From Bugula neritina (Eukaryota; Bryozoa; Gymnolaemata; Cheilostomatida; Bugulidae), in NCBI GenBank assembly GCA_964035545.1, contig OZ037773.1:7057251-7121250 (forward strand): a DNA stretch of 64,000 nucleotides. Direction: 5' to 3'. The position numbers and the translations under genes are program-made. Shown piece after piece: positions 1 through 64,000 of the stretch. The stretch's first letter is position 1; each line of letters begins with the position of its first letter. The notes under the pieces are model-generated. The model had not been told where the DNA came from. It did not search any database and saw only the letters and a list, made by a program, of their open reading frames with translations.

Positions 1-1107
1 ATTTTTAGTTGATTCCAGTTGGTTTTGCATTATTTACTTTGAAAATGTAAACCTCTATAAAATACTATTTGCTGCTATTTAAATTTGTACATCATACTTG
101 TTAACAAAAAGCGATGATTAATGTCTCTTATAAATTGTGTTCTACTTGATATAGTTCAACTTCAAGCTTCACATTTCTGTTCCTTGTTTGTTGTAAAGTT
201 GTAATTGGTATTTTCTTTTTAAAGTGGTATATATTAGTCTGAAAATGTATTATTTGTATATTACTTGCAAGTGGAACCTTCATATGGCTAAAATAAATTA
301 TAAGTCTAATGTTACCAATTCACAAAACAAAACTGTTAGAATGACTTGAAAATGAAAATATAGAGATATAATGTATAATCAGGGTGTGTGTAAAGGTGGG
401 GGGGAGGGGGCGAATTTCAGTAGCAGAAAATACCGCATCCGCAACCTTCAGATTTTTGCCCTTTACCTTCTGCATCCCAGCTTATTAAAAACTAATACAT
501 GAATAGCATAGTATGTTGTGGCAGACCCTCGCCTTATTCAGCTAACCAGATATATATATTATATAGGTGGATTTTATTTTGAAATAATTGGTCACTGTAT
601 GCATTATATGTCTCACGGAAAATAAAGTTGCAATGAATTTATTACTTGAGAACATTTTAAAAGCAATACGCAAGTTTGCTTATAGTAATATTTACGATCC
701 TGTAGTAGCTTCAGAATTTGGCTTGGCATTTGAGCTAATTAAACTTGTTCTCTAGTGAATTAAACTGAGCTGTGTTGAAATCGAATACATGGCTAACAAC
801 AAACTAACAAAAATTGCATGGTTGCAAATAATTAACTGGTGATGTAGAGGGTAATTAATCACCTATAAGCAATGCTTATGTTGTAAGTCTTTTGGCTAAA
901 GTTTAAATTTTAATGTGTTTGAACATTTATTTTAAGTTCACTATAGTTGCTTGTGTAGTTGAATTATAACTCTAAATTGCAACAATCGTGATGATTTCTA
1001 AAAAAAACATCTCGCTAATAGCAAAGTTTGCCCTTTTTAAAATAACTGTGTTATTGTAATAATTATCAATACAATAATATAGTATTGAATTTATAGCGAA
1101 AAAAAGA
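1..1107. other. Intergenic, no gene seen
   Basis: AT-rich sequence without a convincing exon. The only notable item is a G-rich run near 397-411. It could be 3' flank or intron of a gene outside the window, but nothing here supports that directly. Confidence 0.5.
1099..1105 (-). terminator. Pol III T-run terminator of tRNA-iMet
   Basis: Seven consecutive T on the minus strand, starting three bases after the mature tRNA 3' end, as expected for RNA polymerase III termination. Confidence 0.8.
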
Positions 1108-1179
1108 TAGCAGAGAGTGGTTTCGATCCACCGACCTCTGGGTTATGGGCCCAGCACGCTTCCACTGCGCCACTCTGCT
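1108..1179 (-). tRNA. Initiator tRNA-Met (anticodon CAT)
   Basis: Read on the minus strand, 72 bases fold as a standard cloverleaf. The acceptor stem AGCAGAG pairs with CTCTGCT and is followed by discriminator A. The anticodon CAT is at 1145-1147 inside the loop of GGGCCCATAACCC, whose stem carries the three G-C pairs typical of initiator tRNA. The T arm contains GGATCGAAACC, with A in place of the usual T of the elongator T loop. The sequence is very close to metazoan initiator tRNA as I remember it. No intron is seen. The internal A and B boxes look intact, and a run of seven T on the minus strand follows directly (plus-strand A run 1099-1105), a good Pol III terminator. It reads as a functional gene. 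Confidence 0.96.
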
Positions 1180-4100
1180 TGCGTGGATATAGCGTGTAAT
1201 AATAGCTACTTGAAACATAAATGATAATGTATACACTATGGTGACTATACACATGCGCTTTAGTAACCTGACTAATGTTTTTGTTGTTATGCTGACGAAA
1301 TAGAATACATGTAGAACATAAAAAAATTTACTTCCTTCTTTCATATGACTTCAAATTTGTCTGCCCTCTAAAATTGGAATCAATAATTATATATGTTGCA
1401 ATTTGAATATTTGAGTAATTAGTTATTAGACTATTGTATTTCTGTTTATATGAAGAACTTATATATATGACTGATATTCTCATTATAAACTTAATTGACA
1501 CTTACTTAAAAACAAATAAAAGTATACATTACCAAGATCGATTTTTCAATTAAATTTTATATAAATAGTATCTGTAATATTTTAAAAGACAACACAAAAC
1601 TTATAGCTACAAAATTTATTCGTGCACAGGGGATCCCATGTACAGATTAAACAATTAATGCACTCGCACTTTGTATGGAAAAGTTCTTTCTGCAATCATT
1701 TCCTCTAACGAAGACGATTTGATGGAGTAGAGGGATTTTATAATATAAATTCTATGAAATTCGAATTATAGTAGAGTGTTATAAAATTTTATCTAGAATG
1801 GATGACAGACTAAAACTATAGTGCTGTATAATATGCTTGTTGTGATAATATTGTAGTTATCCTAAAAGTGAAGAGTTGTGTTTTCATTAACAGTGTTGGT
1901 ATTTATATTATATGTTTTTCATCTAGAACTTCTAGAATTTATGTTATATAAAAAATAGTGGCTAAGAATTATAAGACTGAAATCTGACACATGTGTTTTT
2001 GAAGAGAGAAGCTTTAATATGAAATCCCACCTTCTAGTTATATATACACTACATGCAGGAGTTCTTGATACCAGCTCTTCATCGTTTAATCTTGTATACA
2101 AAAGTATTGATAAAACTACATGTTGTATGGTCATCTGTTCTATGATTTAGATTTATAGTAGCTTTACAATGTATGTATCAACAAGAAAGTTTTCTAATTA
2201 TGTGCAGTAAAAAGTTGAGGGCTTCTCACAATAAACATATAGGTTAGACCACAAAATACACTAAAATAAATATTGGAGCATAGTATGAGAGGATAACTCT
2301 TAAAGCTGTGCATTGCTTTCGCCATGGTAATTAAAATTTAATAGTTATAGAATAATGTTCAAAACAAGATCTGACAGTTGCAAAAACAGGTTTCAATAGA
2401 ACACAAGTTAATTAGCGTTATAGACGGATCAAATTTTGCAGAATGTTCCTATTGAACGCATGCGTAATAAATTGAAAGCCATTGTCGTTTCCGGCTTCAT
2501 TATTTACTATGACATTGACTAGCTTAGTTTCACTTTCAGTGTGATAAGTATAACATCTATCTCTTTGAGCCTGCGCTGTATTTCAAGTGAAAGTGCTAAC
2601 AAATTAAATTGTAGAAGTAGCCAATACTAAATTATTTGCAAGTCTTACTATCAGTATTAGTTTAAGTGCTATTTTTATTTTATACCAAGTCTCATATTCA
2701 TTTTGATAAAATCAAAATGCTATTGAGTATTGACTATTGAATTTTGTATTGATATTCAATTTGAGTTTCATAATCATAACAATAATCAGTCTCATGCTGA
2801 TATTGATACTCATACTCATGCTTATACCCACACTCAGTCTCACAGACACTCAGACAGTGTCACTGAGTCACTACCAATATGAATATGAATATCAATATGA
2901 AATTGAATATCATTAATCATACTGACACACTTACTATTACTCGTACACTTACAGTAAGAGTGATACCCTCAGTCTTACTGATACTCGTACTGATAGTGAT
3001 ACTCATACAGTGATACACTTTACAATTACAGTGAATGAATTGCTGAAAGTGAAAGTGAAGGTGATACTCTTACACTCACAGTTACACTTACTGATAGAGA
3101 TACTCATTCAGATTATCAGCTGTAGTCTAAGTCATAGCGATAGAGACTAGTCATACTTATAGTCATACTGATACTCATGTGACAGTGTTACTGATAGTGA
3201 TAGTGACTGTGAAAATGATTGTAATAAACAGTAGCGTTCAATGTTGTTAACTAAAAATAATATTAATTGTCTCACTAGTTCAACACTAACATTAAATGTA
3301 AATAATGGATCTTGATTGTGAACTCCAATCATTAAAAATAATGGTTTATGAATTTAATATAAATATTAAATCCAAGTAATGAAATATCAAATGTTTGTTT
3401 TGACTTATTTTTACACATGGTGTCAGTATAAGTAGGCCTACTAGTATAAATATAAAGTAATTAAACTTGGTAAAATACGAACAATTATGCTTGTAATTGA
3501 TGTTAGACTCAACTGAGTGTAACATTGGCTATATCTGTTTGGCTGCTGTATAATCCTTTTACTAGAAGACTTAGATTTAGTAATGCTACTAGTATTAGTA
3601 ATTACTAATTAAAAAGAGAATAATATTTATTACTTATAGACCTTAAGTATAATAATGATTATAAAAAGTAGATTTAAGAACGAAGAAGTTATAGTTTGGC
3701 TTCAGACTAACATGTAATTGTATTGAATTTCAGTTTGTATAAACAATACTTCTTTTAATCTCCTTTTGTTTAGTAACAATAACTTTAAATAATTATTGTT
3801 ATACTCATTTTTCATTAAACCTATTATTCAGAAAGTAATTCTAACAATTATTCATGGATATAATAATACTATTATACAATAACTGATTTTTTGTTTATTT
3901 TTTTAAAATTGTAGAACTGCTAGAAGGAAGTGCGGTTTCTTTTACACTTTGTTATTTTATGAAGAAACCTTGAATGAAGAAGCCCCCATGGTAACCCTGA
4001 GCCTATTATGTAAGTAGCCTGTATATAAACGATCAAAACTCTGTGTTCACTCTTCACTCGTGTGTCTTAGTTTTGCTAGCTGAAGAAAAACGATGTCATT

Positions 4101-4195
4101 TGTGTGTTAGCTTTTCTTTACAAGTTTCAACATGTTTGTTTGTATTAATTATTATTTATGTTCATAGAGATACACGTACATATATTTATACATGT
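1180..4195. other. Intergenic region upstream of SOS
   Basis: No supported gene. Short open frames here lack splice context and codon character. The stretch 2740-3215 is cryptically simple sequence, listed separately. The rest is AT-rich and unremarkable. Confidence 0.5.
2740..3215. repeat. Cryptically simple sequence (degenerate GATACTCATA-type)
   Basis: A long run of imperfect short words such as gatactcata, tactgatact and cagtgata, with no fixed unit length. It looks like a decayed microsatellite. Similar texture recurs at 33090-33440 and 14040-14390. Confidence 0.6.
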
Positions 4196-4250
4196 GTGTG
4201 GAGGGTGTCTGCATCTAGACTGTTCATATAGACACCCTCCCCCCCACACA
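4196..4250. repeat. Inverted repeat (potential hairpin) upstream of SOS
   Basis: The arm GGAGGGTGTCT at 4200-4210 is the exact reverse complement of AGACACCCTCC at 4230-4240, with a 19-base loop. Four further pairs (GTGT/ACAC) extend the stem beyond a five-C bulge. It lies about 130 bases before the SOS start codon, so it may fall in the promoter or 5' leader. Confidence 0.6.
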
Positions 4251-4270
4251 CCTGTTTGAACTGATGCTCG

Positions 4271-4383
4271 CCCTTTTTTCAGGTGGCCAACGTGAGTCCA
4301 TCACTGATAGGTGACAAGTTTTAGTTTCACTCGACATGTAACCACAGCAGCTCCTCAGAGCTTTGCGTGGTCAGTTCATTGCC
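4271..4383 (+). promoter_or_regulatory. SOS 5' leader with candidate splice acceptor
   Basis: A pyrimidine tract followed by CAG ends at 4282, which looks like a 3' splice site. This suggests a 5' UTR exon beginning near 4283, joined either to an upstream noncoding exon or to a spliced leader. A two-codon upstream frame (ATG at 4336 then TAA) is in frame with the main start. An in-frame TAA at 4339 means the ATG at 4384 is the first usable start. Transcription start is not known. Confidence 0.4.
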
Positions 4384-7300
4384 ATGACGGCCCAAGAACA
4401 TAAAATCGACGATGACAGGTGGCGGATTTTCTGCGATTCTTTGCAAAAGGTTTGGATGTTTTACTATTGATATGTTGTATGTCACTAGAGTGTAATTTAT
4501 AGCTACCTTTTTAATTAGCCAACACACATGTATAGAAAAGATAACTGCGGTATTTGAAAGAGCCTTTTCTGTACTGCTATGTGCCACGTTTTACTGCAAA
4601 ATCTTCTAGATTAATAATTTTTCAGTCATTGACATTGTGTAAATCGACTACACACGGGAAATCTATAGACCTTTAGAAAATGTCTTAAAAGGGTAGAAAA
4701 TCTTCAAGTTTTGCTTGTTTAATTCACCAAATCTTCTTAGTTTGCCAATTCAGCTGCTCTTATTCCGACTATGGTAGCTTCCCTTACCAGTATTTCTGTT
4801 TCCTAGTTTGTTGTCAGTTGTTTGGTGCAAGCCTAGCAACTGTAACACCAGAGTTACAAACTCCTATACTTTCACAATTGGATGCTACGCTCAAAATTGC
4901 ATTATTAGTTTTCCAGGAAATGCGTCCAGGGTCTAGTGAAGCTAAATCCCAAAGGGAAAACTTTACAATTAGATAGATGATTCCTGAAATAAGCACATAT
5001 ATACATACTCTAGCTCGTATTATTATCGTGCCAAATGAACGCTGACCAAGCTAAAAATACTCCTGATACTATTGAACATTATAGGAAGTAGTCGCTTGTC
5101 TAGGGTCATATCAAATTGTTGAACTTATGGTACCAGAGCTGAATATTGAAACTTTTTTTCAAATTTATTCTCTCTGGGTGTTTTCCTTCATTTCAATTGC
5201 AGAATTTGGTAGCCAAGCATTTCAAAAGCCTATTTTTGCTAAACTCAGTTTTTCAGAATTCTACTTCCATAAAAATGCTAGGAATAATCTCCAAATGTAT
5301 TTTGAAGTTTGCTGAAATGTCACATGGCTACACTACCACTTGTCGGGTCTGTACATAAAGCAGTACTACTCTGCAAGTGTTAGTCTGTAGCAGTGTTTGT
5401 GAAATAAATGTAAATGGACACAATTCTCCAGCAGAGAAAATAGTTATTTATAGTCTAGTGGAATCTACCTCTGCTACTGGTCACGTACATAATACAGGAA
5501 AACTGCTGATCTACTTTGGAGCTTTGGGTTGACTTTTGAATCTAAAAACTTGGCGATGTTATGCTAGAAGTGACAGTAGCCTAGTTATTACGTTACTACT
5601 TGTATTACCCAATAGAAAGACATTTCTTGCTAGAGCCTACCAGCCAAATTTGCTTTATAAAATACTATCTAGTACATTTGTAGCCTGCGTAGGTACACTT
5701 GAGCAATTCGGTTACCATCATCTTATTGTCTCTGTTTATTATCAACTTTGAATCAGAAATAGTGTAATTCTTGAACATTGTTGATTGTTTACGATTTCAG
5801 CTGATGTCACACATATTCATAATAGTGACGTAACTGTATTGAGCAAAACTTGCAAAATATGAACAGTTAATGGTCCCCGGTGTGCGAAGGAAATGTGGAA
5901 TATGGCCCAGAATTTGCATTTTATTTAGAAATTTGTTACATTTCTTGTAGCTCTGACCTAATGGCACTCACATTAGCAGCACAAATATGCTTGTTATTTA
6001 TTATTTCCTCTTTTACTGAGGTTTGCTTTGGTTACACTTAGAATTCCCTCCTCTTCAAACTAGTTTGTTTGCAGACTATCTCCTACTACCAACTGACTGC
6101 TGCATTAATACTTAATCTATTGCATTCATTCACAATGAGTCACCTTTAAAGTATGCCAAGTATGCAATTATAGTCCAAAGTAGTTGTTTGGATTATATGC
6201 AGGTAAAGTGAAATGTAGTTGGTTTAATAGACTTTCTCTCTAGTTACAGTTTCATGTTTCATTAAATATACACTCATTGATGAATAGCCCACTCTTTTGC
6301 TAGTGAGTGGATTTTCATGGGCTTTCTTCTTGCTTAACTTCTATATCTTTTATTCCAAAAATATTGTTTGATTACCGACACCATTAGTGTTTCAGTTTTG
6401 CAAGAACTGGATAATTCAATGCAATGCTGTTATTAATAGATCACGTGTGTTGCATAAATGTTTACCTCAAGTAGATCCTCTCTGAGGTTTGTTTATGTGT
6501 TAACAAATCTCGATTTTATTCAACTTTTGAATGACAACACTGAATAGTAGAAAAGTAGCATAAAATGACTTGCAATTTATTTTATTGGAGAGATTTTACT
6601 GTGCTGCTCAATAATACTCAGTTTTTTTACTCAGTTTTAAATACTGAAACATTCTCCTTTGTAATGATACCATGCATTGTTGGTACACTAGAAGAACATG
6701 GCCTACCATTATTGGCTCATCAGCTATTAAAAGCAAATATGTACTCAAAATTTGGTTCAATGAACTCAAGTTACCAGTATTTTTATATTGCAGGTTCAGC
6801 TACAAGTACATCCAAACCTTCAAGTGAAGTTTGAAGCTTTGCAGTATATAGAGAAGCTGATTATCGACCTTCTCCATAGTATGTGCAGCACCAAACCTCA
6901 GACAACCCAAGATGTTATTGATCAGGTGAGATTCCCTTACAGTCCCAGTACTATCAAACTGATTAACTGAGTCACAGTACTATCAAACTAACTAACTGAG
7001 TCACAGTATTATCAAACTGACTAACTGAGTCACAGTACTATCAAACTCACTAACTGAGTCACAGTACTATCAAACTGATTAACTGAATCACAGTAATTTA
7101 GCATTAGGGTTGTATCAGGATTAATTTACTTAGTTGCAGTTATAATAAATCTAACTAACTATCTTGTAGAGCATATTCCAGTTTACTCTAGTTTTACTTA
7201 GTTACACTGTCAGCTCACTTATGTGTATCTTCGGTTAGTGACTTGTGAAACACTCAGTCTTACCATTTTAGCTCTCAGTACAATCACAGCAATTACAATA

Positions 7301-10300
7301 ATTGCATCAAGTGTTGCAGGCTTTATCAACTCCAATTTAGTTCCTCATATTTTGGCTCAGCATTTTCAACCATGGAGTGAATTGTGATTGAATTGATAGA
7401 ATGTGTGGTTGTCTCTTCCTCATTTCTCCTAAACTAACTTGTAGCAAGCAGCCAATCTACTGACCTTGAAAGAAAAGAATGTTCAATGTTTGAATTTTGG
7501 AAAAAAAACCGGATGATTCAAGAGATTTATGTTATAATTTTATGCATTCTTTGTAGCTCATGTCAAGGTTTCATTCACAGTTGCAGTCAGTATATTAATT
7601 AATAATTGCTGGCTGTTGTGAATATTATTAATTACTTAGTTGACAAGTGTTAAGTAAAACACTCATTCGCACAGATACTGTGTGCACAGAGCTGGTGTAG
7701 AGTACAAGCTCAAGTCATGTATAGTGAAAACTCAAGTCATGTATAGTGAAAACTCAAGTTATGTAGACTACAAGCTTCAATCACGTTGACAACTGTGACT
7801 GCTACTCCAGCTGTAACTTGTTTCTTGTAAGTGCCGGCCTGAGTGGAGATCCACACTGGAACTGCATTCTGATGCGAGGATATTATCAGTGGCCATGTTT
7901 GTAGCATTAGGAGTTTTATCCTTACAAAGAGTTCTAGTTTGAAATCTAGCATGTTCATGAAAATGGGGTTTACTGACTGTGGCTCAAAAACAACTCGAAC
8001 TTGTTCTCACCGAGTTATGATGGGCATAGACTTTGGCCATGGAGGCAAAAATGGTGGAGGTATTATATTCGCCACTGTATGTTATTTGGTCACTTTGCCG
8101 TTACCAGTGTGTGCAGTACCTGCTGTGTACTATAACTGCTGGGCTATTATACCGGAGAGCCCTGCAAGTTGTTATCAGGGAATAGACACAGCATCCCTGT
8201 ACCTGAAGCTAGTCATTAATTTGTTAGTTCACATGAAAGATCAATGGGATTGGAATGCTTAGAATTTATAGAAATGCTTGCGACGACCCTGGATGGATGT
8301 CGAAGCTTGGGGGGTTGCGTTACGTTATGTAATACAGTGCCAGACTAGAATGCATAGGGTATGCTTTAATTATAGTTCATACAAGCTAACTCATAGGTAA
8401 CAGTAACTCACGAAGTTATATCCAGTGTTATAGAATGGTCCCCTTTAGGTTCAGTACTACACTCATTCCAGTTTAGATGTCTGATTTATTTACTCTGATG
8501 TTTGTGGACTTTAAGCAAGATTGCTGCATTGCCCAGGTACTGGGGGGTGGGGAGGTGGAGAGGGGGCCCTCAATGTTTTCCCTGTGATTTATGATTAAAG
8601 CTAATCTATACATTCTTCATTTAATGCTGATATTAGCTGGGGGCTAATCACAACCAAAACTGGGACATACATTTTGAGTTGCTCCTTAAAATAGCAAATA
8701 GGTGCCAGTAGATGGCCCAAAAGTACACTGGGCCAAAGGTACATTGACCCAGAAGTACACTGGCCCAGAAGTACACAAGGCCAGTGTACTCCTGGGCCAG
8801 TGTACTCCTGGGCCAGTGTACTTCTGGGCCAGTGTACTTCTGGGCCAGTGTACTTCTGGGCCAGTGTACTTCTGGGCCAGTGCACTTCTGGGCCAGTGTA
8901 CTTCTAAGCCATAAGTACACAGGGCCAGAAGTACACTGGCCCAGGAGTACACTGGCCCAGGAGTACACTGAGCCATTACTCACTCTTGTGAGAAGCAATG
9001 TTTGCTTCTACTCACGTGACGTTCTGCCTTCAGGTGGAAAAGACATTCCCCAGACCCATAGAGAGGTGGGCCATTCAAGATGCCAACTATGCTCTTGGCA
9101 AAAAGAAACACAAAAAAGGAGAGAAAAAGGTTATACTGCCAGTGGACAAAGTGCACCCTTTGCTAAAAGTAAGTCACTCTCCTGGAGGTAACTTATTGCA
9201 TTTACTTGTGGCTCCAAAAGTTACAAGTTTACATTAACTTGCAATTTTTTACATTCTGTGTTATATTTAGGAGTTACTTTATCCCTGAACTACATCCATC
9301 GTTTAATATGTGTCAGAATTGCTTATAAAAATTAGTTTTTTTTTAAAATTTATTTTTAACAATCCTCTAGATAATATTCAATGTAATTATACTAGATATA
9401 ATGTGACTTGTGTAACAGCAGAAAGCCAGTAGGCATATATCTGGCGCATTTCATGGAATTTTGTTGTGGCCTGCAATAAGAATATGATTATAGAACTGCT
9501 GGACTGTCATAGTGGAGTGTGTGCATGCGGGCCTGCATGATGGTCATCTAGCATATGCGTGGAATAGGCCGGGTGTAAATAAGGGTGTAATTCACTACCA
9601 GCATGTATGCTACCTTCAAATCTGCCCACAACATGGTTTGCCCATCAACAATTTAGTTCTTTCCCAGAATTTCATTCTAATAACAAAACTTTGATGTCAT
9701 ACAATTTCAGGAATATTGCAGATGCTATAAGTTGGTGAACTAATATACAATAGCATAATATCATTATAGTAAATAGCATAACTTAGTTTAGTGGTAGCGA
9801 TGATATATGTAATATAATGTAGTGTACTATAACATAATATAATCTAATATGATATAATATAATGTATTCCAGTACAATCCAATAAAACCTAATTTCATAT
9901 AGTATACTATAACCTATAACTATGATATAATATAACCCATCAGAAGCATGTACTGCTGTCAAGGAGTTTTCCTCTCTTTGATAATGAATAGTTAGGCAGG
10001 TGTTTGGAAAGCTGCTATCAGGCTAAGATATCTACTAAATCAGACTATGATGTCTACTGTATCAGACTATGATGTCTACTGTATTAGACTATGATGTCTA
10101 CTGTATCAGACTATGATCTCTACTAAATTAGACTATGATGCCTACTATATCAGACTATGATGTCTACTATATCAGACTATGTGGGTTACAGGAGCTGCTG
10201 GGATACCGCCTGGACCAGCAAGTGACCCTGTGTATAGTAGCTGTGCTAGAGTACGTTGCTGCCGACATTCTCAAACTAGTGGGTAACTACGTCAAACGTA

Positions 10301-13300
10301 TACACGCTGACGAGATCACAGAAGAAGACGTGAGGGTCTCTATGTGCGCTGACAAGGTAACCTCTCTTGTTTACGTTTGCTGACTTGTGTGGTATTTGAC
10401 CAAGTGAATTGTAAGTTGTTTGTAGATGAGTGGCTGTGGGTCTTACCTTGACCTTTGGTGACTGATGCTAGCATTTGTTGAAATCTGAAATAGTGGTGAA
10501 ACTTTTTAGAGTAGATCGTTTACAGAAGTAGAGATATCAATGCAGCGTATCAATCTAAATATTGACCTCAACTGCTACCAGGAAGTGCTACTGAATCTTC
10601 CTAGACTTTACCTGACTGTTATGTTTTTAGATAAACACTTTTGTGAGTTTAAAGTTTAATTAGATTATGAAAGACCTACAAAGTTATGTCAGGTTTTGCG
10701 TTCCTACTGACTATCCATGTTTACATGTAATACCGTACAATATTACACTTGTAATACTATACAATATTATACATGTAATACTATACAATATTATACATGT
10801 AATACTATACAATATTATACATGTAATACCGTACAATATTACACTTGTAATACTATACAATATTATACATGTAATACTATACAATATTATACATGTAATA
10901 CTATACAATATTACATATGTAACTAAGGGTCCCTGCTGCCAAAATGAGGAAATAAGGAAGTCCCAAACTGAGTTATTTTTTGCGTCATTTGTCTGGCAGC
11001 TACCATTTTTGTTTCCTTATAGCACCTAGCATTGAGTTTACAGAGCGGGTGAATCACTCGAAATTATAGTGAGCTAATTTGCTTCCATTTTGTGAACATA
11101 CGTGTTATTAGGAGTTAGTATGGGTTTGGTATGAATATTTTATGGTAAAAAAGGAATCTGCCGAGACTAATATTTTCACTAATAGTATGCTAATTTGTTT
11201 GAATTGTGATTCAACTCTCTAGCTATAATTTGTCCACGATTGCATACAGCCTTTACACTGACACACCATGTCTTATTGGCTTGTTTTGTTGTATCCCACT
11301 TCTGACACCATGTCTTAATGGTTTGATTTGTTGTGATTTATTTGTATAGTCGTAATTTGTAATAATTTGTAGGCGTTTAGAAAGATGTAGAACATTTAAT
11401 GGTTTATTAGGTTGACTGAATTATCACATAAAACACAGTATTTATATAGATACAATAAGTGGGAGGAGCTTACAACATAAGCAACTGTCATATTATGCCA
11501 TTCTCTCACTCACTCTTTGCAGGTGTTGAATAACATGTTTTTCTCGAATGATTCCGATGGGGGTTCTGATGCATCTGGGGCCTCAGTAGGGCGGAGAGAC
11601 GAACGCCCCATAATGTCTGCCAAGTTAGCTCAAGAACTGACTCAAAACTATGAAGATCTAGTCAAGGTATGTTGAAGTTGCACCAATCACACCTGGCCAT
11701 TTTAATTTTATCTGTCTGACTAAAAAACATGTTGCGTGTATTCAAATTTTAAAAAATTCATCAATTTGTATTTATGACACTTGGTTAAAGTTCTTGTACC
11801 TTGATAAGCTCTTGGACAGTTATCATGTCTCATAATATTTCTGTGTACAGCATCCACTTATAGTAAAGTATGTTGGGGTGTATTAGAGGTTCAGACTCTT
11901 TCGTTGTTATATTTTTCTCATGCATGTAAATTTCCTTGTCTGTCAATTTCACTGTTAGAGTTTCACTGTTATAATTTCACTGTTAGAATTTTACTGTTAG
12001 AGTTTCACTGTTAGCGTTTTACGGTTAAGTTTCGTTTATACCTCTACTGAAAAAAAGTTCCGAGTTTCAGTTAATAACATTTGCCCGAGTACCCCTTTAT
12101 AATCAAACTGAAAATCGTTGAAATCATATTGAGGCAGAAGCTTACTTTCTAAAATTGAAATCTGACTCGCCTAATCGCTATTTGATGCCCTTTGTAAACG
12201 TCGTGAATTAGTAAAGTTGACAGCATAAAAGTGATAATTGAGAAGGCGTAGGCGGTATAATTGTTAACATATAAGTACGTCGTCTAATCGCCAAAGTCAT
12301 AACTAAATAACAATATTTACAAGGAGTTATTACTCTTTTTGAGTATTATTCTGAAATCGGCCTATTAAGTTATTACAATACAAAAAATTTCTACGAGTAG
12401 CTTTTACAATGCAATGCAACCCAAAGAAATTTCAACTCGGCCAAATTGAATTTCTGACTGAAAATCGTGAAGGTATAGAGGCAACTTTAGAGTTTCACTG
12501 TTAGAATTTCTTCGCAGTGTGCAGTGTTTAACTCGCTCCTCTGATGGTTGTGTTGCAGGATCTCATACTGAGTGAGCAGCAGAATATTAGAGAGCTGGAA
12601 CTTATTATTAAAGTGTTTAGACCTCCTTTCATAGATCTCTTCCCCAATAGCAAGGTTAGTAGGCCATGTCACTATGCCAGATCTATTCTACTTCTTGTAA
12701 CAGTTCTACATGTCTGTTGCCAGTGAGCACAACTTTCCTACAGTCTAACCACACTGTGTATGTCACTGGAGAAAGTGCTCGTGTTACAGACAGTATTTTA
12801 TATAGCGAGTAGTCTGGTAAAGCAAGATATGAACCTCTTCTGTGGTAGACTGAATTCCTTAATATGCACTAGATTTTAGAGTTTTTAGACTGAAATCAGA
12901 AAAATTATTATGTTCGTATTTTGTTTATAAAGTAGACTATTTGCCTTGCACGTGATGATAAAGTTGAGCGGGAAGATATCAGCAGAGTGTGTGTTTGCTG
13001 TAGGATATTGACGTGATATTCAGTAACATCCTGGACGTACACTCCTTCAGCATTCTATTCCTCAGCATGTTGGAAGACACGGTGGAGATGACAGAAAAAG
13101 AACAGATACCTCTTATTGGAGGCTGTTTCGAAGAGTTGTTTGAGGTGAGTCGGTGTGCGATATATTCCCTTACAGGGGTGAACAACTCCAGTGTGCTAAA
13201 TATTACTTGTTTCAAGAGTTTTACACCCTTTGCCTTATATAACCATATGTTCTTTCTACTCATGGTTATTCCAACTGGAATACATGATAATAGTTCTTTA

Positions 13301-16300
13301 AAGAATCCAGGCTTATAAATGTTGCTTCGTGGTTTTCTTCTAACTATTAAGTTTTATTGCAATCTCCATCAGCTAGAACGATTTATTTATAAGAAACCGA
13401 GATGCTGACACTTGTATTGGTGGGGTTGTAGACTGTGCTGCTAATTGCTTATAAGGATGGAGTTGTAGACTCTGTGCTGTTTATAGGGGGCGGAGTTTGA
13501 CGTGTATGAGAAGTACATGAGTGATGTCATGAACAAGAGGCTTCAGGATAGACTATATGCGCTGCTCAAGCGTGACGATCTCACGGTCAAACTCAACGGC
13601 TACGATCAGAGTTTCAAAGACGTCGTGAAATACCTGCTGCCGCGGCTGCTGGAGGGCCCCATACACCATCTCAAGTTCATCTTCAACGTCATAGAGGTTG
13701 GTCAGATGCTTTCAGCATACTTGACCTGTTTATGTACACCACAGCTAGTAATTATCGCACTTCTTATATTATATGTCACTATGTATATTCTTTTGATGTG
13801 GCTAAGTTGACGCTCGGCGTTACATGTGGCTCCTTTACTTGTAGAAACTATCTGAGTCGGATCAGTCCACTACCGACGATCAAGGGAGTTTTAACGAGGC
13901 CCTTAGTCTTCTGATTCCTCTCAAGAATAACCTTGAAAAACGACTTGCTCAACTCACAAACACCAGTTCCTCGGGAACTGTCATTAGACGGCATAATTAG
14001 TAAGTATGCGGTGCTGTGACAAGACTTGTATTGCTGGTAGCTGCAGTGTGGGTGGCAGTCGTAACAGTATTACTGTAGTGATAGTAATAGTACTAGCAGC
14101 AGTAAAATTATAGTAATAGTAGTAACAGTAGTGGCAACAGTAATACTCGTAGTAATAGTAATAGTAGTCGTAGTAGCTACAGTAATAATAGTGGTAATGG
14201 TACTAGTAGTGGTAGCGGTACTAGTGGTAGTAAAATGCTAGTAATAGTAGTACTAATGGTAGTTAGTTACTGATGGTGGTAGTACTAGTGTTAGTAAAGT
14301 ACTACTTCTAGTAAAGTACTAGTGGTAGTAGCACTAGTAGTCGGGTACTAGTCATAGTGGTACTAGTGGTAATAAGGTACAATTCTACTTGCAGTGGCTC
14401 TATGCACCAGACTGACAGAGTAACCACCTCGGCTCTCATGAACGACATCCAGCGGTCCATTGAGAACTGGGAGGAGAAAGACATCAATAAGCAGTGCTAT
14501 GACTTCCTGTTAGGCAAGTGTCAACCTTGACCTTCTCCTTCCGCACATACCGTGTATATTTTTCACTGACACCAGTTCTCGGAGTAAATCATTAGATCTG
14601 CAGTTGCATCCGTTTTAAGTTTGCAAATGGGATTCAATCTTAACTTCAGCTGATTTTTTTAACTTATTTTGCCGGTGCGTTTCTATTATAATTCAGATTA
14701 TTTTATTTATTTTCATATAAAACTAGTAACATATCGTATAGTTGATATATAATAGATTCAGGGCTAATCCCGGGGTGTGACAGATATGTGTTGGGGCAAA
14801 GTGTAAGTGGGAATTTTGTATTTTGTGCGATCTAGTAAAGTTAATTTCATGTAAGATTGTAATAAATATATTAAGTATTTGCTCATAATTGCAGAGGGAG
14901 GTATTTTAATATATGAAAAAGCCAAGAAAGACCGAGAGAGATATGCATTCCTATTTGACAATATGTTGATCATGTGTAAACCGACGGGTCAGCGGAGAAA
15001 TACTCCGTCAGCACATGACTACAGGTTCAAGGAGAAGCTTCTCATCAAACACATAGATGTTACGGACATTGAGGATACTGAAGGTGGGTGCTCTGAGTCA
15101 TACTTGTGTTGGTTATTAAGTCATACTTGTGTTGGTTATTAAGGGATACATGTGTTGGTTATTAAGTCATACTTGCGTTGGTTATTAAGTCATACTTGTG
15201 TTGGTTGTTAAGTCATACTTGTGTTGGTTATTAAGTCATAGTTGTGTTGGTTATTAAGGCTGGTTAGTTATTAAGCTGGTTAGTAAGCCATATACAGGAT
15301 ACTGAAGGTGGGGTTTGAGTTATAATACTTATGCAAGTGGTCTGAGTCCTATTTATGTGTATGAGTTTTGGCAGTTATTTTTAAAATTAAAATGGGTGTT
15401 TAATTACAGATTTAAAAAATGGGTTTGAGATACAGGAGAGAAATGCTCAGACGTTGGTGCTACGAGTGAGGACAAGCAGCGAGAAGGGGGCGTGGATGTC
15501 TGCCCTGCTTTCTCTCCTCTTCAGGTGAGTATCTCTCTTATGCTATATTATATACAGCTACACGTACTGTAGGTATATAATATACAGCTACACGTACTGT
15601 AGGTATATAATATACAGCTACACGGACTGTAGGTATATAATATACAACTACATGCTATAATTTTATAGTATTGTACTATAGTGTAATGATGTTGTGTTGT
15701 ATTGGGTTTTTCGCTGCACAACTTCGTAATTAGCTCCAGTAGCTGTTATTATTAGATATGTGGATTTTTTGTTGGTAAGTTGTATGTCAAATGTAATTGA
15801 AAGTCACTCAGTTTCTATATAGGTCAAGTTAGGCATATGTAGGTCAAGTTAGGCATTGTTGAATCTTTCAGGTCAAACCTGGACCGTATGCTGGACTCAA
15901 AGCAGAAGGAAGAGGAAAGTGCACACGCCCTCATACTACCCCCAGTGGAGGACTACCCCTTCTCAGCTGAGGACAGCGAGGAGAACATTGTGCTGGAAGA
16001 GTCCCACACACCAGGGGAACCTCCCCTCATTCAGGTGTGGATTTATCCTCTGTCTTTGTCTATTGGCTTACCACAATCAAGTTAATAAGTCAGGTCTGTT
16101 GTGGAGAATTTTGATAACCAGTTGAGGTCATCCAGAGGTCAACTAAACTACGCAGAGTATATCAGCTTAAACTTAATCTCCTTTTTACTGTCAAGGTTAT
16201 TCTGTCTTTTATTTTGTTTCTATTCTGTGTGTGCTGATTGATGACTTGTGGGTTCACCAGGGTGCTACGCTACACAAGTTGATAGAAAGGCTGACGTACC

Positions 16301-19300
16301 ACATGTACGCCGACCCAAACTTTGTCAAGCGCTTCCTCACCACCTACCGGTCTTTCAGCAATCCGTCGGAACTCTTGGATCTGCTCATCAAACGCTTTCA
16401 CATCCCCGAAAGTCACGAGTGTTTCAGTGAGAACCAGGAAGCGTTCACGAGGTTCAAGAAGGAGTATGTGAAGCCGGTGCAGTTTAGGTACGTTTTCGGT
16501 GGAGTTTAGGTACGTTTTTGGTGTAGTTTAGGTACGTTATCGGTGCAGGTTAGGTACGTTATCGGTGCAGTTTAGGTACGTTTTTGGTGTAGTTTAGGTA
16601 CGTTATCAGTGCAGTTTAGGTACGTTATCGGTGCAGTTTAGGTACGTTCTGGGTGCAGTTTAGGTACGTTATTGGTGCAGTTTAGGTACGTTATCAGTGC
16701 AGTTTAGGTACGTTGTTGGTGCAGTTTAGGTACGTTGTTGGTGCAGTTTAGGTACGTTATCGGTGCAGTTTAGGTACGTTATTGGTGCAGTTTAGGTACG
16801 TTATCGGTGCAGTTTAGGTACGTTTTTGGTGCAGTTTAGGTACGTTTTTGGTGCAGTTTAAGTACGTTATTAGTGCACTTGAAGTCTAGTTTCTGTGAGA
16901 CAATATTGTGCTTGTGTAAAAAATCACTGTTTTGTAATAGTTAGATGGCTGGCTTGATAAACACGAAGTCAGTAGTTCGAGTCCACACACCATTGGTGAT
17001 GTTAGGAAAAGGATCCAGTCATAATTTCTCTACATACGAATTAGTTGTTAGCTAGCTTTTAAAAAAAACCCTTTACATCGGGGGTTCTCACAGGGATAGT
17101 GACTATAAACTTGTGTTAGTGTATGAGTCAAGTGCATTTCCTGTCTATCGGGGTGTTCAGTAGTCGAGTTCTTCTACTTCTTTCGAGGGTTTCAGTTTGT
17201 ATCACGTATATTTAGAGTCTTGAACGTGATACGCCTCTGGACTGAGCATCACTTCTACGACTTTGAACGAGAGAACAAGGTGCTAAAAGAATTAGAAGAG
17301 TTTCTCTACACAATCAAGGTGAAGGTCAAAATATTATAGACATCATATATAACTTTCAATGTCTGTTAGTAGCAGTAACTAATCATGATATTCGTATTAT
17401 TAGTGATTTATAATTGAATACATATCTGCTACCAACTTATTAGTAACTAGTATTGATATTAGAGCTCACTGTCTTTTGCTTTCTTATTTGCTTTCATTGT
17501 TATTATAACTACACATTTTATAACCACATGTCTGTCTGCAAGTGTATATGTGCTTATTGATCTCTAAACTTGTACACAGATATCTACACTAGTACATGCC
17601 TATCCTCATTGATTTTCACAGGGCAAGGTCATGAGAAAGTGGGTAGACTCTATTCTAAAAATAATACAGAGAAAGGTGGAGTTTTCTGTCCACTTTAAAG
17701 GTATTTCATGGGAATCCAGTTTGTCTCACCTAAGACCTCAGTCTCCAAAGTTCAAGGATGAATCTCCCCCGGTTGAGTGGTTCATGCCTGTGCAGGAGGA
17801 ACTGGAGAAATTCAGCATATTATTCGTGAGCTTTCAGCCCTCTGTTCACATTGTGTAGGGCTTTAGTTGTTAACAGACTTGGTGATTCACATTGTGTAAT
17901 ACCTCTGTTGTTAAAGGGATGAGAAAGCTGTAAACATTGGTGATTTAAACAATGTCAGAGATGTATTAATGGGTAGCAGCCGTGGTCTAGGGGTTAGAGC
18001 GTTTGCCTAGTAAGCACGTAGTCATGGGTTCTAGCCCCAGACAAAGGCCATTGGTGATGTTAGGAAGAGCATCCAGTCATAATTGCTCCTGTGCCCCATC
18101 TGAATAAGTCCTTAGCATGATTTAACAAAAAACCCTTTTCATCAGGGGTTTCTCACAGGGATGGTGACTATAAACTTGCGTGAGAGATATATTGATGAGT
18201 TCTGGTGTCTGTATTTTACCAGTGCAGCAGCGAGTTCGTCCACTTACCTACTATGTCTTATGTCTTAGTACTACTAAGTATGTCTGTTGTTCATTATAGC
18301 TGCATCCAATAGAAATAGCTCGCCAAGAGACGCTAATAGAGTTCCGCATGTACAAGGCGGTGAAACCATCAGAGCTGGTCGGGAGTGTGTTCACTAAGAA
18401 GGACAAGGCCATTCAAAGTCCAAACCTTATGAAACTAATTCATCATACTAATAGAGTAGGTGCTAGCGTAGCCTTAGAGCTGGCGGTTTAAACTCGGCTA
18501 TTTTATGTTGTAATTGAAAATTTTCGAGCTAGCATGCTAGCTGTTATTTTATTTATCAGTGTTAAATAAAATATATGGAATAGTTTTTTTGAAGAAAACA
18601 AAATTTATCTTTTATAGAGATAAAAATATTTTAAAAACCAAAATTCAATCCAAACCTTACATACTTAACTTACATGATAATATATTACTACATAATTACA
18701 TGATAATATTTCACGTGTATGTATGCAGTTCACCTATTGGCTGGAAGAGAGTATTATAACCACACAGAATCTAGAAGAGAGAGTTGCAGTCGTCAGTAGA
18801 ATCATAGAGATTATGGGAGTGTTCACTCGCCTCAACAATCTCAACGGCGTGTTGTGTGTAGTCAGCGCATTAGACTCCGCCCCTATACATCGGCTTCAGG
18901 GCACTCTAGAGGTCAGTTCTATTGCTATGATATCACATTCTAGAGATCATTGGTGTATGTGAGTTTATTCCTTTTTCTGTATGATTTTTCAGTTCTATAG
19001 AATATATCTATACACATTTATTGCAACTTGATGAAGTTGGGTACACAAATCATTCAATTAAGAATTGATGTGAGCGGAGATTTGATCAAACAATTTGTTT
19101 TAAGAACAATACTTGATTTTTATTCTTGATATTTTAAGTGCCTGCTATTAAATGACATCACTCTATATATTGATGGTTCACAATCTCATGTATAGTATTC
19201 AGTGGCATGTTGTTAGATAGGCTCCAAGGGGATAGTCTGGGGGCAACAACTATAAGTGGCTTGATAATTTGTAACATTCTTAAAAAAGCTTTATTCGAAT

Positions 19301-22300
19301 TTAAACATGTCCGCCTTTATTTATTGAAAGCTTGGTGGGGAAGCTTCTGCAAACATGGATTGCTATGATGGTTTATGACCTATGTAGTGCCGTTGGAGAT
19401 AGTGAAAAAAGTTTTTTTTCAGCTTAAATAATTACACAATGAACATAAAAGGGGTGTTTCTTGTGCTGTAACTTTTTTATTTACTAAACATTTTCAGCAA
19501 CTAAAACTTTCGTACAAGAAGAGTTTGGATGAGGCCAAAGAACTGCTGTCTAACAACTACAAAAAATATTTTGAGACATTGCGGCGCATCAACCCCCCTT
19601 GTGTCCCTTTTTTTGGTAAGTTGGGGTATTCTTTTTTGCTGTGTCCTTTTCTTTAGTAAATGAACATGCAAAACCTTTTGTTCTCCTTTCCTTATGTCTG
19701 TGTAACTTTTTGTATATCTGGATTTATTCTTGATAAATTTTATACTCTGCAGTGTGTACTGTGTCTGTATATCTAGTTATATATGCTGCAGGTGTGTACA
19801 TGACAAATATTCTCAAACTAGAAGAAGGCAACCCCGATTTCCTGCCCAACACTGATCTCATAAATTTCACAAAGCGTCGTAAAGTAGCGGATATCACTGC
19901 TGAGATTCAACAATACCAGAATCAGCCTTACAATCTGACTCCAGTCTACTCTATACAGGTGTGTATCTAGTTCAGACACTCTGTCTACTCTATACAGGTG
20001 TGTATCTAGTTCACACAACCTGTCTACTCTATACAGGTGTGTATCTAGTTCAGACAACCTGTCTACTCTATGCAGGTGTGTAGTTCAGACAACCTGTCTA
20101 CTCTATACAGGTGTGTATCTAGTTCAGACACTCTGTCTACTTTATACAGGTGTGTATCTAGTTCAGACACTCTGTCTAATCTATGCAGGTGTGTATTTAG
20201 TTCAGACAACCTGTCTACTCTATACAGGTGTGTATCTAGTTCAGACACTCTGTCTACTCTATGCAGGTGTGTATCTAGTTCAGACAACCTGTCTACTCTA
20301 TACAGGTGTGTATCTAGTTCAGACAACCTGTCTACTCTATACAGGTGTGTATCTAGTTCAGACAACCTGTCTACTCTATGCAGGTGTGTAGTTCAGACAA
20401 CCTGTCTACTCTATACAGGTGTGTATCTAGTTCAGACAACCTGTCTACTCTATACAGGTGTGTATCTAATTGACTGTCTGAAGACTATACTATGTTTAGA
20501 CAAGCACTAGATCCTATAGAATTTCCCTTACCTTGGAGGCCTTGTTATTAGTTATCATAATATAAATAGCAGACAACTCCTAAGTATGAACAGTGGGTAA
20601 TAGATTTCCCACTACAGACTAAAGTACCAAAGATTGAAGTTTTCCAACACCTGTGGATGTTGTGGTGAACACTGCTATGAAACTGCTTTATGCCTGATTT
20701 TAGTTCATTTAGTCTATATTCATCTGGAACATGTGATGTGTGCTCTTGCAGGATTTCCTGGAGAACCTAGACCCCTGGCAAGGAAAAGATGACAATGAGC
20801 TCATAGAGCACCTGTTTGACCTGTCATTACAGATAGAGCCCCGCAATGTCAGACCACCTCCTAAGTTTGTGAGTACCACTATATTGTGCCTACTGTGTAT
20901 TTAATTATTGTTATAATTTAGTAAAGTTTTTATTTAAAGGAATTAAGACTGTATTTACCCGATTTGTTTGCAGCCTAGAAAATATGACCCTGTAGTTCTG
21001 AAATCGCCAGGCATAAAATCACTCAACAAGCAAACCATATCCGCTACGATTCGAAATCATTTCATTGGCTCATCAGAAAGCAGGTTTCCGTTTCCCAATT
21101 CCAAGGTATCAGTCACTGTGAGTATCTATCAGTCACTGTGAGTATCTATCAGTCACTGTGAGTATCTATCAGTCACTGTGAGTATCTATCAGTCACTGTG
21201 AGTATCTATCAGTCACTGTGAGTATCTATCAGTCACTGTGAGTATCTATCAGTCACTGTGAGTATCTATATGTCACTGTAATTATATGTAAATGACTTTG
21301 GGTATATGTATGTCAGTGTCTGTAAGTCACTGTAAGTATATATATATCACTGTGAGTATCCGTAGGTAACTATAAGTGACTGTAAGGATCTTAAAGTCGT
21401 TCTACGTATATGTAGGTTACAGTGAGTATCTCTGTAAGTATATGTAGGTTACAGTGAGTATCTCTGTAAGTATATGTAGGTTACAGTGAGTATCTCTGTA
21501 AGTATATGTAAGTCACTATAAGTATCGGTAAATAAATGAAATTGCTTAGAATAGAGCTGTGAATCTGCTCACTTCTCATTTTAGTCAACGTATCAGTAGT
21601 AGGAATATAACCAGCAGGTATTTATTAGTATGTTGGTCACTATACTCAACTACTACGCACTGTCTAAATCCAGCGCTGTTACTAGCCTGTGTGTTTAAAG
21701 CAACTAATGTTTAGGTTGGATTTGATCTTTGATTAGAATTCCAATAGTCTGAGCTCTTTGTTTCAGGATGATGAAGATGGGCGTAGCACCATGTCTAGCA
21801 CACCTCCACACACTCCAAACACACCAAAAACTCCTCCACCGCGTCCACACAGTCCTCCAAGAACTCCTCGAACTCCCCCACCCAATAAGAACACTCCACC
21901 TCGCACTCCCCCGCACTTTACTTCTAGATCCTTCCTCGGTTAGTCATCTTAACTATCTAGTTAGTACGTCATCTAGTTAGTATATCATCTAGTTAGTACG
22001 TCATCTAGTTAGTATATCATCTAGTTAGTATATCATCTAGTTAGTATATCATCTAGTTAGTATATCATCTAGTTAGTACGTCATCTAGTTAGTATATCAT
22101 CTAGTTAGTATATCATCTAGTTAGTATATCATCTAGTTAGTATATCATCTAGTTAGTATATCATCATGGAGTTGTCTCCTTTCAGGTGACAGTCAAATCA
22201 GTCTGCTGTCAGACAGCAGCACCGTTAGACAGAGCCAGTTCAGTCTTAACTCTCAGTTCTCCGCTGCCAGCACCGCAACGCTGACCGACCCTGTCTTTGG

Positions 22301-23619
22301 TAAGCAATCTAGTTGTCCAACTTAGGCGTGTTTCCTTGTTTATGGAAAATAATTCTAATAAAAGTGTCTCAATTCAGTCTCTCTCAATATTTTTTTACTA
22401 AATTCTTTCACATTACTTATAATTAGGATGAAGTTAAAGAAACTTGTAAATTTCAGTCAGTTAAAATAGTCTTGGAACTTAAACAATTTAATAGAGTGAC
22501 TTTGAGTAGTGCTGACTACAGACACTGAGATCACTCATCACAGTTCTCACTGTAACATCTGTTTCCTAGTGATTCATTCAGCAATCTGCTTACTCTTTAT
22601 TGCGGTTTTGTATTTTCCACCTTTAGAGAATGAGTGTGATATGACCACGTACGAGTTGAAAGCTCCACCTCTCCCTCCTCGACGCGTGAGCACGGCGCAA
22701 TCAGTCAGTGACCTTCACCCCACGGCGTCCACATTATCTCTGAATGAGTACAGGCAGCCTGTCAAGGAAAATACCTTCCGCCACGACGTATGCAGACCAA
22801 TGTTCTTGCCAACTTCCAGCAGTCTGTTGACTAATCCTAGAGACTCACTGGATCACTCGTGTAGAACTGATAGTTTTATGTCTGGTAGTAGGGAGGTGTT
22901 GCGGGGCACCCCACCCGAACTACCTCCAAAATTACCATCTAGATCTAGCGTGCACAACATACAGTTACCTCCCACAGCTACAGACACTGAATTACCTCCA
23001 AGACTTCCGCCCAGACCTCCTAGAAGTAGAGGCATTGAAAGGTTCGTTTCAAGACATCACGTTCATGGCATACGTCTGCAGAGCAACACCTGATCTTTAG
23101 TTTATAGGAAGTAATTGTTAGATGTAAAGCAGACACTTGTTATAATTAATCATTGCCATTCTTTTTAGAGCTCTAAGTGTTGTTAATTAAAAGTTTTTCT
23201 GCGTTGTTTGAATGGAAATGTTTTTACCTTGTAGAGGGAGCTTTAGAAGAAAATAGCCAATAGGTGACAAGTTGTTGCTCGTAGTAATTTTGTCGTATTA
23301 TTGTGCTGGTGTACATGTATCTATAGCATAAACATTTCATTGGAAAAGTCATATTGTGTTAGTACGGTGTTGGTTTATTTCAACTGTTGTGTGGGTATAG
23401 TTTCTTCTCATCTACTAGCAGGCTAGCTTACTTTTATTGTTATCACATATTTATTCTATGTCTAGAAGCGGAAGCATGCCCGGCCAATCAGACGCCAGAT
23501 ACAGTAGCAGGCGTAACTCTGGTGATCATGTCAACATGAACGGCGTTACGCCAGGCACGCCTCAACTTCCTCCCAAAACTTACAGAATGCCTAATCACGG
23601 CAGGCAAAGAAGTCAGTGA
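4384..23619 (+). CDS. SOS: Son of sevenless Ras/Rac guanine-nucleotide exchange factor, 26 coding exons
   Basis: SOS family proteins act at the plasma membrane downstream of receptor tyrosine kinases through Grb2/Drk, catalysing GDP-GTP exchange on Ras. Exons: 4384-4449, 6794-6925, 9034-9168, 10192-10356, 11523-11666, 12559-12654, 13004-13144, 13487-13696, 13845-13999, 14395-14513, 14895-15083, 15410-15524, 15872-16034, 16261-16487, 17216-17318, 17622-17825, 18300-18455, 18729-18911, 19498-19615, 19792-19958, 20752-20868, 20974-21105, 21767-21938, 22186-22299, 22627-23041, 23466-23619. All phases close on 1363 residues (human SOS1 is 1333). Domains in order: histone-like fold (about 1-190, with [11 protein letters not shown]), DH (about 205-410), PH (about 445-555, with [13 protein letters not shown]), REM (about 610-735, with [15 protein letters not shown]), CDC25 (about 785-1030, with PSELVGSV and [12 protein letters not shown]), and a proline-rich tail with SH3-binding PPLPPRR and a conserved LPPKTY near the end. 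The start is inferred because [10 protein letters not shown] aligns with the known N-terminus. Intron 10 uses a GC donor. Reading through exon 25 would give an alternative end at 23093. Confidence 0.94.
4450..6793 (+). other. SOS intron 1, nothing recognised
   Basis: A 2.3-kb intron with donor GTTTGG (weak at +3) and acceptor TATTGCAG. AT-rich; the short open frames inside show no family resemblance or splice context. Confidence 0.6.
6944..7095. repeat. Minisatellite, about 29-bp unit, SOS intron 2
   Basis: About five imperfect copies of a unit containing ctgagtcacagtactatcaa. It starts roughly 20 bases after the exon 2 donor at 6926. Confidence 0.8.
7096..8700 (+). other. SOS intron 2, middle part, no gene seen
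   Basis: AT-rich intron sequence. A 107-codon open frame at 7939-8262 has no recognisable domain and is treated as chance. A G-rich patch lies near 8538-8568. Confidence 0.5.
8702..8975. repeat. 16-bp minisatellite in three blocks of alternating orientation
   Basis: Copies of AGTGTACTTCTGGGCC run forward from about 8782 to 8908. They are flanked on the left (about 8713-8780) and right (about 8910-8975) by copies of the same unit in reverse complement, GGCCCAGAAGTACACT. The blocks can form long hairpins. Because 16 is not a multiple of three, all frames stay open and produce spurious overlapping frames on both strands. The array ends about 58 bases before SOS exon 3. Confidence 0.9.
9760..9935. 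repeat. AT-rich low-complexity sequence, SOS intron 3
   Basis: Imperfect ataatataat words with no fixed period. Confidence 0.55.
10021..10182. repeat. 22-bp minisatellite, SOS intron 3
   Basis: Seven to eight copies of a unit containing cagactatgatgtctactg. The array ends about ten bases before the acceptor of exon 4 (AG at 10190-10191). Confidence 0.88.
10718..10918. repeat. 24-bp minisatellite, SOS intron 4
   Basis: About eight copies of a unit containing acatgtaatactatacaat. The unit is partly self-complementary, which explains matching open frames on both strands (NIIHVILY on one strand, CIILYSIT on the other). Confidence 0.88.
11944..12035. repeat. Short tandem repeat (TTAGAGTTTCACTG type), SOS intron 5
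   Basis: Five to six imperfect copies of a 14-15-base word. One more copy lies near 12487, shortly before exon 6. Confidence 0.65.
14045..14380. repeat. Degenerate AGT/AAT trinucleotide repeat, SOS intron 9
   Basis: Imperfect gtagtaatagtagta sequence fills most of intron 9 and ends about 15 bases before exon 10. Confidence 0.75.
15094..15290. repeat. 23-bp minisatellite, SOS intron 11
   Basis: About eight imperfect copies of a unit containing ggttattaagtcatacttg. It begins about ten bases after the donor of exon 11 (intron starts at 15084). Confidence 0.85.
15538..15652. repeat. 30-bp minisatellite, SOS intron 12
   Basis: Four copies containing atacagctacacgtactgta. It begins about 13 bases after the donor of exon 12. 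Confidence 0.85.
16488..16880. repeat. 22-bp minisatellite built from a splice donor, SOS intron 14
   Basis: Seventeen full 22-bp units and a partial one run directly from the donor of exon 14. The consensus is GTACGTTATCGG then TGCAGTTTAG. The last bases of exon 14, GTGCAGTTTAG, are the same as the end of each unit, so nearly every copy recreates the junction AG|GTACGT. Confidence 0.95.
16936..17125 (+). mobile_element. tRNA-derived SINE, diverged copy, SOS intron 14
   Basis: Shares with the intact copies the segments aacacgaagtcagtagttcg, ccattggtgatgttagga, ccagtcataatt and cacagggatagtgactataa. The A-box end is eroded. Confidence 0.75.
17971..18186 (+). mobile_element. tRNA-derived SINE, near-intact copy, SOS intron 16
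   Basis: The head GCAGCCGTGGTCTAGGGGTT carries a Pol III A box, and GGGTTCTAGCCCC carries a B box. A core domain follows (ccattggtgatgttaggaag, catccagtcataattgctcc), then a tail ending gtgactataaacttgcgtga. Flanks agatgtattaatg and agatatattgatg look like an imperfect target-site duplication. Confidence 0.9.
19959..20467. repeat. 39-bp minisatellite containing exon end and splice donor, SOS intron 20
   Basis: Thirteen full units (eleven of 39 bp, two of 35 bp) and a partial one begin at the donor of exon 20. Each unit ends in ctgtctactctatacag, almost the same as the last 17 bases of exon 20 (cagtctactctatacag), and begins with GTGTGT, so each copy has the junction CAG|GTGTGT. Six-frame reading gives long spurious frames on both strands. 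Confidence 0.95.
21107..21265. repeat. 20-bp minisatellite, SOS intron 22
   Basis: About eight copies of tatcagtcactgtgagtatc, starting one base after the donor GT of exon 22. Each copy contains a donor-like GTGAGT. A related looser array (gtaagtatatgtaggttaca type) continues at about 21400-21520. Confidence 0.9.
21945..22166. repeat. 16-bp minisatellite, SOS intron 23
   Basis: About thirteen copies of atcatctagttagtat fill almost the whole intron between exons 23 and 24. The unit contains GTTAGT, the same hexamer used as the donor of this intron at 21939. Confidence 0.92.
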
Positions 23620-25212
23620 CCTTGCAATGGCCTTCAGTGACCTTCAAATGACCTTCAGTGACCTTGTAGCAAGCATCAGATGTCTGGTAGTTGCTCCTGG
23701 CTTATATTCACTCTCAGTTATCATTTTGTACACTATGTTTTTAATTATCAATGCTGTGTAAATAAGATTTACTTATTATTTTTATTCGTTGCACTTGTGT
23801 GAGGCATAAATCATGATGGAGGCAATGCCATATTTACAAAACACTACATTGACAATATTGAAAGGAGCCACCTGTAAACCCATTGCCACAGAGCAGGTGG
23901 CAATAACACACATATATAGTCTCTGAAGCAGACTGCCACTCTAGTATTGGCCTCCGCAGTCATGTGACAGGATGCAGCAACCTATCATGACTCTACCTGG
24001 TGCAACCATCTTCTCTCAAGATGGAAGGAAGTCGACGACATTAACAATATTGAAAAAAGTTGATTGTGAATTTTTTGGATGTTTTATCTATTTTTTGTAT
24101 CAGAATTTTTCCGGTTACTATTTTTCATCTCGAATATTATGTACATCCACTATGTTTAAATATAAACTTTTTTGTCTCCTTGAAATAGAATTTATCTGAT
24201 TAACAATTATCAATCACTCATTTTAACTCACAATTTTTTCTGCCAAATTTTAAGTATAATTTTAGTTTCAAGTCAACTAACCTACAAGCTGTAAGCCTTC
24301 TTCATTATACAGTTCATATTATTTCAACTATTGATTCTCTAAATTAAAAACGTTGACAGTCCTTTAAAGTTTAAACTAAAATACAAGTTACTGAAATGTA
24401 AGCTCCGCGATTGTATTTCTCAATAGCCGAATTTTATTTGGTATTGATCACGGTCTTGTCACCATAGCTACAGGAAATATAAACTTCAAGTATATAGATT
24501 GAAATTTTAAACTGAACAAGCTTCACTATAGGTACAATTATCTGGTAGGAGGACATAACTTCACTTCAAATTTTGTTAATCTTTTGCCTATTGACTTGCC
24601 GTCGAGAATTCTACATTGCCTCTTGGCCACTTGATATAATATGTTATTAGAATGCCTTATATTAAGAGAAATCTAATACTAGCACTACTCTTGACTCTTG
24701 ATAGCTTTTCAAGAACTTGTTGCCTTGTTTACCCAATTGTGTTGGAGCTGGGAGCAGCTGCCGTGACTGTTACAACACTTTCGTAATTTTATTATTCAGC
24801 ATCATCTTACATAACTTTATTTCTCATCATGTGCTAATAAATAAAATTTAAAGCAGATTAATAGTATGCTTTTGGTACATAGTAAATGATTAGTACAGTA
24901 TAAAAAGGTTGATAACTCTAAAAATATTCTGCTTTCTCTATAAATGCCCTATAATACTAAGCAAAAGCAATTATGTTTATATAATATACAGTAGCAGAGC
25001 ATACGGAATCACTTTTACAGCTAATGTTATAGCGACTGTAAAATGGAAAACAAATCACGGATCAAGTAAAAACTGCATAATGTTAATTAAGAAGTTCTCT
25101 GGGCACTACTACATAAATGGCTATTGAGCAGTATACAATGAGAACAATGCAAAGTTGAGACAATTAAACCCCGCTTCTTGAACTGTTAATTTTATATTCT
25201 TTCAGTACTCAA
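23620..25212. other. 3' flank between convergent SOS and TTC16
   Basis: Holds the SOS 3' UTR and the TTC16 3' UTR. The sequence aataaa occurs at 24836-24841 (+) and the reverse complement of aataaa near 24788 and 24814, but poly(A) sites cannot be assigned. Short open frames here are not supported as genes. Confidence 0.5.
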
Positions 25213-28200
25213 CTATTTACCGTTCTGTATACTGATACCCTGGGAGAATTGTCTCCACCCAGTTTTAGGAGTTGTGCCCCCAGTAGATGCAGGGGTGGGC
25301 AACCTGCTGGCCACTGCAGGTCTGTTGTTTGTCAGGCTATGTCGATGGTTCAACGCGACCTTCACCTTCTCGTGCACCTATGAATAAACAGGTGGAATCA
25401 TAAGTGAGTGACTATATAATAGTATCGGCTAATTGTTTAATTCCTACAGAATTACATGATAACATAAACCAACTGCTGTTGACTTACATGACAAAAAGAT
25501 ATTGTTACCATTACCAAATTAATTTTATGCTATCATCAAATAGGCAGAACTTACCATTTGCTTACTTTTAGCAAGCATCCTGTTGAATTCTTCCTCCTGC
25601 ACACAAGATTTATATTCCTGTTTCACTTTCATCTCCAGTTTATTAGCGGCATCCTGGTTCCTGCTGTTTTGGCAGACGAAACAGTTATATAAATCAACAG
25701 AAAGTTTAAGTGTCACTGAGTGTGCTTACCATGAAGTTGTGTGCATTAGAAAGCATATTTACGTAATTTTATGTATGTATCACGTAATACTTGTTGCTGG
25801 AAATTATTGTATTCCAACCCTTTGAAATATGTTTTACTGTTTTTATTGTAGTCAAACCTCAAGCTTTTTAATGATAGGTGAAAGTTATAAATAACAGAGA
25901 ATATGTAACTTTTCCTAGATAATCAATCACCAGTGGTCTTTCTATATAAGAACTCATGCAAGTTTATAGTCCCTATCACTGTTAGAAACCCTGATGGAAA
26001 GGTTTTTTAAAGCGAGCTAAGGACTTATTCATATGGGGCACATGACTGGATGCTCTTCCTAACATCAACAATAGACTTTAATGGAGTTCCATTTACTAAA
26101 TCAAGGCTCTATCCCTTATACTATGGTATTTCTATATATCGTATATAAATATATAGACCTACACACTTCCACACGCACACATAAAGTACACATGCTCCAA
26201 GTCTTAGCTGAATTATGAATATGGCTGAACAGGTCTCACCTGCTGACAGGTGTCAACCTCCTGTCTCCTGGTGCTGCCAATATGTGCTGAAGAGTATTTT
26301 TGACAGCCTGAGATGGTTTACTTGCCATTATTTCATCGATTGATTTACCAGGAAACAGACGAGATGTGAGAGAAATTGTGTTCTCCTGATCAGGGTTCAA
26401 ATGCATGGCAGTGAGGACATCAGTTCTGGCGCCACCATTATTCTAAATGATTGAATAGTAGAATTATGATACAGCAAATTCAGTTTAGTATTAAAACCCT
26501 TGCACATTTATGTTGTTTGATTGTGGAGAGGGGTGAAGGCACACATGTTGACAGTTAATGCAAGGCAAGAAAGCTTCAACTACAACAATAAAGGGTTTAT
26601 GATTACCCTGCTCTGAAGTGGCTGCCTTATTCCTATAGCCACTCTACACAGTTACATATACTTTTCAAATAACATTGTCTCCTGTTACATAATATTACAA
26701 GAATAAAGGTAAAGAGCTGTAAAAAGCTGTAGCTAAAATGGTGAATATAAATACACAACTACTAGTTCAAGTGTATTACCATACCTCTAGCATATATCTA
26801 GTTCTCGCTCTCAGAAGGTAATAATGGCTGACTCTCGGATTGTTTCTTATCGCAAGGCTGAATCTAGATTCTGCTTCAGAATAATTTTTGTTCTAAAATA
26901 ATTTATAAAAAACTCAGTGGTTATTGATCAATATTCAAATAGAATTTCAAGATAGATGTAGGCATCTCCTGTAAACTAATGAAATAAAAACTACTTTGAA
27001 AAATATTTTTAATGCAAGGAAAAGGTTAATTTTCAAAAGTATTATAAAAGGTTGTGAGTGAAGGAAGGCCTACCTGATATTCCTGACTGCCGTACTCGTT
27101 ATGAATCACAGATATTCTCACTCGGATAGAGTCATCTGTAGGATCCAGCTCCAGACCCTGGTGGTAGTCGGCCAGAGCAAACTGCAGGTCATTAGAACGG
27201 AAGAAACAATCTGAAAAATAAAAATATATGCAAGTTTTTTAGATTTAGATATGTTTTCCACTTGGCTTGGGCTCTTAATTGTTGGTTTGGTAGCTGGGCG
27301 TGTAGTGTGATTGATTTTTTACAAGTGAATCCCCATAAAACTAAAACTAATGCTATTAAAAAATAAGCAATTTAGATGTAAATCTTGTTTTTCTCTTTTA
27401 AATAGATATTCCAACTGAAAATATTATGCTGTTTATTTCAATTTAAAAAAAATTATCTGAAGGTTTTTGAGATTTAAGATCAGGCTAGAGTAAGTCATGG
27501 TCACACAAATTCTAAAAATCACACACACGCATGCACACAACACACACGCACACAAACATGCACGCACGCACACACATGCCCGCACACACATGCCCGCACA
27601 CACATGCACGCACACTTACACATGCACGCACGCACACATACACATGCACGCACGCACACACACAAACAGGCGCACAACACACACTCACACAAAAATAATA
27701 AGACGACTTCTCACCTCCTCTATTAACATACAACCCTTTCTCTCTCTGCTCTCCCTTCAGGGCTTTGTTCAACAACAATATCGCCTCTTGATAGTATTTC
27801 TTCTACAGTTGGGAAACATATTCTGATGTGAAACAACAATTTTTGACCAGCCATAAGACTTAAGACACCTACTTTACTTTTCACTCTGCTGTACACAAGT
27901 AGTAATCACAGTAATGAGTATCTAACACCTGTAACTTACCTTGAAACACTCGATAGCAAAGTCATTGTAGGTAAGTAACAGCTGACGCTGACTGTACTGG
28001 TAGACTTCAGAGAATTCGTCGTGGTTTGTTTTGTCCATGGCTATCAGGTAATCGTCTACGGCTGAGTTGAAGTCTAGCAAATTCCTGTGAAGAGCCCCTC
28101 TACAACATAAACCACTACAGTATGTACTATATACAACATGAACCACTACAGTATGTATTATATACAACACAACCCACTACAGTATGTACTATATACAACA

Positions 28201-31200
28201 TAAACCACTACAGTATGTACTATATACAACACAGACCACTACAGTATGTACTATATACAACACATTTACTACAGTATGTACTATATACAACACTAACCAC
28301 TACAGTATGTACTATATACAACACAAACCACTACAGTATGTACTATATACAACACAAACCACTATCGTATGTACTATATACAACACAAATCATTACAGTA
28401 TGTACTATATACAACACAAACCACTACAACATACTATACAACATATCATGGTCTACTACAGCACAGCATTTAAACCAACAGACAAATTTCAAAGCATGGA
28501 ATATTTTGATCAAAAATCTCAGAGCAAGAAGTTGTCTTCTCACATGACATGCTTCACAGTTTTCCCAGCTAACAAGTTTTATATAGCATGAAAACTTAGG
28601 CTATAGACTGGTGTAATGTTGTACATGAACATTAACGCAAGATGCACATACTTTGTAAACCTTATAATTATGCTATCTAGCTTGACATTGATGTTATACA
28701 GCAAATTAATATGCTTTTATTTTACCTGAAATAATCACCTACTACATAGTATTACAAACACCTCTGTTTGTTCATATATCAAGAAGCTAAAACTATGGAA
28801 AACCCCAGAATATGACATCACAGCCTTAAATATTAACATAAACAATGTGGCAGATAAATTCAAAATCTACAAGACTTGGTGAAACAACTCCAACTACTAT
28901 AATATTTGAAGAAAATGAGAATTGGGAGTTGTCTGCTACTGCACCTGATATTGTGGAATTCCGCCTGAGTTGGGTCATACTCTATAGCAGTAGATATCTG
29001 ATGAAGAGCGTCCCGGTGTCTTCCCTGTAGCGCGAGCTGTACAGCAGACGTGTGGCAGAGCTCAGCCTCCTTTCTGAACCCGTCCATAATCTGCTGGGCT
29101 TCCAAATGGTCAGGATTCAAGGCTAAGGCGTCTTTCAAGTCGTAATAACAGAGGGAGATCTACAGACACAAACATCAGCAATCTCTATAAAAAGAGTATG
29201 AAGATATACTTGTACGTATATATTATACACACGTCAGGTATACTATCTACACACACCAGGTATATTATACACACGCCAGGTGTATTATCTACACACACCG
29301 TAAATTATCTACACACTCCAAGGTGTACCTACATTTTTAAACATCATATGAAGTCTACTTCTCATCACGTAGAGGTCTGTGTTGTGTTTCTCTTGTTCCA
29401 GCCTCTGATTTACTATAGCTAGACACTCGCCGTGTCTTTGTAGGGCGGCTAAACAGGCTATGCTGTAACATACAGACCAGGCTATTTTGAGAAAGTTGTG
29501 CAAGTTGAAGATTCAATAATATTATGATCTAGTAGTGCCACCGCACATTGCTTTAATATAGAATACACGTAGATGACACGCAGACAGAATTCTGATAATA
29601 GTGACAGAATATAAAACATGTTTATAAATGCTACAGACACTCTAATTGGTTGAATAATGTTTTGCATCACATGACAACTAGTAGAACAGTAAAACTGAGC
29701 CTTGCTTATGTCTCGAATTGATAGCAACTGTAAACAGTAAACTTTGTAAAGGCACATCTTTATCTCTATACTTGATGTGAGCAGATTTTTTCAGTACTTT
29801 ACCTGTTGATTAAGTGAAACCAACCTTCTTGTGTGGTAGCTGTCATTATCTGGTTTAATCTCAGCCGACTTAGCATACGACTCCAATGCTTCAACATACT
29901 GTTGAGTGTCAAAGTAGGCCTGTCCTTGCATGTAGTATATGAAAGCCAATCTGCAGCAGAAACGACATGACGGCACAGAAGTTTCTAGAACCACGCTACG
30001 CCAAGAATAAATGGCCATACAGAAATAGTCAGCTATTACTATATTATTGATGTTACAAAATTAAACAGAAAGATGGTGAATTATTGCAACAGTATTTAAA
30101 TCATTTTCAAAAACAGACTAAAGTTATCGCATCTATTAAACGATATTTTTAAAACATCAAATGTATTTTTCAGTTCATCTTAACTACCATCCTTACTTAT
30201 CATGCAGACGTACCAAAGCACACTGACAAGGCAAAGGCACAGTTCACAGCTAAAAAGTGTTGGCAATGATTTCCAAGCAGTCTGATGAAATGTACGGGTA
30301 AAAATAACTCCAGTGTAAAGCACAGCCTCACCTGTTGTAGTACAAGTCAGTGTTCTGTTCCATAGTGCAAGCCTTCTTGTAGTTCTGAATAGCAGAGGAG
30401 AAATCTGCAGTCATGAGATAGCACTCGGCTCTCTGTACGTAAGGAAGGGAGGTTCTTTCCTCTCGTCTCAAGGCGATCACTCGGCTGAAGGATCTGATAG
30501 CACGGCCATATTGTCCCTGAGACTTCCACCTCAGGCCTTCGTTGTATCTGCAATTAGTGAGCAGTGTTTAGCTTTGAAAGTTTATTCTCCTAAAATAGTA
30601 TCTCAAAAGGATAGTACTTCACATTTATTCAAACAGCTTAGCAACATTATAAAATAACCAAAAGATAGGGGGCGCTTGTAGTCTGTTATAGCACTTTACT
30701 AAGAGCATGCTGTATACCTATACTCTCGTATCAATATACTGGCGTCATGCTATCAGTCTATCAACATGATATTAGCTTAATCAATAATAACTTTAAAAAT
30801 TCTCAAAAATATGTCAAGCTCAAACTTATAAACAGCATCTGCTTTGAAGTTACAGAGTTGAGTTGTAATCTGAGTCTGCATGCACTGAGTAAGACGCCAC
30901 GCAGTGTGTAGTACTCAAGAGAAAGCATTTGGTGTTTATGAATACAGGGATACTTACAGAAATCGCAATTTCTCATTAACTATTTTGGTTTGTTCACTTC
31001 TGGTGTCTGAGGCAGCATCTTGGAGTTGTCTTGCTCTGGCAGCGTCTAACGTCCACTCGTCTACTGCAGTACCGAATATGTTTTCAGCAGGTAAACTTTC
31101 GTCAGTACCAGCAATTCCAGTTGCTCCGCTGGTCTCACCAGCACCCAGTGTGGAAGCTGCACCAACACCACCTTCCAATTTATCCATGCTGTTATTTTCA

Positions 31201-32901
31201 TTCTAAAATGTATAATTGTATCTGAAGCTTAAGCTGAAAGTCTACTCTACCTATTAACTATAACAATCAAATCCAGTTATGTAAATAGTAATTTGAGTCG
31301 TGGTCACACTTTTTTACTGGAACATGGGCTATAAAGTATATAGTCACTCGGGCTTAGTAAGCAATTTACAATTACACAATACAATCTATACACACAGCTA
31401 CATAACCAGCCATATGTACATTTGAATATTATATCTTGCAGAAATTACCTTTAATATAAACATTTAGATATGATTTTCCTTGACCAAAATCACTTTTTAC
31501 CAACATATATTGTAACAGTTGCGAGTATATAGAAAGAGAAATACCTTGTTCTCTATGCTTAGCCTGCTAATCATAGGTTGCTTTTCATCTACAGTACTTA
31601 GAGAGGTCATGACCAGACCTTTCTGTTTCACTGCTGGCACTATTTGTACACCTAAAATCACGCAGTCAGGTTTATAGACTGTAGGTAGACATTATATGTC
31701 AAAGTAGACAACATCGTGCAGGTACTTTGTTATAGACCAAATAATGGCTGATATGTTTGACCTAAATCTTTGCTCATAAAACTTGCATAATTTCAATAAT
31801 AGTTTAATTTAAAAACAGTGAGACAAATAAAAACAATACAAAAAATTCATAGTTGAATATAGCATCACGTGTTATCAAATAGGTATCTTGATATATGAAT
31901 AAAAATAAACTACATTTTGTAACTTAAATTGATATTGATGCTTAGCATTCTGAAATAACTGAAGCTGTGTTATGTGAATATTGTTATATTTCTTATGCAC
32001 TTTGAGATTGGCGAAATTATTGAACTTTGACCTGCAAATGTTCCACAACCTGATACATGTATATACATCTATCACCTGATTGCTCCTTTTACAGCTCTCA
32101 TTTGTCTGCTGTTGTTATGCAACATAAGGCTGTGTAGAGTTTAAACAACAATATATTTATCCCTTTATTTCTATCATGATAAAAGCCAACATCCTATAGT
32201 TGTGCTCTCTATACCTGACATTTCACTCAAATCCGGTTCTCCCAGTCCGTCTATTGTAACATCAGTTAGTACAGACTCTGGTCTCTCATCATTTTGACTG
32301 TGTATCTGAGGAAGGGTAGCCGGTTCAATTTGACCTTCACCTTCCTCTTCTTCTTCCTCGTCTTCGGTTGTCTCATCGTAAAACAGAAGTCCGGGCTAAA
32401 AAGGAATTATTATTTAACAAACATTTACTAACTTTTATTTCTATATGGCAAAAAAACTCTTATATTAAAAGAACAAATGGTCAACTAAATCGTAGATAAA
32501 GTGTTCTTATATAGAGACCAAAATAACACATAAAATATATTTTTTAAGTTTTTACTCAATAACTTACCTGAACTTCATAGTCATTAGCAAGTGAAGCATA
32601 AAATTGATGGACATTTACAGGTTTTGATGGTGGTGTGTAAATAAAACTCCTTGCCTTTTCTGTAGCACTTGCTCTAAAAAGTATTATTTGGAATAGTTAC
32701 TTATTTTCCTAACAAATTTGTTATATTTGTAGCAAAATACATTGCTTACAGTTCTACTCACCTTGAGGCCACTTCATCTGGAGATGGTGCAGAAAAACGT
32801 GTTCTTTGAGAGCTGCCTGATCCTGGTTTACTTGTACTAGTGGCAGACTTGAGAATTCCGCTCTTTGGTTTAGTTAGGGGTTTATTTACCTCATTTGACA
32901 T
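25213..32901 (-). CDS. TTC16: TTC16-like tetratricopeptide repeat protein, 16 coding exons
   Basis: Exons from the 5' end on the minus strand: 32762-32901, 32568-32673, 32215-32395, 31545-31651, 30958-31202, 30332-30547, 29825-29950, 29333-29462, 28945-29159, 27940-28099, 27715-27802, 27074-27210, 26785-26892, 26240-26442, 25555-25660, 25213-25377. All phases close on 810 residues, near the human length of about 870. The first 250 residues are low-complexity with an acidic run. Tetratricopeptide repeats follow from about 260 to 660. The blocks QRQLLLTYNDFA, LLLNKALKGEQREKGLY and NRGDCFF match TTC16 closely as I recall it. TPR arrays are protein-binding scaffolds; TTC16 has no firmly known role, and a link to ciliated or sperm cells is only an expectation. 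The start codon is the first ATG of exon 1. The gene is convergent with SOS and head-to-head with PRDX5, with about 1.1 kb between start codons. Confidence 0.9.
25958..26118 (-). mobile_element. tRNA-derived SINE, diverged reverse copy, TTC16 intron 14
   Basis: Reverse-strand match to the window's SINE family: tttatagtccctatcactgt, ctgatggaaaggtttttt, ctaaggacttattcatatgg and actggatgctcttcctaaca. The tRNA-like head is eroded at about 26070-26118. Confidence 0.75.
27515..27690. repeat. CA-rich microsatellite, TTC16 intron 11
   Basis: Imperfect CACACA/CACGCA/CATGCA repeat ending about 24 bases from the donor of TTC16 exon 11. Cys-Val and Thr-His open frames here are artefacts. Confidence 0.85.
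28101..28435. repeat. 31-bp minisatellite, TTC16 intron 9
   Basis: Ten to eleven copies of a unit containing ctacagtatgtactatatac abut the acceptor of TTC16 exon 10 (exon boundary 28099). Read on the minus strand, each unit carries a CTGTAG acceptor-like word. Confidence 0.92.
29218..29330. repeat. Minisatellite, TTC16 intron 8
   Basis: Imperfect copies of ctacacacaccaggtatatt. On the minus strand it starts a few bases after the donor of TTC16 exon 8 (exon boundary 29333). Confidence 0.75.
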
Positions 32902-34032
32902 AATTCGGCTGCAAACAACAATTGATTAAAACAGTAAAATTTTCAAATAATTTAGAAAATAGCAGTAATTTGCATTCACTAAATTAAATTTAGTCTCAGT
33001 TATTATATTTCAACTCTAACTAGACATATTATAATAGGCATAGCTAGCTTATTTGAAATCTTGTTAACTTATTAAATTACAATCTTAATTACTGTTAGAC
33101 CCAGTATGAATATGATTATAACTATCACTATTAGTATTAGCAGACCTAAATTATTAGAAATAAAATTAAGTGATGATGACTAAAAGTATCACTATGGGTA
33201 TGAGTATTACATTTCCTGGTAACTGTATCAGTATGACTATGACATTGACTAGAGTACTAGTACTAGGAGTGTTACTGTTTAAGTATTACTATTACTGATT
33301 TACTGAGTATTACATTTACTATTAGCATTACTCACTAATATTATTGTATTAAAGTATTATCATTAATATCATATTTATAGTATAGTTATACTTTTAGAGA
33401 TACTGTTACGCTTACTCTTAGTGTCAGTGTGTTACTGTTACCGTAGCCGCAGGCGTAAGCAATAGCATTAGATTCTTGTAGCGGTAATATGGAGAGCGTT
33501 GCAATACTCAATAATGCTATTTTATTAATCATAAATATTGTTTATAACGATTAGACGTGATCATGATGTTCAATTACTTCATAAACGCTTGAAGTTGATA
33601 GTTTAACTTTAACTTTTAAGTTTTAACTGTAACACTCATACTTATAGTTATAAACATTGTGTTGCCTATTGCTAGGCATTCTGTAAAATAATTTTCCGAC
33701 CTTCAGATACCCAAGAACAACCATTTTATATCGGACCGGTCAATAGGAAAGAAAACCCTCAATTTTTGTTTTAAAATATCTTGACACTAGTTAAGTTTTC
33801 CAGATTTCTACCCGAAAAGCCACTAAATCAATCTATAATGCAAATCATGGAAAACAAGTTGTTGTTAAGTGAAACACAGTCTACCAAAATACCGGTGCTC
33901 TGTAAAAGCATTTTTAATTATTCAGAAACAACAAGCTAAACGCCAATCATTATAATTATTTTATTTTAGATTTCCATTTTTTTGTTACTCAAGCAAAAGC
34001 AACCTCGATTAAACACTGCACTAAAATTCACA
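32902..34032. promoter_or_regulatory. Divergent intergenic region of TTC16 (-) and PRDX5 (+)
   Basis: 1.1 kb separates the two start codons and must hold both promoters and leaders. No clear TATA box is seen. The part 33090-33440 is degenerate simple sequence. Shared regulation is possible but not shown. Confidence 0.45.
33090..33440. repeat. Cryptically simple sequence (degenerate ATTACTATTACT type)
   Basis: Imperfect short words such as gtattactattactg and agtatcactat without fixed period, like 2740-3215. Confidence 0.55.
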
Positions 34033-36241
34033 ATGATTTCTGTAAGATCATTATCTATTACTCAGTTGTTTCATCAATCTCAGACTGTACGAGCCTTAGC
34101 AAATCGTTCTTTCACTAGCACAAGTTCACTCTATGTGAAGGTTAGCCATGCGTAGGCCTAAGATTGCCTTAGGTTGAGGCCTAAATTATAATTCTAATAT
34201 TAAAACGTAGTCCTTGGTTTGCATTCAATTTTTATCAGTGTGACTAATACTGGGCTTATAGTGATGCTGTTGCTAATATCGGTAGTTATCATTGTATAAA
34301 TTAAATCAAATGTAATTTTCTTTCAATTTCACTTTGACTTTGTGACACTCGGCCTCGCAGTCACACTGACACTCATTTACGTTATGATTGTGATTAACTT
34401 TAGGTTTGAATTTAATCATTGTGAATGTCATTCAGTTTTGCATTGTTATTGTGAGAACTCTGCTATCGATCTACCTTGTTATTTCTGGAAATATATACTT
34501 CAAGTTTATTACTTGGTCATAATGATGACGAGGATTAAGGTCATCATTATGATGTTCATGGGAAATTTGATGTTTACCTGCTCTAGTTTAGTATAACCAA
34601 GCCTAAGGGCTAAGTTTAAAGCTAACGAATTTTAATATAAGATGAAGATGTAAAACTTGCGTGAATTGTTTTATTTGTGCTAATTTTGTTCAATAATGAC
34701 AGTTTTTGAAGATCTAATTCGTCCTGCCAGTAGTACTAATTGTTGTAATCATGCTAATTAATGTTACACACATCACTTAGTTGATAAATCTATACAAGCT
34801 TTAAATTGACAAATGACAACATAACTTGCTTAATACAAAAAGTTATTTTGCTCAACTCAGTGATATCATTTGCTTGTATTGGATAACAAACCAGAGAAAA
34901 ACTCCATTTTGTGTTTGTACCTTAATTTAATGATGTGATCTAACAATAGTAAGTGTAATGCTTACTGTTTGAAATATAATATACAATTATGATGCATTTT
35001 TCCTACACATTTATCTAATTACCATTGGAAGGCGGCTATTGCTTATTATTTGCCTCACAAGTCTAGAAATGTGAAGTTTTCTATTCTTTTTGATAGGTTG
35101 GGGACAAGTTGCCATCAGTTGAAGTACACGAAGGGACTCCTGCCACCAAAGTAAATGTTGCAGATCTGTTCAAAGGAAAGAAGGGAGTTCTCTTTGCTGT
35201 CCCTGGCGCCTTCACTCCTGGTTGCTCAAAGGTAGCATAAAAATCTTGCACTTATGAAACTGAATATCCTTGAAAATTTGTTGAAAATTAAATGCAATGA
35301 TAATAATTAGATGAAATAGGGAGCAGCTGTGGTCTAGGGGTTAGAGTGTTTGGCTTAGTAAACACGAAGTCATGGGTTTGAACCTCAGTAAAGGCCATTG
35401 GTGATGTTAAGAAAAACTTCCAGTCATAATTGCTCCACATCCGAATAAGTCTTTAGCCCGCTTTAAAAAATTCTTTCCATCAGGGGTTCTCCCAGGGATA
35501 GTGACTATAAACTTGCGTGAGATAAAATATTAGTCTGAATTTCCTTGTAGACTCACTTGCCAGGGTACATTGAGAAGGCAGCAGAGCTGACCGCTGCCGG
35601 GGCACAGGTGATCGCCTGTGTGTCTGTGAATGATGCGTTTGTGATGTCAGCATGGGGGGAGTCCATGAAAGCAGAAGGCAAGGTTAGGATGTTGGCTGAC
35701 GCTGGCGCCGAGTTCACCAAGGTTAGTAAGATGTCCTGTGACTCCCTACATTGCGTGTACTAGTTTGTAGTTGTCTTCCATTATGACCAGATAATGTGCT
35801 CTAACATAATATGTGTCTATAAGACAAGGTTAGGTTTGAAGTTTTGCTCATTGCATTAGAACAGCTCACTCTACATATACTTGAAAAATATAACCTTTTT
35901 GGTAAGCCAAGCATTTACTAGTTCAAATAGTAAAATTTGCTATATTTATCATTGAGTGTGCAGCTTAGTTATTTGAGCAGCAATGTTGGCTGTAAACTCA
36001 TTTTAAGTAGCTGGTTAGCCTTTCACTGGTTGCTAGAACTGTGTTACAGTCTAGTTGTACTCATCTGTTGCAGGCTGTAGGACTTGACAAAGATTTGCCT
36101 CCTCTTGGCGGGGTCAGATCTCAAAGGTACTCCATGATTATTGAGGACGGAGTGGTGAAGGCCCTGAATGTGGAACCTGATGGAACTGGGCTCACCTGTA
36201 GCCTCGCTCCCAACCTGCAAGAGCAGCTGTCCAAGATGTAA
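34033..36241 (+). CDS. PRDX5: Peroxiredoxin-5, mitochondrial, atypical 2-Cys peroxidase
   Basis: Reduces hydrogen peroxide, alkyl hydroperoxides and peroxynitrite using thioredoxin. Exons: 34033-34140, 35097-35231, 35551-35721, 36074-36241; all introns are phase 0; product 193 residues (human 214). Exon 1 encodes a Ser/Arg-rich, acid-free N-terminus ([13 protein letters not shown]...) typical of a mitochondrial presequence. Exon 2 contains [11 protein letters not shown] with the peroxidatic cysteine. Exon 3 has HLPGYIEKA and VSVNDAFV. Exon 4 has [18 protein letters not shown], whose cysteine corresponds to the resolving cysteine of human PRDX5, so the intramolecular disulfide chemistry should be kept. 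The C-terminal peroxisomal tripeptide is absent (it ends SKM). Two AATAAA signals follow within 80 bases. A SINE sits in intron 2. Confidence 0.96.
35319..35522 (+). mobile_element. tRNA-derived SINE, near-intact copy, PRDX5 intron 2
   Basis: Head gagcagctgtggtctagggg, B-box region gggtttgaacctcag, core ccattggtgatgttaagaaa and tail gtgactataaacttgcgtga. The flanks gatgaaata and gataaaata suggest a short imperfect target duplication. It ends about 28 bases before exon 3. Confidence 0.9.
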
Positions 36242-37608
36242 GGGGTGCTGCGGGCTATCCCCACCTCCCCTGAATACTCGCTTGGATCAAAGGCAACATT
36301 TAATAAAAAAGTATAATAAAAATGGTTGAATATTATTGAAATGTCTTGTTCTTTATTAAATATTTTGGTTATTGGTTACGGCAGCGGTTTTTTTATTATA
36401 TTTCAATTCATACTGGTATTTTAAACAACATATTTCTTATTCTCTGTTTCCTAATAGAATAATAAAATGTAGCGCAATCTTACATATATTTTTGTGGCTT
36501 TAGAGTTGTCTCCTCAGCTTTTAATATAACTTTCAATAGGATAAAGAGTATTTCCACTAATTCAGTATCAGAAATGAAATTTGATATATATGATGGAAAT
36601 TTAGCATCATCTGCAATGTTGATTCCAGCATCTTTAGTCTTCTTGAAATTGCAGTAAATAAGCATAGAATAAAAGTGATGTAATTCCCAACTTTACATTG
36701 ACTAACACCTGTAAGGCTTCTGAAAAGTTGCTAACTTCCATTAGAGCATAGAATTACCTCCAGGGTGCTGTAGATTTCAAGCTGCGTGTTATTATATACT
36801 TATATAATATAATTATAACAATACTGAGGGTGGCCTGCCTGTGTGACATGTTTATATTAACACATGGTAGTCCTGCCAGTTAGGTTTTATAAACAAGGTG
36901 CATTATTCTACTGTGTAACTATGTTTTTATTTCTAGTTCATCAACAATTGCCTAAACAATTAACTTGTAACATGTTTTTATAATTTAACAAATGACCTTT
37001 CAATAACATTGTACAATATTTCCCTGCTTACACAATCAACATAAAATAACAATGAAAAAGCACCCATCTACACCTTGTGAGTATTATAATATTTGAGTCC
37101 TATGTTACCTACTGTTAAAATATTCCATGATGACTGCTGACTCGAAGTAGCAGCTTGTAGCGCTGCCATTAGACCACTAGGTAGGATTGTATTGAAGAAC
37201 GTGCAGGTAAAGGCAAATCTCAACACATAACTAGTTATACATGTTGCTTAGGGCCAACAGAAATAACACTTCGTTTAGTTTTTCATGTAAGTAGTGATTG
37301 TAGACAGCATGTATAAACAAAATGTTGTCATTATGCCTTTAGTTAATAGACAATTATTTAAATATTCTTTAAGTTATTATATAATCATATAATTGCTAAC
37401 CTGTCTACCAATAGCTATTACTCCACCATGCTACAATATACCTTTTATTATAGTCATTTAGAAACTAATAATGCCATAGATGAGTAAATTGATTTCTTTT
37501 TACTATTTTGTGATGTCAACAAACATTAAGTTTTACCTAGTGTAGAAATATTTACTGTTTTCTATCTGCAACTCTAGTTCCAAAATTGTACGCTGATTTA
37601 AACACAAA
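36242..37608. other. Intergenic between PRDX5 and the 309-aa gene
   Basis: Contains the PRDX5 3' UTR and, at the far end, the leader of the next gene. No other gene is supported; a 61-codon minus-strand frame at 36480-36665 has no recognisable character. Confidence 0.5.
36302..36320 (+). terminator. PRDX5 poly(A) signals
   Basis: AATAAA at 36302-36307 and again at about 36315, 60 to 80 bases after the stop codon. Confidence 0.75.
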
Positions 37609-40600
37609 ATGGAGAAAACAAAGAAAGTCAACGTTAACATGAACCCTAAAAAAGTTCAAAACCCCAACGACCGCCATAAGAGAAACCCTGGCAAATTTGA
37701 TCAGAAGGTATGCATTCCTTCAGGTCTGATTTCCTGCTTTTATAATCTGAAAGTTCGCTCCGATTTAGAGATCTGGGTATATGCTTAGCTTAGGCGTACA
37801 GATTTTTTTGTTTTGGAATGAATGCTCTTGCGGATGAATTTGTGGCTGCATCTGCATGAACTTATAGCTGTAAATCCAGTTGAAGCCACTGTTTCCAAAC
37901 ATTGGAAGAAAAATCTAATCCCATGATGTTAAGCTTAAAAACATAGTGTTTGTGTTTAAAGAGTAATCGCTTAACTTTCCAATTGAACAACTGTTTATGC
38001 TACAAACCTTCTCTAGAATTAGGGGTAATCTAAAAATTGCAGATTTAATGTCATATAGCATATATCATACCAGGTGTACATGGAACAGGAAAGCTACTCA
38101 GCACACGCTATACAGGAAATGGCCCGTATTCATAGCATGCAGGTTCACTCGGTCAATCTAAAGTTTGACAAGTAAGTAATGCCTAAATGGTGTTGCAGTA
38201 ATAGAATCTCAGTCTATAACTTTAGCTGGAATTGAGTACATTTGAGTACACAAATACTCGTAGTTTTTTGACAATTCGATTTTTAGAATATGGGTCCTAG
38301 TAATTTAATTGTTTCTTGTCTGAATAATAATAAGGAAATAACTTATATGGTAAATAACCAAATGCATTTCATTTTTTTTGCCAAAATTATAGCTAAAAGC
38401 TATACACACTTAGATAGTAAATATCACGAAATCTATAACTAAAGCTACACGGAATTATTATTTAGAAATGTATTTCTTGTTAAGCAAATTAATATAATTT
38501 CAACTGTTCAGGGATTCAGTGGCGATGAAGAAAAAGCAAAGAACATACGACCATAAGAATCAGAACTACACTTATCTGAAACAGCTGAGAAATGCTTTCA
38601 GTGAAGAGAGTGAGAGAAGGTAACTCATGTACAGCATCTTACCAAAGTCGTAGATAGTTGAGAGGCAGATATCATTAAGGTCGTTTAAAGGTTATATTAA
38701 CAGGCGTGTGGTACTGTTTTGTTTACAGCATGCATTCACTACGTTTCCATTGCCTTCACATTATAGGAATGAATTGTTCATTTGATGCTTGCATATAGAA
38801 TGAAACCAAAACCATAAGTTGACATAAACCGCAACCACAGATCCATCCATATAAGAACAGCAGTATGGATCTAGCCAAAGCAATAGAAACTCAGTGATTG
38901 TGAAGATGTAAATTAAGAAAATATATATTACGTTTAGCAAATATGTTATTACTGGTATTTAACAGAGATTCCATAGCCCGAAAACTAGAAAACTTTATGA
39001 GAAAACAAGCAGAGCCCAGCCCGGAGCCCGTAGTAGAAGTTGTGGAAGTTGTTCCAGAAAAAAACTACAAGCCATGGGAGAGTGTACGGCAGCCAACCAT
39101 ATACAGTATACAAAAAGATAACACTCGTGTATTGGAGGCGGAGAAATGTAGGACGCAGCTAAAATCTGGCTATCTGCAAACTGGATCAGCGGAAGGTTAC
39201 GCCCTATTAGACAATCAAACTGATTGTATTATCAGCTCTTCAGCTAAGAACAAACTAGAGAAGCTGTCTAAAGATATTATGACTGGTAATCATGCTGTTT
39301 GTAATATGCTATATACATGCGCAAGAGACTATAACATATATACACGTGCAATATGCTGTATATACATTTATAATAAAGTATAACTATGTATAATTAAACT
39401 AAAATGTAATACACAGCAACAGGGCATAGCAGCATGGCATGACATAGCTTTCAAACTAGTAGCTATCAAACTAGCACTTATAGTATCTCAGTACACGATT
39501 TGATAATTTAATGACAAATTATATTGTATATAATACATATTATATTATATTATATTATATTACATTAAATTATGTTATATTATATTACATTATATTATAT
39601 TAAATTATAATATATATATTATATTATAGCTTATTATGTATTATTTACATTTTATTTAGAGCAAAATTCCCATACATGCTGTCTACAAAACCTTCCCTTC
39701 CTATGTCCCTGTGTTACGAGATGCTAAATACCTTATATATTTGTTTCTATAGCAACTCTACCAGTAAACAGACTGAAGAGAATTATACCCTCAGAGGAGA
39801 GAAATCCTAGCCAATCATATCCCATCATGTCCTATTATCGTAAATCTACTATTCTACCACAGAGTAAGTTACATTTATCTACAAATTATACTTACTTATG
39901 ACAACAGAATAGACTGCTGCAAATAAAATATATTGCACACACTGAATTTCTCTAATTGTATTTTTCCCTAGTTTTGCAAAAGGTTATGCAAGTTTTTGAA
40001 TTATTGCCCTTTTCATCAAAAATGGTTCTTCAACATTACTGTTGCCTAGCAAGAGAGCTTTTAAGGCAATTTTTTTAATATGCCAATGGCTAACCCATAT
40101 AAAATCTAATACAAATATTTTTAGTAGTTCAAAGAAATTATTATCTCTGTATCTAAAATGCGTTGGTTTGGCTTAATTGTGTTTTGTAGTTTGTGCTGCT
40201 TAGAAACTTCTTTGTTATATTATAAATATTTTAGACAAGTTTACTAACTCTATTTAATCACTCTAAATACATGGGCATTGTACAATAGTATTCATCATAT
40301 ATATAATATATTCATGTGTATATTAAGTATAGAATGTCCATTATGTGTGTATTGTGTGTCATAGATTTATTATGCAATATTATATAATAAGTTATTGATA
40401 CATGTTGGACCACAAATTCTCATTTTTCAACATTGTAAAAAAAAATTTGTAATGTTTAAAATTTTATAGAGCATTATATATATAATATATTCATGTGTAT
40501 ATTAAAGGATTGCTCTATCTTAGTTTATTACAATCACATTATAATTATGAACTATAATCTAATGTGTATGCAAACAATTGTGACTTTGCAAAGGGATATA

Positions 40601-41720
40601 TGCCTAGAAAACAGCTTTTCAAAATTCCAATTTTGAGGGAGGTAAAATTTTCAGCCATGAAAAAGAATAGCCTAATACGTGACGTGTGAACGCCAGTAAC
40701 TATGCTGCACGTGCTAACTATAACGCTAGTATTCAAGGTTGCTGAGCACAACATCAACCAATAACGCTCAAGCAGTTACAGTGCGCTATATAGGTCAGCT
40801 TTGGTGCGCCCGTAATATTGCACAATCTGACCTAGTTTAGATCGATCGCAGGCATTCATCCTAAAGAATGCATGTTTTTGCAATGCTTTTTTCTAATGTT
40901 TACAAGCAAAATATGGCCTAATGTTATCACATACATGTTATTTAAAACGTCAAAAAACTATAGATTGAGATAATTCACATTTGCACTTCTATAAATATAC
41001 AAATTACGAGCTGAAAGATCACATCTCACAGTCATATTTCTATAGTTATTCATTTGTATAGTCACGTGACCAGCAGGAATGCTGGCGCTGTTACGTCACA
41101 TTTCCCAGCTCATTTCAAAATCGGCGTTTTGGCTGTTACCAATCTACACCCTCAACTTCAACTAACTTTTTCTACCTTTGGTCAAATGCTTTTTGTCAAT
41201 GCATGCTTAGAAAAACACAATATTATGTGTGTTTGACCTAAATGGCCATTTATTAGACAAGATAGAGCAATCCTTTAAGTGTAGAATGTCCATTATGTGT
41301 GTATTGTGTGTCATAGATTTATTATGCAATATTATATAATAAGTTATAGATACATGTTGGACAGCAAATTCTCATTTTTCGATATTGTAAAAGAAATTTT
41401 TGTGATAAAAAAATTGTAAGAATGTTTAAAATTTTATAGAGCATCAAGTTTTTCCGTGATAAAAAATATCAGAAGCTGGAAAAATGAAGTGGATATTCAT
41501 CTTTATGTTATTTATTTTAATTTTAGTAAGAAAAATAAAGAGAAAGATGCCGAAGGACACACACCATCTTCATTTGAAGATCAACCAGTACTTTGGCACT
41601 CACCTGTCTCTCAGCTCCTACTTTATCCCTAAGAGTGCCAAGCCTCATAAACAGAGACTTTTAAAAGCTATTAGCAATGATAACTTTAGTCTTCCCCAAA
41701 TCCCACCAGAGCTTCGGTAG
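37609..41720 (+). CDS. Unrecognised basic protein, six exons, about 309 aa
   Basis: Exons: 37609-37707, 38074-38171, 38512-38619, 38966-39285, 39753-39863, 41527-41720. Phases are consistent and the chain closes at TAG 41718-41720. The N-terminus is Lys/Asn-rich (MEKTKKVNVNMNPKK). Residues about 70-120 are charged and likely helical (TYLKQLRNAFSEESERR, IARKLENFMRKQ). A short Glu/Val/Pro stretch and YKPWESVRQPTIYSIQ follow. There is no signal peptide, membrane segment or catalytic motif that I know. The first five exons are well supported by splice sites and codon character. The last exon is less sure: it follows a 1.66-kb intron holding a transposon, and another exon could be hidden there. 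The density of basic and helical sequence would suit a cytoskeletal or axonemal protein, but this is a guess. Confidence 0.7.
39531..39628. repeat. TTATA low-complexity repeat, intron 4 of the 309-aa gene
   Basis: Imperfect (TTATA)n sequence of about 100 bases. Confidence 0.8.
40295..41444. repeat. Tandem duplication of about 170-190 bp, second copy split by an insertion
   Basis: Copy 1 is about 40295-40474. Copy 2 begins near 40474, is interrupted after TTAA at 40505, and resumes at 41279-41444. Both contain gtccattatgtgtgtattgt, tttattatgcaatattatat and ttaaaattttatagagcat. Copy 1 still has the uninterrupted TTAAGTATAGAATG. Confidence 0.88.
40506..41274. mobile_element. 769-bp terminal-inverted-repeat element at a TTAA site (MITE-like)
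   Basis: The termini are perfect 16-bp inverted repeats: AGGATTGCTCTATCTT at 40506 and its reverse complement ending at 41274. TTAA lies directly on both sides (40502-40505 and 41275-41278) as the target duplication. No transposase frame is present; two short open frames inside are not recognisable. TTAA targeting is typical of piggyBac, but the ends do not begin with the usual CCC, so the superfamily is left open. It is non-autonomous. Confidence 0.87.
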
Positions 41721-41939
41721 CACTCGAAGTGGATAGTAATTTATATGTTCTAGTAGCTTCTGTGGTTTAAGATTGATAAATCTATAGAAACATGTTTGTA
41801 AATAGAATAAGCAGCTGACTCTGATTCTCCCAGGCAGCAGATTTTTTTTTTCCAAAATGTTAAAAGCAAAGATACAGCGATTCTTTATACTAATGCTGGT
41901 TTGTACTATTTTACAGAAATTCTTTCAGCTAGCATTTTT

Positions 41940-41945
41940 AATAAA
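41940..41945 (+). terminator. Poly(A) signal of the 309-aa gene
   Basis: AATAAA about 220 bases after the stop codon; the nearest canonical signal. Confidence 0.5.
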
Positions 41946-43790
<1,845 letters not shown>

Positions 43791-43794
43791 GTTA

Positions 43795-44406
43795 CTAAGA
43801 TGTGATAGATGCTGTTTCCTGTTTAGTTCAATATTTTTCATGTCTGTACAAATAGTTGCAAGATATTACCCAAACTGTTGAAATATTAATCACTCAACCT
43901 CAAAAGAGTTAATAATATTTTGTTATGAGTTTCTTAAAAGCTCTTAAAGCTCTCACTAATGGTAAAACATACACCCAACAGGTGTTAGATTAAGTTTCAA
44001 GCATATTATGCTTTTAAACTCAGCTTCTTGACTATGATAAGATGCATAAACTCTCGAATAGTGTTTTGTCTAGGAGTGCACCAAGTCTAAACAAATGAAT
44101 CCTAAAATGAAGGAATTACCTGGTATAATCAGGTATAACTGCTGCTAAAAGGGTTTTAGATTCTTCTAGAAAAAATTAATATGTATGCATGTGCTTCAGT
44201 TACTAAAACAACATTTCAGTTGTCTCAGTAACTAAAATATACTAATTTTATGTAAATATAGTTGAATCTAGGCAACCGTTGGGTTGGGCAGTGATGTTAC
44301 ATAACTTTAAGTTATATCAACATCATATAAAAAGAAGTTAGAGTAGTTGTGTTAGACATTCTCTTGTAGCTACAGCATCTCATCAGCTTTACATAGTCCT
44401 CCAAAG
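43795..44406 (+). repeat. Upstream block duplicated between array genes 1 and 2 (copy 1)
   Basis: About 600 bases before gene 1 align, with modest divergence, to about 48820-49414 before gene 2. Shared words include caatatttttcatgtctg, agattaagtttcaagca and cagcatctcatcagctttac. The duplication that made genes 1 and 2 therefore carried the promoter. Confidence 0.85.
44326..44333 (+). promoter_or_regulatory. TATA box of array gene 1
   Basis: TATAAAAA lies 81 bases before the ATG. The copy before gene 2 has the same sequence and the same spacing. Confidence 0.75.
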
Positions 44407-47020
44407 ATGTGTAAGTATTTTATCTTTTATTTATTAAAATACAACTAAATTATATAAGAACCATGTACAATAGCTGATAATAGTTGTATACTGCTTTCAG
44501 TCACAGTTTAATATGAAAGTAAACTGTATAAGATTTGATTCAAAATAATGGAGTTTAAAAGTTGCATGTTTAACGTTTGTTTCAAAAAATTTCCCTATAT
44601 ATATATAAGTGAGACTTAAACCCAACTTACTTGTAAATAGTTAAAAATACTTACAAAATACATGAAAAATAATTTCTATAACTAACTATTGTTGTAATTT
44701 TATACCAAAACTTTTCTCTTATACCCTATTTTTTATGCTACCATCATTCATTAATTCATTACTATTATATCTGAATATGTGTCTATAGCATCTTCAAAGA
44801 AATTTTTAGTAGCAAAACTGAGTTTTAATTATTGAAATTGAATCTGTGTAAATTTTCTTTCTAGATAAAGTAACCCTCCTTTCAGTTGTTTGCTCTCTGC
44901 TATTTATTTATGGCGTGGAGTCTGCCAGCCTACACAGGTAAAATAATATAATTGTTCAATTGTAATAATTTCTTTAGAAACTGAAAAGTTTTAAGCTGGC
45001 TATCTATTGAATTTTCATCATTGCTAGTAATTATAACTACCTATGCAAATATATAAGTTCAAAGTAAATCTCGTTTCTACTTAGATAACACAATTTCTGT
45101 AAAGCTGCATATACTGCTGTTTAATCACAAACATCTAAGTTCATAATATTTGAAATACATGTAGTGTTCGTGAGAAGAGATCTATGGCAGCTTTCTGTAT
45201 CCCACAACTTCTAAGCAACCTGGAAAGATCTCACGCCCTGTTGGAACAACTGAACAACTATTATATCGTGAGTTCATATTTATTCTGTAAATAACTACTC
45301 TAATGTTTTGTAAACATAATGAAATACTTGAAAGAAAATATATCTCTTGACCTATTTTGTAGATGTTTAGCTTTTTTTATTTTGACACCATGCCCTACAA
45401 ATATTATGATATGACATTAAATATAAATTTGCTAACATAGTAAAGTATTATGTAATGATAAATACTATATTATAATAATGTAATGCAAACAAAATAACAT
45501 GATATGATTCTATACACACTATACTATCTGCTGTACTCATGTTCTAGGAACAATACTTCTGCGCCGGACAATGGGAAACTGCAAACATGAAAACAAGAGA
45601 TCTGAGCTGTGCGCATTTTGCTGTAAGTATAAGTATAAACTTACCTTGTAAAATGTATCACAGACTGGAATACATAACAGTACAATATTAAATAATATAA
45701 CTATTTTGTATTGGAACCTCTTTGGTTGAGCAAATTAAAGTCTACAGTTTGAGTCAGGTGTGATAAAAGCTTTGGTACACTTTGCATTGCTCACAGCCTG
45801 TAAAATAATTTTGCCCCCCCCCCCCTGAGATTCAAACCACACACCTCTGGCTTGCAAGCATGCGTGCTAACCAATTTCACTACAGGGGCTTTTGGATTTT
45901 TAACTGCATCATACTCAGTTTTTTCCAGAACTGCACTAGCCCCACGTAGTCATGTACTCTTGTCAGTTTATGGGCTCCACCCGCCACTCAACTCTCTGAG
46001 TGTACGACCATGACACAAAGCTGAAATAGCTTATGAAAAAAAATTTGCTTCTACTGGGATTCGAACATGAGACCTCCTGCTTGCAAGGGAGTGTGCTACC
46101 TACTACACCACAGCACTACTGGGTAAACTCAACATAACAATCGGTAATATAAACTGCATGGTTTTTCTTTGCTTTTAGAACATGACCTTAAACGAGGACC
46201 ACTCATCACCATTGGCTCAACACTTCTGCATGCTCAAGGCAACATTTCCTGAAAACTATGGCCCGCTGAGTCAAGTGTCAATGCTTATGCAGGGGGTATT
46301 AGTAGCAATGAATCAGACAGTACCTGAAGGACAGTGTAACCTTGAAAATGCTGTAAGTTGAAACCTCAACTCTTTCATTGCTAGTTTAAATTTTAATACA
46401 ATCATAAACGAAAGGTATACTTACTTGTGAATTGTAACTGGTTTTAATTTTACAGGGATATTGCTTTGATTTTTTTTATGCAAAGTGATATAAAGTCAGC
46501 TATTCGTAAAACCTTAAATATTTTTGATATGCATTAATACATCATTAGAGATTTTCTTACATCAGAAATCTTAATTTAAATTAAAAGTTGTTCCAAGGCT
46601 TGAACTCAGTTGCAAATATTACATAATGGCTTTACCTTGACATTTAGCTGTTGATTCCCAGTTTTGAATCATTTTAATTTAGAAAGAACTAATGCTATGC
46701 CTCGATACACAACAAATACCACGTTTTAGAGTTATTTTCTCTCATTTTCCATGCAGACTTGAGCATTCAACGTCATGGCTATGGGTTGTAAAATACTGTT
46801 TCTTGCATTTAAACAGGGTAAGAAACTGCAAGAAGATGGTTACGAGAAGGTGTACCGTGAACATCTCGCTAGCTTATTGGAAGATGTACTCTGTGTGCTA
46901 GACAGATGCGGTGAAATTACTCCAGAACATTTCCATTCAGAGGGAGACGATCACCATGATAATGATCACACTCACGAATCTATCACTGTGTTTGACAAAT
47001 GCTCTTCAGCCTCACAATAA
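44407..47020 (+). CDS. Array gene 1: secreted 8-cysteine protein with His/Asp-rich tail
   Basis: Exons: 44407-44410, 44865-44937, 45165-45267, 45548-45622, 46179-46352, 46817-47020; 210 residues; intron phases 1,2,0,0,0. Exon 1 codes only ATG plus T. Residues 1-22 (MYKVTLLSVVCSLLFIYGVE...) form a signal peptide. REKR at 28-31 is a furin-type site, followed by SMAAFC. The mature part has cysteines at 37, 65, 81, 102, 138, 169, 174 and 205. Exon 3, the second half of exon 5 and the start of exon 6 (GYEKVYREHLASLLEDVLC) look like amphipathic helices. The tail at about 181-196 is rich in His and Asp (DDHHDNDHTHE) and could bind metal ions; a last cysteine follows it. Potential N-glycosylation sites are NMT at 86 and NQT at 130. 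I do not recognise the family. Its neighbours downstream are clear paralogues. Confidence 0.88.
45820..45889 (-). repeat. tRNA-like sequence (old SINE head or tRNA pseudogene)
   Basis: On the minus strand, GCCCCTGTAG... folds back on ...CAGGGG. It has A-box-like GTGAAATTGGTTAGCACG and B-box-like GGTTTGAATCTC. A C run is adjacent on the plus strand. It lies in intron 4 of array gene 1 and is too degenerate to be a functional tRNA gene. Confidence 0.6.
46046..46120 (-). repeat. Second tRNA-like sequence in the same intron
   Basis: On the minus strand: GTGGTGTAGTAGGTAGCAC (A-box-like), CTTGCAAGC loop and GTTCGAATCCC (B box). It resembles an Ala-type tRNA head. The sequence around it is unlike the main SINE family of the window, so it is probably another SINE family. 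Confidence 0.6.
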
Positions 47021-47189
47021 CTTTACATCACAAATATTGTTTGACTGTAGCTCAATAGAAATCTAGTTACCATGATTATTTGTAACCAGCCATTATTAAC
47101 ATAATTAAATGTAGATTTTTATTTCTTACTTGCTTACTTACTTTCTGAACTGATGTGTAGCCTCAGCATCCAATGTTTTGTAGCATTCA

Positions 47190-47195
47190 AATAAA
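47190..47195 (+). terminator. Poly(A) signal of array gene 1
   Basis: AATAAA in the context ttcaaataaattt, 170 bases after the stop; gene 2 has the same context. Confidence 0.75.
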
Positions 47196-48819
47196 TTTCT
47201 GTTATCCAAAACAGCTACTGGTGTTGCTTTGAAGAAATTTTAGCATGGAGGCTTTAGTTTCCAATGAAAGACTCAAAAGCTTTTTAATAGTTGCCTTGAA
47301 ACGAGCAGTAATATAATAAGAAATGAAATATAATGAAACATGATAGTTTGCTGCTAAAGATCGCAAGTCATTAAAAAATACAACCTCTCACGTATATTCT
47401 CTCTCTTTTATACAAGAGTTGAAAATGACAAAATAGTTATTATGCACTTATTATTTAGCAATTGAACTTGCCTTAGTTTAAAATAAACTTGTAATATAGA
47501 AGGATTCATCTGTGATCCTCATACACAGCAAACACAGTAGCCTCTTCTCATGGGTGGTGGAGCTTTACTAAACATAACTTCCTACATAGTGTAGCGTTTA
47601 AGTTTAGTGTTTACTATGTGAGTCTTTCAAACTCAGAGTAAGAATAATATATTACACCAGCTTATATGTTCATGTTTATATAACATATTACATAATATTA
47701 TAATTATTATTAATTGTTTAATTCTTTATTTTATACCTCATTTATTAATACTATTTTTTAAGACGTTTTGAAAGCTAAATTTATAGCTAATAGCAACCTA
47801 ATAGTTAGCATTGAGCATATAAAATATGAAAGGAGCAAAAGTAAAAGCTGATGCCTACAATAATTGAACAAAATAGTGTTACAGAAACTAGTATTCAGTT
47901 TTAATTTGTTTTGTGTTTGGTTAATTATCACGTTCACCTAAAAGGGGGGGGGGGGAAGGTAACAACTTCTTGTGATCTATTGTTTATTTATACATTATAC
48001 TAGTTATACATTGTTGTTACATTTGCATATATTTTGGTTTTGAGCTGTTTCAGCTATTGGAATATATTAATTTTTCAAGACATTTTTTATATTTCTATGT
48101 TTTGAAATTGTATTTTAGTATCATGATTGATAGGTCTACCAGGAACATTAATAAATAAAATATTAATATATAATTCCACCAGATAACACTCATTTGACTT
48201 TTCCAACTACCAGGGTGTATGTGATGTATTCTATGACTCAATAATGGCCACCAAAACTACTAGTCAGAAGTTTATTTAAACATATAAATTCAAATGGTTT
48301 GTGACTTATAAATGTAAGTTGATTAACTTGAATGTAAATTGGTTCACCTAAGTGTAGATCGTAGTTCATAGTTCATACAGATCTAAAATGACTCATATAA
48401 ACATCTACCGCCAGCTTCTATTCAGATGGAGAATTGCAATAATTTAGTTTCTTTGATTACTTTTATGAATTTTGTGAAGGCCAGGGTTGCTGTTTAAAAT
48501 GTTTATATGAACCTCGCTTCTTTTTCTATAAGTTTTATTTAAACTACGCTAGGCTGTTCCCGATTTCTTAATAGCTACAGCAGGTTATAGCATGTCACTA
48601 GCTAGGTTATAACATGTCACTAGCCAGGTTATAGCATGTGACTAGCTAGGTTATAGCATGTCACTAGCTAGGTTATAGTGCATTGGACCTCATCATTATC
48701 CCCTTTTCGTTTATGATGTTTTTCTAAATGTTGTAAAACAAACCAACAAACAAGCCTTAATATAATGTTCATTATGACCAGCAACAAAATATTGAAACAT
48801 ATGCCAGATGGGTACACAA
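47196..48819. other. Intergenic between array genes 1 and 2
   Basis: AT-rich. Holds a run of 12 G at 47944-47955 and a short minisatellite at 48588-48678. No exon of the family and no other gene is seen. Confidence 0.55.
48588..48678. repeat. Minisatellite, about 21-22-bp unit
   Basis: Four copies of ggttatagcatgtcactagc, upstream of array gene 2. Confidence 0.85.
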
Positions 48820-49414
48820 CAATAGTCATGTTGTTGTGTTTTGTTATTTGTTCAATATTTTTCATGTCTGGGACAAATAATTGCAAGAGACTACTCAAAA
48901 TAACTAATAATATTATGTCAGAAGTTTCTGAGAAGATGGTAAAGCTCTTACTAATGGTAGAACATATGTAAACTCAACAGATTTTAGATTAAGTTTCAAG
49001 CAGAGGTTTTTAAACTCAGCTCCTTACTTATGGTAAGCTGCATCAACCCCTGAATAGCTCATTGTTTAGGAGTGCACCAAGTCTATGAACAATCGGATCC
49101 TAAAATGAAAGAATTACTTGGTATAATAATGTAAAACTGTTGCTAAAGTGGTTTAGATTCTTTTAGAGAAAAATAATTTTGAGTATTATTATGCATGTAT
49201 TTTAGTTACTAAAACAACATTCCCTGTTGCCTTAGTAACTAAAGTATACTGATCTTAAGTAAATATAGTGAAATCTAAGTACTCATTAGGGTTGGGCAAT
49301 ACTATTACATAACTTAAATCTATGCCAACGTCATATAAAAAGTAGTTAGAGTAGTTGTGATAGACACTCTCTTATAACTACAGCATCTCATCAGCTTTAC
49401 ATAGTACTCCAAAG
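48820..49414 (+). repeat. Upstream block duplicated between array genes 1 and 2 (copy 2)
   Basis: Aligns with 43795-44406; includes the TATA box and leader of gene 2. Confidence 0.85.
49334..49341 (+). promoter_or_regulatory. TATA box of array gene 2
   Basis: TATAAAAA 81 bases before the ATG, the same distance as in gene 1. Confidence 0.75.
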
Positions 49415-52400
49415 ATGTGTAAGTATTTTATCTTTTATTTGTTGAAATATAACTAAATTATATAGGAACCATGTACAGCAGCTGATAATAGTTGTATGCT
49501 GTTTTCAGTTACTGTTTAATATGGAAGTAAACTGAGTTTTTTGACCGCATAGAGTTGGATTTTAAATAAAGGAGTTTAAAAGTTAAAGTTTAAAAGTTAA
49601 AGTTTCAAAAGATTTCCCCAGGGGGATTCAAACTTAACTTATTTGTAAATAAATAGTTTAAAATACAGTATAAGTAAATCATAATTATAATAATAATAAC
49701 TTATTACTATTGCTGCAATTTTATACCAAAATTCTTCTCTTATACCTTATTCTTATTATTTGTGTAATTTTTTTCTAGACAAAGTAACCCTTCTATCAGT
49801 TGTTTGCTCTCTGCTATTCATTTATGATGCGGAATCTGCCAGCCTACACAGGTAAAATAATATAATTATTCAATAAATTTGTAATCATTTCTTAGAAACT
49901 GAAATAGTTTAAGCTGGCTATTGGATTTTCCCCATATTGCTAGTAACTATAACTTTACAAATATATGAGTTCAAAGCAAATCGTGTTTCTACTTATATGG
50001 AATAATACATGGAATGTTTAATCACGAACATCTAAGCTCATAATATTTCAAATACATGCAGTGTTCGTGAGAAGAGATCTATGGCAGCTTTCTGTATCCC
50101 ACAACTTCTAAGCAACCTCGAAAGATCTCATTCCCTGTTGGAACAACTGAACGTCTATTATATCGTGAGTTCATATCCATATTCTATAAATAACTAGGCT
50201 CTACTATTTTGTATGTAATTTATTCAATGCAATGTATACAAATGCTCTACTATTCTGCATAAAAACTCTGCAAGTTTGCAGTCAACTTTCCGTAAGAAAT
50301 TCCTGATGAAAAAGGTTGTTTTTTTTTCATCCCAGTTAGACGCTAGGCTAAATTTCCCATTTGGATGCTTCCCATTTTTTATTTTGGTGCCATATGATTA
50401 CATAGTAATATTTACCTATATATACCTATAAGTATATAGCTGTTGCATTGATTGCTAAATAGCTAAAGTGCTAATAGCTATAATAGCTAACATGAATTAT
50501 CTGGAATAATATTCTAATTTTCATAGACTTGTGTGGGGTAAAAAAACAGTAATATATTAATAATAAACAGTATCTTTAATGAATGAAGACGTTCATTAAT
50601 GAAATATCTGTTCAAACAAGAAGCAAAAAATATGTAAAATTATTATGTTAATGAAGATCAAAAAAATGTATTTACTTGCTCAATACGGGCTTTATTTAAA
50701 TATACATATGTTTAAATAATAATCAAATAAATTGTACATAAAATATATATCGTACCAATATAAATAAATAGCGTCTATCTGGGATGACACCTCTTTTTGT
50801 TTAAGTGGGCTAAGGACTTATGTGTATGCGGCACAGGAGCAATTATGACTGGATGCTTTTCTTAAAATTCCCGAATGGCCTTTGCTGGGGCTTGAACCCA
50901 TGACTACAGATGTACTGAGTCAGCCCTCTAACCCCTAGACACGGCTGCTCCCCCATAGCTATTCTTTATACAACTATTTAAATGTCGTGTAAATATAATG
51001 AAGTGCTTGGAAGAAAATATATCTGACACATTTTGTAGAGGTTTAGCTTTTTTTTATCTCTATACCATTTCATATAAATATTATAAATTTACGTGTAAAT
51101 GTAATTTTGCTAACATAGTCAAATATTATGTAATAATAAATATTGTAATATTATAATGTAATGCAAAAAAGTAAGTTGATACAATTTTATACACACTATG
51201 CTATCTGCTTTGCCCATATTCCAGCAACAATACTTCTGCATAGGACCATGGGAAGCAGCAAACATGAAAACAAGAGATCTGAGATGTGAGCATTTCGCTG
51301 TAAGTATAAAATATATAAACTTACCTTGTATACCATATTATGAGCTGGATGAAAGTATAAATATAAACTTACCTTGTATAACCTTGTATTATGAGCTGGA
51401 GAGCATAAATTACACTAAATAACTTAATTATTTTGTATTGACACACCTTTGGTTGAGCAAATTGAAGTGTGACTTTCTAGCTTTACCTCTGCTGAAAATT
51501 ACCCATTTACAGTATTACTAAAACTTTGAAATTATATTGATGCGGAAGCTCACTTTTTACAATGTAATGCAAATTAAATTTCTGACTAAAAATCATAAAG
51601 GTAAAAACGCAACGTAATACTTTCTCCGCATTCCAGGTTGAGCAACCAATGACAGTAATTCAAATATCTTATGACTTGTTGTTTTTAGAACATGACCCCA
51701 AACCAAGACCATACAGAGCCTGTGGCTGAACACCTTTGCATGCTTCAGTCAGCATTTCCTACACACTATGGTATAATGACTGAAGTGACCTTGCTTATGG
51801 AGGGGGTATTAGCAGCAATGAATCAGACTTTACCTGCAGAGAAATGTGACCTTGAAAATGCTGTGAGTTGAAATATTGACCATTTCATTGCAAGCTTATA
51901 TTTTTGATTTGTTGGAATACTTTTTATATACAGTAACAACGTACCTATTCTTCATATACAGTACAATACATCTGGTTATTTTTATATACAGTAATATAAT
52001 CTATAATAACTTTTTATATACAGTAGTATATCATTAGAGACAGTATTATATGTTATGGTTTTGAAGTCTATAATGAGGAGAAAACATTATACACTCAGGT
52101 TGTTTATATTTCCAGAAGAAAGTTATGTGTCATGAAACTGACTTACAGACCAACCCGAATTTATATTTATTGAGTTCAAAAATTGTATATAAGATCTAAA
52201 CTGAAATTGTTTCAAGCTTTGAATGCAATTGCAAATAGAACTTGATGGCTTTACCTCAAAATTTGACTGTTGATTACTAGTTTTACACTGTGTTGGTTTG
52301 AACAAATTAAAATATACTACACCTATCTATAAGTATGAGTTGCATTTGCATTTTAAATGAATCTAGTATGCTAATGGTATGTGCGTTGAAAGAACTGATG

Positions 52401-52775
52401 CTTTGATACATTACAAATGCTGAGTTGTAATGTAAGGTTTAGAGTTATTTTCTCTCAACACTCCATGTAAACTTTACCATTCAACATCATGGTTATGGCT
52501 TGTTGCAGACGTTATAAAGTATATTTTCTTCCATTTCATTTCCACAGGGTAGGAAGAAATTGCAAGAAGATGGTTACGAGAAGGTGTATCGTGAGCATCT
52601 CGTTAGATTATTGGAAGATGTACTCTGTGTGCTAGACAGGTGCAGTGAAATTGCTCCAGAACATTCTCATTCCGAAGATCATCATGAAGATGATGATCAT
52701 CATGATCACCATGATAATGAGCACACTCATGAAGTTATCACCGTGTTTCAAGAATGCTCTCCAGTTCCAAGATAG
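49415..52775 (+). CDS. Array gene 2: secreted 8-cysteine protein with long His/Asp-rich tail
   Basis: Exons: 49415-49418, 49779-49851, 50062-50164, 51225-51299, 51689-51862, 52548-52775; 218 residues; phases 1,2,0,0,0. It is the closest paralogue of gene 1: signal peptide, REKR cleavage site and first helix are almost identical, and the cysteines are at 37, 65, 81, 102, 138, 170, 175 and 213. Exon 5 differs from gene 1 at 25 of 58 residues, while exon 3 differs at two of 34. The tail is longer than in gene 1, with HHEDDDHHDHHDNEHTHE, an apparent expansion of a CAT/GAT-rich stretch; metal binding is possible. AATAAA lies at 52954-52959. A SINE sits in intron 3. Function unknown. Confidence 0.88.
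50785..50955 (-). mobile_element. tRNA-derived SINE, reverse copy, intron 3 of array gene 2
   Basis: On the minus strand: ggggagcagccgtgtctagg, a B-box region ggttcaagccccagc, then caaaggccattcgggaattt and agcatccagtcataattgct. The 3' tail is missing or diverged. A poorer match at about 50276-50370 (gcaagtttgcagtcaactt, cctgatgaaaaagg) may be the remains of an older copy. Confidence 0.85.
51905..52035. repeat. Short tandem repeat, intron 5 of array gene 2
   Basis: Four to five imperfect copies of tactttttatatacagtaa, beginning about 45 bases after the donor of exon 5. Confidence 0.7.
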
Positions 52776-52959
52776 CTTTACATCCCAAATATTGTTTGCA
52801 TGTGACTCAGTATAAATCTAATTACTACAATTGCTGACAACCTACTCAGCCAGTATTAACATAGTCAGATGTGTCTTTTTTGATTACCAGAGTTATGATA
52901 CTCACTTTCTGGACTGATGTGTAACCTCATTATTCAATGTTTTGTAGCGTTCAAATAAA

Positions 52960-53559
52960 TTTATGTTATCAAACACAGCTACTGCTTTGGTTCTAAGATA
53001 TTTTGAGTAGGTATAAATAGTTTAGTGTCCAATGAAAAGCTTCAAAGCTTTTTAATAAAAAAGAAAAAATAAAAAAAGAATATAATGATATAACATAATA
53101 TAATGAAAAATGATAAGTTGCTGCAAAGATATCTAAAGCAGTTGAAAATCAAATTTTTTAAATGTTTTTTATCTTATAAAAGATTGATCAAAATGAGAAA
53201 ACAGTTATTGTGCATATGTTGAGTATTTAAAAATTTCCTAGTTTGCTAAACTTGTAACAAAGCTCCCATCTTTGATGAAAAATTCTCATACAATCACGCC
53301 CTGCAGGTGGCAGTATTTTACTAATTGCAGCTGAATAAATCCTAAATAATTGGCATTTAAGTTCAGTGTTTATTTCTCAAAAGTAAATATTATGTAATAA
53401 TATTATTATTTACTAGAGCTGGGAAGCACTTACACTGCTTCTAATAACTTTTAATCTAAGGATTAGAATGAGTTTAGATTCTCAGTACATCTAGACCAAA
53501 GGCACTGCTGAAAAGGAACAAGCAATCTGTTTACTTTGAACCTGCTTTAGAACCTGCTG
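52960..53559. other. Intergenic between array genes 2 and 3
   Basis: AT-rich flank and promoter region of gene 3; no further gene is seen. Confidence 0.5.
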
Positions 53560-53567
53560 TATATAAG
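53560..53567 (+). promoter_or_regulatory. TATA box of array gene 3
   Basis: TATATAAG, 83 bases before the ATG. Confidence 0.65.
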
Positions 53568-53642
53568 TAGTGAGCACAGCTCAGCCTACACCTTATAGTG
53601 CTTCTGATTTCACTGTCTCACAAAGGATTTCACTGACTAGTA

Positions 53643-55565
53643 ATGGGTAAGAATATCTTGTGAGTCTTTCAAATTCAAAAAAAGAATAATGTATGGCAGC
53701 TGTTAGTATTTTTTCATTTTTATATAGCATACATAATTTTATTATCATTATTCAACTTTTTATTCTTGTTCAATTAGTTTTTTAAAGGAAAAACTAGCAA
53801 ACTTTGTTTTACATAAATTCAGCATACAACTTTTAGTAGCAGAAAGCTGGAGTCTAAAACAGTAAAGCTATATTTATATGCTCAGCATTTAAGTTTCTTG
53901 GCTTCATCCAAGACTTAATAATAATAATGTAGAAAAGAGTTATTTATCATGATATAGTTATATGTTGTTGTAGATAGAATGAGTCTCTTCTCAATGCTCT
54001 GTTTTCTGGTAGCTATTCACACCACTCACTCTGCAAGTCTCATCAAGTATGGACCATAATATCACTAGTTACTTGTGTATTAGTTTTTTTTATTTATGAG
54101 TATAAGATGGGAAATACTGCATATAATAGCCATATAAAGGTGACTCAAGTATAATGGTAGAAACAAAAATAGTTACATGAACACATCACTAGCAAGAAAT
54201 ATTACAATGTAAGACATGGTTGCCTTGGGTAGAACACATTTGTATTACTGTTGATACTAATGTATACCATGGTGTAACACATGTGTAGTACTGTGTAACA
54301 CATGCGTAGCACTGTGTAATACATATGTAGTACTGTATAATATATGTGTAGTACTGTATAATACAAGTAAGGGAGCAGCCGTGGTCTAGGGGTTAGAGCG
54401 TTCGCTTTGGGAACACGAAGTTGTGGGTTCAAACCCCGACAAAGGCCATTGGTGATGTTAGGAAGAGCATCCAGTCATAATTGCTTCTGTGCCTCATTTG
54501 AACGAGTCCTTAGCCCGTTCTAACAAAAACCCTTTCTATCAGGGGTTTCTCACAGGGATAGCGACTATAAACTTACGTGAGTTTTCTTTTGTATAATACA
54601 TGTGTAGTACTGTATAACACATGTGTAGTACTGTGTAGTACTGTGTAATACACATGTGTAGTACTGTATAATACATGTTTAGTACTGTATAACACATGTG
54701 TAGTACTGTATAACACATTCGTAGTACTGTGTAACACATGTGTTGTACTGGTTTGCAGGAAGAGGTCTCTACCAGCTCCATGTTCAGCCACCTTAAGATC
54801 CACACTTGACGCCCCTCTTGTACTGTTGGAGACTCTGAATCAGGATTACATTGTATGTATTTTTTGGCTCAGAATCTTTTCAGTTTCTAACTTTAAAAGC
54901 AAAAATAGAAAAAAAATTTATTTGAAATTATTTGAAAGAAAGATAGAGGTAAGGTAATAACTGTTTTACTGAGGCTATAATTACCAGGAGTTGCATAACC
55001 TATCATATGAAGCCCATGGGAAAACTAATGCACAATTATTACAAGGGTGTTACTTATTTCTGAAATTTCTATCCCATCAGATAATTACAGATCAAACAAA
55101 ACCCTTGTCTTGATGTAAAGTATAATTACTGAAAATTGTTTAACTAATGCACTTTTCTACAAAACAGTTTTGTTTTAAGTTTATCCAATTCTGGGGCTAT
55201 GTATACATGGAGTTGTCTCCTTTTTTATTTACTGTGATTACTATTATTGCTAGTGCTACTAGTTCATACTGGAAACTTCAGATAGAGGAAACCAGTATTT
55301 GTTGTATGTACAAGTAGTCCAGGATGTCTAAAAAATACTGATTGTCTTTTCATGCAAGAATTACAAACTACTTTTGTAAAAGTTCTGCTTTTTTAAAGCA
55401 TTTGTCTGCCTCAAACATAAAAGAATTTGGTGCTTAAAAATTTTAACTATTATTTTAAACAATATTTTAGGAAGAGCATTTCTGCACAGAAGTGAATCAA
55501 CATCCAGTCCAAGTAGTTCGGAATATTACCTGCGGCTACTTCAATGTAAGTAAAGTTACCTGCAG

Positions 55566-55662
<97 letters not shown>

Positions 55663-56614
55663 CACACGCACACACGCACACACGCACACACGCACACACG
55701 CACACACGCACACGCACACACGCACACGCACACGCACACACACGCACACACACACATGCACACACACACATGCACGCGGGCATATAATTACTGTATGGCT
55801 AGTGCCTTTATCAAACTGTAAATTACATCCTGCTTTAAGTCAGTGAAATAATAATTTTTATTTACTTTTAGTATATAGCAGCCCGGGGAGATTTGGCACG
55901 CAAACTGGATGAACACAGATGCATGCTGCAAGAAAGTTTCCCCTCTAATGATGTCCACAAGTTTGGCAGAATGGCAGCGTTCAGTGAACTTATTGATGCT
56001 ATCATCTCAGCCATAGATGAAAACGAAACAGGGGGCTGTGACAACTCTGCCCTTTACGTAAGTATTCTATATATGTAGACAGGGATACCATGGGAAGTGC
56101 TGGGGTAGTTTATTATCAACAGGAATACTGGGGTAATTTATTATATGCAGGGGTTTTTGTGTAGTTTCTTATATACAAGGATACTGGGGTAGTTTATTAC
56201 ACACAGGGATGTTAGGAGAGTTTATTATAGGGGGGGGGGGGTGGGGGGTGGGGGGGGTTATTGGGGTAGTTTATTATATACATGGGTTTAGGTCTAGTTT
56301 ATTATATACAATGATACAGGGGTAGTTTATTATAAACAGCTTTTTTCATAGATATTTACATTAATTAAAATCATTGATTTAACTCTGTTGAAGAATTATG
56401 CATAACTCAACAGAGTTACATCATGATTTATCTAACGATTTAGGTGAACAGAGTGAATGAAAGTGGTTACAACAATGTCTATCACAGCCATCTTGTACAC
56501 CTGTATGATGAGATATTGTGCACTAAGACTTCTTGTGAAAGAGAAGGTGGTCAGCCTGATGAAGAGCCCTTACTCTCTAAACTCCCTGTGTATATAAGAT
56601 GTCAAAGTAACTAA
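53643..56614 (+). CDS. Array gene 3: secreted 8-cysteine protein, short tail
   Basis: Exons: 53643-53646, 53974-54046, 54759-54852, 55471-55545, 55872-56057, 56444-56614; 200 residues; phases 1,2,0,0,0 as in genes 1 and 2. Exon 1 is ATG plus G; a second in-frame ATG at residue 4 (exon 2) could also start translation. The signal peptide ends near HSA at 20-22. IKKR at 25-28 is a basic cleavage site before SLPAPC. Cysteines are at 34, 62, 78, 99, 138, 170, 175 and 197, so the 16- and 5-residue spacings of the family are kept. N-glycosylation sequon NIT at 75 directly precedes a cysteine. [19 protein letters not shown] repeats the exon 6 motif of the family. The tail lacks the His run. Primary sequence identity to genes 1 and 2 is low; homology rests on architecture and cysteines. 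Confidence 0.86.
54240..54747. repeat. Minisatellite of GTAGTACTGTRTAAYACATGT type split by a SINE
   Basis: About five copies at 54240-54366 and about eight at 54592-54747. The unit is about 20-21 bp (gtagtactgtataacacatg). It ends about ten bases before the acceptor of exon 3 of array gene 3. Confidence 0.9.
54371..54581 (+). mobile_element. tRNA-derived SINE, near-intact copy inserted in the minisatellite
   Basis: Full head (gggagcagccgtggtctagg), B box (gggttcaaaccccgac), core (ccattggtgatgttaggaag) and tail (gcgactataaacttacgtga). It is flanked on both sides by the tandem-repeat unit, so insertion came after the array formed or the array grew around it. Confidence 0.92.
55566..55775. repeat. 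CA / CACG microsatellite, intron 4 of array gene 3
   Basis: (CA)n passing into (CACG)n and CACACG mixtures, starting about 20 bases after the donor of exon 4. Open frames on both strands here are artefacts. Confidence 0.95.
56085..56340. repeat. Minisatellite with G-runs, intron 5 of array gene 3
   Basis: Seven to eight imperfect copies of ggggtagtttattatataca, starting about 27 bases after the donor of exon 5. One copy has grown into G12-T-G6-T-G8 at about 56230-56257, able in principle to form a G-quadruplex. Confidence 0.85.
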
Positions 56615-58906
56615 ACTATGCCCCAGAGGAAAGACAACTCTACTTAGTGACTGCTTGTTGTTATTTAACAAATTTATCAATTTATTTTTGATCTAATTTT
56701 ATACTTCAACTTTGCAATGTTGAATAGCTGCTATTTCTATTAAAGTAAAAATAGTTTGTTTATATTTCTAGTTTATGTTTATGGTATTAATCTAGCTACA
56801 AATGCACTAGAGTCTAGACTATAATAAAAATTAAAAGAATTGCATCTGCATGTATATATATCTCAATTTATTACAGTCATGACAGAGAAAAGTTTAATTA
56901 TATCGAAACTTAGTGACTAGGTCAATACCTTATATTATCTTGAACATGCTGATTTAGAGCAAGTTGTCTATTTGTTTATATTCAAAACTTGAACAGCGGT
57001 CTCAATAAACTCAATTTCTTGATATTTCTCTGAATAGCATTCGAAGTACTCCAGATTAAAAGTTCCAGTTTAAAATTTTGACAGTCTGAAGATGTAAAGC
57101 TGTTTTAGTTAGAAGAATATAAGTTATGTTAACACGGGACATTTGATCTGCACCCCAAATCAAAAATTTATAATAATATTAAAATAATCTAGGCTACACA
57201 AAAAAGTTTAACTTGTGTCCTAAATTAGAATGCGTTGAAATTAAAAAATTAGCTACTGAAACTTCCCAGTTTTGGCACTTGAACGAAATGTCTAGTAGAC
57301 AGTCTTGTGCAGTTAGCTAAAAGTAGTGTTGAAATAATGTTACATAACCACCTAAACTAGTGCCTTGTTTAATACCATCACAGCCAGATTAAAGTATATT
57401 TAACTGCACTGTGCACTTAGAAAATGAAACTTTAAAGAACAGAGTATGAAAAACCAAATTCTAACATTTACCAGCACATGCTTTGCACAGCACTAGATGA
57501 AGTATGGCTTATAAGTTTCATTAATTATTTTCAGACTATTTGCTAACATCAGTTGTGTATTAGCATTGATCAAGTATTTTGAAAAGTAGACATAACTTTC
57601 ATAAATAAAATCTCCTTTTGATAATTTATCGTTAATCAAGAGCTAGGAGGAAAATAACATTTCTGACCAAGGATCCTTTGGGTAATATTCTATTTGGTTC
57701 ATCCATTTGACAAGAGTTGAAAGAATCTCATCTCCATGCTGATGGCTAAAACTTTAAATCCCAAAATGCAATTTTTTTGCAAAATTAAATTAACAAATCT
57801 TAGCCTGAATGAAACTTTATTTTATAGACCAAGATGTTGACAAGTAATTCATTAGAAATGTACTATTCTCATTGTATCCATTCTAGTCATTAAAAGTAAT
57901 TTATGTATCATAAGAAATGCTTGTAATTTGGATATATAGAATTTAGGCAGTCAAAAAAGAAATTTAGCTTGATTTAGTCACTTAGAAAGTATTTTCCTTT
58001 ACATTTAATTTGATAGTCTCAATAAAAAACAGTTTATTGCAAATATTTTTCTGCACCATTTGAGGCATGAACCATCCCTTATAATGACTAAAACAACATC
58101 GTTATAGCTAAAAACTACACATTTTAAATGTGGCTACATTTACTTTGTGCTCAATCTTTTCCCACCAACATAATATTAAATATCTTGTTTACTTTAACCA
58201 GCTAGGTATTTCTATACCAGTTTACAATAAATATAAGCCGAGTGCATTTTTGCTCTCATTCTTTAGATTAATTATGAATTCAACTGTTTCTGAAATTTTC
58301 TTAGCAAACCAGCTTTATATTCTCACTTTGATTATCTTCTTAAGTTTGTAGGTGCAGTAATAGAAAAATTTAGAAAAGCCAGTACACTTTGTTGGAAATG
58401 TAGCAAAAGAAGTTATGCTCTTTTGAAAATTTCAACTCCCAAACCAAAATTTATTAAAAAAGTTTAAAAGTTGTAGGCTATTAAAATTTCTTTACTGTTG
58501 CACTTGAAGTTCGCTAGTTTCAGTTTTGCTAGTTTTTTATCTCTTGACTATGGAAGCCGTTAGCCAAACCAAACAAAAATGAAGTAGTAAACAAGTTTCC
58601 AAATGCACCTATTAAAAAGTTTTGTCTGCGGCTGTTGCTATTATCTAGGTACTAGGACATGTTCTCTCAGCTCAGCGGTTTAGTGCAGGTTACTTAAGAG
58701 ATAGATATCTATTACCTTTAACTTCTGTTGTAAATATCCCAATGTCTTTTGTAATTGAAAGGTACAAAGACATCATTATCTAGCAACGCCATGGAATAAA
58801 TGCAGTCATTTGGTCTAATTTATAGACATATGGCGGTGTTTGCATACTGATTTAAACACCTTTATTACCATGGATGATAGGTAACTCATTTCTACCAGTT
58901 TTCAGG
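56615..58906. other. Intergenic between array genes 3 and 4
   Basis: 2.3 kb, AT-rich. I looked for relics of the family motifs (the GY..VY helix, the paired cysteines) and saw none. No other gene is supported. Confidence 0.5.
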
Positions 58907-58914
58907 TATAAAAG
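58907..58914 (+). promoter_or_regulatory. TATA box of array gene 4
   Basis: TATAAAAG, 95 bases before the ATG. Confidence 0.7.
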
Positions 58915-59001
58915 CTGCTTATAAATACTGGAGTTCAGTTATTTACAGCTAGCTGTTGGGTCTTTTAGCTTCCTGGTCATATGCTGAATTGGAAACTAGC
59001 A

Positions 59002-61373
59002 ATGAGTGAGTATATTTGCTGATAGTAGTAATGGCAAGTAGATTCTATAGAATGCCATAGGATTATTTGATACATTTTTGAAAAGTAATTAAATTTAGTT
59101 TGAAAAGTAAAAAAAAGTTATGTTTGTAAATGTACAAAAGCTGAACTAAATAAAAAAACTAGTATAATAAAAAAAAATGTTACTGAAAACTTGGCTAAAA
59201 TACTAAATCAACATAATTTTAGGTCAGCAGTATTTAGCTAATTTTAATAAACAAATTTTTTGCTACTTTGGAAACAATATTGTGTTTCTCTGCATTATTT
59301 GCTGGCTCTAGTTACACAAATGTTTACTTTTTTTGAGATCAGATTTATGCAAAATATTTTATAAATAACTTTTGTCCACAACTTTTATTAGTAAAGCTAA
59401 AGCTTGCATCAATAGAATAGTGAATGAAAAAAGGGGTTGTATATTATTTTTAATCATTTCTTTCTGGTTAAAATTTGTAGATAAAGTAACTTTTTTCTCC
59501 GTTTTCTGCACCTGCACCGTGTTGTTCATCTATGCAGTTGAATCTGCCAGTATTCACAGGTTTGTAAATATTCTCATACAATCATAACATTAAATTTAAT
59601 TGTGTAGAATTAAATGTTTATTTTACTTCTTTGTTCTTTGAACCGAGTTAAAGTTGCTTACAGCGTACCTTCTATTTTAGCATTCATTAGATTGGTTTAG
59701 CTTAACAAGAAATTAATTCTATTGGTTACAGGAATATTTTCCGTGTAGCTCGAAAGGAAAGGTCATTAAGTGCATTTTGTGCTGCGGAGCTGACAACGAA
59801 GCTGAATAATTCGTTGGGTTTATTAAAGACTCTGAATGACTTCTACATTGTAAGTTCTTACAAGAATGTCTAAACTGCAAAGATATGGATTGTCTTTAAT
59901 CTTATATTATAAGTTTCTATAATATATTTTGAATTTGTGGTATGTAGGGGCCTGAGCAATGAAACGATTATTTGAATAAGCTTAGAAATGTAGTGATAGT
60001 ATGTTATAAATTTTGTTTGATTAAAGTAAAAAGAGATTGCATCTAACTTTCTCGGGTGTCTTGGAAGTTTGTCCAGAGAGATCATTTTTGTAATAAAGTT
60101 GAATAGAAAGGAAATGTTAATAACTGGAATTTGGTTTCAGGATCAACACCTTTGTCCTGGAGCTGGCAAACAACCAACTTATGCCAGTGCCTACTTAACC
60201 TGCAGCTACTTTGAAGTGAGTGATGTACTATCAAAGTTTGGCCAGAATTTATAGTCTTCATGTTTTGATCTTTAAGCAAATGGGAGCTAAGATATTCCAT
60301 GTTGCAATTCATATTGCTTATAACTTGCCTATATCTCATTTGAACTATTAAAAAAGAAGGGAGATACTAAAAAAGAAATTGTTTGTGACGTTTCAATGTA
60401 GTTTTATTTTTTGTTAGCATTTGATCACTGAACGCAAGCTTGCTAATGAATTACATGAAAATCTTTGCTTGCTGGAAATTGCAATGTCGAAAGACCACCC
60501 AGAACTAGCTCAGCTTAATGAGAATGTCCGTTATGTCATCGGAATGATCACATCTGACGAAGCTCTTGCTGTTTGTGACACAACTCATTTCGTGAGTTAA
60601 TAGTTAATGTATATATTAGTTTAAGATTTCATTAAAAACACAGCATTGAAATATTTTAATTTTACTAAAATGATGAAAGCTGTAAAATCTATTTTTAAAA
60701 CTAAATTTGCTAGGTCGATGGTAATAACCAAAACTCTCTACACACACAAGTTTTCAACATACTAGTTGAGTAAATATGTAAAATCCTAATAAATTTCAAA
60801 CCATAGATTCATTTATTGGGAATATTTGTGATCTTGTTTAGGTTTTAGTTGTTTTTTTAAATTATCTGCTATTAAAACAAAACACAAGTTTTTATTCAAT
60901 TCTTGTTGGCCATTATTATACAGATGAATCGGACTGAGACGATTGGTTACCATAACGTGTACTACAACTCTCTAGTTCCTTTATACGACCACAGCATATG
61001 TGCATTAGCCACCTGCAACCTGCAGGAGAGTATATCTTCAGAAGACCAAGAATCTTCTGCAGAACCAGAATCTAGTGCGGAAGACCAAGGATCTTCTGCA
61101 GAGCCAGAATCTAGCGCAGAACCAGAGTCAAGTGGAGAATCTGAGGTTAATGCGGAGCCAGAGTCCAGTGCAGAACCAGAATCTAGTGCAGAACCAGAGT
61201 CAAGTGGAGAATCAGAGCTTAGCGCAGAACCTGAGTCTAGCGCAGAACCAGAGTCTAGCGCAGAACTCAAGTCTAAAGCGAAGCGAGAGCTTAGTGCAGA
61301 ACCAGGGTCCAGTGCATCATACTTGTATTCTGATTTGCCTGTTTTTATAGAATGTATAGATGCCAACATGTAA
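59002..61373 (+). CDS. Array gene 4: secreted 8-cysteine protein with Ser/Glu-repeat tail
   Basis: Exons: 59002-59005, 59481-59559, 59732-59849, 60141-60215, 60418-60591, 60924-61373; 299 residues; phases 1,2,0,0,0. The signal peptide MNKVTFFSVFC...VESA closely resembles that of gene 1. RKER at 35-38 precedes SLSAFC. Cysteines are at 44, 72, 88, 109, 145, 176, 181 and 294, with family spacings 16, 36 and 5. GYHNVYYNSLVPLYDHSIC is the exon 6 motif. About residues 190-275 form a tail of imperfect six-residue repeats (AEPESS, with GESE and AEDQ variants) followed by KAKR and a final cysteine. The tail is strongly acidic, Ser/Glu-rich and probably disordered; it could be phosphorylated or bind calcium, but that is inference. 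Function unknown. Confidence 0.87.
61030..61310. repeat. Coding 18-bp tandem repeat in array gene 4
   Basis: About thirteen imperfect copies of gcagaaccagagtctagt, in frame, encoding the AEPESS tail. The length is always a multiple of three, so expansion has been tolerated at the protein level. Confidence 0.9.
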
Positions 61374-62200
61374 TGGTTGTAGTCTTATCCTTCAAACAGT
61401 GTTGAAGCAGAGAATACCTGCATGAGTTTATACTACACTCCTGCTCTTATAAAGTAAAACCAAATATACTCACAAAATTAAGCTAAAATATAAGTCTTTT
61501 CTTTTCTGTCAAATATATACCTCAGAAACAAAAAAGTGAAATAGATCAAACCGTGACAATCCTAAATAATCTTCTAATTCAACTAATGTCTGATTGTAGT
61601 AATCATCAACTTTTTCTTATATAAAGAACTAACTTGATGCTAAATATAATTTATTAACATAATTTATATTGCAGTTCATCAATCATTGAAAACTTTTAAG
61701 CAGAAGTTTTTAATAATTTTGTTTAGAAACATAATATAAGTTTAGAAGCTTTAGATTTTCAATCAAATTTAGACATTGCAAAAACTAAAAAAGTTCATGT
61801 TTACTAATTTTGAAGGAAAACAAAAATGTTGTGTTTTCAAGAACAAGGCTTACTTAAGCACCAAGTAAACTTAATTCAGCGATAGGAAATAAACTGAACT
61901 TACACATATGGCAGTACAAACGTTTTGCACTCAACTTACTTATAATAGAACAAGTGAACAAAACATGAAACTTTCTAAGCATTCTATTTTTAGGTACAAG
62001 ACACAATTAAATTTGAGCCCACCTGGTGTTCTTATAGATCTTATTCTATAATAATGAATAGTTTTTAGTGAAATTATAGTCGCAAATAAACAACCCTAAT
62101 AATTATATAGGTAGGTGTAAACTCATACCCAATAATTTGTCATAGACTTAAACAGAAGGTTATTATTATCATTATCTCCGTCAAATAACACATTGAAAGT
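61374..62200. other. Intergenic between array genes 4 and 5
   Basis: AT-rich flank; nothing else recognised. Confidence 0.5.
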
Positions 62201-62208
62201 TTATAACA
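62201..62208 (+). promoter_or_regulatory. Possible TATA element of array gene 5
   Basis: TTATAACA, about 90 bases before the ATG; weaker than in the other four genes, and called mainly from position. Confidence 0.35.
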
Positions 62209-62290
62209 AACCAACAGTCTCTATTCTACCTCAGAGAGTATCAGATTCCTTAACCTTCACCATACTGTTCACATCTTTCTACTAAAAATC

Positions 62291-63750
62291 ATGCGTAAGT
62301 TGAAACTCTTAGAGTATTTTATTGAACTATATTGAAAACATTATAATATTTTAGCAAAAGTATTGATAGAATTATTACAATTTAATAAGCAAAGAACTGT
62401 TAAAGTATAGAGAAGAATATTTTTGTCTGAGTTGGGCATTTAATTTTTGTCATAAAATTTATTTTAGAAAACTTCTCATGTTATAGAATTAGGCTAGCTT
62501 TATATACAAGTCTTTGTAGCATACAATCTCAGAAGAAGTAATCTGTAGTTAGTAACTGAAAGTGTGTGGTATTATCATGAAAGCTATAATATAGTTCACT
62601 AAATTTTATTAAAACCATCCCAAGATGGTTCTATGTGATTTAAAAGTACTTTGTAAAATTTAAAGCTAATTCTATAAGATATTTATAGCCTAGCAGATGC
62701 TCTCTTATGGCTATAATAGAGCTCTTATAATGATTACAGATAAGCTATTGACCTTACCAATTCATCTATGCCTAGTGCTGTTGTACATCCACCGTGTGGA
62801 GTCTAGATCTACTCATCTTCCAAGGTATGTTTACTTTACCATACTTATTAGCTTTCTACTAGTTATTAGCTATTCTAGAATGTGCCAAGTTATGCAATAC
62901 GGCTTCATATATTTATGTTACAGTTACAGTGTGTATCAATGCAGTTCTTAGCTTTATATAGAAAGTTTCTTTAGGTGAATAATTTATAGCTGAGAGCATA
63001 TTCTATGTGGTAGTTAGTATGTCTCAACAAGGTTTGCAGCTTGAAGTTTTCATATGTAATCTTATTGATAAAATAACCCTCTGCTTGTAAGACATCCCTC
63101 AGTCATTCTTCTACATTTTCCTTCTCTAATTTATTTCCATTGATAGTAGCATACTAAAACATAGACTGTCTTCTATAGTTACTATGGTTACCAAACATCG
63201 TATAACCCTAACATAAGGTCACTAGATACTAAATAAACTGTGCTTTAAAGCAGCTCAAAGCATTACTAGTCATGCTAGAAGCGCTGAAGCTGTCAGCTGC
63301 CAAAATTATGATATTTTGATGCTAATTTTAGTGTTCCTCAACAAAGGAAGTATCTGCCATTTTCTTGTCCAACTGATTTAACAGTATCCATCAACAAATC
63401 TCTAACCTTAATGAAGCAACTTAATCAAAACTACGTGGTAAGTATTTTTCTTTATTTTGAAGGGCGGAAAACTCCATTATGTTACAATGACAACTTTTTT
63501 ATTTCTACATAAACATTTTATGATTAACCATTACTTCAACTATTATATTAAAAGAAAATCTAATATTATTTTATCAAGTTTAAAAAAATATTGTCATTAA
63601 AGTTTACATGAGGAAAGTGCGATAGCCTTAATAGAATGTTCGGCATTCTTTTTTTAGTTATTATCCATGTTTTAGGCTCAGCACCTTTGTTTCGAAGCAC
63701 TCCAGAATCCAGTTGAAGTTATAAAGAATGTTACCTGCGGTCATTTTGAT
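62291..63750 (+). CDS. Array gene 5: secreted paralogue, first four exons, 3' part beyond the window
   Basis: Exons: 62291-62294, 62740-62824, 63332-63437, 63676-63750; the next acceptor CAG ends exactly at base 64000, so exon 5 begins just outside. The visible 90 residues keep phases 1,2,0. Exon 1 is ATG plus C. The signal peptide MHKLLTLPIHLCLVLLYI is followed by VESRSTH. QQRK at 33-36 is a dibasic site before YLPFSC. Cysteines at 42, 70 and 86 keep the 16-residue spacing, and exon 4 again has 25 codons. NVTCGHF in exon 4 is very like NITCGYF of gene 3, so genes 3 and 5 look closest. Incomplete, not broken, as far as can be seen. Confidence 0.82.
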
Positions 63751-63824
63751 GTACGTTGTCACATCAGACTAATAATATATCTCAGTCACTCATCCTTTTC
63801 TTAAACTAGTAACTACATACATAC

Positions 63825-63900
63825 ATTATGTTGGCAGCATATTTACCTGCAAATAATATATTTACCTGCAAGCAATACATTTACCTGCATATAGGATGTT
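63825..63900. repeat. Short tandem repeat, intron 4 of array gene 5
   Basis: Three to four imperfect copies of atttacctgcaaataatata, about 75 bases after the donor of exon 4. Confidence 0.65.
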
Positions 63901-64000
63901 TACCAATCAGTAACACATTCATCTCAAAGTTTACATATCTGTGTGTAACAGACTTAATTTCAAGTAAATTAGGAATATTGTGCGTTCTTTTGGTTTTCAG

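Follow-up and report, generated by a model that had tools for sequence, protein, structure and literature searches.

Six related genes lie in tandem on the plus strand at this locus of Bugula neritina: g1 to g4 are whole in the 64,000-nucleotide stretch of DNA analysed (the window), g5 is cut by its end and g6 lies outside it (Table 1). The gene models were built from splice sites and open frame on the window and the 39 kb downstream of it. Recounted lengths and phases give six coding exons with intron phases 1,2,0,0,0 in all six genes, and together with a four-base exon 1, a 75-base exon 4 and eight core cysteines these features, present in every copy, define membership of the family. From g1 to g6, exon 2 measures 73, 73, 73, 79, 85 and 73 bases and exon 5 measures 174, 174, 186, 174, 171 and 168 bases; exon 6 ranges from 138 to 450 bases, and exons 2 and 3 sum to 164-197 bases. 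Exon 1 of g6 is the sole ATGNGT[AG]AG candidate within the 1.5 kb scanned. The TATA-like box of g1 begins 81 bases 5' of the ATG, and such boxes recur at -81 (g2), -83 (g3), -95 and -82 (g4) and -58 (g6), thus in five of six genes, none being found within 150 bases upstream of g5. A first-pass annotation made from the window had described a plus-strand array of five genes with these exons and phases; the layout is borne out, the count is not. The further exons it expected past the window are exons 5 and 6 of g5 and the whole of g6, the array ending about 6 kb beyond. Its four-base exon 1, 73-85-base exon 2 and 75-base exon 4 hold on recount in all six genes, while its exon 5 of 174 or 186 bases is right for the four complete genes and wrong for g5 and g6.

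Table 1. Features of the array and its surroundings. Extended positions are window coordinates continued beyond 64000.
Feature	Position	Strand	Details
RasGEF_N exon	16177-16509		Upstream of the array; Pfam E 1.3e-17
tRNA-like SINE	17972-18104
tRNA-like SINE	35318-35434
TATA-like box of g1	44326..44332	+	Upstream of g1
Gene 1 (g1)	44407..47020	+	210 aa; exons 44407-44410, 44865-44937, 45165-45267, 45548-45622, 46179-46352, 46817-47020
Intron 4 of g1	45800-46130		Two stretches resembling other tRNA-derived repeats, by eye
Gene 2 (g2)	49415..52775	+	218 aa; exons 49415-49418, 49779-49851, 50062-50164, 51225-51299, 51689-51862, 52548-52775
tRNA-like SINE	50826-50952	-	g2 intron 3
Gene 3 (g3)	53643..56614	+	200 aa; exons 53643-53646, 53974-54046, 54759-54852, 55471-55545, 55872-56057, 56444-56614
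tRNA-like SINE	54370-54505		g3 intron 2
Gene 4 (g4)	59002..61373	+	299 aa; exons 59002-59005, 59481-59559, 59732-59849, 60141-60215, 60418-60591, 60924-61373
Gene 5 (g5), window part	62291..64000	+	208 aa; exons 62291-62294, 62740-62824, 63332-63437, 63676-63750
g5 exons 5 and 6	Extended 64001-64171, 64762-64947	+	g5 ends at 64947
Gene 6 (g6)	Extended 66147-69942	+	182 aa; wholly beyond the window
Tandem repeat	Extended 84940-88400		About 21-24 kb past the window; period about 152 bases; frames repeat RCFLKCL...LILS

The N-terminus is hydrophobic in all six proteins, the stretch stopping near SAS in g1-g4, and judged by eye it is probably a signal peptide. A basic site stands directly before the first mature cysteine in g1 (REKR), g2 (REKR), g3 (KKR) and g4 (RKER); no comparably clear basic site was seen in g5 and g6. 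Eight cysteines are common to all six proteins, g6 having a ninth, and in the mature part of g1-g4 they are separated by 27, 15, 20, 35 or 38, 30 or 31, and 4 residues, so that the spacings of 16, 36 or 39, and 5 reported at first, which are differences, match the gaps of 15, 35 or 38, and 4 counted here. The gap between Cys7 and Cys8 varies from 13 residues in g6 to 112 in g4, and the last cysteine closes the motif LPV[FY][IV]xC in g3-g5, with looser variants in g1, g2 and g6. The exon 6 signature proposed earlier, GY-x2-VY-x3-L-x2-L-x4-[IL]-C-x4-C, is present in g1-g4 and fails in g5 (SYEYVY...LKC) and g6 (PCLTTY...IAC). Each protein carries two to four N-glycosylation sequons. Pairwise identity of the mature cores is 20-34% for all pairs but g1/g2 (75-76%), in agreement with the low identity noted earlier outside that pair. 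The filler between Cys7 and Cys8 is His/Asp-rich in g1 (46928-46978) and g2 (52662-52733), where it is built in exon 6 from CAT/GAT-type repeats, and it is a Ser/Glu-rich repeat in g4. The g4 stretch has 96 residues and 13 S-x-E motifs, S-x-E being a kinase motif; at least 13 were found in 63 of 5000 shuffles, and a separate 2000 shuffles gave a mean of 8.0 and a maximum of 15.

The resemblance among the six genes is not due to chance, since each gene, when scored with a profile built from the other five, reaches 74 to 192 bits, far above plain shuffles (at most 11.4 bits) and cysteine-fixed shuffles (at most 24.8 bits; 1000 of each kind per gene, 891 to 998 of them reported). Between g1 and g2, the closest pair, dN is 0.129 and dS 0.328; the ratio is 0.39 overall, ranging by exon from 0.09 (exons 1-2) to 0.55 (exon 5), which points to purifying selection and supports the genes as coding. 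Coding is further supported by metagenome ORFs orthologous to exons of g1, g2, g5 and g6, described below, and by a public Bugula neritina "hypothetical protein", EB796_019007 (P0001), which shares 90.6% identity with g1 across residues 1-85, encoded by exons 1-4. This protein begins MYKVT and tracks g1 through exon 4, which is consistent with the four-base exon 1. Its final 23 residues correspond to a different reading frame of g1 exon 5 (19/23 identical), so the public model appears to be wrong from exon 5 on and would lack the authentic exons 5 and 6, which carry five of the eight cysteines. The accessible part of PMC7576161 describes the Bugula neritina draft as annotated with AUGUSTUS, using the published transcriptome as hints; EB796_019007 thus lends indirect transcript support to g1 only. 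A literature search for this identifier did not find it.

Profiles of exons 2-6 run against the six frames of 103 kb recovered the six copies, each at E 1.2e-7 or better, and no seventh, with nothing else below E 0.06. Genome-wide searches (215.8 Mb) with g1, g3 and g5 matched only inside the array apart from one hit on contig C2 at E 2.5; very divergent relatives may escape such a search because it reads exon by exon.

The surroundings of the genes are marked by a high-copy tRNA-like SINE, judged by eye to be tRNA-derived, with 2346 candidates at a first look through the genome. It was probably active recently, since the 40 copies scored are 94-100% identical, and its minus-strand insertion contributes to how long g2 intron 3 is. 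Intron 4 of g1 holds stretches resembling other repeats of tRNA origin, and a tandem repeat lies well downstream of the array. The RasGEF_N exon on the upstream side is probably part of an SOS-like gene, the SOS label being given by eye.

Searches of 5.8 billion proteins gave seven matches, namely EB796_019007 and six unnamed JGI metagenome ORFs (P0002-P0007) found with C-terminal halves as query (E 1.5e-16 to 2e-9). The ORFs are single-exon fragments of 62-94 residues, and by BLAST they match best g2 exon 6 (P0002), g1 exon 6 (P0003, P0004), g5 exon 5 (P0005, P0006) and g6 exon 5 (P0007), with 68-85% identity to the best-matching gene. In stretches of four of the six ORFs, counted with the His/Asp-rich tails left out, 3 of 42 residues differ for P0003/g1, 3 of 43 for P0002/g2, 7 of 57 for P0005/g5 and 9 of 52 for P0007/g6, none of them at cysteines. 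P0002-P0004 keep the His/Asp-rich kind of stretch seen in g1 and g2, though not its length, and P0004 has an extra THESITVFDN copy. These fragments are best read as exons of the same genes from one or more close relatives; at least g1, g2, g5 and g6, including the g1/g2 pair, would be older than the separation of two Bugula-type lineages. So far the family has been seen only in Bugula-type bryozoans, Bugula being the sole bryozoan genome searched.

The six genes appear to form a new family, unrecognised in what was searched, as the first-pass annotation had proposed. Compared with Pfam at E up to 10, five of the six proteins (g2 left out and g4 taken without its repeat) reached no curated cut-off; a profile of all six had no credible match among PDB chain sequences, and the protein matches are all unnamed. 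In the accessible text of the literature on the Bugula genome and transcriptome, bryozoan secreted proteins and invertebrate helical cytokines, the family is named nowhere among the matches listed; Bugula neuropeptides are the subject of PMC4990251, as far as its accessible part goes. As a kind, lineage-restricted families of secreted, cysteine-rich proteins encoded in tandem are familiar; it is the family itself that is new.

Structure prediction suggests a mature protein with a helical core. AF2 on g3 alone gave pLDDT 33.5 and pTM 0.22; with seven related proteins it gave an all-helical model with pLDDT 43.3 and pTM 0.35, and helices at residues 32-62, 71-84, 87-104, 110-130, 138-151 and 154-173. 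Confidence was best in the exon 5 part, with block pLDDT of 55-67 over residues 91-140, while all other blocks stayed under 50; at an overall pLDDT of only 43 the helical fold is tentative. Fold searches from this low-confidence model gave no credible match, and helical periodicity, computed from the six-member mean hydrophobicity in hand-picked segments A-D, was not significant (p 0.06 to 0.28).

We hypothesize, tentatively and with less than even confidence, that this is a new family of secreted, disulfide-tied and probably helical proteins, most likely acting as soluble extracellular ligands. The product would be made with a signal peptide for secretion, a furin-type protease may trim the g1-g4 products at the basic site, and the mature part could then fold into a disulfide-linked core that is compact and largely helical. 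In the putative exon-to-fold plan, exon 3 would supply a long helix, exon 4 a crossover, exon 5 two helices and exon 6 the last helix, with the C-terminal end anchored via Cys8; once released, the product may act on receptors of other cells, between cells or zooids. A ligand role is favoured because the scaffold positions stay constant, whereas elsewhere divergence has left 20-34% identity in all copies except g1/g2. A cytokine-type receiving pathway is likely to be present in Bugula, since its genome holds a STAT (STAT5A match, E 1.2e-8) and a JAK-type FERM_F2 exon, which against PDB reaches JAK2 only at E 0.7. A receptor search with PF09240 gave no match, but the controls likewise gave none.

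The inserts between Cys7 and Cys8 of g1, g2 and g4 would equally suit a matrix or mineral role, and the proteins could be matrix proteins, acidic or metal-binding, that are secreted into the cuticle or the calcified wall. The Ser/Glu-rich stretch of g4 with its S-x-E motifs speaks for this, as does the conserved kind of the His/Asp-rich stretches in P0002-P0004. We nevertheless consider it unlikely, as g3, g5 and g6 share the cysteine core without any such stretch, and the stretches themselves sit in repeat-prone codons and may be the result of slippage.

Brood-chamber or reproductive secretions, for example of placenta-like brooding tissue or gamete proteins, are a further possibility of small probability. 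Secreted tandem families are common in reproductive tissue, which we counted in its favour together with the divergence of exon 5 from the metagenome relatives of g5 and g6; positive selection, however, was not seen between g1 and g2, even the highest exon ratio staying at 0.55.

It is similarly improbable that the proteins are true long-chain class I helical cytokines of the GH, IL-6 and EPO kind, and thus the ligands still missing for the JAK-STAT receptors of lophotrochozoans. The argument for this comes from the gene plan, in which a tiny phase-1 first exon and later phase-0 introns accompany exons of 75, 168-186 and 138-450 bases that would correspond to a loop, two middle helices and a last helix. 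Vertebrate coding exons measure 10/161/120/165/198 bases in GH, 19/191/114/147/168 in IL-6 and 13/146/87/180/156 in EPO, with phases 1,0,0,0, and these plans look alike if Bugula exons 2 and 3 are counted as one. The genomic STAT and JAK-type exons fit this reading as well, and so does the situation in molluscs, where, according to the accessible part of PMC13203501, IL6R, JAK and STAT co-exist and yet no IL6-like ligand was found. Against it, comparison of the family profile with human EPO, the only member tried, gave an hhalign probability of 0.3% (P 0.18) and an hmmsearch score of -1.2 bits, which was equalled or beaten by 560 of 1588 plain and 300 of 1396 cysteine-fixed shuffles reported (2000 made of each kind). 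No cytokine family was among the Pfam matches of the five members tried, at E up to 10. The phases, moreover, are 1,2,0,0,0 in Bugula against 1,0,0,0 in the cytokines. This reading is carried by gene architecture, with sequence comparison giving it no support, and because of the missing Pfam match, the missing EPO similarity and the extra phase-2 intron we do not file the family as cytokines.

Immune or defensive effectors, a role that could be suggested by small, cysteine-rich secreted products of tandem paralogs that vary outside the scaffold, are very unlikely, as the proteins, with 182-299 residues before processing, are longer than typical antimicrobial peptides and g1/g2 are under purifying selection.

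These results provide a complete unnamed gene family, with exact gene models, in a poorly studied phylum, and if its members are ligands, as we prefer to read them, they could offer a handle on signalling among bryozoan cells, zooids or brooding tissue. Should they turn out to be helical cytokines, they would be relevant to how JAK-STAT receptors are activated in lophotrochozoans. The strongest form of that idea, that the six genes encode bryozoan four-helix cytokine or hormone ligands whose intron pattern goes back to an ancestral gene shared with vertebrate GH, IL-6 and EPO, is quite improbable; were it true, these would be the first four-helix ligands known in Spiralia and the origin of that family would be pushed back to early bilaterians. 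Compared with long-chain class I cytokines, the Bugula genes differ in their extra phase-2 intron, their eight cysteines and the lack of detectable sequence similarity, whereas they resemble them in the tiny phase-1 exon 1, the later phase-0 introns, the similar exon sizes and a probably helical secreted product.
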